A model generated the notes under the pieces. That model was given only the letters and a program-made list of their open reading frames with translations, was not told where the DNA came from and searched no databases. From positions 173,254 to 237,253 of the forward strand of contig NW_026706246.1 in NCBI RefSeq assembly GCF_029867415.1: a stretch of DNA of 64,000 bases. The letters are read 5' to 3'. Positions 1-64,000 of the stretch are shown here, piece by piece. Positions within the stretch are counted from its first letter, which is position 1. Every line of letters starts with the position of its first letter. This DNA is from Vicia villosa. Its lineage: Eukaryota; Streptophyta; Magnoliopsida; Fabales; Fabaceae. The translations under genes and the position numbers were made by a program.

Positions 1-117
1 GTGAATTCAAATGGGTTAATAAACTCCATTTAAATCAAAATGAGTTACAACTCCTGTCAAATTTCAAATTTACAAATTTTACAAATCTAAAATGTATGAC
101 AGTATCCCGTCAAAAGA

Positions 118-260
118 TTCAAGAGCAAAAGATAAAATATTTAAAAATTAAACAAATAATTAAAATATGAATATGTTATTAGAGTAATTTCAAGAGCAAA
201 AGATAAAATATTTAAAAATTAAACAAATAATTAAAATATGAATATGTTATTAGAGTAATT
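118..260. repeat. 71-bp tandem duplication
   Basis: Two essentially perfect head-to-tail copies of an AT-rich 71-bp unit. The first begins at 118 and the second at 189, each opening with TTCAAGAGCAAAAGAT and ending in AGAGTAATT. No coding potential is visible in it. Confidence 0.9.
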
Positions 261-2142
261 AGATCTGAATATCTATGGTTATAAAAAAATAAAAATTTAA
301 AACCTATAATAAATAATATATATTTATTCTCATATATTTAAAAAAGTTACATTAAGTAATTTTTATTGGATAGTGTAATAAATATAAGAATCACAAATTT
401 GAAATGCTTTGTTAAATTAATTCTAAAATAAAAAAATTATGAAAATTTCATAATCTGCTTTTTATTCTCATTTATACAAATAATTGTATAAATAATTAAA
501 TTTATTATTTTCATAAAATTATTTTTAACTTATTCTCGTTTATAAAAACAATTGTAGCTTATTCAGTTTATAAAATTGACTATATTAATAAATTTTTATC
601 TTTTATCATTATTTTTTATGATTATCATTTTCCATTAAATTTTCACGACTACTATTTAACATATTTTTATCATGATTATAATTATGAAGTTAATTTAAAA
701 AGATTCCGATAGGTTTTAGTTATTTCATAAGTTTACAAAAATTATAAAATATCAATTGATTTTGTTTTGTTTTATAAACCTTACTATAAAAATCTACATA
801 ATTTCAAAATATATTTTATCTCAAATAACGATCTAATAATTACAAAATAATTTTTATTCTTATATTTTATAATAATAAATTAAATATTTAATCTTTGAAT
901 AAAAAAAGTTATAACTTGTTGTAAAAAAAGTAATGGTAGTTTTTACTTTAGTTCTTATGTTTACTATTTTTTTAAAATATGTGATTTTTATTAATATTTC
1001 ATAAAAATACATGATTTTTAATATATTTTAGTAACTAAATGTTATTTAAACTATCATAATACTTACTTTCAATTTTAAACAAATAAGAAACTCATTTTTT
1101 AAATAAAAAGTTGTTTAAAAATTATAGTAAGCATTATTACATTAAGTTAAAAAGACAACTCTTAAATTACTTTTATATTAAAAATATTTTAAATTTAAAA
1201 ACTAAATTACTCATATGTATTTAAAATTTTGCTAGTACACTTCTCTCATGACATGTGGCCTGCTTTAGTAAAAAAAGTTTACCAAATAAAATAAATTAAT
1301 AATTAAATTTTATATAGGAAAGAGAAAAAAGAAAATATTTTTTATTCTAAAAATATCGAATAATTATAAGTAAATAAATAAATTAAATAATAATTTAACA
1401 CTTATTAGTGTAGATAAAAAATTAATTTAACATTTATTTTTTATATACAACTTAATATATATTTATTAATTTTTTTATAAAATTTCAAAAATTAGGTATA
1501 AATTTACTAATTCAAAAAAACTAAAACTCAACTTTCATATTTAAATAAAATTAAGAAATGAATAAAATTAAGAAATGAATAATATTTATGATGAATTATT
1601 AAATTGAATATTGTAATTATCATCTAAACAAGTTGGGTTCCCACTTTTCATCTCCCTTTCATATTAATTGCATTGAACAACAAAAATTGAATTTTAATAA
1701 TTTTATAATAGATTTTAATTTTAATAGTTATAATATATATATTTGCATTTTTATTGTTTCAAAAATGTTTTATAATTAATAAAGGAAAAATTAAAGTTAA
1801 AGAAAACAAATAATTTTGGGGAAAAAAGTTTTAAGATTTAAAAATAAGAATAAAATAAGTATTGTATAGGTGTGCTAATATACACATCAATCAAAAATCT
1901 AATTATAAACATTTGATATTATAAATAAATTAAATAATTTGGTTATATAAATTATTATGATTACTAATTTCAATAAACATTTTATAAAAGTTGCAAATAC
2001 ATTAGTATCAGAAGAAAAAACACATCAAAATTAGCTCCCAATCTACTAAAATCCAACACTTTCCCATAGATTCAACACTTTCACATATCATATTTATATG
2101 AAATTAACTTAAGAATATCTTCATCCTGGCAAATAAAATAAA
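261..2142. other. AT-rich intergenic DNA, no gene seen
   Basis: Long A/T runs with stops in all frames. I see no gene, RNA gene or recognisable element here. Confidence 0.6.
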
Positions 2143-2397
2143 GATGTCCTTTTATTAGGTGAAAAATATAAAAAATAAATATGATAACACACATCAGAGT
2201 TTAAAAATGTCCTTTTATTATGTGAAAAATATAAAAATAAATATTATGTGAAAAATATAAAAATAAATATGATAACACATCAGACTTTAAAGATGTCCTT
2301 TTATTATGTGAAAAATATAAAAATAAATAAGATAATACTTTAAAGATGTCCTTCTATTATGTGAAAAATATAAAAATAAATAAGATAATGCACATCA
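2143..2397. repeat. Degenerate tandem repeat, about four units of 50-85 bp
   Basis: Successive units start with AAGATGTCCTTTTATTA (2143, about 2206, 2290 and 2343), followed by GTGAAAAATATAAAAATAAAT and usually GATAA plus a CACATCAG tail. One unit contains an internal duplication of the GTGAAAAATATAAAA segment. Variation in unit length suggests replication slippage. Confidence 0.85.
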
Positions 2398-4199
2398 GTC
2401 TTTTCTTGGTTTGTAAAAGAAGTGATATAGATTAGGTTTTGGAGTACAGATTTATATATAATCTCCTGCCTTTTTCATTACTAATCTTAATATTAGATAG
2501 GGAGGAGTAATTCTCTTTCTAAAATTTTAGACTCTCCCTCCTGGCTCTCTCTTCCGCATCAGTTCCTGAGTTAAAGAAGAAAAAAACACAACAAATTAAT
2601 CAGCAACACAATCAATGAAATCCTACAAAAATATCGATTAAGGATGTAACTTATGCAAACAATGTTGATGTGAACGTTTTCTTTTCCCATATCAGAACTA
2701 ACAGGCAAACAAAATATTAATTATGTATGAATCAAAATTGATTGAATGAATAAATAGCTTGTGTTATCAAACGCCTCCAAGCCATGTGACCTTAATAATA
2801 GACTAAAGTGTCGAATCTGTTGCGTTTAATCTGTGGAGCAGAGCAAATCGATTGTGATTAACAAATGAAATAAAAGATGAGAAAATAGATCTATTGATAG
2901 ATCTGAAAGCGTGAGCCATGCCAATGTTTTAAAACTGCAAAAACAAAACATATTTTACACGAACTGCAAGTTAAGATCGAAATTTGCAACAACAAAAAGA
3001 TGGAATGACAAAAAAAACTCCCATCTTGAGGAATTGAAAATGACATGATTTAGTATATATAATGGAATAAAGGTTTAGAAAACTAAAAGGCCAAGGATTT
3101 ATTGCATGGTTCTGTAGTGGAGATTTTACTTTTCCAAAAAAACCTTAATGGTAGACTATCAAATTCCAATGGAAGTGGAGATTTTGCTTTTCCAAAAACC
3201 CTAATGGGAGACCATCGTTTATCGTTTCAAATTAAAAATGGAATAAAAAAATATAAAATGCAACAAATTATTGGGTGCTGCCACATCACCCGTAATAAAT
3301 GTCAAATCAATAATATTTAGTTATTTTGATAAAAATCTTTTCTACCCATGGAATAAGAAAAGTTTTAGTAGTTTTATCAGAGGGCTTATAGTGTAATTTT
3401 CAGGTACTTTTGCTTTTATATATTAATAATAAATAACTTGTCTTCAGAGTTATCAATAACAAACTTTGAAGGCTCACAAGAACAAACCCTATTTTTTATT
3501 CAAAGTTTTAGAAGTGTTTTTCAATCCACTTAAATAATTCCAAATGTTTTTAAAAAATCCTTGTCTTTCTAAAGTTTTTCTATTAATTTTCTAAACATCT
3601 ATTTATTTATTTTGTTCTAAAGTTCTAAAATTGCCTCACTATAATAATAGCAGAGATACATATTTATATATTTACAATTGTTAAAATCCAACAAATCCAT
3701 AACAAAACCCAAAATAAAACCTATTAATTGTTAGAATAAAAATGTTATACATATTTTTTAATATCTTTTATATTAATTTAGACTATTTCTAAATTAGTAT
3801 AAAATATATATCTATATTCTAACATCAATGAACATATTTACAAATCGAAACGATCAAATTCGATATCCACGAACCGCCCGAACTAGATATTTTTGATACT
3901 CTCCGACTTCTTGATTTTTGACAATCTCAAAACATGTTTTCTTTCTCTTCATCAACAAAGATTTTAAGGCATACTTTAACAATTTCACCTTGACTTTAAA
4001 CCGTGTTGATGTCAATTTAACATCAACCACCTTGCTGCTCTCTACCATGTTAAAACTCTAATCAATAATCTTGATCACATTCAAGGCACCATTAAATCTT
4101 CAACCGGCTCACAAGTATGATTCTTCAACCATCGTCGACTCCACGTGCCTTCGAACGCATCCCTAAAGGTCCCTGTTTTTGTATTTTACAACCTTTCAG
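2398..4199. other. Intergenic DNA without a supportable gene
   Basis: Non-coding by inspection. About 3115-3215 carries a partial direct repeat built on GGAGATTTT(A/G)CTTTTCCAAAA, which explains a short open frame there. Nothing else is recognised. Confidence 0.5.
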
Positions 4200-5880
4200 C
4201 CACATTCAAAACACAACATCCAATGTTAGTATAAGCGTGTTTTTTAGATGCTACAATCCCTCTCCTTACCTTATCATGAGTCAAATGATAATCAGAGATC
4301 TCGGTAACCGTTTTCTCACTACTAGTATTCATAGTTGGAAACTCCACCTCAAACTGAATTTTCTCTGTTATAGTTTCTAACAGGTTTATCCCTTGGATTT
4401 TACTGTTCTTCCTCTAAAGAAATTCTCTACCAACCAAGTAAGCTGTTTTGACTCCAGCCCTTCCCCAAAAACTCAGTAACAACTCAGCGGTCAGATGCAA
4501 TTTTATCCCTTATTTTCTACAAAATTTCTTATACATTTTGAAACAGCCTCAAGACTTTCATAATGCCTTGACCTCAAATCCCATAGCTCTTTCTTGTCAT
4601 AAAAACCTCCACTAAATAACGATGAATGAATAACAATATTAGAACATTCTAAAATATATAGACCATATATTTAGATCCTTTAGCCATAATCACTTCATCA
4701 TATGAAATCTTCAACACCCCACATTCCATTCTAGTGCTATAGACTAGATAATAAAACATGATTATGGACAACAAATTTCGCTTGAGTTCTAAAACATACC
4801 ACACGTTGTGAATAAGAAACTCACGATCATCAAACAATTTAAGTCTAACCGTACTAATACCATGAACCTTACGAGCTTTATTATCACCAAGACGGACTAC
4901 TCCACCTTCAAAGTCTCAAAGTATTATATTCTTGGACACATGTGATAAGAGAAACATGAGTTTATAACCCAACTATATTCATTCTCCAAACTCAATACCA
5001 CTAGTGCTTCAGCATTCTCATGATGATCCTCATCTGAGCTAACCGCAACTTGAACAGAATCATCATTTACCTTTCTCCTAGGACAATCTTTCTTGAAGTG
5101 ACTGGTTTTTTGACAATTAAAACATTTTACCTTTAACTTGTTAAATTTCTTTGATTTGGACATCCCTCTACGCTCAGTTCCTACTCTTCAGACACTGATA
5201 TCTTCACGACTATCTCCAGTCTTCAAATCTTCCACTTTTGATTTTTTTTGAATTTTATCGCCATCTAGACTTCATCCAAAGTTATAGTACCTTCATTACC
5301 ATAAAGAAGGGTGTATTTAAAGTGATCAAAGGATCTTTGTAATGAACTAAACATGAGTAAAGCATTGTCGTCATCATCAATATTCTCAAGATCATTAATA
5401 ATCTTGTGAAATTCTGTAAGCTGGTCCACTGTAGATTTGTTCTCCACCATTCATAATAAATATAGTTGTTGTTTTAGACATAACCCGTGAGTCAAAGACT
5501 TGGTCATATACAATTATTCAAGTTTTATCCATATCGAAGCAACAAACGGCTCTCTAGTGACTTCTTTTAGATCTTATCCCCGAGGCACAAGATAATGGCA
5601 CTCTTGACCTTATCCGCCATCTCAATTTTCTCTATTTTACTAAGGCGTGCATACATCGATGCCTTGCCCTTCAAAGCTTCAATATAATTCTCTTGAGTTA
5701 ACATTCCTTGCGTATTCACTTTCCATAACCCAAAATCTTTGTCTCCAGAAAATTCCGCGATCTTCCATTTAGCCATGGTGCTCACTTGTAACAATATCTC
5801 TTTTCCCCACGATGGGTGCCACTTGTTGTGATAATGACAAGGTTCAACTCCAATCAACATTTTTATATGTGGGGACAAAG
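4200..5880 (-). pseudogene. Decayed Tnt1-like Ty1-copia gag-pol relic
   Basis: Reading leftward on the minus strand, several short frames line up with a Ty1-copia polyprotein. An N-terminal gag piece starts with MAKWKIAEFSG near 5776. A second gag piece lies at 5265-5450. At 5076-5120 there is a CCHC zinc knuckle (CFNCQKTSHFKKDC, C-x2-C-x4-H-x4-C). It is followed by a protease-like segment reading WVINSCFSYHMCP, where the catalytic Asp of the usual D-S-G context is Asn. A post-protease segment containing ELKRNLLSI lies at 4649-4837. Around 4200-4330 is a further piece (DYHLTHDKVRRG) resembling the linker before reverse transcriptase. Stops and frameshifts separate the parts, so it is inactive. 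Assignment to the Tnt1-like lineage rests on motif resemblance only. Confidence 0.7.
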
Positions 5881-5906
5881 AACATTAGCAACCAAAATAA
5901 ATGTCC

Positions 5907-6330
5907 TTAAGCCATACTAACCAATAAGCAGATGCGTCGCTGTAGAGGAAACATTTGGTATACTCTGAGATTCGAAGATATGGTCAGCGAGACTGTCGTT
6001 GAAGCAATTTCTGTCGAGATTGTCATCGAGGGAATGGCCGTTGTACCATGACTAGATGCTATGGCTTCGGTTGTAGTCGCAACACCCGTGCTTCCTCCTA
6101 TCGGAGGAGGGGTTTGTTCTGCATTGTTACTAGGAGAGTTAACCATCTTCCTATTGTATTCCCTTTTTGGTATTTGTTCGTTGTTGGCTAATTTTCCGCA
6201 CCTTAATCTCATATAACAATGTTAAACAAATTGATAGTAACGCAAAAGAAAAGAAAACACAAATAAATTTGTGACTTGAAAACTTAGACACGGTCCCACC
6301 GGGTGTGCCAATTTGTTTACCTTGAAATTT
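5907..6330 (-). pseudogene. Retroelement leader with open frame and possible primer-binding site
   Basis: A minus-strand frame at 5907-6212 (101 codons) is rich in Thr and Ser and has no recognised domain. Upstream on the same strand (6300-6320) lies TTGGCACACCCGGTGGGACC, which resembles the leader or primer-binding region after the 5' LTR of some plant retrotransposons. It probably belongs to a different element from the copia relic next to it. The leader assignment is an inference from position and motif. Confidence 0.35.
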
Positions 6331-7119
6331 GGTAAACAAGCGTTAGTCCTCCAAAAACAACTAAGCTCTGGTTACACGCATGATCGACTAGATTAATCCT
6401 AGGACATGGTCTGGTTTCGAGATTTTGAATTTTGCGGGATACATATTCTTTCGATTGTTGTGGTTAATTTGTAAGTAAAAGGGGATGTTTTAAAGGATAA
6501 AGTAAATGCAGGAAAGTAAAGATAAGTAAAGACTTTGACTCAAAAGGTAAAAGGAATTTAAAAGGATTTTGATAAAGTAAAGGTAAAAAAATGATAAAAA
6601 TAGTAAATAAATTAAATGGTGGTGAATCATACGTACATTTCTCAGCACTCGTTTCTCGATTTATGTTGGTACTTTGAGTATTATTGAGTATTTCTACATA
6701 TATGAACACACTAAAATCTAATGCTAAGATCTTAATTTATACTAATTCGACCCTAACGGCCTTTACCTAACGGAGTTCCACGTTCGTCGCTTGCATGCTT
6801 CTCGATCTCTAAGGCCTCCACGCGTCCTTTTCGGATAAGAATGATCATTTGAATTTGAATCTTCTTTCTTTCGAGGCGTCAAACTTAATCAACGAGATCG
6901 TCGAAGCTATTCTTCTTGAAAGCTCCAAAATATTCCAAGTCTTTATCTTTGTTTCGATGATATTTACTTTGATAACACTTAACAAGATAAAAAACCTTTC
7001 AAACACTTGATATTATGAATGATCTTCGTAAGCTTGAATTTGTATCTTTCTTCGAAATTGCATCTTTCTTGAATTTGCATCTTTCTTCGTAAGCTGAAGA
7101 TTAAAGGGATCATGATGGC
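6331..7119. other. Possible LTR remnant, no gene
   Basis: It lies upstream, on the minus strand, of the leader-like motif, so it could be LTR DNA. I could not find a second copy or LTR ends in the window. Near 7035-7090 the phrase CTTTCTTCGAAATTGCATC / CTTTCTTGAATTTGCATC is repeated in tandem. Confidence 0.3.
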
Positions 7120-7295
7120 CAGGTGGTTGAGCTAAAGGAGAGAGTCAGGGACTCCCTTAAAAAAATTTGAATAATGTGTACATGACGTTCGATCAGGCAG
7201 TTGACCAAGCAAAAAAGCTCCGCTTGGACATCTCCATTCCCCGTAAGGATTTGGATATGTTCAAAGTTATTTGGGACGAGACTTTGCAAAGATAA
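7120..7295 (+). pseudogene. Short coding relic, probably retrotransposon gag
   Basis: Two plus-strand frames join across a frameshift near 7170. The first reads QVVELKERVRDSLKKI and then stops. The second runs through TFDQAVDQAKKLRLDISIP to a stop at 7295. The composition looks like coding sequence and resembles gag C-terminal segments of legume retroelements, but I cannot name the family. Confidence 0.35.
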
Positions 7296-8389
7296 AAGTA
7301 TTTATATCATTGTTGGAATTTAATGTTGTTGTATTTACAAATGATCTCACATCGTTGAGTCAGAGATAAAATACGATGAGAAACAAACGGTAATATTAGT
7401 AGTTGAGTAGAAGAGTATATTGTTGACGAATGGTTACTCATGAGAATAAACAATGATGAAATCTACCCCTAAAAAGTTTTCTCGTTAACACCAAAATCTC
7501 AAGTTATTTTTTGTCATTAATTTTTTTGCAACCATACAACTATAAACCTTTGCTTAGAATCATAAAAACTGTTGAATCTGTATTTAAGCACAACGAATCT
7601 TTGTAGATACAATTATATTTGCAATGCAACAATACCTTAATCAAATAGAACTATATCAAAGTTTACTATGTGTTAAATTCTATCTTATTTCTAATGGCTT
7701 TAAGTTTCATCTCAAAACGATGCATGTAGAGGAAATTATGGGCAAATTCATTTTTCCATTTTATTAATTTAGAACATTCACAAATCAACCTAAATTTTCT
7801 CAAATGATTATGTTCATTCCAATCACCTATTTTACAGCCAAGAACTCATAATAAACATATAATAATTCCAACCATCACATTAGCTACTAACCTAGGATTT
7901 TAAAGATGCTAACTTGATAATACAATTCATTATAGTTCTTAATTCTATAACATACAAGTCTAATATTAATGCCTAGACTAACTAGCATCAAAATTTAACT
8001 TAGAGTAGAAGTCTAGAAAATAAAACCCACCTCAATGTGATAAAAGGTTAAATCTTTTAAGATTGGGATGATTGCTCCTTAACTTTTATGATGGTGATAG
8101 TTTTGCAAGGATGATATGAAGATAAGGAATAATCTTCGATTGCTTCTTGAATTGGTCTCAATGATGAGTATTTCTCTTGCATGCAGCTCAAGGAGACATT
8201 TCCTCCATTCTCCCCTCGTGTAATTGCCTTCTACAAAGAGAAACAAATTGCCTTTCTTCCACATGAGTTGGAAAAATAGGGGAGTTTGCCCATATGACCT
8301 TTTTCATACTACTCAAAACAAATCCCAATTAATTGAATAAAAATCATCTGCTGCCATCATTCCAATTAACTAAAAGATAAAAAATAAAT
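7296..8389. other. Intergenic DNA, no gene seen
   Basis: AT-rich and interrupted by stops in all frames. No element ends are recognised. Confidence 0.5.
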
Positions 8390-9080
8390 GGGGATGTCAA
8401 TTTGCATTTGTTAATAGAAATTTCTGTAGAAATTATCTATTTGAAATTTCAAAGTCGGAGATTTGTTCTCTCGTAAGGATAGGGATGGAAGGAAAAGTTC
8501 TTCCGATGACATTTTAGAGCGGGGATCGGGAAAATACCCTCTGTCCCACAGAGATAGTACTCAAATATTCAATCGTAAAAAGTGCATCAATACATACATT
8601 GTATACACCGTTTTCTCTTACTCTCTTCTCAGTTTTCTTTGTCTCCTCCATTCCTCATGTCCTCTATTCTCATCATCATCATAACAACAACCATTCTCAT
8701 TTGTTAATTGTGCTTATGGTAATTACTCTTCTATTTCAATCAGTAACTTATTTTTCATTCAATTAGTAAATTAGTGGCTATGTTTTTGTAACCGGAAGGA
8801 AGTACTTTTGCATTTTTTTTTTTGTTATTGACATAAGATGTGTTTTTATTTTAAAAAAGTAAAGATGCAATTTTTTTTAAAGAAAAAAAAATAATGAAAT
8901 ACTAGTGTTATATTTTTGATCGAAAAGTTTAAAAAAATTTAAAATTCGATCTCCGTGGATCTCCAATTCTCTGTGAAGGTCTATGGGGATGGAGAAAAAT
9001 ATTCCCCTATAGCGGAGACCGGGGACGGAGATGAAAAAAATATCCCCATGCACACATTTCCTGCTCTGTTGACATCTCTA
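8390..9080. mobile_element. hAT-like non-autonomous TIR element (candidate)
   Basis: The left end GGGGATGTCAA and the right end TTGACATCTCTA form short terminal inverted repeats. They are flanked by AAAATAAAT (8381-8389) and AAAATGAAT (9081-9089), a near-perfect target duplication of hAT size. The interior carries repeated CCCCG/GGGGA-rich phrases near both ends (8510-8545 and 8950-9050) and no transposase. Confidence 0.5.
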
Positions 9081-9205
9081 AAAATGAATGGTTATCTACC
9101 GACCGTATATAAATAATTAAACAACAGTGTAAAATCGGTATATATCAATTAAATTCTTATATTCATAATAAGTTAGGTCTAAAACATAATTATTTTGAGA
9201 AAAGA

Positions 9206-9806
9206 TTTCTTGACACCAAAAAGTTACACCTACACCAAATACACACTGTTCACAAATACGTGACAGTGCTTTTATTATTTATTTTAACTTTTTGATATAT
9301 TTTTCTATTTTTCTTTAAATTTATTTTAGTTAATAAAATATTAAAACTTGGTTAATACAACTCTAAGATTTGTTAATATATATTTTGACATAAATTTTTT
9401 AATATGTATACCGTTAAGATTTTGGTTAATAGTTTATATAAAGTTTGTTACTATAGTTTATAACTTGGTTAATGAGTTCTTAAATATTAAAAAAATTAAA
9501 TAGTAAAATAAAGTTGGTTAATAGAGTATAAAAATTAGTTGATACTATGTATGTTATTTGTTAATAAATTAGTGAAAGTGATTAATGAATTATAAGTAAA
9601 ACAATTGATTAATGGGTATATTGTGGTTAATATAATTGTGAAGTTGGTTAATGACACAACCATATATTTGTGTTATAAAATAAGTTTTAAAAATTTTATT
9701 CTTATTAATTTTTTTAAATAATATTATTTTAATAACCGTTCACCGTATAAATACGATGAACAGTGCATACGGTGTCAAATTTAAGTGTCAAAATAGCACA
9801 CTTGAA
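9206..9806. mobile_element. Imperfect inverted-repeat element (candidate)
   Basis: The left sequence CTTGACACC...ACACTGTTCA (about 9206-9252) is partly complementary to the right sequence TGAACAGTGCATAC...GTGTCAA (about 9758-9800). Between them the phrase GGTTAAT recurs irregularly (9350-9650), like a diverged short tandem repeat. No clear target duplication was found. Confidence 0.4.
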
Positions 9807-9880
9807 TTATTTTATTTTTCTTAATAGACAATAAACTCCTAAATTTAAGATATACCTTAATATATTATAAGATATTTTAA

Positions 9881-10576
9881 TCAATGATTTAAAAATCGGA
9901 CTGGAGGTTGAATCGGCGAAATCTCAATTTAAAATTCAATTGGTTCAACCGATTAAACCTACGATCGAACCGTTTATTAAATAAATTAATAATATGAAAC
10001 TAAATTTCATAGATATCTCATACACAATCTAACATTCATTTATTAATAAAATAAAATTTTCAAAAATCTATTACAAACTTAATATAACAAGATTGATGAC
10101 ACACATAATAACCCAACTTAATTTTACTTTTAATTTCAATTATTTAAGAACAATTTGAATAAATTAAAAAATCACCATAAAAAATAAATTAATCCAATTC
10201 AAACCAAAATTAAAATAATTGAATTTAGAAACTTGTATGATTGTAGAAAATATAAAGAATTATTTTTTAATGAATATGGAATGGTTTAAGTTTTGATATT
10301 CACATATTAAATTTTTCAAAAAAAAAAAAAAATTCAATTTGATGCATCTTGTTTAAAAAAAAAAAAAAGTTCAATTTGATGCATCTTGTTAAACAAGATG
10401 TTTTTATAAAACCACCTCCGATTCTTTTGTTCAAACGTTTTGAACGGTTCAATTCACTTTTTTTCTCCGATTTTGACCCACTAAGAATTTTAAAAGGTTG
10501 TCTGGATCGAATTCAGCTCCAATTTTCGGTCCAACCGATTAAACCGGACTTTTCGATCCGATTTTTAAAACATTGA
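9881..10576. mobile_element. MITE-like element with TTTTAA target duplication
   Basis: The termini TCAATGATTTAAAAATCGGA (9881) and the reverse complement of TCCGATTTTTAAAACATTGA (ending 10576) form a TIR. It extends into subterminal CCGATTAAACC motifs on both sides. A perfect 6-bp direct repeat TTTTAA flanks it (9875-9880 and 10577-10582). Inside, a 36-bp A-rich unit ending TTCAATTTGATGCATCTTGTT is duplicated (about 10317-10391). No transposase gene is present. A related fragment lies in a TBL intron at 25123-25192. Confidence 0.7.
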
Positions 10577-11188
10577 TTTTAATTAATTTAAGAGAGAATG
10601 AGTGCTCTATACTTCCCAATTTTATATATTACATTTAATGTAAAAGTGAATATACCAATACATAATAAAAATTATTATTATTTTTCTCTTTTATTTATAA
10701 ATTTTTGTAGGGTGCAAAAATTAATCAACTATGTCAACTAATTTGGGAGAGTATTTTACACAAAAATTGCCACCTCCACCATGAATTTGTTGCTAAGCAA
10801 AAAGACCATTTGTCTTAAATTAGTAACTAGGCCAACCAAATTACAGATATTTATATAGATGACCAATGTCCAATGAATCAATAACAAGTTTAACATTCAT
10901 TTCATATACCAGTTAAGGTTAAGTAAAATATTTAAAGAACATTGTAGTTGAAGTATTGTTGCATCTAAAGATTTCCATAATATTTTTTCAAGTACAATAA
11001 CCATTGAAACAATGACATCAATTAAGTTGTGCTCTTTTAAAACTGTCAAAAACTCCAACATCACCTAAAAAGGAATTAGCCTTCAAATTATATTTAGACT
11101 TGTGTAGTTTTCTAGCATAAGTCTAAACTCAATGACAAATTTTTCAAACAATGAAGAAAAATTGCTAGCAATAGTAAAGTGGTGCATG
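10577..11188. other. 3' flank of HCC1, no other gene seen
   Basis: AT-rich DNA downstream of the HCC1 stop codon. It should include the 3'UTR. I cannot fix a poly(A) site. Confidence 0.5.
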
Positions 11189-13275
11189 TTACTTCTTCTT
11201 ATACTGCTTTATCTCCTTAATAACTCCATCAGTAAGTGAGTCAACATCATTGTTCTTGCCGAAAAACTTCACGAATCCCATGTCAGGTGCCATCAAGTAT
11301 CTGGAAAGAATTAACATGTTATCAGAAAAAAGCGTTCATTGTTCAACAAGAATCATCCTATGTAAGACCTATATAATCCCTCAAATGCAACAGCACATAG
11401 AATTTCCCATATGCAAAGACAAGAAAGCATATAATCAAAAAGACATGAAATCAATGGATTTAGTTTCAAATGGCTGAAATTCAAACAATTTCGTAGTTTG
11501 TAATTCAAGTGCATGCATAAGACCATAAAAAGTGAGATTCGCTTTATAGATGCGAAATAGTATACTATCATATATGAAGTAGAAATAAAATGGCATACAT
11601 GACTATGGAGTGATCAACAAGATAATCTGAGTCTTCCTCTGCTGTCTTCATGTAATAAACACGATATGCACGAGCAACACTTTTTATCTCATCTGTGCTA
11701 CCAGTTAGTCCAATCAGCTTTGGATGGAATTCTGAAAAATAAAAAATATTCCAATTATAATTCAGCAACAAATGCCCAACATGAGATATAATATAATAAG
11801 TTTAATTCAAGAAGTATGACATAATCACCTTTGACGTATTCAGCCACTTGTTCAACAGTATCCCTCTCAGGATCAACAGAGATAAAAACTGGCACAGTTT
11901 GAATTCCAGATTTCTCCTCTGTAACGAACCAAAAGAAACATGGTCATGATTACCATTGATCGACGTAATGAGAATTAATGCTAATATTTCAATGTGAAAC
12001 TCGGTTTGTGATACAGCAACATGTCACCAACAAACACTTACTTATTTTATCAACTGCAGCTGCTAACTTCTGTAGTTCCTCAGGACAGATATCTGGGCAG
12101 TGAGTAAATCCAAAATACATCAATGTCCATCTACCCAAGAAGTCTTTTTCAGTTACACGTTTTCCGTGATGGTTGGTGAGCTCAAATGGACCCCCAATCG
12201 CAGCTTTGCCCGCAGAAGGTCCCTGCTTAACTTCCTGTGAAGCATTATGTATTTCTACAGAAATAAAAGTTGAATCAAATATATGAAGAAAATGTACAAG
12301 AAACTTCAGAACGGTAATCAAATTGACACACCTAGTGGCATTTGATCTCGTCCAATCCCAACAATGATTCAACATACAAAGAGACTACAACAGTGTTAAG
12401 AGTCTCACATCGGACAATATATGGACTAAACATGTGTTAAGTGGGGAAAATCCTCACCCTACAAACCGGTTTTGTAGGGATGAGTTAAGCCCAACCACAT
12501 TTCTTAACAAACAAACGTACAATTAACACACAGAGACACCATTCTCAGATAACCCCCACATGCATATCCAGAAAATACTCGACTAACTCACCATAGTAAT
12601 CTACCTTCTATATGTCGTTTCTTTTCATTATCATAGTAATATACCAATCCAGCTCCGGTTAAAACCAGAAAAACTAAGCTCAACCAAGAAACCGGCTGCA
12701 ACACACAATACCAACAACAACAAAAATACTCATTATTAGTATAATTTGAACCTCATCTCATAAAAATTACATTGAAACAAAATGCTAAATAATTTTAGAT
12801 ACATACCGATCCACGAATGGATTTTCCAGCATCACTTTTCTGTTGCTGTTCTCCCCCAGATTCTTTTCCTTTACCAGAATCATCTTTTGATGAATTATTA
12901 TTATTATCAGCTGGTGGTTTATCTTGATTAGCAGTACCAGATAAAAATCTATGATACAGCATAAATGACCCATTACCATAACCTTGATTCCCGACCTAAA
13001 ATTTGAACAGAAAGGGAAATGTTATGAAAATTGAAACAAACCCAATTGAAATGAAAGAATAAATCAAGGGAATTATAACCAAAGTAGTGATTTTTATAAT
13101 CAGATTGCAGGTAAAAAGAGAAGTGAACCTGGCGAGGTTGCGTTGAGAGATGATGAGAGAGTGATGATGGTGAAAGAAGGGAGGAAGTGGGTGAGGGATT
13201 GCGAAGAAGGTGAGAGAAGAGAGAGCGAGAGGCGTAGCGAAAGTGGTTGGATTTGGTGGATATGAGGGACGCCAT
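11189..13275 (-). CDS. SCO1-family mitochondrial copper chaperone (HCC1-like)
   Basis: SCO1 proteins sit in the inner mitochondrial membrane and deliver copper to the CuA site of cytochrome c oxidase subunit 2. Seven coding exons splice with GT-AG borders: 13275-13129, 12995-12807, 12695-12605, 12254-12042, 11918-11829, 11731-11599 and 11300-11189. They total 975 nt, or 324 aa. The N-terminus is rich in Ser, Arg and His without acidic residues, like a mitochondrial presequence. Residues about 70-105 are a polar Asn/Asp/Lys linker. A membrane segment follows at about 116-133. The thioredoxin-like domain carries the copper motif CPDIC (Cys195, Cys199) and the conserved ligand His284 in a VDHS context. 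Both Cys and the His needed for function are present, so this is SCO1/HCC1-type and not HCC2, which lacks them. The ATG at 13275 opens the presequence. The intron between exons 3 and 4 carries a small LTR-like insertion (12394-12509). Confidence 0.92.
12394..12509. mobile_element. Small LTR-like (SMART/TRIM-like) insertion in HCC1 intron
   Basis: A 116-bp segment begins TGTTAAGAGTCTCACATCGG and ends TTCTTAACA, so it has TG...CA ends with 7-bp inverted termini. The flanks AACAG and AACAA match at 4 of 5 positions. It contains phrases common in legume dispersed repeats (CCTCACCCTACAAACCGG). It could be a solo LTR of a miniature retrotransposon. The family is not known to me. Confidence 0.45.
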
Positions 13276-13849
13276 GTGTTTGATGAAACTCTTGTATGAA
13301 TGTTTTGCAAAATCTTAATAATCTCAAATCAAATACGAGGGTTTTGTGATTGTAATGTGAAGACGTCAAGGTTTAAGGTCGATCACGGTTTCAACTTAAA
13401 GCTCCCAACCCAACAATTCATACTCAAATATGTTTTTCAAAAAAATAATTATCATATTACTATATGATGATTAAAATTAAATTGATGAAACAAAAAGATA
13501 TTTTGAGATATTTTTTTAATAAAAGGATTCGGGATAAATTTTCCTCTAAAATAAAATAATTTATATTAGTTACTTACGTATAAGGTGTAGAAGAGATGAA
13601 AAAGTGATAATGTGAGTGAGATTGATATAATATTTGAAATTGGTGTGTTTGATGCTTATAGAGGATGAATGGTTAAAATTGTTCATGTTGAACCTGACAC
13701 ATCGTGTGGATCATCGTCCGATCATATATGACAATGAAAGATAAGTTGGTGATTGAAATAACACGTTTCATACCTTGTGAGGCGTCACATATTCCCTTTT
13801 TGTTTTCCGCATATTTTTTTAATGAGTTTCATGATCGGGCCTCTCTCGT
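13276..13849. other. 5' flank of HCC1
   Basis: No TATA box is evident close to the ATG. The first 100 bp contain the likely 5'UTR. Beyond that the DNA is AT-rich and non-coding. Confidence 0.4.
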
Positions 13850-14743
13850 AAAAACCATTCTTCGGTCTTTGAGCTAATCTCGAATCTCCATGTTAACTTT
13901 ATAAAAATTAGCCCATTAGGATAAATGTGACCCCGTATTTTATGGTTTTGACGGAAGGTTTTATGCACTAAAAACATGACTATTCCTTTTAAGTATTTGA
14001 GCTTACCGATGGAAGTCAGTATTTATTTTGAATCCACTTTGGAGCCTTTGACCAATCCTATTTTCTGATGGTTTATTTTATGGAGTCATAAGTTTGTTAG
14101 AATGGTTGGGAGAGTGGTCCTAATTAACTTAGTCCTTAATTTAATCCATACCTTCTACACATCGTTTAAGAAAATGTTGATCAAGGTTTGGAAGAAAATA
14201 ATAGAGGAGGTTTCTTTGGTGCGAAATTAAAGGTCCCAAAATCTATTGAGTATGTGGTCCGATGTCTGCAAACCTAAAAGTAGAGGAAGGTTAGGTGTTT
14301 GTAATATCCACGTAGTAAATTTCACTTTGCTAAGTAAATGTTAGTGAAGATTGATCTTGGCTGCCACTAGTTTAAGGAGAAATGTCCTTTCCCTTAGATA
14401 TAGGTCTCAGGTTATCACCTCTAACCTCTGTTATAGGGGAAATGTTCAAAGGTTTTAGATATACTTATATTCTATGGAAGAAAATTCCCTCTTAGGCTCA
14501 TATTTTGATACCACAATCAACTGGTATGTGAAAGGTATGTATATGAATGTGGATAATAACTTTCTCACATCTATTCGAGATAACCCTTGGACGAGGCTAA
14601 CCTCTTCCTGAGGTTTTTTCAAAATCCTCCAGATCTTTGTTCAGAGGGAGTAAGGGGTATGAGTTTAAGATTTCAAATGGAGAAGGTGACTCTTTGTTTA
14701 GAAGCATGAGTTAACGAGTAATCTCATCAGATAATTCAGAGTA

Positions 14744-14746
<3 letters not shown>

Positions 14747-14779
<33 letters not shown>
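14747..14779. repeat. (CT)n microsatellite
   Basis: About 16 uninterrupted CT units inside the LINE relic. Confidence 0.95.
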
Positions 14780-14783
<4 letters not shown>

Positions 14784-15187
14784 TATTCAGAATGCTCTCT
14801 GTGTGTGTGGAATTTATTGGTGATAGTATCATGGTAAAAATGATGCTTACTAAGTTAAATCGTCATAGGTATCTCTTATTCTAAACTTCAAGCTAAAATC
14901 CAAACAAATGAAGTTGGCTTTATTATGCCTCTAATTTTGAATAGTTGGGATTTCGTCTAAAGTGATAATTTTCTTTTAGAAGTTTCTTTTTGTGTTAGTG
15001 GGCCCATGTGGAATCTTTTTTTTTTTTGCGTTTTTTCATGATTTTCAAGAGTCTAATTTCAATCTTTTTGTTGCCTATGAGGTGAGAACTAGCTTGTGGT
15101 ATAAGATTCTTAGGTGGATAGAGTGAGAATTGATAATTCTCATAAAAATTTCTTTATTGTTTGAGATGCTTAAATGATTAAAGGATG

Positions 15188-15836
15188 GGATCTGGATTCT
15201 CTAACGTTCACGCGGGAACGTTAGAGTGACGACTTTCACTCATTTTCTACCATGGGATAAATCGCCTCGTTAAAATACTGCCACATGACCAATTTCATCA
15301 ACAAAGAAATTGGAAATAGAAAAGTAACGACAAAAACACAACTCAGAAATTCTTTAACCATCATCATCTTGCCACTATGGTCAACTTGCCTCTGCCTTTT
15401 AAACTGAAGAGGAAGATGAAGAAGTGTTTTTAGAAAGAAAGATAAAGGTGAAGCATAGATGAAAAAGAAGTAAAAATAGAGAAAATGTTCTTATTTCGTA
15501 TTCCGCTCAAAATTAGGATTTACTTCCATTCTTATTTAGTATTTTATGGTAAATTAGGTTTTGCTTTCATTTTGTCTTGATGAATGTTGACAGTAGCAGC
15601 AACGGCGATCAACAATGGCAACATGACGACGAAGGGGGACACGAGGCAGAATGAAAAAAAAGAAACAAGCTTTTAGAGAAAACTTCAATGAATTTTGTTC
15701 TTTTATTGGGCTTTGATTTTCTTGATTGGAAAAGTTGACTACGTTGCAGTATTATTATAGTCCGATTTATCACACAGTGCAAAATGGATGAAAGTCACTC
15801 TAACGTTCCCGTGTGAACGTTAGAGAATCTGTATCC
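15188..15836. mobile_element. Mutator-like non-autonomous element nested in the LINE relic
   Basis: It is 649 bp long. The left end starts GGATCTGGATTCTCTAACG and the right end is the inverse of GGATACAGATTCTCTAACG. The TIR similarity continues for about 90 bp (through GATAAATCG). Direct repeats TTAAAGGATG (15178-15187) and TTAAGGGATG (15837-15846) flank it, which fits the 9-10 bp duplication of MULEs. Each TIR contains its own palindrome, CTAACGTTC...GGAACGTTAG. The interior has no transposase. Host LINE sequence resumes on both sides. Confidence 0.8.
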
Positions 15837-16170
15837 TTAAGGGATGGGTTTAAGATTAAGGTTGAATTCCTTAATTTGGCACTCTATGGTGTGGTCTATT
15901 TAGAAATTACTAATTCATGAAAAAATTAGTAGATTCTATTTTTGCAAGTGGTATCTTAGTAAGATTTCTTGTTACTCCTACACTTTTTATGAGCAATTAG
16001 CAAAATTTATTCCCTGCCACCGATATAGGCTTCAAGGATTTCTTTTTCAAACTCGAAGAGGTTTTATGGTGGCTGGAGAATTTGTGTTGTTTTCTCAAAT
16101 GATGTGAACCGCCAGTATCCAGTTTCGATTAGGGATTGGGATCATTCTTTCTTTTCTCTGATGTATTCAA

Positions 16171-16793
16171 GCTTGTGTGATTCTTCTACTTATTATTATT
16201 GAGGTTTTATTGTGTGGCTGTTTTGTTTTCTTTTCTTGAATCGCAGAACACCTTTGGTGTCTTATATCCAATCAAACAACCAACTCAAACATTCTTGTAT
16301 ATTTCAGGACCACTAGACCAAACAACACACTCACCATAAAATTAGTTACACCATACTTGTAAATTTTACACAAACATTCAATCACACTTCACCATCTTAT
16401 CCCATCATATTATTTCTTCAAACGTGTTCTACAATAATAAGATGGTGAAATATAAATAAACGTCCAGAAAAGCTTAACTTTACATTGTTAATCTATAGTT
16501 ATTAAACTTCAAAAAATGACACTGTTTAAATTTATATATCGATGTGCAAACAACCTTCAATAGTTTCAAATAGAATCGGAATGATATGCTGTAACACAGC
16601 ATCATAAACTTTAATTAGCATTCTATTCTTGTTTTTGGTTCAGCAAACAAGCTGGAAGAAGCCATTACATACCATGTGAAACAAACCAAAAATCAAACTG
16701 CCAAAACAAATTTACATACTTTCCACCAGCAACTTTGATATATAGAATCTCCAGGCATTATTACCCTTCACCAACGCAGCAAGAATGATAGAA
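16171..16793. other. LINE tail and 3' flank of the 71-aa gene
   Basis: Non-coding. It contains the likely 3'UTR of the gene at 16794-18621. Confidence 0.4.
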
Positions 16794-18621
16794 TCACCGG
16801 TTCTTGAAAGAATCCATTTTTTGGGGAAGGTCCTTAAGCTGCTCAGCAAGTTCTTGTCGCTTCTGAATAGCTGCCACAATAACAAGACGGTCAAACTGAC
16901 TTGTTCACATGATCAATATATAAGGAAATCATTTGCTACTACTACCTTTCTTTGAAATATCTTCGATATTCTTTGATGTCCTCACAGCAAACCTCTGAAA
17001 TGCAGGACTGCAAAACCACAGTGAAATGTTAACATGAGAAACATGATGGAAAGCAAACAAGAACTATGCAGTAACTACATAAAATGAATTTCTCTTAACT
17101 ACTTGGATGATTAAAAAAGCAAGTAAACCTGGCCTATGAACACCTTAAATGCCATTAGTATAAACAATAAGTCTCACCGGTCAAACGGAATTCTAATCCA
17201 ATCCAGTTTTGCATGATTCTGTGTATGTTTGGATAAATATTTGTCAAATATGATTCTAAATTAACTTGATTTCGTTAAAGAGTAAAAGTTGAATTTGAAG
17301 CAAAATGACTTTCGTCTAAATGTATTTGCTCTAAAATCAAACTTGATGTAAAACTTGGTTTAATTTTTTAATCATGTGAAATCATATGTAAAGTTACCAT
17401 TTTTAGGAAAAAGAGAAGGTTGAAGACAAACTTAATTTAGGCATATTAACACATAACATGTCTTCTTTAACAAAAACATGTTTCTCCCATGTAAAAGAAA
17501 GTTGAGGAAACTGAGACAATCCCTCCACGGGTTAGGAAAGCTGGAAAAGATCCCTCATCACACCAGAAAAAACAGTCTGCTGGAAAGTGGTTGATATACA
17601 GTGATTTCAGATAAAGCTTTCGGAATATTAAATTGTATTTCAATTAATATAATAAGCAATATGAACAATAATTACTTCCAACTTAAATTACACAACTATA
17701 TATTGTTTTATGCTTAATATATCGTTAGTTCAACTATTATAACATAGTATTCAAGAGCACTTTAAATATGAAATGCAACAGTGTCAAGTGTTGAGTACAT
17801 TAATTAGAGTCCGGAGCTTATTTATAACTTTCAGAAGAGTAGCAAGAAGAGAAGCCGGAGAATTGGAGACAAAGATACTTAAATCCTAACTCGGAGATGA
17901 AAATTGGAGAACATGCATCTCATGTTTTTGGTACCTTTGGCATGCATTTCAATCATTAATACAAGCTAAAATTTTGATGCAATTTTGAAAAGCTATATAT
18001 CTTAGCTTCACTCTAAATGTATGGCTACATACTTTTTAATATGGAAACAAACGGAGACTTAGATTTGCAAAGTTGGTTATGCAAAGAGGGAGTGCGGAAA
18101 ATCACCAGCCTCGGCTAGAAGCAAGACCTACGAGAAGTGGTTGGGGGTTGATTCAACACGCGATCAAAAGAACGAACATGTTTATTTTCTTTATGTGAAA
18201 AGTGTGAGGAAGAAGATTATGGCATCAAACCCTATACAACAACAACCACCACCAAGCCTTATCCACTACGTGGGATTGGCTACATGAATCAAATCACGCC
18301 ATAATGTTCTATCCAACTAATTAATCCCGAGATCTTTTTTAATAGTTTCTCTGATAGTTTTTTTAATGAAAGAGGTTCCCAAATATCGGCACAGACAAAA
18401 CAGAAAATCTCAAATCCACAAAAATATAAGAAATTTTCGTCTCTCTACATGTTTCTCTAATGATCAGAAGAACCCTACAACCTCAACAATCATATGCATA
18501 AATCAAAAACTAAAATTTCAAAATTAAAAAAAAAAAAAAATCACCTGTTGGCAAGACCATTGACAACCACTTCATTCACGAAGTAAGAGATAACTCTATG
18601 CATAAAATTGCCGCCAGCCAT
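16794..18621 (-). CDS. 71-aa small mitochondrial-type protein, possible complex I subunit
   Basis: Three coding exons at 18621-18545, 17007-16946 and 16870-16794 splice with GT-AG borders to 216 nt, or 71 aa plus stop. The protein begins MAGGNFMHRVISYFVNEVVV and continues NGLANSPAFQRFAVRTSKN. Its C-terminal half is Lys/Glu/Gln-rich, likely helical, and ends DSFKNR. I recall a conserved plant protein of this size and start that has been listed with mitochondrial complex I (NDUA3/B9-like). That link is from memory and uncertain. An acceptor just upstream of the ATG (about 18644) and a donor near 18866 (CAAG/GTTTGC) imply a 5'UTR intron, a common plant arrangement. Intron 1 is large, about 1.5 kb, and holds a dispersed-repeat fragment near 18230-18310. 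Gene structure is firm; function is tentative. Confidence 0.8.
18230..18310. repeat. Dispersed repeat fragment in intron 1
   Basis: The phrase CCTTATCCACTACGTGGGAT followed by TGGCTACATGAATCA matches a phrase that I recognise as recurring around plant genes. It may be a SINE- or transposon-derived remnant. No ends could be defined. Confidence 0.35.
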
Positions 18622-18866
18622 GTTTTTCCTCAACGTCAAAACTGCATAACATTCAAAAATAAAATAAACAGTAAAAACCCTTAAATTTTCATGTCAAAAA
18701 TTCAAAATTTTCACTGATTCGTCCAAAACCCTAGAATTATCCACCTCTAATTATCTCGTCCTACGTTCTTTCAGGGTAAAACGATAAAAAATCAAGGGTT
18801 TTTCGGTAACGAAAATCAGCTGATGATAAATGAGAAGAAAATTTCGAAATGATGTAAATTGCAAAC

Positions 18867-18977
18867 CTTGATGGAATAAAGGGATTGATCGGAGGATTGT
18901 GATGTTATGGAAGATTGGAGATGTTCCTCGAAATCGCATTCAATTGCGAGACTCTAGCGTTGAGTTTCGTTTATATA
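18867..18977 (-). promoter_or_regulatory. TATA box and 5'UTR exon of the 71-aa gene
   Basis: On the minus strand TATATAA lies at 18977-18971. An untranslated exon of about 80 bp follows and ends at a GT donor near 18866. Spacing fits a core promoter. The transcription start itself is inferred. Confidence 0.55.
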
Positions 18978-19164
18978 CGGGAAAGACGAAGACACGTGCA
19001 GGGTTTTTTAGCGGGATAAAACTGTAATTTCACAATTGTTTAGGTTGTCTTTGATTGAGATTATAATTTTTTTTATGACTCCACCATTTTATTCATCTTA
19101 ATCTGAATGTATGTTACTCAATAAGTACCCGCCCGAATAGTGTTGGAGGAAGGAGAAGCCAAAA

Positions 19165-19350
19165 TGTGGCTCGAGTAACGAAAATATTGGTGAGAATTTA
19201 AAGTAGGATTCCTACGCAAGGTTCGTCTATGTAGGGTAAGTCAGAGCCTAAGATCAAGTCAAAAGGTGTGGTCAATGGACAACAAGTTAATATTCTTGTA
19301 CTGTCAATTGTTGGTACGGAGGGACGAAGGAGGCTAGGTTACCCGATCAA
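19165..19350 (+). pseudogene. Plastid-type 23S rRNA fragment (NUPT)
   Basis: Plus-strand sequence follows organellar large-subunit rRNA. It starts with GTAACGAAAATATTGGTGAGAA, then GGGTAAGTCAGAGCCTAAGA, GTCAATGGACAACA and TTAATATTCTTGTACTG, and ends with GGAGGCTAGGTTA. The last phrases match the plastid 23S pattern best. Many differences from the functional sequence are C-to-T or G-to-A at former CpG sites, as expected for old methylated nuclear copies. It is a fragment and not a functional rRNA gene. Confidence 0.75.
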
Positions 19351-19662
19351 CACTTCGCTTCAGAGGTGTGAAACAGTGTAAAATCAAATCACCCAAAAAG
19401 CCTTTGACCTCTCCCTGAATATAAGCACTCCTTGAATAGGATAATAAGCTAGCTTCTGGACTTGGTGTAACTTCACCGTCGAGAAACAAATAATAACTGC
19501 GTGCAATACTACCTATTTGACGAGATGTAATTTGCTTCTTTCCTTTACTTTATTGGGGTGTGAAGTAGTGTAAAACCTAATTACCCAAGAAGCATTAGCT
19601 CTCCCTGAAAAGGAGGTGATCCAGTCGCACCTTCCAGTACGTCTACCTTGTGACTAATATTT
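19350..19662 (-). pseudogene. Plastid 16S 3' end and 16S-trnI spacer fragment (NUPT), inverted
   Basis: The reverse strand of 19611-19660 is the 3' end of a bacterial/plastid 16S rRNA, including the anti-Shine-Dalgarno tail GGATCACCTCCTTTTC. Continuing leftward is the plastid 16S-trnI spacer (CAGGGAGAGCTAATGCTTC, then TTACACTACTTCACACC). A second diverged copy of that spacer segment lies at 19368-19422. The phrase TTCTCGACGGTGAAGTTACA (about 19471-19490) also fits the spacer. It is opposite in orientation to the neighbouring 23S piece. Confidence 0.75.
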
Positions 19663-19719
19663 AAAGGGTTGCTCTTTCCACCCTTATGTGTTCTCCTCCA
19701 TTACTTTAAAAAGTCTCAA

Positions 19720-20360
19720 ATTCTTAGCGTCCGAAGATATATCTCCGGACACATATTTTTTACACACATTTAAGCTCAAATTGTTGAACCATCCTTATTT
19801 TACAAAAAAATGGGTCTGTTCGGAAATATATTTCCAGACACTATCCGGAGATGCATCTAGAGGTTCAACTTAAACAGTTGCAGATTTGTTACCTGAATAT
19901 TTGTGTGTATTGAGTGAAATGCTAACTCTACAGATATAATGTTAATTGAAATTTACAAGCCTTAAAGACATGCAGTTTTCACTTAAACGTTAGGACACAA
20001 CTAGCATTGTAGAACATATAACTTGGACAATATGCAATTACAGGCAAATCACAACAAGATTTTGCAGTCATTTTAAATGAGACAACATCCCATATGCAGA
20101 CATAATGTAATCTTTTTATCATTGACAAAGACCTCATAAAATGCACATGATTTATAATCAATGATGAAAAGAAAGAAAGTTTATCTGAAAATAAAATAAT
20201 ACCTCTGTAGTGCGTATAAAGACATTTAAAGCAATCTGTGTGTGTTGAATGTATCTGGAGATGCATTTATGAGTAAATTTTTCAGCCAGAGGGGTGGATC
20301 TTAGAATAACGCATTCTAGTGTAATTTTAAATGCGTTCAGAGATGCATCTCTGAACATAT
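19720..20360. repeat. Region with recurring GATGCATC/GATATATC palindromes
   Basis: Near-palindromic phrases recur: GAAGATATATCTCCGGACA (about 19731), GGAAATATATTTCCAGACA (19818), CCGGAGATGCATCTAGAG (19845), TCTGGAGATGCATTTATGAG (20254) and CAGAGATGCATCTCTGAACA (20338). They share an (N)GGA-GATGCATC-TCC pattern. They look like termini or subterminal repeats of one or more small elements. I could not fix boundaries. Confidence 0.5.
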
Positions 20361-20879
20361 GAAAGATATTTTTGGATTTTCAAGAGTGTGGAATGTACAT
20401 ATAAGGGTGGAAAGAGAAACCCTAAATATTTTAGTCCAAATGAAAAATAAAAAGTCTCTTGCTTTGAAGACTCCATCCAGTATTAAAAGTATTAAAGGAG
20501 ATATATTAATGATTTTGTGTTTTTTTCAGAAATGGTTGAGACCTATTTATGTCTAGAATTCTAACTATTTAAGTGTAATATTGATGTCTTATTGAATCAA
20601 TGAAAATTTTAAAATTTTATTTTATTTTTTTTCCTTTACAACCTTGATCATTATCTTAGCCCTAATAATAAACTATCATTGGTGCTCTCATTCTTTGATT
20701 CAATTCCTCCCAAACCTACAAATTCAATCTTGCTCATATACACATTGATGATGCAATCAACCACACTTATCATAAGATTGATGAGAGATTTCAAGTTCCT
20801 AATCAAAATTTGGAACAAAAATAGAGGAATATCCATACTAGAATGAATAGTTAGCAACAAACTCTGGATTCTCGACATG

Positions 20880-21760
20880 AACTTGTTACGACTCTCCTCA
20901 CAAAACTGATGGTTCAAAGTGGAATACAACAATCCACTATTACTCACATAGTAACAACATCTTCTTCGAGTATATCTCCCACCTCTCCATTTCCCCTAGT
21001 TATGGACCTGTTATTACACTTATTGTTTCACCCACTAACTCTATATTTACTCATGTTAGCCACCCTTACCCACACAACTACACACTCTAATAATCCTACT
21101 TACCCTAATTTTACTGCTACGTTGGAAAACACAAAAACACAACCACCACCACCACTCTCATTCCTTCCCAAATCTTTATGGGATTCACCTACATCAATCT
21201 TCCAAATGTCTAAGCACGTCAATTTATATTATTCTCACTTCCCATCAATATCCTTCACCATAAATTCCTCAACATACTCAACAACCCCCATGTACAACTC
21301 TAAAATTGGAACTTGTTGTGTTTAATGGCTGAGACCCTTTAGAATGGTTATTTTAAGCATAATATTTTTCTTCAATTTTTTATCAATTGCTCTTGAAAAT
21401 CAAATATCATAGGTTATTTTTTATATGAAGGGTGAAGCTTTATGTTGGTTTAAATGGATGCACTATAATCATTTGCTATTAGATTGGTTTTCCATTACAA
21501 AAGCTTTAGAATTATAATTTGACCCATCAATTTAAGCTAATCATAGAGCACAATTAATTAAGTTGAAACAAACGAGTTACGTTGCTAAATTTGAAAAGTT
21601 GGGAAATCAAGTTGTAGAATGCCTCAAGAAGCCTTTTTTAATTGTTTTATTTATGCTCTAGCACCTAAAATTATAAATTAAATGGACATTCCCAGACCTT
21701 TCTCAATTCCTCAAGCAATTAACTTTGCAAAACTCATTGAAGTCAAAATTAAAGATGTCA
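20880..21760 (+). pseudogene. Ty3-gypsy gag relic
   Basis: Plus strand. A frame at 20909-21325 is rich in Thr, Ser and Pro. After shifts and stops, a capsid-like block follows at about 21425-21720: GEALCWFKWMHYNH, then AQLIKLKQT, YVAKFEKLGNQVVE and a PxxISQAI-like tail. This is the usual order in gag of gypsy elements with the retrotransposon-gag domain. No protease or RT follows in the window, so only the 5' part survives. Confidence 0.6.
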
Positions 21761-23216
21761 AGCTCAAATTTCAAAAACTCTTCTCTACCTCTTTCAACCA
21801 CACAAACCCTAGCTTCCAAATCCCACTTATTGCAAAATCCCAAAACATATCTTTGCCATAACATATTCCTAACAATAAACCACATCCACATCCCAACCAC
21901 CTAAACTTTATGACTCAAAAGTATCAGACACATTTACGATAATTGGAGCAGAACAACTAGTAACTGAAAGGTTTAAGTATGAACTAGTGGAGGTTTCTAT
22001 TCTAACAAAGAGAGAGGAACCACTGCTCCTAAAATCACTAGACAAGCTTATAGGGTGATAATTTATATGAGTCATAGCGATAATAAAGTCTGGAAATGAG
22101 AAAATGAGCTTAATAAAGTCTGGAAATGGTAATGAGAAAATGGTGCCCGTAGAGGACGAGAGCAAGTGAAAAAAATAAATGTTAAATGCAAAGTGAAAAA
22201 CGCTTCTTTTCAAAAGAAAGAAAACGCTAAGGCTAAGGGATTATGGAAATGAAGAAAATCTTCTCTCATAAAAGAGGAAGTTGACTTTTAAGAGTGCCAA
22301 AAAATTCACCCAAAGAAATAGGAAACCCTTATATAAAGAAAATTCACTCAAAGAGAATGTAAAGTTAAAAATTAATGGTCAGATTTCACCTCGAAAATAT
22401 AAACGAATTGAAGTGCACTCGAATGCCTTAGAGAAGATCACCAAACCTTAACCTACGAGCCTAAGGCTACATGCTTGAAAATCGACGAAACGTCTCAATG
22501 ATGAGAAATGTATATAACGCGCATGTTCCCCATTACTGTTGCAACTGCCTCATGACCTTATCGCTTTTCCTCGTGGACGACTTTGAAGATATAAGACCTA
22601 CCTTGAATTCAAAAGACTTCATGGCTGATGAAACATTTGACAAGTCTTGAAGGCAACTGTTTTGGGCCGTCAAAGGGCCAATACGGGCGACACCTAAGTG
22701 TTAAGTCTAACAGTGCAAAGTTCATTAAAATTATCCATCGTATATAATTGACACACGTGAGACGCAAGATACACTTTGTGATACCATACTTTAATTTCTC
22801 TCATTTTGGACTATATGTACCTAACTTGGGGGTTTAAATGCTAACCTTGAAAGTCCACTTCGCACTGTCGTATGAGAGACCCATACCACCGCTTAAGAGT
22901 CTGTCATCACCAATCAATCACAATTCTGATTCTAGTATGAAACCGAAGATATAGTTGAGAAATGGAAGATCCATACCACCGCTATCGTTGCTGCCGCCGT
23001 TCGTCTGAAGTGGCTCGATTAGTCGAATCGGGCTTGGCTAATCCATTGGTACCCGGAATGGAAATTTTAATTAATTGATATAAATTTTTTAAATGTGTTG
23101 TTTTAAATGTTGCATTATTTGTGTTTGACCGAACCTCCCATGTTTTCCTTATTAACCAAGGCCACTTCCACTCCTCTCTCCCATTTTTCTCTCTATCTGG
23201 GTTCAGAGTTCCTCTC
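21761..23216. other. Intergenic DNA, no gene supported
   Basis: It includes a short direct repeat of AATAAAGTCTGGAAATG(A/G) near 22082-22130. It may contain LTR-like remnants, but no ends were seen. Confidence 0.4.
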
Positions 23217-23224
23217 TATAAATA
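23217..23224 (+). promoter_or_regulatory. TATA box candidate
   Basis: TATAAATA precedes a C/T-rich leader (CTTTCTCCTCTCTCTTCTC near 23275-23296). It lies about 140 bp upstream of the small Cys-rich ORF. TATA plus pyrimidine-rich leader is typical of plant promoters. No transcript evidence is available. Confidence 0.4.
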
Positions 23225-23365
23225 AAGGCCTTTGCACCTCATTTTCTCCACTCCATATTTCTGCATTAACCGAAATCTTTCTCCTCTCTCTTCTCGACGA
23301 CTGAATTCATACTATATACGTCTAGTCTTTGTACCATCTGATGGTGCCTTTAGATCGATTACCTA

Positions 23366-23521
23366 ATGTGCAGTAGTAATTGTAGTAGTAGTAATTGTAC
23401 CGTTAAGAACCGAGTTGATTCATTCTGTAGGCGTTGTAGTTTATGTCCGTCTTGCACAATTTTAGATAGTGCCACGAAACTTCTTAAAGAAAAGGACTTA
23501 GTCCGCGATTCAATTTGGTAA
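23366..23521 (+). CDS. 51-aa Cys-rich ORF, or first exon of a broken gene
   Basis: The ORF runs ATG to TAA and encodes 51 aa with seven Cys. The centre is FCRRCSLCPSC, with Cys spaced C-x2-C-x2-C-x2-C, and the C-terminal part is charged (KLLKEKDLVRDSIW). The stop codon overlaps a plausible splice donor, TTTG/GTAATTT, so it could be an exon truncated from a larger zinc-binding protein. I do not recognise the family. The FCRRCSxC phrase recalls the start of VEL/VIN3-type zinc fingers, but the match is too short to rely on. An upstream ATG at 23341 opens a different, very short frame. Confidence 0.3.
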   Translation: MCSSNCSSSNCTVKNRVDSFCRRCSLCPSCTILDSATKLLKEKDLVRDSIW

Positions 23522-24055
23522 TTTTTTTCGGTGGCATATTTTCAAAAATGGTAAAACAAAAGAAGCATCCGTTGCACTGTGTTTGGTTTCATGATTTCAA
23601 GAAGACAGAGTAAGGATTTTCAATTTAAGCCTAAAATGAAGTGTGTAGAGATGAATAAGATGAAGTTATACACGTTGCAGAACTAAAACAAAATGTTCCA
23701 TGCCATGCATCTAATGGACACATAAATTTTTTGGTGATGCAGTATGGTAATCAACGTACACATTTGCCAACTTAGAAGACAAACTTAGTAAAAAAACATG
23801 TAGGACTAATTCATTACAAACCTCTACCTTAAAACATCGCAAGCTGTGTTCGATCTTTTTAATCAAGTAACATAAAAACACAATTAACCTTCTATTTGCA
23901 AATAAAATTTTGTTATATATGTCACACAAATAATATTGAATTAAAAGATTAATGTACACAATCAAACCAGTGGACATCTTCATGTCACAAAGGAAAAACA
24001 AAACAAAAACAAAGTAAAAAATATCATATGATTTTTGTGCAACATATATATTGTG
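23522..24055. other. Intergenic DNA and 3' flank of TBL gene
   Basis: No further exon of the small ORF was recognised. It contains the likely 3'UTR of the minus-strand TBL gene. Confidence 0.4.
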
Positions 24056-26143
24056 TTACAACATTGCCAAAAGTATTTGATTCCATGTATCAGGAACTCC
24101 GGGCAAACACCAATGTATACAATCCGCATTTTGCGGATTAGTCCTTTCTTCTTCGGTTAACAGTTTTCCTCCGGTTTCGGTATACACGTTAGAATGACCA
24201 TCAATTCTGTATTCTGATATTTGTGTTATGTTGATGAATGTCACAGGAACCTTCATTTTCTTCACAACTTTCGCAACCACACTCATTATGCGTTTATCGG
24301 AGCCAGTTCCCCAATGCTTCTTCTTTTTCACTGGTTTCGTCTCGTTGAAGCATTTTTCGTCTTTCATGTTTCCCCAATCTTGGCTTCTGAGAAATGAAAT
24401 ATGAGTTGTTAGAATCTTGAACATATTACTCATAGTACTCAAAATAAACCAAGTGATAATTTTAAGGTCTAAAACCGAAATAAGTGTATATTATAGGGAC
24501 TAAAAACTAAAACGTTCATGACCTTGTGTGTGTAGGTGACATTGTTGTGAAGAAGATTTTGGTTTTGTTTGGATTGATAGTTGAATCAACCCAATTAGCC
24601 CATGTCTTCAAAGCTAACTTGTAAGCAACGGGTGTGTCGAATTCTTCGTATCCTTCATATCCATTGCCAAATGAACCCCATCTAAAATTTATTAACTTTA
24701 TGTTAGAAATCATTCTCATCCATTCGGTTAAAGAGTAACAATCAACTGTATAAGTGACTGTTGAATGTTGATCATGGTCTTAAATTGCAGTCCGCAGACA
24801 CAGACCCAATATAAAGGTTTTAGTGGTGTCTGCATCTGGAACCGCAATTTAAAACCATGATCATGTATAACAAAAGATGAATGAGATGAACTTACAATGA
24901 TTTAATGGTAGCACCACTCATCCACCATACATAGGTATTGAAAACAAGAATATCCACTCCTGTCCAATTTTTTGCTCTCTCTTTGATAGCATCCACTTTT
25001 ATTATCCTTTTCTTTGTATCTCCAATGATGTTTATGTCAGTGTTGGACTCAACCAGATATGGAGCCCAATAGAATTCTATAGTAGCATTGTATTCCTGTA
25101 AAAACACATCCAACATAAGCATCAGTGTTTTAAAAATCAGACCGGAGATCAATCAGTTGAGATCTTGTATCACGGTTTAATCGGTTCAACCTTTGAATAC
25201 TAGTATGCATCAATACCTTGGCTTTGAAGACTGAATGAACAATCCCTCTTCTCATAGATTTCATCTTTTCCGGTATGATCCATTCTACCAAACATACAAA
25301 AGACTCCCATTGATTTCTTTGCAAGGAATCCCCTACAAATAATAGTCTTTTCCCTTGAAGCTTTTTAAGGGCCAACGCTGCATTGAAACTATAAAAAAAA
25401 ATGTAGGAGTTACACAAAACAAGTTTTGAAAAAAATCACAATTCAAACATGTTTGGATTGTAGAATTTACCTTGGCAAGGTACAATCTTCTGGCTGCCAC
25501 TCCCAATGTTGGTAATCAAAATCTGTTCTACCATTTTTTACACAAGAAAACTGTCTGTCTATGTATGGACAAGTTATGTCAGTGTAGAGAGGCTTTATTG
25601 ATTGGTTAAAAACCCATTTTCCATTAGCAATGTTGCATTCTTCTGTGTCAAATTCAAATCTGTCATCAATCCATGTTTCATTTACAATCTCTTCTTCAAC
25701 TTTCTTTTCACCTGCTAGAACAATCAAAATATCAGACACATCATTACCAGGGCCGTCTCTGAAAGCGTGCAAGAAGAACTACTGCAGGGTTCAAATTTTG
25801 TCATAGTTAAACCGTGGCTAAATAAGACCTCTAATTATTTTTCCACGGTTGAACTGTGAATAACCTACACAGGCGTCCAAAAACTTAAGACGGTTCTGAT
25901 CATTACAAATTTACCATAGAAATTTAAGATAGTTGTGGCATATGTGAAGTTATACTCACTTGGTTTTGGTTTGGTGTTCTTTCTAGGACAGGGTTTGTTG
26001 AACTTGAAGATGGAATTAGAAGAAAGAAAACTGAGTCTCTCAGCATACAAAACAGCAAAGAAAACAAGAACACCAATTGTGATGATAATGATAGGAAAAG
26101 GCACTTTTCCTCTATGAATCTTCATTATGCCAGAATGGATCAT
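24056..26143 (-). CDS. TRICHOME BIREFRINGENCE-LIKE protein, putative polysaccharide O-acetyltransferase
   Basis: Six exons with GT-AG borders at 26143-25960, 25711-25471, 25388-25217, 25095-24896, 24681-24523 and 24386-24056 total 1287 nt, or 428 aa. That is a normal TBL length. TBL proteins are Golgi type II membrane enzymes that add acetyl groups to wall polysaccharides such as xylan or pectin. Seen here: a short cytosolic N-terminus, one membrane anchor (about residues 16-34), a PMR5N-type region with a TCPYIDRQFSC motif and a DYQHWEWQP motif, the esterase-type GDS motif (Gly161-Ser163, FVGDSLQRNQWES), and the C-terminal D-x-x-H motif (Asp407, His410, in DCIHWCLPGVPD). All catalytic signatures are intact. 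A second in-frame ATG at 26125 gives a start seven residues in (MKIHRGK) and may be the real one. Which polymer is acetylated cannot be told from this sequence. Confidence 0.92.
24769..24863. repeat. Hairpin repeat in TBL intron
   Basis: TGATCATGGTCTTAAATTGC at the left is the near-perfect inverse of GCAATTTAAAACCATGATCA at the right. The two arms match at about 21 of 23 positions across a 95-bp element. It is probably a miniature inverted-repeat element in the intron between exons 4 and 5. Confidence 0.65.
25123..25192. repeat. Fragment related to the 9881-10576 MITE
   Basis: CAGTGTTTTAAAAATCAGAC and GGTTTAATCGGTTCAAC repeat the terminal and subterminal phrases of the element at 9881-10576. 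Only one end is present. It lies in the TBL intron between exons 3 and 4. Confidence 0.6.
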
Positions 26144-26403
26144 GAAGAGAAGAGTGAGAAGAAATCAGAATGAATTATTGGACAAAATTATGCAACAGAA
26201 TGATGAAGACATTGTAGGAAAAAAAGGTTCAGAGAGGGAAGGTTTTATGCAATTTTTGAGTAGAAGTGAAGTTAAAGCATAGTATGACTAAAAAAATGTT
26301 AAAAAAGATACTAGAGGGTAAGGAATGAGTTGAAAGGGTTACATCATGCTTTCTATATTTATCATGTGGGTAATATATATACTTTTAGAAGAATTGTTAG
26401 GTT

Positions 26404-26429
26404 CTCATCTCTCTCTCTCTCTCTCTCTT
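26404..26429. repeat. (CT)n tract upstream of TBL
   Basis: About 10 TC units lie 265 bp upstream of the first TBL ATG. CT/GA tracts are frequent in plant promoters. A regulatory role is only possible. Confidence 0.8.
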
Positions 26430-26936
26430 CTATCACATGTTGAATATTCCATACATCTTTTTGAATCCTTTGTAGTATTTTGTAGTGGATATGTTATGAT
26501 TCTTATGAGTGAATATTTGAGTTAGAGTATGAAACAATTTGTTTTGAAAAATTTGAATTTGCTTAAGTATTAAGAATGTAATCTTTTTAAAGTGTAATTA
26601 TGTAGATTTTTTTGTTGTTGAAAAGTTTCTAAGTTTGGAAATTTATTTATACCATTGGTGACATTATGTTCATTCATTAAGGTGCTTGTGTAAATTATAC
26701 TCCTAAACTTGAATTTTATATTGTTTTTTAAAGGTGGAATCATGTAGATATATCGAATGTTGCTCTTTACAAAGATCTACCAAACTAGAATATATAGATG
26801 AATAATCATGTTTGGATGTCAAGTTTTTTTTTTTTACTGTATATTGAATTTAAGTATGAATAGTTAAATCTTACATGGATTAAAAATAAATGAAATATTA
26901 GATATATAAGAGAAAAAACACATTCTCATTATCTTA

Positions 26937-27183
26937 GGGTCCATTTAGGAGTTGATTTTTCGAGGATTTTGGAGAGAAAGACTTTTGAAGGGTTGCATCT
27001 ATATCTTAAAATGTGTTTGATATGTTTGAAAAGTTTAAAAAACAATATAATTTTATATGCTAATATTAGTTTATTGTTTTTTAAAATATTTTAAAATATC
27101 AAACACATTTTAATATATTAATGCGACTCTCCAAAGCCTTTTCCTCCAAAATTCTCCAAAAAATCAATTCTCAAACATACCTT
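26937..27183. mobile_element. Hairpin MITE, about 247 bp
   Basis: The left arm GTTGATTTTTCGAGGATTTT...AAAATGTGTTTGATAT is matched by the inverse of the right arm (ATATCAAACACATTTTAATA...AATTCTCCAAAAAATCAA). The complementarity covers most of the element. There is no coding capacity. The target duplication is unclear. Confidence 0.7.
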
Positions 27184-29400
27184 TAAAATTTTGAATGAAT
27201 ATATTATTAATGTCTCTTGAATCCTGAATGTTTAATTTATTATCACTCCAGAAACTTTCCAACAAGTGCTTCATCTAATTTAATCATTTTTTTTTTCACG
27301 AATTAACCAAATGTCACTGAAGTGTAAAAAAAAAGTACATATTTATTTTGAAAAAAAAATAATTTTGTTTTGCAAATGCATATCCAAACAATAAAAAAAA
27401 ATTATTTTTGAAGAGATTACTGGAAAAATTCCTCACTAATTTTAATTAAAAGATCAAAATGCCTTTCTTAATGACAAAATTGAGAGTAAAACAAAATTTT
27501 CTTCCTCATTACACAATCTTAAATCTACCTTTGTAATTTTTGCAAGTTGTTCCAATTTTGAGTAAGACATGATAGCTTCCAATATGTTGTTTTTTCAACT
27601 TTCCACTTTTCCTTTCCTTTTTGATAGTAACTATTGGTTGCATGGACAACTTTCTCTCTTCAATCTTCCTCTTGAATTTTTCATGTATTCTCATTTGTCC
27701 ATTTGTGTTTTTTGAGTAATCTTCAAAATATGTACCTAGTTTCTATTTTTGTCATTCAATTCCTTCCAAATCTATGATAGCTAGATTTAGATGTCAATAT
27801 AATTTAGAAAATTTAAGTAGAAATTCCAACTTTTATTAGTTTTCTATTTGGTAGAAATTGCTAATTATGCTTTGGTGATACATGATTTCTTAAGAATTTG
27901 TCTTTATGCAAACAAGGAAGAGGCTGTTTAAAAGGTTACTTCAATTGAGTTACTAGAGGTTAAATTTTATTAAATAGAAATATATGGTTAAGGTTGAATT
28001 AAGTGAAGTTTCTTAATTAGTTAAAGTTGAATAACGTATGAGACTGAAAGTAGGTGAGATATACGGTTTTATAATGTACTTGAAACTTAGCATGAGAGAA
28101 AAAAACAGTTGAATTTAATTGTATTGGAATAGGATATTGTTTCTATATATTATTTAGTTGATTTATCGTATAACTTTTTTTAGACAGTTTTTTCCGTTAA
28201 TAAGTTTTAAGACAAGATGACATAAATAATGTACTTATTATTAAGATGTACAAAACACTCCAAGCATGACCCATATCATACCTATTTGTTTTCTTGTGCC
28301 TAACTCTAATTTCTACATGGTAAAGTCGAATAAAAATATTAAATTGATTGTATATAATATAGTATGTGGTTTGTTAAACATTCTCACATAGTTTATAATT
28401 TGATCTATGAATTTAATTGGTATGTTACACTCTCAGTTAATCGTGACTATTACATTTTTTTTATTGAAATTTGATTTTGATTTTAATTATTTATAAAATA
28501 ATATTAATGAATAGTTCTAATTTATAGACATTGATTTTTTTTGTACACATCCAGTACATAGCAATTAATCTAGGCATGAAGATGAAATTCATGTTCCCGG
28601 GTATCAACTCGAATTCGCTCTGAAATTGACAGAGAAGACCGCTTTGACTGGATTTAAGTTCGAATTTGAATTTTCTCCAATTATAAAATATGATGATGGG
28701 TCGGGTAATATGGACACTAGTACCCACCCCCAAATCTGTCCCGTTTATTTTATTATATACATAATTATTTATATTTGATAATTTATATTATTAAATTTGT
28801 GGCTAATATTTTGATAATTTGATTTCTATTTATTATTTAAAATATTTGAAATATATGTATGGAATTTTTGAGATTGTTTTATTTTATTATTTATAATGTA
28901 ATTTAATTTTGGAAAAAAAATAAATATTTTTATTAAAAAAATTAATTTTACTAAATGAATGGTGGCGGGGTGGGGATACCAGAACCAAACCTAAATTCGT
29001 TTTGGACGAATTTTAATTTTAATTCTTCCATCCCCGTTTGAGTTTGGATGGAAAATAAAGATTGTTTGAGAATTTAAATTTGAGAGATAAAAACTGTTTC
29101 CAACCTATTCCGTTGTTAGGCCTATAATAATCTCTTGTTCTATTTAAACATACTAGCGGTTGTTTTTTTGCAAGAATGGATTGAATGATTTTACTATTTA
29201 ATTATTTTAATAGTTTTAATGTGAATAAAAGATACATAATATGATTTAAATAAATTATTTTCATGAGAGATAACATTTAGTTTATTTGGTTTAGAAGGAG
29301 ATATAGACAAATTTACCAAAATCATCAAATGACAAGTAACTCAAACTTTATGTTTTTGCAATGTCTTTTGTTTTTCTGCTTTTGTTGCAGACTTTTTTTG
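27184..29400. other. Intergenic AT-rich DNA, no gene seen
   Basis: No recognisable coding exon. G-rich phrases near 28960-29035 resemble other dispersed repeats in the window. Confidence 0.45.
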
Positions 29401-29725
29401 GGTGTTTGGATTGGCGGTGAACATAATTGATTCTAGTAGAATTGAGTTTGGTAGAATTGATTCTAGCAGAATTGAGTTTAACAGAATTGATTTATGTTTG
29501 GATACATTTTTGTAAAAGTGAATTGAATAATAAATTACAGTGCAAAAATCATCCAGAATCAATTCTGGAGGCAGAAGCTACAAATTCTAGCTTCAAGTAG
29601 AATCAATTCTGGAGACAGAATCAGTTCTACTTTTGTCAAACCAAACATCTTAAAATCACACAGAATTGATTCTACAACTCTAGAATTGCTTTTGACCTTT
29701 TCAAAAGCCAAACCAAACATGCACT
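29401..29725. mobile_element. Hairpin MITE with AGAATTGATTCTA-type internal repeats
   Basis: The ends GTGTTTGGATTGGC and the inverse of GCCAAACCAAACATGCAC pair imperfectly. Internally, AGAATTGATTCTAG-like phrases recur on the left and CAGAATCAATTCTGGAG-like phrases on the right, so much of the element can fold back on itself. It carries no ORF of interest. Confidence 0.65.
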
Positions 29726-30092
29726 TAGAAGTTTTTGTTCAACTTCTTTGTAGTCATTTGGCACTGTATGCAGAATTGTTTTAGCAACGTACCATTCTTT
29801 CTCAATTTTATTCCTAAATTACTATTATTTCCCCATAATTCGTATAGTACATATTGAGGAATCAAAATTGTTCGGTAAAGAGTGAAATAGAATCTTGATA
29901 GAGTGGAGTAAGTTTTTGCTACAACGAAGATAAGACCGACATGTAAGGTTAACATTCAAACACCAAAGTCAGCAAGAGAACAAAAAGTGACATGAGAGTT
30001 CGAATTAATTTAAATATTTGAGAATGACACGCTTTATCTCTTTTAGGGTGGGAACAGTTTAAACCAAAAAGCGGGAAGTGCAACATGGATAT

Positions 30093-30617
30093 CAACTGTT
30101 TGATTGATCTGGATAGTTAGTAATGCTTCCGAGGTGGAGTTGTCTGCTTCGGGTGGGAATATAGGGACACTTGTTTCTCACATTTGCTTCCTTGCTTTGC
30201 TTTTGGATTTTTCGCACCGGGCCTTGTGGATGGCCTAGAACATTTGCCCCAAGCCTTTGTCCTTTCTTCGTAAGATGAGGGTTTGCTATATACATCCTAG
30301 ACTGGCTGATTTACTTGAGGAGAGGAAGAGCCTTGATGGGACATCATTATCCTTAGGAATATGTGCATTAAATTCCTTTCATGGTAATGTTTCATTAGGA
30401 CGTCATTATCACGATGAACTGTGTGATTGATCTGAACGGTTGGTAATGCTTTTGAGGTGGAATTGCCTGCTTCAGGCGGGAATATAGGAGCATTTTTTTC
30501 TCACATTTGCTTCATTGCTTTGCTTATGGGCTTTTTGTCCCCGGTCTTACGGACGACCTCAAACATTTGCCCCAAGCCCTTGTGCTTTCTTCGCAGGATG
30601 AGGTTTTCCATACACGT
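30093..30617. repeat. Diverged ~205-bp direct duplication
   Basis: Copy 1 is 30093-30297 and copy 2 is 30415-30617. They share phrases such as TGATTGATCTG, GCGGGAATATAGG or its variant, TTTCTCACATTTGCTTC and ACATTTGCCCCAAGCC. One plus-strand frame is conserved between copies around SHIC and NICPKPL, which hints at former coding sequence, but it is broken in copy 1. The family is unknown. Confidence 0.7.
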
Positions 30618-30856
30618 GAGGGAAGATCCTTTCATGTAATAGAAAACGTTTCATTAGGACATTATTAAGTCCCTGTAACGCGGGCGCGAGACAACACCCG
30701 AAACATGTCTGTAATAGGAAACATTATCAACTCTGAATCTAGATGGCTCCCAACAAGAATGATTATGTGTAATTGTTGTGTGTATGCATATATGAGAGAT
30801 TGAAGATGAAGAAAACACTCTTTGTATGTTTATGATTTCACCAAGTTGGAAAAGAT

Positions 30857-30858
30857 GC

Positions 30859-30903
<45 letters not shown>

Positions 30904-30935
30904 TATCCCTCCTCATATATATATATATATATATT
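30857..30935. repeat. (TA)n microsatellite, interrupted
   Basis: Two TA runs (about 30857-30901 and 30914-30934) are separated by TATCCCTCCTC. Confidence 0.85.
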
Positions 30936-30938
30936 GAA

Positions 30939-31117
30939 CATATCAAGTGAGAGCATTTTATAATGAGAAATGAGAGGAATAAATATTAATCATTAGATTC
31001 ATCAAGAGAGAGAATGTTAATACATTAATGTGGCTATTAATTTCTCTCTCTTGATGAATTCAATGGTTGATATTTGTTTCTCTCATCTCTCATTATAAAA
31101 TGCTCTCACTTGATATG
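30939..31117. mobile_element. Perfect-arm hairpin MITE inside a TA microsatellite
   Basis: The left arm starting CATATCAAGTGAGAGCATTT is the exact inverse of the right arm ending AAATGCTCTCACTTGATATG. Pairing continues through AGAGAGAGAA / TTCTCTCTCT in the centre, so about 75 bp per arm can pair around a 25-bp loop. TA repeats lie on both sides, which fits insertion at TA. Confidence 0.8.
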
Positions 31118-31250
<133 letters not shown>

Positions 31251-31370
31251 AGTTGGAGACAAAAAGAAAACTAGATGTTTAGAAAAGAATGTAGAATTTC
31301 AAAATTTTTGACACATGTGTCAACACATGTAAGTCATGAATCGCCTTATAGTAGGAAATTTTCTACTATG

Positions 31371-31727
31371 TGTCAACCTGAAGAGCCTTATGAGTCGACT
31401 CATGCAAACATAATCCACAGGCTTTAAAAATCATCAGCATGTGTCGAATCATACGACTTATGTGTCGAGTCATAGAAGAAAAATGTATTCTATGTATCAA
31501 CCTGAAAAGCTTTCTGTGTCTACTCATGCAAATAGAAGCTACATGCTTTAAAATGCATCCACATGTGTTGACTCATACGCCATATGTGCCGACTCATAGA
31601 AAAAATTTTCTTCTGTGTCGGCCTGAAAAGCTTTATGTGTCGACTCATGTAAACAGAAGCTACAGACTTTTAAAAGCATCCACATGTGTCGACTCATAGC
31701 ACGTATGTGTCGACACATAGACCCGTT
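31371..31727. repeat. Tandem repeat, three units of about 121-124 bp with TGTGTCGACTCAT boxes
   Basis: Units begin at about 31371, 31493 and 31614 with TGTGTC(A/G)(A/G)CCTGAA(A/G)AGC. Each unit holds three or four copies of a TGTGTCGACTCAT-like near-palindrome. It may be part of a larger retroelement. Confidence 0.75.
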
Positions 31728-32131
31728 TTTCACATACAGTCTTGTTTTTAATGCATAAAAACTTTTTAAACACATTCTAAGCTTCCTAATACTAAGACGC
31801 ATATCAAGACTTAGAGAATATCGTCCAATATACAGAAATACTAAAGTTGTCCTAGTTTTGACATCATGCAAAACATCTCTAATGGAAAAGTGCACTCACA
31901 AGAGGAGAATAAGAGAATTAGGATAAGTAAATAAGATAAGTGAGGTAGAGTTTTGTCAGATCATGAAATTGAGAATAGTTGGGAAAGGATGCAAAGAGGC
32001 AGAAAGCTAGAGCGATCATAAGAAAGAAGAGAGCGGTAGATCCCAAAGACCAATAATTCTTTGATCTGCAAATTCGAGGTAGGAGAAACTATTCACATAT
32101 GGGTGTTTAGGAAGTTGGATAGTGAGAGATC

Positions 32132-32146
32132 CTTCTTCTTCTTCTT

Positions 32147-32177
<31 letters not shown>
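32132..32177. repeat. (CTT)n microsatellite
   Basis: About 15 uninterrupted CTT/TTC units. Confidence 0.95.
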
Positions 32178-32829
32178 TTTTGTGTTTGTGTTGTATGTTT
32201 GTGGCCAAAGGGTTTGCCTCAAATCCTTTGAATTGATTTTTGAGTACTATTCTATTATTATTACTTCAGTCCTTGTTGATGCATTGTTGTTGTATGATAA
32301 TCTGCGGTTGTGCCGCCTTGAGGAAAAATTATAATAATTAGATCATGGTATATAATTGTCTGTGGTTGTGAATCTAATTTTTTAATTGGTTAGAGTACTT
32401 CAATAGGTTGAAGGTTGGATATTGAGGTATTTTTATTCTTTAGAGTTGTTTTGAGCAATATTATTACTTGAGTAAGGCCGCCAAGCTTAAAGAGTTGAAT
32501 TTTTAGTTGGGAATTTTAGAGTAAGACTTTTGAATTGTTAGAATTAAAATTGATAAACTTTGACACGTCTAGAGTTGTGTTGATATGCTTGTGAGTAATT
32601 ATTTTATTACCCTGTTGATGGGCTTACATGAGTAATAATAATATTTTACCCTATCGGTGAATAGTTGTGATTATTTATATAATTATTGAGCTATAACTAT
32701 ATAATTCGTTGTGTTGAGTAGTTCAAAGAGAAACTACAGTGTTGGCCTTACATTGACAAAAAATTGTGGGTTCAGAGAGGAACCTTGTTGAGTATGAGAT
32801 GTGAATGTTATTTGTTGTTGAATATGAGC

Positions 32830-33340
32830 TATGAATGTTATTATTGTGATTCATGAATTCATGTATATCAGATATAGGTAGGACTTTAGTCTAACGAGGT
32901 CACGATTCAGAGAGGATCCGATGACGGTCTTTGGTTCATAGTAGAACTGGAGACATGGATAATTTAGTAACATAACTATTACATCCAAAATCTTGGTACC
33001 ACATGCATTTTGAGGAGAGATTACATAGCATTTCATATTTGCATTGTAATTGTTTGTGGGTGTGAATTTTTTTTGGTTTGTCGGTGTGAATTAATATGTG
33101 TGATTGATGTTAATGTTATTGGAAACTATCCTTATTATTTTATACACCGATAACATCAGTGAATTTATTCTCACCCCCTTTGGTTTTATTGAGTTGCTCG
33201 TTGTGGTGATGATGCAAATACTCAGGTAGAGGAGCCTTAGATGTCGCTTGTTCGAAGGATCGACATAGATGCCTACATATTTATGTTTATCGTTTTTGAG
33301 TTTTAGCTTCTGCAGTGTCGCTCTGATATGTAACAAGGGG
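32830..33340 (+). repeat. Gypsy LTR relic
   Basis: The run ending CAGTGTCGCTCTGATATGTAACA, preceded by a CTCACCC box and GATGCAAATACTCAGGTA, parallels the 3' part of the large LTR at 60265-60400 (GTGTGTCGCTCTGATACGTA, CTCACCC, GGGCAGGTACTCAAGTA). It is a diverged fragment, probably of a related LTR family. Confidence 0.5.
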
Positions 33341-34241
33341 ACATGATAACTTTGTTTGGCTTGTATTCATATTTTTCTTACAACTACAAAAAGAACTTCT
33401 AATGTTGGATGCGAAATGCATCTTACCTCGGAAAAAGAATTGAGGTAACGAAGGGCGTCAAGAAAAGTAATGACTTAACACCTCGATTTTTAGAACACCG
33501 AGGTAAAGGGTTGATTATGGCATGGGTTCTAACCACAACTTCTGCACTTTTATCATTTACAAAAACTAGCTCTTTTTTATTCATGGTTTATTATAAAATT
33601 TGAGGGGTCATTAGCTTTTTTTAAAATAAATCTGGTTACAGTGTTTACACAGAACATTAATAAAATAATTTGTTGACAAACTACACTATTTACCCAGAAT
33701 ATTACATTTTTTACACAAAAAATTAATTATCCATGAAGATCATTTGTTGGATCTTCAATCATTTGATATTCTCGAAACCAAAAAAATAGTATTTTCTATG
33801 GGTTTTGCTTGCATTTGTTTCTAATATAAAAAAAGGGGTTAAAAAAAGGGTTAGACAAATAAATAATTTTCTGCTCAAATAAATACTTAAGAACACAAAT
33901 CTTATACCCAAATAATCTTCTGCTCAAGCAATTCATCGTAGAAAATATTCATGGCAAACACTCTTGCAAACCTTAAACTCTTCCTAATGTTGTATCTTCA
34001 AATTCTTGATATTCCCGGGAATATAAAATGATGGGTGCATAATATTATGGGGAACAAAAAAATATTTAGATAAAAAAACAAAATGATGTTACAAATCTTA
34101 AAGTGGATGATAGTTCCAAGGGTTTTATGACGATTTTGAGTGCTTTTATAATGGAAGCTATTTTTGTTTCACGCAGATCACTAAGGTAATGTCTTGAGTG
34201 TTGATAGTCATGAAATGGAAGGAAAGAATTTGATTAGAAAC

Positions 34242-34460
34242 AGGTTAAAACATTTATTTATAAATTAAAAATACAATTAAAATAGGGGTTCCAATGTTCC
34301 CTCGGGTTTTTGGAAAATCGACGGGTTAAAACATTTATTTATAAATAAAAATACAATTAAAAAAGTGGTTCCAATGTTCTCTCTATTTTTTTGTAAAACC
34401 GACGGGTTTGAACATTTATTTACATATAAAAAATACAATTAAAAGAGAGGTTAGAACACC
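34242..34460. repeat. Three tandem units of about 80 bp
   Basis: Units start at about 34242, 34322 and 34403 with GGTTAAAACATTTATTTATA-type sequence and end GGTTCCAATGTTC...CGACGG. It lies inside the CACTA-like relic. Confidence 0.85.
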
Positions 34461-34826
34461 GACATGGCACACATGGACTGGAATCATATCACTAGAATAG
34501 CAATGATCAGCTATATTCTAGTTGTAACATCTCTTCTGGATTATCAAGGAGGCTTTTAAGCTTTTTAAACTAGAATAGCAATGATTATCTATATTGTTTC
34601 AAAATCTTTTCCTATTTTTAACGTCTCATTACCAAATCTCTATTTCTTGTTTCCTTGTTTCAAAAATGGATGCAAGTCTGTTGTTCGTTATCAAAGAGAA
34701 GTATGTATTTTTCAATGATTTCGATCGTTTTGAACTAAGAAAAGCTGTTAACTAACAGAGGTTGAATGGTTACTTTCAAATTCTTCATGGCCCTATATAT
34801 ACACTAATCTCGTCAAATAATTCTGG

Positions 34827-35345
34827 ATGAATGCCTCAGTTGTGCCGGCTGGTAATGATGAAGTCATCCAGTCATATATCAATGGCTCTTATTTCTTCAT
34901 TACTCCATCACTAATTGCTATGTCAATCAACTGTCAAGAGACAGGTATATGTGTTGAACACTATGAAAATAATAATGTCTACTCAATCCAACTTCACCGA
35001 ATTTATGCCAAACAAAATAACCTCTCTAGTCCTACTTCTCTACTCCCTATTACAAAATTTTAGTTTCAACTTATAGTGACAAATCTCCGCCCAAGAGAGA
35101 AAGACATGGAAATGCTTACTTGGTATTACAAGCATCTTTTGTTATTCCTCACATACAACAGCAGAGTTAATCTTCCTCAGACTATTTTCAACTTCTTGAA
35201 GGAAATGATAAAGACTTCTCGGGAGGAAACGACTTTCCTCATACCTTATGGAAGAGTTCTTGCTGAACTTTTCCATAAGTTAGGGATAGTTAAAGGTAAC
35301 GTTGAAGTTCAATGGACTAAGAAGTTTGAATTTGTTGAGTGGTAT
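34827..35345 (+). pseudogene. Plant transposon-protein-like coding relic
   Basis: Two plus-strand frames in succession (34827-35063, then 35076-35345) look coding. The second contains LPQTIFNFLKEMI and IPYGRVLAELFHKLGI, phrases typical of plant retroelement-associated 'putative transposon protein' ORFs. It is probably a fragment captured by or nested in the surrounding element. The frames are not joined. Confidence 0.4.
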
Positions 35346-35840
35346 TCTTTGTTGTGTTATTTTTTAATTATTATCAATGAAATATTTATTTTTTCTGTTA
35401 TTGCATATTCTTGTTTATTGATATCAAAGATTTAAATGCAGAGACAGTGATTCAAAGCGAGCTTCTTATAGGTATATTACCTCGGTTCTCAAAAAAACTG
35501 AGATAACAGGTTTATTAATTTTTTTATGGATAAATAAAGGTGCTAGCTTACAGATGTGTTACCTCGGTTTTATATAACACTGACGTAATATGTTGTTTAT
35601 ATATCATATTAAAAAAGTAAAATATTACGCTCCATTGTTTTTTCTTAATCATTTGATTTCCATTGTTTTTTGTCTTTCACACATCAATAATTTATTAATA
35701 TCGTAAAATAACTTATAATTTAATATATATATATATTTTTCAAAATAAATTATAATAATAAAAAAAAGAATGCATATATCGATGAATACGTAATTCAAAC
35801 ACCTATACTATTGCACTTAATATTTTAAATATTTTAAAGA

Positions 35841-36067
35841 TTAAATATGTTTTTAGTCCCTATAAAATTATCAAAAATGACTTTTAGTTCGTACAAAAAA
35901 AAATCGACTTTTAGTCCTTATAAAGTTACTTTTGCACGCAGTTTTAGTCCTTCTACAGAGACTAAAACTGCGAGAAAAAGTAATTTTATAAGAAATAAAA
36001 GTCGACTTTTTTTATAAGGACTAAAAACCAAAATTGAGATATTTATAGGGACCACCACCATATTTAA
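35841..36067. mobile_element. Hairpin MITE, about 227 bp
   Basis: The left TTAAATATG...TTAGTCCCTATAAA is the inverse of the right TTTATAGGGACC...CATATTTAA. Internal GACTTTTAGTCCTTATAA and TTATAAGGACTAAAA also pair around the centre. Confidence 0.75.
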
Positions 36068-36103
36068 CCCATATTTTAATTATATAACTTCTAATTTATA
36101 GGG

Positions 36104-36330
36104 AAGGTAACAGTTGTGTTGATGCTTTTGCTAACCTAGGCCTTAGATTAACTGATCCAACTTATTATTATTCCATACCTGCTGATATTCAAGCATATTT
36201 TGTTAAGAATCGGCTTGGCTTGCCATTCTTTAGGTTTAGTGCCTCTTGATAGGGTTTTGGTGGATGTCCCCCCTATCGTTTTGTAACAATCTTATTTTGC
36301 ATCAATATAATTTCATTTAAAAAAAAATTA
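36104..36330 (+). pseudogene. 3' end of a LINE (RNase H tail and A-tail)
   Basis: Plus strand reads REGNSCVDAFANLGL followed by a segment with KNRLGLPFFRF and a stop at about 36249. This is the end of the LINE-associated RNase H domain. The 3'UTR closes with a short A-run (about 36320-36329). The 5' part is missing, as is usual for truncated LINE insertions. Confidence 0.65.
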
Positions 36331-36421
36331 TATAACTTCATCAAAAACATTTCACAGCTTAAAACTTAAAAAAATGAAATAAATGTTTTTTTATTATAAA
36401 TAAAATGAATTAAAAAAATAT

Positions 36422-37637
36422 TGAAGGATAGAAAAACACTTAGAAAGGGGGGGGGGGTTGAATAAGTGTAGTCTAAAAACTTGAATGATAAAAACAATTT
36501 GCACAGTTATTTTTATCCTGGTTCGTTGTTAACTAAACTACTCCAGTCCACCCCCACGGAGTGATTTACCTCACCTGAGGATTTAATCCACTAATCGCAA
36601 CAGATTACAATGGTTTTCCACTTAGCCCACGACTAAGTCTTCTAGAGTATCCTGATCACAACCTGATCACTCCAGGAACAAATGCTTAGACACAAGCTAA
36701 GACTTTCTTAGAGTATCCTGACCACCATGTGATCACTCTAATTACAACTGCTTAGACACAAGCTAAGACTTCCTAGAGTATCCTGATCACACTTGATCAC
36801 TCTAGTTACTTACAAATTAATGTAATCAATTCTAAGAGTATTACAATGCTTCTGAAAAGCTATAATCACAACATTGATATTTCTCTTAATGTTTAAGCTT
36901 AGTCTCACTAATATATTACAACAGCAATGTAGTGAGCTTTGATGAAGATGAAGTTTGAGAGCTTTGAGTTGAACAGCGTTTCAGCAAGTTTTTCAGAATA
37001 AGTTCGTTCAGAATTGGTAACCTTGCTTCTCATTAGAACTTCATATTTATAGGCACTTGAGAAGATGACCGTTGGGAGCATTTAATGCTTTGCGTATTCC
37101 GTACAGCATTGCATTTAATGTTTCACTCTTTTGTCAACTACCTCGAGCCTTGTTTACGCTGTGTCTACTGACGTTGCCTTTAATAGCTTCTAACGTTCCT
37201 TTTGTCAGTCAGCGTAGCCTGCCATCTTGTACTTGCTTCTGATCTAATGTTTGTGTATACGACGTTTGAATATCATCAGAGTCAAACAGCTTGGTGCAAA
37301 GCATCTTCTTGTCTTCTGACCTTGAAGTGCTTCTGAGCGTGATACCATGAGAACTTCAGTGCTTCTGCTTCTGATCTCAAGTTCTTCTGATGCTTCCATA
37401 GACCCATGTTCTGATTCTGCTTTGACCATCTTCTGATGTCTTGCCAGACCATGTTCTGATGTTGCATGCTGAACCTTCTGAGTCAAAGCTTCTGAGCGCT
37501 GATTTGTGCATACTCTTTATATATTTCCTGAAAGGGAAATTGCAATGTATTAGAGTACCACATTATCTCACACAAAATTCATATCCTTGTTATCATCAAA
37601 ACTAAGAATATTGATCAGAACAAATCTTGTTCTAACA
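36422..37637 (-). repeat. SIRE-type 3' LTR
   Basis: In element orientation the LTR starts TGTTAGAACAAGATTTG and ends TTTTTCTATCCTTCA, so it has TG...CA ends and is 1216 bp long. It is preceded by the purine tract AAAAAGGGGGAGAT. Inside, a ~70-bp unit with GCTTAGACACAAGCTAAGAC and GAGTATCCTGATCAC is repeated about three times (36620-36805). The left host flank is AATAT. No matching duplication exists at the other end. Confidence 0.85.
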
Positions 37638-37872
37638 ATCTCCCCCTTTTTGATGATGACAAAAAGATATATAAATGATATGAATTTGCGATCAGAAAGA
37701 GCAGACGGCTAAAGACAATTTACACAGCTATAACATAAGCATGTGAATATGTCTCCCCCTGAGATTAACAATCTCCCCCTGAGATGAATAATCTCCCCCT
37801 GAAATTAATACTAGAAGAATTTTTAAAAAAGACTTCCCTGAGTATTTCAGTAGAGACGTTCACAGTGCTTGA

Positions 37873-38080
37873 TCTTCAGAACATTCATAGCTTCTGATTC
37901 CTGCTTCCATTCGGACAGCTTCAGAACTTTGAATTTCTTTAGATCTTTAGAACACCCACAGCTTATGATTCTTGCTTCCATTGGACAGCTTCAGAACTTG
38001 AATTTCTTTGATCTTCAGAACATTCGCAGCTTCTGATTCTTGCTTCCATCAGGACAGCTTCAGAGCTTGAATTTCTTCTT
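37873..38080. repeat. Three tandem ~70-bp units
   Basis: Units begin CTTCAGAACATTCATAGCTT (37874), CTTTAGAACACCCACAGCTT (about 37945) and CTTCAGAACATTCGCAGCTT (about 38014). Each continues GATTCTTGCTTCCAT...GGACAGCTTCAGA. Confidence 0.85.
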
Positions 38081-38675
38081 ACATCACTTCATGCTAGATT
38101 GTATCAGAACATTGTTGAATGTACCAAAGCATCTCTACATCCTGAAATGTTACAGAACAACACTAAACGACAAAAGTCAGCATGAATGAGTCAGAACATA
38201 AAATATGTTTCAGAACACATAATATGTATCAGAGCCATATAAAATGTATCAGATCCATATAAAATGTATCAGAACAAATAGTCACAATGTTTCAGATCAT
38301 ATTCTATCATCAGAATATCTGAACATTCTTCCTTCTTGCTTCTGATCCTGAAGCTTCATAGCACTCAGCTTGCTTCAAGAATCCAAGAGCTTGATTCATC
38401 TTGTTGCTTCTTATGTTGATCTTGAATCTTCAATTCCTGCAACAACACAACTTAAAGCATAGAACTTTGCAAGTTCTGTTAGTAATGTGGGGCCTTTTTA
38501 CCCGGTAACTGATAATATTAATCAGATCATTTATCACATTTTCTCCCCCTTTTTGTCATAACATCAAAAAGAATATAAAAGATTCAGATGTAGAAAACGT
38601 CAAACAGAAGAGCTTTTCGAAGGATTCATGGTGACTTTGCAGATAGTGAAAACCGCTAGGGTTTATGATATGAAT

Positions 38676-38680
<5 letters not shown>

Positions 38681-38762
<82 letters not shown>
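38681..38762. repeat. (GA)n microsatellite
   Basis: 41 uninterrupted GA units. It produces an artefactual Ser-Leu repeat frame on the minus strand. Confidence 0.98.
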
Positions 38763-38766
<4 letters not shown>

Positions 38767-39148
38767 AACTGAATGCAAGAGAGAGAAATATGAGAGGGAA
38801 ATGAAACGTTTGAAGAGTATAAAAAAAATAAACTGAAATGATGAATGTCATTTAATGTTACGTGACATGAGGAGAGAGACTTATGAAAAATGAAGTGATT
38901 AGCACAATTACCTAAGTAGGCGTCCCCTCAACTGCACGCATGCTTTTCCAGAGATAGTGAATACGCGTTCATTTTCTGGAGAGACTGGTGACAGCTGTTT
39001 TGCTTTAAAAGAGCTTCTGAATCAACTTAGACAATGAAACGTTAGTAATAACAGAATCACTACTTCTAATTGATTACAATCAGAACTTCTTATAAAAAAA
39101 TCCAATCACATTTCAGAAGATACTCATACATAAGATCTTCTCATCTTA

Positions 39149-42100
39149 TCATTCTAGGCATAAATCCATACTGATATTCTTCAAAATGAACTTAAACCTA
39201 TCTTCAGAAAGGGGTTTTGTAAAGATATCAGCCCATTGATGGTCTGTATCCACAAAGTTTAAAGATATAACGCCCTTCTGAACATAGTCCCTTATGAAAT
39301 GATGTTTAATCTCAATATGTTTAGCTTTTGAATGTAAGATAGGATTCTTTGATAAACATATAGCTGAAGTATTATCACAGAAGATAGGAATGTTACTCTC
39401 ATATATTTGATAATCTTCTAGCTGACTTCTCATCCAGAGCATTTGTGTGCTACAACCAGCAGCAACAACATATTCTGCTTCTGTTGTTGAGAGGGCAATA
39501 GTAGCTTACTTCTTGCTGTACCATGAGATCAGATGACTTCCAAGAAATTGACAACTTCCAGAAGTGCTCTTTCTTTCAATTCTATCTCAAGCATAGTCAG
39601 CATCACAAAATCCTACTAAGTTGTATTCTTTGGATCTTCTGTAGACTAAACCAACATTAGTAGTACCTTTCAGATACCTCAGAATTCTCTTAACAGCAGT
39701 TAAATGAGATTCTCTCGGATCTGATTGGAATCTAGCACACAAGCAAACACTGAAGAGAATGTCAGGTCTAGAAGCGGTTAGGTATAGAAGAGATCCAATC
39801 ATACCTCTTTACAACTTCTGATCTACCTTCTTACTTACCTCATCCTTACCTAGGACACATGTTGGATGCATAGGAGTTTTGGCTTCTTTACTTTCAGAAA
39901 GATTAAACTTCTTCAGAAGTTCTTTCACATACTTCGTTTGATGAACATAGGTTCCATCAAAAGTTTGGTTGATTTGAATCCCAAGGAAATACTTGAGTTC
40001 TCCCATCATGCTCATTTCAAATTCAGCCTGCATAGACTCAGCAAACTCCTTTCCAAGTGTAGCATTAGATGTTCCAAAGATGATATCATCAACATATATT
40101 TGACATATTAAAATATCCTTTTTAAAGGTTTTACAAAAGAGAGTAGTGTCCACTTTTCCTCTAGTGAAACCATTTTCCAGAAGGAAAGAACTTAAACGTT
40201 CATACCAAGCTCTAGGAGCTTGCTTCAATCCGTATAATGATTTCTTTAATTTAAAAACATGATTTGGAGACATGGAGTCTTCAAAACCATGAGGTTGATG
40301 GACATAAACTTCTTCATCTATATAACCATTTAAGAAGGCACTCTTGACATCCATCTGATAAAGAGTGATGTTGTGTTGAGTGGCAAAAGAAATTAATAGA
40401 CGAATAGATTCTAACCTGGCCACTGGTGCAAAGATTTTTGTGTAGTCAATCCCTTCTTGATGACTATAGCCCTGAGCAACCAGTCTGGCTTTGTTTCTTA
40501 CCACTTCTCCCTTCTCGCTTAGCTTGTTTCTGAATACCCACTTAGTGCCGATGATGTTAAATCCTTTTGGTCTAGGAACCAAGTCCTATACATCATTCCT
40601 TGTAAACTGATTGAGTTCTTCTTACATGGCAATTATCCAGTCTGGATCTTCTAGAGCTTGATCAACAGAAGTTGGCTCGATCAAAGAAACAAGACCTAAT
40701 TGACAGTCTGCATTGTTCTTAAGGAATGCCCTTGTTCTGATGGGATCGTATTTCTTCCCAAGGATCACATCTTCTGAATGAGCTGATGCAAGTCTGGGTG
40801 ATCTTCTGACTGTTGGCTCTTCAGAAATTCTGAGATTCTCTAAAGATGCAGCAACTTGATCTTCTGATCCATTGCTTCTGAGACTATCAGTTTCTGCAGC
40901 TTTGCTTCTTGGTTCTACTGCTTCTGATATATCAATATCAAAATCTGCAAAATTCTCAAACTGCTTTGGTTTTTCAAGACCAAGCTTATCATCAAACCTG
41001 ATATTGATAGATTCTTCTACAATCAATGTTTCAGTATTGTATACTCTGTAGCCTTTAGAGCGTTCAGAATATCCAAGAAGGAAACACTTTTGTGCTTTAG
41101 AATCAAACTTACCAAGATGATCTTTAGTATTCAGAATAAAACATACACATCCAAAAGGATGGAAATATGAAATGTTGGGCTTTCTGTTCTTCCACAATTC
41201 ATAAGGAGTCTAATTTAGAATAGGTCTGATAGAGATTCTATTCTGAATATAACACGCAGTGTTTATTGCTTCTGCCCAGAAATGCTTAGCCATATTGGTT
41301 TCATTGATCATGGTTCTGGCCATTTCTTGTAGAGTCCTATTCTTTCGCTCCACAACTCCATTTTGTTGTGGAGTTCTAGGACACGAGAAATCATGGGCAA
41401 TACCATTTTCTTTGAAGAACTCCTCAAAGAATCTGTTCTCAAATTCGCCACCATGATCACTTCTAACCTTTATGATTTTGCACTCTTTCTCAGATTGGAT
41501 CTGAGTGCAGAATTCAAAGAACACTGAATGAGACTCATCCTTGTGTTTTAAGAACTTTATCCATGTCCAGCGGCTATAATCATCTATGATGACTAATCCA
41601 TATTTCTTCCCTCTGACAGATGCTGTTTTGACTGGGCCAAACAGATCAATGTGCAAGAGTTCTAACGGCCTTGAGGTAGACACAACATTCTTAGACTTGA
41701 ATGCAGGTTTGGAGAACTTTCCCTTCTGACATGCTTCATAAAGAGCATCTGATTTGTATTTCAGATTTGGGAGTCCTCTGACCAGATTTAGTTTGTTAAT
41801 CTGAGAAATCTTTCTCAAACTAGCATGTCCTAATCTTCTATGCCAGACCCATTGCTCCTCAGAAACAGACATAAGACAAGTCACCTTCTGCTTCTCAAGA
41901 TCAGAAAGATCAATCTTATAAATGTTGTTCTTTCTCTTGCCTGTAAATAGGATTGAGCCATCCTTCTGACTTACAGCCTTGCAAGACTTTTGATTGAAGA
42001 TTATATCATAACCATTGTCACTTAATTGACTTATGGACAATAAGTTATGCGTTAATCCTTCTACAAGAAGTACATTAGTTATGGAAGGAGAGTTACCAAG

Positions 42101-42698
42101 ACTTATGGTTCCAGAGCCAATGATTTTGCCCTTCTGATCTCCTCCAAACTTGACTTCTCCACCTGGTTTAAGCACCAGGTCTTGGAATGTAGACCTTCTT
42201 CCCGTCATGTGTCGCGAGCACCCAGAGTCCAGGTACCATGACATTTTGCTTTTTGTCCTCTTTGCAGCCAAGGATATCTGCAACAGAAATTATCTTCTCC
42301 TTAGGTACCCACAATTTCTTGGGTCCTTTCTTGTTAGTTCTCCTCAAGTTCTGATTGAACTTGGGTTTAGCATAATATTTAACAGGAGGAACAGCATGAT
42401 ATTCTTTAGGATTGTCAGCATGATATTTCTTAGGATGTGTCACATGCTTCTTGGTGTGAACAGTGTTAAAACTCTGTGCATGTGAAGTGAGCCTAATATC
42501 ATGTGCATGGCCATATTTGAACTGATCATACAATGGCTTGTATGTGATCTTCAGATCATCAATAGGTTCAAATTTATGTGAGGTATCACCCTCATAGCCA
42601 AAGCCAAACCTTCTGTTTCCAGAAACACCATATATCATAGAAGCAAGAAGACTTCTACCAATACTTCTAGATAAGAACTTTCTGAAGCTCGAAGTCAT
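39149..42698 (-). pseudogene. SIRE-type pol (protease, integrase, RT, RNase H), broken by stops
   Basis: The protease region holds WYLDSGCSRHM near 42234. The integrase zinc region begins WHRRLGHASL and continues to CQKGK. The integrase core has Asp in HIDLFGP, Asp in RSDHGGEF and Glu in NGVVERKNR. The RT block (40582-39809) includes QMDVKSAFLNG, SLYGLKQAPRAWY and the catalytic YVDD. RNase H pieces are at 39802-39587 and 39442-39149 (FCDNTSAICLSKNP). The frame is kept almost throughout, but nonsense codons interrupt it at 41210 (TAG), 40622 (TAA), about 40586 (TAG), 39809 (TAA), 39587 (TGA) and about 39510 (TAA). A frame change near 42680 separates it from gag. It is inactive as it stands. 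Confidence 0.88.
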
Positions 42699-44094
42699 AT
42701 TCTTTCAGAATATGATTCATGCTAGGAATGGATTTTTCTGTTTCAGAAGGAGATCCACTATCTTTGGATAAATTTAAAACTTTTTCCTTCAGTTCAGAAT
42801 TTTCCAATTCCAGCTTCTTAGTTTCAAATTCAAACTGCTTTTTCAGCTTTTTGTATTTGATACTAAGATGAGCCTTGAGTTTCAGAAGTTCTGTTAAACT
42901 GGAAACTAACTCTTCTCTAGATAGTTCAGAAAATACCTCTTCAGAATCTGATTCTGATGTAGATTCTGATCCATCATCTTCTGTAGCCATCAGCGCGAAG
43001 TTGGCTTGCTCTCCTTCAGAGTCTGATTCTGATTCTGATTCAGAATTATCCCATGTTGCCATAAGACCTTTCTTCTTATGAAACTTCTTCTTGGGATTCT
43101 CCTTCTGAAGTTTTAGACACTCGTTCTTGTAATGTCCAGGCTCATTGCACTCATAGCAGACATCCTTCTTCTTGTCAGATCTTCTGTCACTAGAAGATTC
43201 TCCTTGTTCAAATCTCTTTGAACTTCTGAAGCCTCTGAACTTCCTTTGCTTGCTCTTCCAGAGTTGGTTTACCCTTCTGGAGATCATGGACAGTTCATCT
43301 TCTTCTTCAGATTCTGATTCTTCAGGATCTTCTTCTCTAGCCTGAAAAGCGTTAGTACATTTTTTAACATTTGATTTTAACGCAATAGACTTACCTTTCT
43401 TCTGAGGCTCGTTTGCATCCAGCTCTATTTCATGGCTTCTCAAGGCACTGATAAGCTCTTCCAACGAAACTTCATTCAGATTCTTGGCAATCTTGAATGC
43501 AGTCACCATTGGACCCCATCTTCTGGGTAAGCTTCTGATAATCTTCTTTACATGATCAGCCTTGGTGTAGCCTTTATCCAGAACTCTTAATCCAGCAGTT
43601 AGCGTTTGAAATCTTGAGAACATCTTCTCAATGTTTTCATCATCCTCCATCTTGAAGGCTTCATATTTATGGATTAGAGCAAGAGCTTTAGTCTCCTTGA
43701 CTTGAGCATTTCCCTCATGGGTCATTTTCAATGACTCATATATATCATAGGCCGTTTCCCTGTTAGATATCTTCTCATACTCAGCATGAGAGATAGCATT
43801 CAGCAAAACAGTTCTACATTTATGATGATTCTTGAAAAGCTTCTTCTGATCATCATTCATTTCTTGCCTTGTAAGCCTTACGCCACTACCTTTCACTGGA
43901 TGTTTGTAACCATCCATCAGAAGATCCCATAGTTCACCATCTAGACCAAGAAAGTAACTTTCCAGTTTATCTTTCCAGTATTCAAAGTTTTCACCATCAA
44001 ATACTGGTGGTCTAGTATAACCATTGTTACCATTGTATTGCTCAGCAGAGCCAGATGTAGATGCAGGTGGGTCTGTTGGAATTTCACCAGCCAT
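42667..44094 (-). CDS. SIRE-type gag, open frame
   Basis: 475 codons are open from an ATG at 44094. The N-terminal capsid-like region has FEYWKDKLESYFLG near residue 38. It continues into the UBN2-type block, with KALALIHKYEAFKM and LPRRWGPMVTAF. The nucleocapsid has a CCHC knuckle CYECNEPGHYKNEC. The C-terminal third alternates acidic Ser/Glu/Asp stretches with a predicted coiled coil (KLKKQFEFETKKLELENSEL). Gag packages element RNA into cytoplasmic particles. The start lies one base inside the junction with the Athila-type LTR, so the native leader is lost. The frame overlaps the pol frame by about 30 bp in a different register. Confidence 0.85.
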   Translation of the reverse strand: MAGEIPTDPPASTSGSAEQYNGNNGYTRPPVFDGENFEYWKDKLESYFLGLDGELWDLLMDGYKHPVKGSGVRLTRQEMNDDQKKLFKNHHKCRTVLLNAISHAEYEKISNRETAYDIYESLKMTHEGNAQVKETKALALIHKYEAFKMEDDENIEKMFSRFQTLTAGLRVLDKGYTKADHVKKIIRSLPRRWGPMVTAFKIAKNLNEVSLEELISALRSHEIELDANEPQKKGKSIALKSNVKKCTNAFQAREEDPEESESEEEDELSMISRRVNQLWKSKQRKFRGFRSSKRFEQGESSSDRRSDKKKDVCYECNEPGHYKNECLKLQKENPKKKFHKKKGLMATWDNSESESESDSEGEQANFALMATEDDGSESTSESDSEEVFSELSREELVSSLTELLKLKAHLSIKYKKLKKQFEFETKKLELENSELKEKVLNLSKDSGSPSETEKSIPSMNHILKEYDFELQKVLI

Positions 44095-44095
44095 C

Positions 44096-45345
44096 TGTTG
44101 AAAGAGTATTGTGGTGTACTTTTCGTTATTATCGTATCCACAGGGATTATTGCGATATCACCGCCGTTCTATAGCCTATTTTGTCTTGAGTTAATGTTAT
44201 TTTAAATTTGGGTTTGCAAAAGATCATTCAACACTTTTAGTAGCAAAGAGTAAAGTAATGAAAGTTCTAAGTTAAAGAAAATGTATCAAGATTTGATTTT
44301 ATCGACCTAAATTTGTATGTCTACTTATAAATATACGTATATGAACATGGTAACGATTAACATAATTACGTATCGACGCCTATATCATCTGTGTCCGCAA
44401 TGATATAGTTAGATTTACCGTATTGTTTAACCGACGATTTCTCCATCCTTTAAACAATACAAATAACGTTTTAAAACCGATACTAAGTAAACATCAAACG
44501 CTAAATCCATGTCTGCAATTTATAGTTTGATGGATGATAAAGTTAGATCTAGATACAAATATTGATGTCTCAAACACTTATACCAAAGAAAAAGCTTTAA
44601 TAAACAAACTAAACCATCTATATTGATCATCACTTGTTCATACACATATATTCACAAGAAAAACCTACAAAAGGCTAGGAAGATTACATCTTATCTTGAT
44701 ACAAAAGAGATTTAGCTATCCATGAGAATGGTAGCTTGCTCAAGAAGTAAAGGATGAAGATCAACAAGCATCAAAGGCGATTAATCGACGATCAAGGCTT
44801 TCAATCTTCAATTCTATGTTTGCTACAGTGTATATTGCTCTTGGTTCTCTCTTAAAATATCTCTCTTAAAATATCTCTACCTCTCAAAAGTGATCTGGCC
44901 CATAAACAAATAAACAAAGTTTCGCAGACCGCGCTTAGCGCGGTGCAGCCCGCTAAGCGCGCTATCAATAATTGCTTAAACCGCCCAACCGCGCTAAGCG
45001 GGCTCCAGACCTCGCTTAGCGCGGAACTCTCTGCCAGAACTTCCTTCTTTTCTTCAAAAGCGCGCTTAGCGGGCTCAACCTCGCTTAGCGCGCTACCTCT
45101 TTTTAGCAATCCTTGGCTTTGGTCTTGGAACATCTTCAAAACGCTTTTTCCATGGTCCAAGCTTCCAATTATCTATAAAAACTACAAAATCCAACATAGA
45201 TTGCAAAGATAAGAACTATTCAACGATAATATAAATATAAGAATAAATGTATACTAAATGACAATAAAATACTACTATTAACCACAAAAAGACTTGAGAG
45301 TTACCAAAAATTACCTAAGATATTTACACAAATTGGTAACTAACA
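44096..45345 (-). repeat. Athila-type 3' LTR
   Basis: 1250 bp. In element orientation it begins TGTTAGTTACCAATTTGTG and ends CAATACTCTTTCAACA. It carries six CGCT(A/T)AGCG motifs at 44929-45095. The purine tract AAGTTGGGGAGAGT lies immediately upstream in element sense. Confidence 0.9.
44929..45095. repeat. Cluster of six CGCT(A/T)AGCG near-palindromes (3' LTR)
   Basis: GCGCTTAGCGCGG, CCCGCTAAGCGCGC, CCGCGCTAAGCGGGC, CTCGCTTAGCGCGG, GCGCGCTTAGCGGGC and CTCGCTTAGCGCGC occur within 170 bp. They are GC islands in AT-rich DNA. They alternate in orientation, so they can pair as hairpins with one another. Confidence 0.9.
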
Positions 45346-46732
45346 ACTCTCCCCAACTTAAACCTTTGTTTGTCCTCAAACAAAACAAATACACCAAGAG
45401 ATCACAAGCTAAGACAAAAACAATTGGGTGGTTCAAATTCCATAAGCACACAAGTAACATCTTACCTTTACTAAAATAACACCATGATACAGATACTAAT
45501 ACTAAATACATATTTGATGTCTAAAATTCCTAAAACAAAATAAGTTCAAAATTGAATCACAACCTATACACTTCTCTAGTAAGAGACAAAATTGAGGTCC
45601 TAACACTCACACAACAATGTCGCCAACATCCAGAATTAATTATGCATTCATCTACACAACATTTATATAGAAAGCGTAAAAGCAAGAATCACAAAGACTT
45701 TAGGGTTGAAACTTGGGTTGGTTAACAAGGAAGTGTCATTTCTCAAGGCCATTGAAACAAAAGGGGTCAATTCCTAAGAGAGCATTCAAATCATGATTAT
45801 ATCCACACATCCTTATCAACCGATCACACAATTTTATTGCTCAAGAGTTCATCTTTTTATTTTAAAGGAACTAGCTATATACAAAGCTCTTTTCTTTTCC
45901 TTTTTCTTTTTCTTTTTCTTTTTCTCTCTTGAGCAAAATTTTATTTTCTTCTACACACCAATACAACCAAGATCAAAATTTTATTCTCCCCAACTTGAAT
46001 ATTACCACCACATAATCACGAATGCTCCCTATTCTAAGGCGAAAAGGAATCCATCCTAACCACATTTCATGGTACTTTTCAAGGTTAAGAGAAAGTCATC
46101 AAGATTCAAATCAAAAATCGGCAATTATAAGGCATGACATGATACCGATTGAATCTTGGCAAAATGGCTCAAAGTGGTTAGTAAATACTCACACACTCAC
46201 CGGGTAGGTTATATTTGGAAGAGAAGTTATACTCGTAATGCGAAACAAAATGCTTTGATCACTTTCATGCTTTACACAATTAAATAAAACCGCAAGATTA
46301 AACATAATAAACACGAGTTAAACGCACATTGTTGGTAACCACAAAATAATATATATATGTACAATGGAAAGGCTCCTCACACTAGTTTTAGAGCTAAAAT
46401 GATTCATTATTGAACTATATTTGTTAAATAAAATATGACATCTAATTTGTACAATTAGAAGTATCTACTTCATGTTATATTAAAGAAACGATAAAAATGT
46501 ACCTTGTACGTACTAATTTCACATTATATCATCACCGCCCCAATTGAATGTAAAACTTGCTCCCTCAAGGAAACACTTTCACAAGGACAATCAAAAATTA
46601 AAAGAAACAATTGCATATGTTCATAAAAATAAAAGCAATTAAACTAAAAACTTAATAATTTAAAACAAACACCAAAAGGTGTCACAATATCCAAAAAGGC
46701 ATAGCAATGCCTAAGGTTCAAAATACCTCATC
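45346..46732 (-). other. Athila 3' non-coding region
   Basis: Between the env-position ORF and the 3' LTR. It contains the purine tract next to the LTR and a long polypyrimidine run (CTTTTTCTTTTTCTTTTTCT at about 45898-45925), which is polypurine in element sense. No ORF is supported. Confidence 0.6.
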
Positions 46733-48010
46733 CTATACAAGGATGGAACAAAACATAACAAAGCTAATAAAATAAAAATAACTAGTACTAAATATACTTA
46801 TAGCACTAACATAAAATATAAAACTACTCATCCCAACTTGATGATCTTCTTCCACATTCTCATCCTCGCCACCTTCCTCCTCCTCAGGAAATGGACTGAC
46901 CTCAGGCCAATCAGCATAATCCACCAAATCTTGGCGAGAACTCCACGGATGAGCCACATGGGGCTCCATCATCTGCAACCTCAGCTGAGACATAGAATCA
47001 TGCAAAAACATGAATGCTCTCTGATGCGCCATATGAAATGCCAAGTTCTCCTCTCTATCAGGATTACTACGGCGGCGAGCAGGGCGAGCAGCAGCAACAG
47101 GAACAGCAGTCAACCTGGATAAACAATAACGCTCAATAAAAATGTCATCAATAAAAGTGTCAATAGACACAAGCCCCTCAGAAGGAATCTGCACTCTTGC
47201 TTTCTTGCACAGATTCATGATCAAACCAGGAAAAATCAGCTTGCATGGAGCACGATCACCATGCCGAGTTCCACTCAAAGCAACCCTCTTCAGCTCATTC
47301 GCAATAATGCGAGTAATATCAATCGGCTCATGCTCAATCATACGAGCAACCAGTGCAGCAGACTCAGCAGGTAAAGAGGAAGTGTGACTCCTAGGCCTTA
47401 AATTATGAAGAACCACAGACATGAGAATCTGAGCATTAGTAGACAACGACTTCCTAGAGAATTTCTGGGGTTGTTGTGAAGGATTAAGATCATAAGACTG
47501 CCCCCTCGCACACAAGACCTCCCTCAGATGCTCCCAATCAAAATTACCCCTTGCCAATTGCACATGATACCCACACAGCTCACCATCCTCAAAAGGTAAT
47601 TGAGTTCCAAGAAACTCACGGATAGCTTGACGAGAAAAATCAATTTCCTTACCACGCACCCAAGTTTTGAACTTAAAGGGAACACCTTCAACCGGAAATT
47701 CCTCATTTGGAACAGCATTAGCATAGAACTCTCTTACAATCTCCAAATGAAACTTAGGTGCAGACTCACAAAGTCTAAGCCAACCGTACTCCTCAATGGT
47801 GCGATGACACCACCCATAGGTTCCCTCAGGATTGATCCTCACAATTCGCTCTGGCCACCATGTCCTAACCTCTAACTTCTTGTACCTCTCCTCTTGGACA
47901 TGACTCTTGAACCGGTTCTGATTAAACGGAATAGCCCTAGGTGCTTGAGAAGAACTGCCACCTTCGGTTCCGGTCTTTCTTTTCTTAGAGCCTAGGAATT
48001 TCGGTCCCAT
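46733..48010 (-). CDS. Athila-associated ORF3, plant transposon-protein family
   Basis: An intact 425-codon ORF lies downstream of pol, in the position of the env-like ORF of Athila elements. It starts MGPKFLGSKKRKTG. The central region has YGWLRLCESAPKFHLEIVREFYAN, shortened here, i.e. the 'LVREFYAN' phrase. It then has REFLGTQLPF and FPGLIMNLCKKA. These phrases are characteristic of the plant 'putative transposon protein' family (Transposase_32 type). A linker rich in Arg and Ala and an acidic stretch (EEEEGGEDENVEEDHQ) lead to a strongly hydrophobic C-terminal tail of about 30 residues that could be a membrane segment. The function is unknown. Unlike gag and pol in the same element, it has no stops or shifts. 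Confidence 0.7.
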   Translation of the reverse strand: MGPKFLGSKKRKTGTEGGSSSQAPRAIPFNQNRFKSHVQEERYKKLEVRTWWPERIVRINPEGTYGWCHRTIEEYGWLRLCESAPKFHLEIVREFYANAVPNEEFPVEGVPFKFKTWVRGKEIDFSRQAIREFLGTQLPFEDGELCGYHVQLARGNFDWEHLREVLCARGQSYDLNPSQQPQKFSRKSLSTNAQILMSVVLHNLRPRSHTSSLPAESAALVARMIEHEPIDITRIIANELKRVALSGTRHGDRAPCKLIFPGLIMNLCKKARVQIPSEGLVSIDTFIDDIFIERYCLSRLTAVPVAAARPARRRSNPDREENLAFHMAHQRAFMFLHDSMSQLRLQMMEPHVAHPWSSRQDLVDYADWPEVSPFPEEEEGGEDENVEEDHQVGMSSFIFYVSAISIFSTSYFYFISFVMFCSILV

Positions 48011-49218
48011 CTAAAATGATTAAGGAAATAGCAACACAAAAACAAATATGTTAACACAATACATAACAAAAATAAACAGCCCTAGTAAAAATTAAAGCAC
48101 AAGATCACTCCCCCTGCATCAAACAAAAACAGGGAGAAGAGGGGATTTTTCTGAAATCCCCAGACCGCGCTAAGCGCGCCTACCGCGCTAAGCGGGCTCT
48201 GCGATTTGCAGAAAAAATCCCCTGCGAACCAGGGTTTCATCCATGCATTTCCAGCACCCAAAATCAATTCTAAATAAGCACAAGGCACTGGAAATCATAT
48301 TAAATTACTAAGATTTCAAAACAACAACCCTAACCACCTTCTATTCCTAAAATTAAATCTAAACCTTAATATATATAAACAAGCATAAGAGAAAAGAAAT
48401 AATAAGAAGAAATAACAAGAAGAAGAAAAAGATTACCTTGGAGATGATGAAGAAAGAGCAAGGACTTGATTAATTTGCACAAGGAAAAGGAAAGCAAAGA
48501 AAGAAAGAAGTTTAGGAGAAGAAATTGGGAGAAATGAGGCAACAAAACCTCAAAACCCTACTTCCCTCACCCAAAATTCGTGCTGGGCCGGGTCAAAGAT
48601 TAAGGGCCCAAAAAAAAATGAAAAATATTTTTTTTTTCTTCTGAAAACTGACCCGCGCTAAGCGGGCTTAGGAGCGCGCTAAGCGCGCAACTCTCTGGAA
48701 CTAAGGGTTAAAAAATCTTCAAAGCGCGCTAAGCGGGCTTAACAGAACACAGAAAATTTTTCTTTCTACCAGCATGCGAAACTTTACCGGTAGACTGATT
48801 TTGGCTCGACCAGAACGCAAAAAACATAAACGGTAAAAAACACATAAAACAAGCTGAATATATACAAATTGGGGTGCCTCCCAATAAGCGCTTTGTTTAA
48901 CGTCGGTCAGCTCGACGGTCAAAGGCAATCAAGGATCACCAAACGATAAAACACAAGTTTCACGATTAAAATCGCATCCTCGATAAACCTTCAACCTCTG
49001 ACCATTAACTACCCATTCTTGCTTTGATTTTTGGTCCTCTATCACAATAGCCCCATGGCTTCTAACTTCTTTGACCAAAAACGGTCCGGACCATTTAGAC
49101 TTCAACTTTCCCGGAAAAAGTCTTAACCGGGAATTGAAAAGTAAAACTAATTGCCCACCTTAAAGTCCTTCATTCTAACCTTACTATCATGATAGAATTT
49201 GGTCTTTTCCTTGTAAAT
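48011..49218 (-). other. Athila pol-ORF3 spacer with more CGCT(A/T)AGCG motifs
   Basis: Non-coding spacer. The GC-rich motif occurs at 48162-48200 (two copies), 48652-48689 (two) and 48723-48740 (one). Near 48870-48910, GGGGTGCCTCCCAATAAGCG is a recognisable retroelement phrase. Small frames here that read Ala-Leu-Ser-Ala-Val are translations of the motif. Confidence 0.6.
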
Positions 49219-50769
49219 CTAATTAGACTTATAGGCATGCAATCTCATCTCTTCCAACTCATTAAGTTGGATTTTTCTTCTCTCTCCACACAACTTGTGG
49301 TCAAAATTCAAAATCTTCAAAGCCCAATATGCCTTATGCTCTAGTTCTACGGGAAGGTGGCAGCTTTTACCATACACCATTTGGAATGGTGTAAGACCGA
49401 TCGGTGCTTTGAAAGCGGTCCGATACGCCCACAAGGTTTCATCTAACTTCATTGACCAATCCTTCCTAGAGCTAGACACAGTTTTCTCAAGAATTCTCTT
49501 AATTTCTCTATTGGTCCTCTCAACTTGCCCATTAGTTTGTGGATGATATGGAGTAGCCACCTTGTGCTTTACTCCATATTGCTCCAACACTTTCTCAAGC
49601 GGGGCATTACAAAAATGAGATCCACCATCACTAATTAATACTCTTGGCGAGCCAAACCGCGAAAATATATTTTTCTTCAAAAACTTTATCACGGTCTTAC
49701 CATCCGCTTTGGGTGAAGCAATCGCTTCCACCCACTTAGACACGTAATCCACAGCTACCAAGATGTATTCATTTGACATAGAGGAAGGTAAGGGTCCAAC
49801 AAAATCAATGCCCCAACAATCGAATACCTCAACTTCTACAATACTTTGGAGGGGCATTTCCTCTCTTTTCCCTATTCCACCAGTTCGTTGACAACTGTCG
49901 CATGAGGCAACATGGTGGTAAGCATCTTTGAACAAAGTAGGCCACCAAAATCCCGATTGAAGGACTTTTGTGGCCGTACGCAAACCATTAAAATGACCAC
50001 CATAAGGCGAATTGTGGCAATGCCACAAAATGCTTTTTGCCTCCTCATCCGCGACACATCTTCTCAAAAGATTGTCACTACTCAACTTAAACAAGTGAGG
50101 ATCGTCCCAAACATAAAAATTAGCATCGTTTAAAAACTTTTTTCTTTGATTCCAAGTTAGATCCTCCGGTATCCAGCCAGATGCTTTGTGATTAGCCATA
50201 TCTGCGAACCAGGGTCTAACTTCTTGTACCATGTACAGTTTTTCATCTGGGAATTCTTCCCTCACCTCTTTTTCATTGTTTGTCACCTCGGTATTCACTA
50301 ACCGAGACAAATGATCCGCAATCAAATTTTCTGTACCTTTCTTATCTTTCACTTCAAGATCAAATTCTTGAAGCAAAAGAATCCACCGAATAAGCCTCTG
50401 TTTTGAATCAGGCTTGGTGAGAAGATATTTGATTGCGGCATGATCAGTATAACACACCACTTTAGAACCAATGAGGTAAGAGCAAAACTTTTCCAATGCA
50501 AATACAATTGCGAGCAATTCTTTTTCGGTAGTGGCATAGTTAACCTGTGCCTCATTTAAAACTTTGCTCGCATAATGAATAGCATGGAATTGTTTGTTCT
50601 TCCTTTGGCCTAAGATTGCACCAACCGCATAGTCACTCGCATCGCACATGAGTTCAAACTCAAGCGACCAATTAGGAGCGACAATTATGGGTGTGGTGGT
50701 CAAATTTGCTTTAAGTTCTAGGAAAGCTTGTGGCCAAGAACAATCCCATCCGTCACCATGAAAGTGCAT
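49219..50769 (-). pseudogene. Athila pol: RNase H and integrase part
   Basis: A long frame of 516 codons starts inside the broken RT region. RNase H motifs are [36 protein letters not shown] and DHLSRL. The integrase zinc finger has [10 protein letters not shown] and CDSCQR. The core has Asp in GIDFVGP, Asp in LISDGGSHF and Glu in GQVERTNRE with the canonical 35-residue spacing. The C-terminal GPY-like part ends near [13 protein letters not shown]. This section has no internal stop, but it is separated from RT by a frameshift and a deletion. Confidence 0.88.
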
Positions 50770-52559
50770 TTCTCCCAGTTGAGAACCAAATTTGTTTCAA
50801 TGCATCTCTCCATTACCACATCAAGGTTCTTTAAGCACAAGTCGAATGACGACCCGTACACAGAAAAATCATCCATGAACACCTCAATGCTTTTCTCGAT
50901 CAAATCTGAGAAGATAGCTTGCATGCACCTTTGAAATGTTGCAGGAGCATTACATAGTCCAAATGGCATTCTTCGGTATGCGAAAACGCCAAAAGGACAT
51001 GTAAAAGCAGTTTTCTCGTGGTCCGCCGGATTCACTGATATTTGATTGTATCCCGAATAACCATCCAAGAAACAATAGAAATTTCTTCCGGCTAACCTCT
51101 CTAACATTTGATCCATAAAAGGTAATGGAAAGTGATATTTTCTTGTTGCTTGGTTCAACCTCCTATAATCAATACACATACGCCACCTGGTCACCGCTCT
51201 CGAAGGAATCAACTCGTTCTTCTCATTTCTCACAACTGTCAATCCACCCTTCTTAGGAACCACATGCACCGGGCTCACCCATTCGCTATCGGAGATGGGA
51301 TAAATCATCCCCGCCTCTAATAACTTCACAACCTCTTTTCTAACAACTTCTTTCATGGTTGGATTCAATCGCCTTTGAGGTTGTGCCACGGGCCGAAAAT
51401 CATCTTCTAACATAATCTTATGCATACAATAGGCCGGACTAATACCCTTCAAGTCGGATAAAACCCATCCTATTGCTTCTTGATTCTTTGTCAACACTTC
51501 CTTCAATCTATGCTCTTCCTTGTTAGACAAACCACTATTAATGATAACCGGCTTAGTAGAATTGTCACCGAGAAACACGTATTTCAAGTGAGACGGTAAC
51601 ACATTCAACTCCACCTTTTGCTCTTCAACTTTAGGTTCATCCTTCAACTCTTCAATTTGAGTTTCAAATGGATTCATCTCCTCACAAGCCTCTAAATTTC
51701 TCAAGCGATCTTCAATTTCCTTCTCTTGATCTTTGGTGAGAACTTCGAGAGCTTCCATTAAAGTCTTCTCAAGAGGATTTGACAAGTGCATTTGATTCTC
51801 CACTTTCATAATAGCTCTTTCGGTAGCATCGATTCTAAAACAATCATCCTCATCATTAGGATGCTTGATGGCTTCAAAGAGATCAAGACATAATTCTTCA
51901 TCTTGGTACCTTAATTTCATTAAGCCATCATCAATATCTATCATCATTCGGGCCGTCTTCATAAAAGGCCTTCCTAAGATCAATGGAATCTCAGGATCTT
52001 CTTCCATGTCTATGACAATAAAATCAACAGGATACCAAAATTTGTCAACCTTGACAAGCAAGTCTTCCGCAACTCCATGAGGATGAGCTGTGGATTTATC
52101 TGCTAATGATAACGTCATTCTTGTCGGCTTCAAATCGTTGATTCCTAATCTTCTCACCATAGACAATGGGATCAAATTAATGATAGAACCGGTATCTACC
52201 AAACCTTTGCCTATGTGAACATTTCCAATAGACACCGGTAAGGTTACCCGCCCAGGATCATTTGATTTTATCGGAGTAGTGCGTTGAATTAACGCATTAC
52301 AACAAGAGCTCACCGTTACTACCTCCGGATCCAAGAATCTTCTCTTCTTAGTGATGATGTCTTTGATGAATTTTGCATACATCGGCATTTGCTCTAATGC
52401 TTCGGAAAAAGGAACATTAATTTGCAACTTGCTAAAAATATCCAAGAACCGAGCATAGTGCTTTGCATCTTCTTTCTTTGACGGACCTGGAGGGTAAGGT
52501 AATTTCTTCACTTGTATAGAATCATCCACCTTCTTCTTTCCCTTTTCACTCACACTCAA
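50718..52559 (-). pseudogene. Athila pol: protease and reverse transcriptase part
   Basis: The 613-codon frame follows a single in-frame TGA at 52566-52568 that separates it from the gag tail. The protease has LVDTGSIINLIP (catalytic Asp present) and LILGRPFM. RT motifs run in order: WVSPVHVVPKKGG, WRMCIDYRRLN, FLDGYSGYNQI, PFGLCNAPATFQRCM and the catalytic FMDD. The frame ends at LGHKLS. In relatives about 60-70 further residues connect this point to RNase H. Here they are missing and the register shifts, so the RT connection domain is deleted. The element cannot be autonomous as it stands. Confidence 0.88.
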
Positions 52560-52565
52560 TTTTTT

Positions 52566-54283
52566 TCACTCTTTTTCTACAACTTTCTCAAGAGTTTCTT
52601 TTTCCACTAATTCTTTCTCTTTCTCATTTTCAACTAAATCACCCTCAACATTTTTTTCTACTTCAATCACCCTATCTTTTTCACTCTCAACAATTTCCTC
52701 CTCAACTATTTCTCCTACACCCATATCAATATTTCTACCGCTACGAGTTAGAATTGACTTACAATGCTCACGAGGATTTTCTTGTGTAGTAGCCGGAAAA
52801 AGGACCTTTGTTTTGATCGGCAAGTTGCTTTGACAATTGCCCCGACTTGAGTTTCAAGGTTCTTTATTGCGGCATCCGTACTCTTTTGGCTTGCAATTTG
52901 CAATTGCATGAATTGGCTAAGAGTGTCCTCGATTGAAAGCTTTGTTTGTTGAGGTTGTTGATTGTAACCGCCTTGATAAGGATTTTGACGATTCGATGGG
53001 CCCGCTTCCGGCCTCCATCCTTGTTGATAACCTTGATTACCTCTTTGCTGGTAACCTTGGTTATTGTTGTAAGGTTGTTGTTGTTGTTGTTGTCTCCCAC
53101 CATAAACTTGATTAGGATTAGACACATAATTCACCTCTTCACCCGGTGGAGGACAAAAACCTGTTTGATGGTCACCCCTACACAACTCACAACACATCAC
53201 ATGTTGATTTTTAGAAGGGCTCCCATTTATCTCTTTGATTTTGTTGAGGGAGTTTTGACATTTGTTGAGTGAGCAATTCTACTTGTTGTGTCAATAACTT
53301 GTTTTGAGCAAGTATTGCATCACTAGTATTCAATTCAAGAACTCGCGGTTTTCTTTGCAATGCACTACGGTTGTGTTGCCCTTGATGATCATTCAAAGCC
53401 ATCCTATCAATGATAGCAATTGCTTCAGCAGCTGTTTTTGACATCAACGAACCACCCGCGGGTAGCATCTAAAAGAGTTTTTGGTTGAGGTTGGAGTCCA
53501 TTCCTAAAGATATGGATTTGAGACAATTCATCAAACCCATGACCTTTGCACTTTCTAACCATGGACATGAACCTCTCCCATGCTTCATTGAGAGATTCAT
53601 TCGAACCTTGAGAGAACACCGCAATAGAAGTTTTTCGCTTCCATGAACCTATTGTGAGGAAAGAACCGATCCAAGAACTTCTCTTCTAACTCGTTCCAAT
53701 TTGTCATGACATTATTTGGTTGATCAAGGTACCATTCCTTAGCTTTTCCAATTAAGGAAAGAGGAAAAAGTCTCCTGAACACCTGTTCTTCTTGGTCTTC
53801 CGGGAGCACCAATTGTTTCGGCGATCTCGATAGAACTTTGTTAGATGAGTAAATGGATCCTCGTGATCTGCCCCTGTGAACGGATTTTGGTATAATAATT
53901 GAAGTAACCCCGTCTTCATCTCGGAGTTTCTTCCATTGGCCTGATCACGAGCAAATTGTGCATTGAGTCGAGGGCTATTAACACAAGGGCCCTCGAACTG
54001 GATCATTAGGGATCTCTCCTGCCATTTCTCCCTCAACTAAGTTTTCAACCAGAGTTGAAGAAGAAGATGCCTCTTGTTGTTGTCTTCTTTCCCTAGCTAG
54101 TTGTCTCCTCCTACGAGTTTTGCTATTATCTCTACGAGCAGTCCTCTCAATCTCAGGATCAAAAAGGAGTTGATCTGCAGGTACACGTCCCTCGCATAAA
54201 CTGTTATCTGAAAAACTAACCAAGCAAATTAACAAACACAAGGAAAATAAATTTAGAAACAAGATATTAATTATAAGACTCAA
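52566..54283 (-). pseudogene. Athila gag, frameshifted
   Basis: Pieces in at least five registers lie in order. They are an Arg-rich N-terminal region (RRRRQLARERRQQQE), a capsid block (PFTGADHEDPFTHLTKFYR, FPLSLIGKAKEWYLDQP, NEAWERFMSMVRKC), a linker with LLTQQVELLTQQM, a zinc-knuckle-like CELCRGDHQTGFC, a Gln/Asn/Tyr-rich stretch (53050-53130) and a Glu/Val/Lys-rich tail. Small indels break it repeatedly, so no full gag is made from this copy. Confidence 0.82.
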
Positions 54284-54323
54284 TTCAAAACAAACTATTG
54301 CAATGCTTGCAATATCTAAACAA

Positions 54324-54344
54324 CAATCCCCGGCAACGGCGCCA
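54324..54344 (-). other. Athila primer-binding site
   Basis: On the minus strand TGGCGCCGTTGCCGGGGATT starts three bases after the 5' LTR end (CAACA-AAA). This phrase is the usual primer-binding region of Athila-type elements. Confidence 0.85.
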
Positions 54345-54347
54345 TTT

Positions 54348-55583
54348 TGTTGAAAGAGTATTGTGGTGTACTTTTCGTTATTATCGTATCCACAGGGATT
54401 ATTACGATATCACCGCCGTTCTATAGCCTATTTTGTCTTGAGTTAATGTTACTTTAGTTTTAGGTTTGCAAAAGATCATTCAATTTTAGTAGCAAAGAGT
54501 AAATTAATGAAAGTTCTAAGTTAAAGAAAATGTATCAAGATTCGATTTCATCGACCTAAGTTTGTATGTTTCCTTATAAATAGATGCTTATGAACTTGCT
54601 AACGATCAATATAATTACGTATCGACACCTATATCGTCCGTGTCCGCAACGATATAGTCAGATTTACCGTATTGTTTAACCGACGATTTCTCCACCGTTT
54701 AAACAATACAAATAACGTTTTAAAACCGATACTTAGTAAACATCAAACTCTAAATCCCTGTCTGCAACTTATAGTTTGAAAGATGATGAGCTAGGTCTAG
54801 ATACAAACATTGATGTCTCAAACATTTATACCAAAGAAAAAGCTTTAATAAACAAACTAAACCATCTATATTGATCATCACTTGTTCATACACATATATT
54901 CACAAGAAAAACATACAAAAGGCTAGGAAGATTACATCTTATCTTGATACAAAAGGGGTTTAGCTATCCATGAGAATGGTAGCTTGCATAAGAAGGAAAG
55001 GATGAAGATCAACAAGCATCAAAGGCGATTAATCGACGATCAAGGCTTTCAATCTTCAATTCTATGTTTGCTACAGTGTATATTGCTCTTGGTTCTCTCT
55101 TAAAAATATCTCTCTCTCTCAAAAGTGATCTGGCCCATAAACAAATAAACAAAGTTTCGCAGACCGCGCTTAGCGCGGTGCAGCCCGCTAAGCGCGCTAT
55201 CAATAATTGCTTAAACCGCCCAACCGCGCTAAGCGGGCTCCAGACCTCGCTTAGCGCGGAACTCTCTGCCAGAACTTCCTTCTTTTCTCCAAAAGCGCGC
55301 TTAGCGGGCTCAACCTCGCTTAGCGCGCTACCTCTTTTCAGCAATCCTTGGCTTTGGTCTTGGAACATCTTCAAAACGCTTATTCCATGGTCCAAGCTTC
55401 CAATTATCTATAAAAACTACAAAATCCAACATAGATTGCAAAGATAAGAACTATTCAACGATAATATAAATATAAAGAATAAATGTATACTAAATGACAA
55501 TAAAATACTACTATTAACCACAAAAAAGACTTGAGAGTTACCAAAAAATTACCTAAGATATTTACACAAATTGGTAACTAACA
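54348..55583 (-). repeat. Athila-type 5' LTR
   Basis: 1236 bp. It has the same TG...CA ends as 44096-45345, with six CGCT(A/T)AGCG motifs at 55164-55330. It differs from the other LTR by scattered substitutions and a few short indels. Confidence 0.9.
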
Positions 55584-55878
55584 GGATACTCTAAGAAAGT
55601 CTTAGCTTGTGTCTAAGCATTTGTTCCTGGAGTGATCAGGTTGTGATCAGGATACTCTAGAAGACTTAGTTGCGGACTAAGTGGAAAACCATTGTAATCC
55701 GTGCGATTAGTGGATTAAATCCTCAGTTGAGGTAAATCATCTCTGCGGGGGTGGACTGGAGTAGTTTAGTTAACAACGAACCAGGATAAAAATAACTGTG
55801 CAATTTATTTTTATCTGTCAAGTTTTTAAAGCTACACTTATTCAAACCCCCCCTTTCTAAGTGTTTTTCTATCCTTCA
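55584..55878 (+). repeat. Truncated SIRE LTR in inverted orientation
   Basis: This 295-bp piece is the reverse complement of 36422-36718, the last part of the SIRE LTR. It ends TTTTTCTATCCTTCA at 55878. It abuts the Athila 5' LTR on the left and the array element on the right. No primer-binding site follows, so it is the outer end of a plus-oriented SIRE element or solo LTR. Confidence 0.85.
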
Positions 55879-57412
55879 GTGACAAGATGGTATTGGAAAG
55901 AGGTGAAGTTAGCGGTTACGCTTGTTCTTGGAAAACGGACTTGTGTGTTGGTATCGCGCAGGACGTCAGCGTCAGAGATGAGTGAATTGAAGAAGCAATT
56001 CGAAGATTTGTTGAGGAGAAATTTTATGATCAAGTATGTCAATTGAAGAGTTTGAGAGATATCGTAAGGATTGTCGCAGCATGACGTTGATGTTTGTATT
56101 TTGGATAACGTTGGAGGATTGTATCTTGTGCTTCGAGTGTCGGATTGACGTACCGTTTGAGCCTACGAAGAGGTGAGACTATACTTTACCTTATAGAAGT
56201 GTTATGGTTATAGTAGAAGTGAAGCCTGTTGAATATAAACGGTTATTGCCGCAAATTGTCTGAAACAAAGTTAAGCCGAGCATGTTGTTGTGTAAGTAGT
56301 CATGTGTAAGCTGTTGACGAAGGAACAACAATTAAGTGAAGTATTGTTGTAAGCCTTACTGTAGGATTATTGATAAGTGATTGAAACTGTGGTTGAAGCT
56401 GTCAAAGTTGTTGAAACGTTATGGATCGCGAGTAAGAGTCGGAAATGCGAAGAGATTAGTATGATTTCAATGATAAGAAGTGTTGATATTTGTGTAAAGA
56501 AATTTTGTCCTAATGTATCGTCAGAGGTGTTTTAGTGAGTAGCTGCAAGACGTCGGTGTTAGCATGTTAATATGGTTTTGCAAGTTGTTGAAGTATGGTA
56601 CTTTTGGTGACGTAAGTACAATTGCTAAAGGAACACTATTACAGTTGGTAATGATGGTTATACTCCATTATGATTGTCGGCTGTCTATTGACAAATTGAG
56701 GACTTGATCACCCTTAATCCCTTGTTGATAGTAGACAAAATTGTATTGGATGTTATAGACTTATCTTATTGTCTTAATGGTGCGTGAGGTGATGGATGCT
56801 GAAGAAAGTCTGAAACTTAGTTGAAGCTTGTGAATAGTGTAAATTGATAGAAACTCTAATAAAGGACAGTGGATTAAGATGGATGATCAGAGTCGCGCAG
56901 TTGAAGCATGATGTGCTAGAGTGTTGAGTTTTCTTGTGAATAGTGCTGATTGTAATAGAATGTTCTTGTAAGTTGTTGGTCAATGATGAGTTATATAGTT
57001 ATTAGTCGAGTTATGTTATCAGATTGGAATTATGATATTTTGTCGATGTTGCAGTAATGTTGTCGTTGGTGCTTTGTTAGTGAACGACACCTGAGTATGG
57101 AAAATAAGAATTGTATATGTGTATCGGTGGTCGAGTATGTTGTTGCGATGATGAAGCAATGTTGTATCGTCAAATATGAGCGAGTGAAGATTGTTGTTGC
57201 ATCGTAAGATGTTGTTCCGAGATATTGCGGAAATGGTTAGCAAGTTAGTAATGAATATGTTACAAGGATAATTGAGAGATATACCGGAAAAGTAATAGTC
57301 GGAGTATTGTCAAGCGTAACTTGAGAATAAGAAAGTCGGATGAGGACGCGATGTTAGGGATGGTTGTGTTGGGCGAATTTTCGAGGACGAAAATATTCTA
57401 AGTGGGGAGAGT
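55879..57412 (+). mobile_element. Internal region of a non-autonomous large-LTR element (3' part)
   Basis: 55879-56205 is colinear with 61354-61680 in the array, with no net indel. 56206-57412 is present only once in this window. It ends with CGAGGACGAAAATATTCTA and the purine tract AAGTGGGGAGAG directly before the LTR. No gag, RT or integrase motif is recognised, so the element looks non-autonomous. The GACGAAAAT-purine tract-TGTAA layout is typical of Tekay/Del-type gypsy elements. Confidence 0.7.
57400..57411 (+). other. Polypurine tract
   Basis: AAGTGGGGAGAG lies immediately 5' of the LTR start TGTAACGCCCC. It is the expected plus-strand priming site. Confidence 0.75.
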
Positions 57413-60400
57413 TGTAACGCCCCAAATTTAATTAATTGGTTAATTAAATTATTAAAGGATTTAAATATTGGATTTAGTCGAATTTGGATGGTCGGTATTA
57501 TTTTAAGAGGCGTATTTGGATTTATTAAGTTAAAGTTGGATTTTAGTCGGATAGTCGGAAGAATAATATTAAGAATAATATTAATTTATTGAGATGTTTA
57601 TTGAAATTCTCGCATTTTGGGACGACTTAGTCAGTATTAGTTCGGGATAGCGGATTGATATTTATTAGAAGATTTTAATATTTTTAGTATTAAAAATATT
57701 AATGTGTTAATATTTAGCATTTTGAGAATTTTCCGAGTAATTAAGATTAGACCGGAAAATATGAGGCATTGAGTAATAAATCGGTATATTAAAATAATCG
57801 GATATTATTTTAATGGAATAAAAGTGGAAGTATTATTTTTACATTGAGTGTAGAAATAATATTGGGCTTAGTTGTGGTATCTTTAAGTATTAAAGGATTT
57901 ATTTTATTAGGCCCATTATTGAAATAGAGGCTAAGTGGTGGTGGTCTCATTGTGTTATTTGGAAAAGATAGAAACATAGAAGAGAAAAAGGGAAACCGAG
58001 GAAGACAAAGAAAAAAAAGGAAGAAAAGGGGTTAGGGTTGTGAAGAGGAGAAAAGGGAGACCCAAAGTGTTGCTCTAAAGTGTTATTTTTCTCCAATTTT
58101 CCATTGAATCTTCTTAGAGCTGCACTCAATCTAAGGTAAGGGGGGATTCTTACTACCTAAATGGGAATATGATGAATTTTATGTGGGTTTAGGGTATAAA
58201 TTTGTCATTGTGTTGTGTTAATTTTGTTTTATGTCACTGTTTGGAAATAGAAATTGAGAATATTACGGTGCTGTGCATATAAGAAACGAAAAAGATGGGT
58301 GAGATGTGAGCTTATTATTTTTCTTTTATATTCCATTGTGTGTTATTCACATATGTCTTATGGTTTTCCAATGAACTCTGTTCATTCCACGCTCCCACTG
58401 CGATTCAATTACCCACAGTTGGGTTACTTTTTTGGTATACCACCACTTTGTTATATAAATGATAATGTAGATTGAATGTGAGATATGACTTGTGAGAATA
58501 GGAAATCACTTATTGGGTAGACATGTTTTTCTTGTCATTTTTTTTATATACATGTTCTATTTGTCATTCTAGAGAAAAGAACCATACTTATGAAATGTAG
58601 TATAATTAATTAATAAGATAAGTGTCTAACAGTAGCAATTATAGAACAAATGTATTCTAAACAGTCCCGTTTCACTGAAATAGTCGGATTAAGCGGGTAT
58701 AATTAGTTGTCCGGAATTTGATGAAAATTTACGTGGTAGCTAAGTTTAATTAGTAGGTTAATATAGTGGTGATGTTTTGTTGAAATTGTGCTATTTTACG
58801 AACCGACCGAAATTGTGTGGATTTGAGTATACTTTATATTAAATGTTGGTTTTGGAGTAGAAAGTGGAATATTAAGTTGGAAAATTAAAAATAGAATATT
58901 GAATTAAATTAATATAATATGATTATTAATTGGTTGATTTAATTAAATAGTAGAATTAATTTCAATAATTCTAATTAATTGGAAAATACTTAGACTTGGA
59001 TAAATTATTCGGTTTATCGGTAAATTACGATATCTTGAGAATTTGACCGTAATTGTGATTTGGTTGAATATTTATGTTGTGATTAATATATTGCTATGCC
59101 AATGATGTTATCTTGATAAATAATATTATGTCAAATTGAATTAGTTGATAATTGGAAGTTGATTCGGTTTACTTGATAAATTAGCATGTTGAGATTATCT
59201 TACAAATTGATCGAAAATTGTGGTTTTGATTTGGATGGCTTTGTTAATATGTGAAATTGAGTAATTGTGCCGATGTGCCGAAACATGATGATAATTGTAA
59301 TAATCTTGATGATATGTGAATTGTATATTTGTGACGATTTTGTTAATACACGAAGTTGTATGTTTTTTTGTGATATGCCGAAGCATGAGGATATATATGT
59401 AATGACTTGTTTATATGCGAAGTTGTATAATTACGATGATGTGTTGAAACATGACGATGTTTTGTGATGATTTGTAATATGTGATGTTGTATATATTTGT
59501 GATGATGATTTTGTGACTAAGTGAAGATGAAATATTATGGTGACGTGAATTACCGCGTATAGATGGTAATTGATTGTGATATAGGCTTATGCCTTGTGAC
59601 GATATGTGATTGTGATGAGTATGTTGTATTGTCTTGTTTGTCGAGTCACATTTCATATGCATACTCTGTGACGGCCTGGATTGGCAAAACTAGTGACGAA
59701 GGCTTATGCCTTGTGCCTCTGAATTGGGCAATTGGTGACGGGGGCTGAAGCTCCGATTGGTACCACATGCATATGCACGAGTCGTGTCTCCATGATGTAT
59801 TTTGTGATGTATATAATGCGATGTTTGGTGATTTGACTTGCGACATTTATGATGCGATGCCCGTGAATACATGTATGACTTATATGATGATATTGATGCT
59901 TATATGTTGATTTGTGAAGATGTTTATATGACGATATAGATGCTTATACGTTGACTTATTGAAAATGTTTATATATTGATTATGACACTTAAATGTTGAC
60001 TTGTTGAAGATACTTATATGTTGACTTGTCGAAGATGCCTATATGATGACATTGATGATTATATGTTGACTTATTGAAGATGCTTATATGTTGAGTTGTC
60101 TGAAGATGCATATATGATGACTGGTTGAATATGTTTATATGTTGATATTATGACTATTCATTGATGATGCTATTGGTGTTGATTACGTTGATGTTGTGCA
60201 AAGCGGTGATTCATTTATATTCTTTACCTGATATATGATTTATCATGATCCTATTTATATAGTTTGATATCTCACCCTTGCTGCTGATGTTTCCCCTACC
60301 ATGGGAAATGGGCAGGTACTCAAGTATAGCTATGGAATTTTGTTGCTTCATCGAGTCATGTTGGTGTGTCGCTCTGATACGTAGCACTCGGGGGGTTGTT

Positions 60401-60673
60401 TATATTGTTGTTTCTATGTTGTTAATGTTTTAGTTGTTGTTATTATAACTGTTGAATCCAAGTTAAATAATATGAAGTACTTGTTATACTTCTAAGTTGT
60501 TTGAGTTGAATAAAGCTGATAGTTGACTGTTAGTCGAATGCTATGTATCATTGTGAATGAAACACAAGTTGAAGTTTTGAGTTGATATGTGATACTCCAA
60601 TGTGTTGTTTGAGATTTTTAAATACTCTGATATTTTCCGCAATATAATTTCGGGTAGAATTTGGGGTGTTACA
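57413..60673 (+). repeat. 3.26-kb LTR, Tekay-like
   Basis: It starts TGTAACGCCCCAAATTTAAT and ends AATTTGGGGTGTTACA, with matching inverted ends. Inside are a purine-rich leader-like block (about 57950-58060) with a possible donor near 58136, and degenerate ~25-45 bp repeats with TTATATGTTGACTTGTTGAAG at 59875-60165. A CTCACCC box and GTGTCGCTCTGATACGTA lie near the 3' end. It is flanked by a purine tract on the left and a PBS on the right, so it joins two element copies head to tail. Confidence 0.8.
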
Positions 60674-61680
60674 TTAGTGGTATCAGAGCAGGTCGGTCCG
60701 TCCGGCCAAGTTGTCGAGTCAGTTGAGTTGTGCGACAGTTGAATGTTGTCAGTGTTTTATTCCTTAGTACGCGACATGTGTGTGAAACACTGTTAGTACT
60801 TATTTGTTTTGTTGCAGGAAGTAGTTTGAGCGAAGTGGGGGAGAAGCTTTGCTCCTCGGATATGTTTCAGTTGTAAGTTGTTGGTGCAATGTATGCTTAA
60901 GGAGACAGTGTAAGTATTGTTGGAGCTTGTTGACATGGATTCAAGGTTTTGGTTATTTAACAAGCTCGGAGCGTCTGTAAAAGGAGAATGATCAGGAATT
61001 GTTGATGTTTACTCTTCGAAGGATGAGGAGCAGTGTAGCAGTTATTGATCTGCAAGTATGGTGCAAATTCCTGATGTTTCGGGAGGTAACCCTTAAGTAC
61101 CAAGAATAAATCCTAGAAGATGGAATTTAGAATGTTTTTGTGTTCAGCATTGTGGATGAACTGTGAAGTTGTCAGTGCAATAAGTCTTGTGAAAGGTACC
61201 GGTGTTGGAAAAGTGTTAGAATGATGAAGTTGCGGTGGACTTTATGTTAGACTCGCATAAGTGATTGTCGTATATCCGATTTGAAGCGTCGGAAAGATAA
61301 CGAGGTGAATTTTAATACAAGAATGGATGCCGCAACTGTAAGTAGAATTATTTGTGACAAGATGGTGTTGGAAAGAGGTGAAGTTAGCGGTTACGCTTGT
61401 TCTTGGAAAACGGACTTGTGTGTTGGTATCGCGCAGGACGTCAGCGTCAGAGATGAGTGAATTGAAGAAGCAATTCGAAGATTTGTTGAGGAGAAATTTT
61501 ATGATCAAGTATGTCAATTGAAGAGTTTGAGAGATATCGTAAGGATTGTCGCAGCATGACGTTGATGTTTGTATTTTGGATAACGTTAGAGGATTGTATC
61601 TTGTGCTTCGAGTGTCGGATTGACGTACCGTTTGAGCCTACGAAGAGGTGAGACTATACTTTACCTTATAGAAGTGTTAT
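59759..61680 (+). repeat. Array unit A (~1922 bp)
   Basis: It starts GGTACCACATGCATATGC in the LTR and passes through the LTR end (60673), the PBS and about 1 kb of leader and internal DNA. It ends TTATAGAAGTGTTAT at 61680, where the next unit begins. A 5'-most frame MDAATVSRIICDKM... (about 61324-61458) is short and of unknown meaning. Confidence 0.9.
60678..60689 (+). other. Primer-binding site (initiator Met tRNA type)
   Basis: TGGTATCAGAGC lies four bases after the LTR end. It is repeated at about 62600 in the next array unit. Confidence 0.85.
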
Positions 61681-63603
61681 GGTACCACATGCATATGCAC
61701 GAGTCGTGTCTCATGATGTGTTTTGTGATGTATATAATGCGATGTTTGGTGATTTGACTTGCGACATTTATGATGCGATGCCCGTGAAATACATGTATGA
61801 CTTATATGATGATATTGATGCTTATATGTTGATTTGTGAAGATGTTTATATGACGATATAGATGCTTATACGTTGACTTATTGAAAATGTTTATATATTG
61901 ATTATGACGCTTAAATGTTGACTTGTTGAAGATACTTATATGTTGACTTGTCGAAGATGCCTATATGATGACATTGATGATTATATGTTGACTTATTGAA
62001 GATGCTTATATGTTGAGTTGTCTGAAGATGCATATATGATGACTGGTTGAATATGTTTATATGTTGATATTATGACTATTCATTGATGATGCTATTGGTG
62101 TTGATTACGTTGATGTTGTGCAAAGCGGTGATTCATTTATATTCTTTACCTGATATATGATTTATCATGATCCTATTTATATAGTTTGATATCTCACCCT
62201 TGCTGCTGATGTTTCCCCTACCATGGGAAATGGGCAGGTACTCAAGTATAGCTATGGAATTTTGTTGCTTCATCGAGTCATGTTGGTGTGTCGCTCTGAT
62301 ACGTAGCACTCGGGGGGTTGTTTATATTGTTGTTTCTATGTTGTTAATGTTTTAGTTGTTGTTATTATAACTGTTGAATCCAAGTTAAATAATATGAAGT
62401 ACTTGTTATACTTCTAAGTTGTTTGAGTTGAATAAAGCTGATAGTTGACTGTTAGTCGAATGCTATGTATCATTGTGAATGAAACACAAGTTGAAGTTTT
62501 GAGTTGATATGTGATACTCCAATGTGTTGTTTGAAATTTTTAAATACTCTGATATTTTCCGCAATATAATTTCGGGTAGAATTTGGGGTGTTACATTAGT
62601 GGTATCAGAGCAGGTCGGTCCGTCCGGCCAAGTTGTCGAGTCAGTTGAGTTGTGCGACAGTTGAATGTTGTCAGTGTTTTATTCCTTAGTACGCGACATG
62701 TGTGTGAAACACTGTTAGTACTTATTTGTTTTGTTGCAGGAAGTAGTTTGAGCAAAGTGGGGGAGAAGCTTTGCTCCTCGGATATGTTTCAGTTGTAAGT
62801 TGTTGGTGCAATGTATGCTTAAGGAGACAGTGTAAGTATTGTTGGAGCTTGTTGACATGGATTCAAGGTTTTGGTTATTTAACAAGCTCAGAGCGTCTGT
62901 AAAAGGAGAATGATCAGGAATTGTTGATGTTTACTCTTCGAAGGATGAGGGAGCAGTGTAGCAGTTATTGATCTGCAAGTATGGTGCAAATTCCTGATGT
63001 TTCGGGAGGGTAACCCTTAAGTACCAAGAATAAATCCTGGAAGATGGAATTTAGAAAGTTTTTGTGTTCAGCATTGTGGATGAACTGTGAAGTTGTCAGT
63101 GCAATAAGTCTTGTGAAAGGTACCGGTGTTGGAAAAGTGTTAGAATGATGAAGTTGCGGTGGACTTTATGTTAGACTCGCATAAGTGATTGTCGTATATC
63201 GATTTGAAGCGTCGGAAAGATAACGAGGTGAATTTTAATACAAGAATGGATGCCGCAACTGTAAGTAGAATTATTTGTGACAAGATGGTGTTGGAAAGAG
63301 GTGAAGTTAGCGGTTACGCTTGTTCTTGGAAAACGGACTTGTGTGTTGGTATCGCGCAGGACGTCAGCGTCAGAGATGAGTGAATTGAAGAAGCAATTCG
63401 AAGATTTATTGAGGAGAAATTTTATGATCAAGTATGTCAATTGAAGAGTTTGAGAGATATCGTAAGGATTGTCGCAGCATGACGTTGATGTTTGTATTTT
63501 GGATAACGTTAGAGGATTGTATCTTGTGCTTCGAGTGTCGGATTGACGTACCGTTTGAGCCTACGAAGAGGTGAGACTATACTTTACCTTATAGAAGTGT
63601 TAT
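61681..63603 (+). repeat. Array unit B (~1923 bp)
   Basis: A head-to-tail copy of unit A. By eye it differs at only a few positions, such as an extra A near 61788 and extra G's near 62950 and 63009, so the units are very young. Its PBS-like site is at about 62600-62611. Confidence 0.92.
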
Positions 63604-64000
63604 GGTACCACATGCATATGCACGAGTCGTGTCTCATGATGTATTTTGTGATGTATATAATGCGATGTTTGGTGATTTGACTTGCGACATTTATGATGCG
63701 ATGCCCGTGAATTCATGTATGACTTATATGATGATATTGATGCTTATATGTTGATTTGTGAAGATGTTTATATGACGATATAGATGCTTATACGTTGACT
63801 AATTGAAAATGTTTATATATTGATTATGACGCTTAAATGTTGACTTGTTGAAGATACTTATATGTTGACTTGTCGAAGATGCCTATATGATGACATTGAT
63901 GATTATATGTTGACTTATTGAAGATGCTTATATGTTGAGTTGTCTGAAGATGCATATATGATGACTGGTTGAATATGTTTATATGTTGATATTATGACTA
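63604..64000 (+). repeat. Array unit C, cut by window edge
   Basis: The first 397 bp of a third copy, again starting GGTACCACATGCATATGC. The array continues beyond the window. Confidence 0.92.

Follow-up and report, generated by a model that had tools for sequence, protein, structure and literature searches.

The closest described counterparts of the locus presented here are the maize tandem repeats CRM1TR and CRM4TR. In the passages of Sharma et al. (PMC3648361) that deal with their structure, LTR-UTR segments of centromeric CRM elements are rejoined to the LTR in the layout LTR-UTR~LTR, which is proposed by these authors as the seed of both repeats; the CRM4TR monomers are 1369-1391 nt long and contain about 13 subrepeats of ~18 nt, and the full monomers extracted number 187 for CRM1TR and 39 for CRM4TR. 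The Sobo satellite of wild potato has a 4.7-kb monomer with similarity to the LTRs of gypsy elements, as summarized in passages of PMC3648361 and PMC5895790, and its amplification is called recent in the title of PMC1451160. In legumes, satellites of Lathyrus are derived from Ogre 3'UTR repeats in the cited part of PMC7004042, and the same is given for PisTR-A of Pisum in that of PMC9659126. Furthermore, tandem retrotransposons in which one LTR is shared, with a period equal to LTR plus internal region, are treated in the relevant section of PMC12628747.

We analysed a window of 64,000 nucleotides of Vicia villosa DNA (contig NW_026706246.1, forward strand), to which all coordinates refer. An earlier note, made from the letters alone, had described at its right end a young tandem array built from an LTR end, a primer-binding site (PBS) and a leader, joined straight back to the LTR. 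The three unit starts GGTACCACATGCATATGC lie at 59759, 61681 and 63604, where that note had placed them, and these are the only sites of this sequence on the + strand of the window. Unit 1 (59759..61680, + strand, 1922 bp) consists of the last 915 bp of the LTR and 1007 bp of internal DNA, the leader, which had been put at about 1 kb. Unit 2 (61681..63603, +, 1923 bp) differs from it by 8 substitutions and 5 single-base indels, and unit 3 (63604..64000, +) is cut by the window end after its first 397 bp, thus 2.2 units are visible and the right end of the array lies beyond the window. With unit 1 as BLAST query, the match to 61681-63603 has 99.3% identity and 5 gap positions, and that to 63604-64000 has 99.0% identity and 1 gap position. 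In a self-comparison by 200-base steps the identity at offset 1922 was 0.99-1.0 over ~60000 to 61000; the match shifted to offset 1923 (~61000-61800) and then returned to 1922, due to the single-base indels. Units 1 and 2 are identical without interruption over at most 625 bp. A chance or low-complexity match is ruled out by 1.9 kb at 99.3% identity. The left boundary of the duplication is abrupt: leftward of the start units 1 and 2 share 1 base, and units 2 and 3 share 195. No copying order is visible among the three units, since they are equally far apart, with 4 differences in every pair over the first 397 bp.

The differences between the units bear on the question whether a single LTR-leader copy was falsely tiled, or its copies miscounted or mispolished, during the assembly. 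The five indels by which units 1 and 2 differ each involve one base within a short run, and errors of this kind commonly persist in long-read assemblies; room must therefore be left for polishing error in the details of the unit differences. An artefact as the source of the array itself is nevertheless quite improbable, since 8 substitutions over 1.9 kb also separate units 1 and 2, unit 3 carries two private substitutions, and the leader~LTR junction, which is unexpected in a normal element, is present twice. As a side observation, 7 of the 8 substitutions between units 1 and 2 (59759-63603) are A/G on the + strand and none is C/T, an excess that may be due to chance given the G-rich, C-poor composition of this strand (25% G, 12% C).

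The first unit is continuous with a complete LTR at 57413..60673 (+), 3261 bp long and of the form TGTAACGCCCC...GGGGTGTTACA, with TGTAACGCCCCA as its start and GGGGTGTTACA as its end. Directly 5' of it stands the purine-rich tract 57397-57412 (within TCTAAGTGGGGAGAGT), and its end is directly followed by TTAG and then by TGGTATCAGAGC, which was located by sequence search at 60678..60689 (+) in unit 1, 4 nt past the LTR end, and again at 62600-62611. We take the purine-rich tract to be the polypurine tract (PPT) and TGGTATCAGAGC to be the PBS, presumably of the class complementary to the initiator tRNA-Met; no tRNA gene was found in the window. With these presumed roles of the motifs, a TG...CA LTR stands between PPT and PBS, as in an LTR retrotransposon. 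The label gypsy-type given to the parent in the earlier note is likewise an assumption based on the LTR-end and PBS motifs. Plain duplication of the LTR is ruled out because every full unit contains the PBS and the leader. The LTR part of the units also includes degenerate 25/45/70-bp subrepeats (59880..60145, +; again at 61802-62067 and 63724-63989), the 25-bp rows counting 10.6 copies in unit 1 as well as in unit 2; expansion of these subrepeats was rejected as the origin of the array, since they lie inside each unit.

The leader (...GTGTTATGGTTATAG) and the LTR (...CCGATTGGTACCACA) are joined as ...GTGTTATGGTACCACA, where the two parts overlap by the 4-bp microhomology TGGT at 61680..61683 (+) between units 1 and 2, and a second time at 63603-63606. 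In 200,000 random joins of internal positions with LTR positions, microhomology of at least 4 bp occurred in 2.7%, therefore a microhomology-type join is weakly favoured; it should be emphasized that this is a test of a single event at ~0.03, as one junction type is seen twice. The composition of the units, this junction and the 99.3% identity bear out the young array that the earlier note had described.

What had been overlooked there is the context of the LTR. The stretch 55879..57412 (+), which ends in the purine-rich tract, is the 3' part of the internal region of an upstream element, and its first 327 bp (55879-56205) are the same as unit positions 1596-1922 at 99.4%. Since the PPT and internal DNA repeating the leader precede the LTR, one and the same LTR is the 3' LTR of the upstream part and the 5' LTR of the array. 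The two leader copies are spaced by 5475 bp, that is LTR 3261 plus internal 2214, from which an internal region of ~2.2 kb can be inferred on the basis of two partial copies. At the level of whole elements the locus is thus a tandem in which one LTR is shared, with a period of 5475 bp, and the 1.9-kb period is superimposed on it. This LTR is the one complete LTR of the parent in the window (n=1), and its 5-bp flanks differ, as expected because the LTR is shared. The upstream leader copy departs from both full units at two sites, unit positions 1609 and 1830; this argues against a simple local origin, and the units may have been donated by a different copy of the element.

The studied element is cut at 55878/55879, but the two ~295-bp copies, at 36422 and 55878, face in opposite directions and have unlike flanks, which does not support a clean nested insertion at this point. 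It was also observed that this inverted pair (36422-36720 and 55582-55878, ~300 bp, 94% identity, different flanks) brackets a Copia-type coding region at 39809-44094 (-).

Taken together, we consider recent head-to-tail amplification of an LTR-leader segment, probably from a non-autonomous plant LTR retrotransposon, at an LTR common to the upstream part, as the best reading of the locus, with a probability of about 0.8. What is observed directly is how the units are composed, that the LTR is shared, how leader and LTR are joined, and that divergence is low. A microhomology-type join would have fused the leader to the LTR, resulting either in LTR-leader~LTR or in a 1.9-kb circle, and extra units would have been added by homologous exchange between copies or from the circle. 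Such an array could possibly be the seed of a satellite; with 2.2 units in view, the macrosatellite proposed in the earlier note would be no more than a possibility. The alternative that it belongs to an established high-copy satellite of the genome, and is not a nascent local array, would agree with its continuation past the window edge, and large arrays of this kind do exist, the maize CRM4TR locus being given as ~169 kb in a passage of PMC3648361; we regard it as unlikely, as the array is continuous with a full LTR and its units are only 0.7% apart.

How a 3' LTR came to stand at the left of the array is not explained by the single-element drawing of Sharma et al. alone; to obtain this arrangement, an LTR shared between elements, nesting or the insertion of a circle has to be added. 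Within the recent-amplification reading two routes can be considered. In the first one, to which we would give slightly less than even odds, unequal exchange between LTRs produced a shared-LTR tandem of two element copies, a deletion brought the leader to the next LTR, and unequal exchange or gene conversion followed, which is the route of Sharma et al. with nested or adjacent elements. The 5475-bp element-level period and the microhomology at the leader~LTR junction are in accordance with it; furthermore, it follows the published model for CRM1TR and CRM4TR in the corresponding passages of PMC3648361, and LTR-LTR exchange is reviewed in the cited part of PMC12628747. On the other hand, two or more rearrangements are required, and no second copy of the first 2.3 kb of the LTR or of the internal part 56209-57413 is present further downstream in the window. 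In the second route, which we put forward more tentatively and find rather doubtful, LTR end and leader formed an extrachromosomal circle of 1.9 kb, or its rolling-circle concatemer, which recombined by homology into a 3' LTR already in place. One step would then account for a complete first LTR preceded by the purine-rich tract and internal DNA, and circles derived from satellites are known from plants, Vicia and Pisum among them, as documented in the cited part of PMC2543021; however, these documented plant circles derive from existing satellites.

Concerning the age of the amplification, substitution rates of 1.3e-8 and 6.5e-9 per site per year are in use for such estimates. With 8 substitutions over ~1920 sites they correspond to ~0.16-0.32 My, a value that would be a minimum if the units exchange sequence and an overestimate if residual sequence error contributes to the differences.

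The coding content of the parent was examined in its internal parts. The Pfam scan covered the 10 sense-strand open pieces of at least 45 aa, none of which was matched, and a protein search with one sense piece found no relative; the longest sense open frame is 69 codons. On the antisense strand there are 17 open pieces, of which the longest has 131 codons. Within the scope of these 10 sense pieces, the internal region appears to be without recognised gag-pol, and judged from this one locus, the parent is probably non-autonomous. LARD elements are characterized by kb-long LTRs and a kb-scale internal region without coding capacity, and are conserved as a family; at this single locus the values are an LTR of 3261 bp, an internal region of 2214 bp by spacing, and longest frames of 69 sense and 131 antisense codons. 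The leader piece 61342-61518 seemed to us to resemble the start of a gypsy reverse transcriptase. A relic pol is not claimed there, because the searches failed to support it: it matched no Pfam family (0 families), the PDB sequences gave two unrelated matches with E 2 or more, comparison with a retrotransposon ORF of the window gave E 0.47, and the protein search returned no candidate.

By its structure, the Vicia villosa layout belongs to the CRM1TR/CRM4TR kind: each monomer is taken from the LTR-UTR region of a single parent, with the UTR joined back to the LTR. The statement of the earlier note that this is not a described repeat may hold for the sequence, but not for the kind, which is described for maize in the cited passages of PMC3648361. 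There are several differences. The maize parents are centromeric CRM elements, whereas the parent here is apparently non-autonomous; the maize arrays are large, while 2.2 units are seen in the window; the first LTR is here a 3' LTR. Additionally, a 4-bp direct repeat is present at the junction, in contrast to the CRM1B and CRM4B consensus, for which the corresponding passage of Sharma et al. (PMC3648361) reports no detected junction direct repeat and proposes sequential deletions. Sobo, as far as the sources cited above describe it, is similar as a recently amplified long-monomer satellite with LTR similarity, but its 4.7-kb monomer adds satellite and other genomic DNA to the LTR, and it extends over ~360 kb. 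The Ogre-derived satellites of Lathyrus and Pisum also originate from parts of LTR retrotransposons in legumes; in the cited parts of the reports, however, they expand short tandem repeats that pre-existed downstream of gag-pol, whereas here a new 1.9-kb segment spans the LTR/leader boundary. The shared-LTR tandem retrotransposons in the cited section of PMC12628747 have the same kind of period with one LTR shared, but here a second, shorter period is superimposed. Among the literature matches listed (titles, abstract openings and selected passages) no legume LTR-leader satellite was found, which is not a proof of absence, and DNA patterns of the unit had 0 matches in viral and prokaryote contigs, as expected for a plant repeat and hence uninformative.

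New satellite DNA can begin by such head-to-tail copying, which is a known way. In the published cases, as far as the cited passages describe them, the arrays are already large, whereas here the array is still connected to a complete donor-type LTR, the upstream part and the first junction, thus the order of events should become readable once the right border is known. In Vicia faba many satellites of 0.7-2.0 kb are without similarity to other genomic sequences according to the authors, in the cited part of PMC5895790, and one way in which satellites like these could conceivably arise is from a 1.9-kb LTR-leader unit; this is meant as a suggestion only. That the locus is a living birthplace of a long-monomer satellite of the Fabeae type, in which the leader~LTR junction of a non-autonomous element would feed an expanding array by both homologous exchange and circle formation, and the two-level tandem (5.5 kb and 1.9 kb) would link shared-LTR tandems to satellites, is a speculative extension that we hold to be improbable.

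Other repeats were observed in the same window. A probable LTR element on the - strand occupies 44090-55583, with ~1.25-kb LTRs at 44090-45345 and 54341-55583 that are 94.5% alike, and the long ORFs between them look retrotransposon-like by eye; between the end of its right LTR and the left break of the studied element lie 295 bp, and inside this LTR (55140-55340) repeated CGCGCTTAGCGCG/CTAAGCGCG-like motifs were noticed by eye. For a Copia-type gag at 42667-44094 (-), the highest-ranking relative with a name comes from Vicia villosa, with 92% identity over 83% of the query, among the best 120 of 230 relatives (7996 candidates scored; 28 matches higher). Finally, a 124-bp tandem repeat with 2.9 copies is located at 31366-31721 and contains shorter 21-bp repeats.
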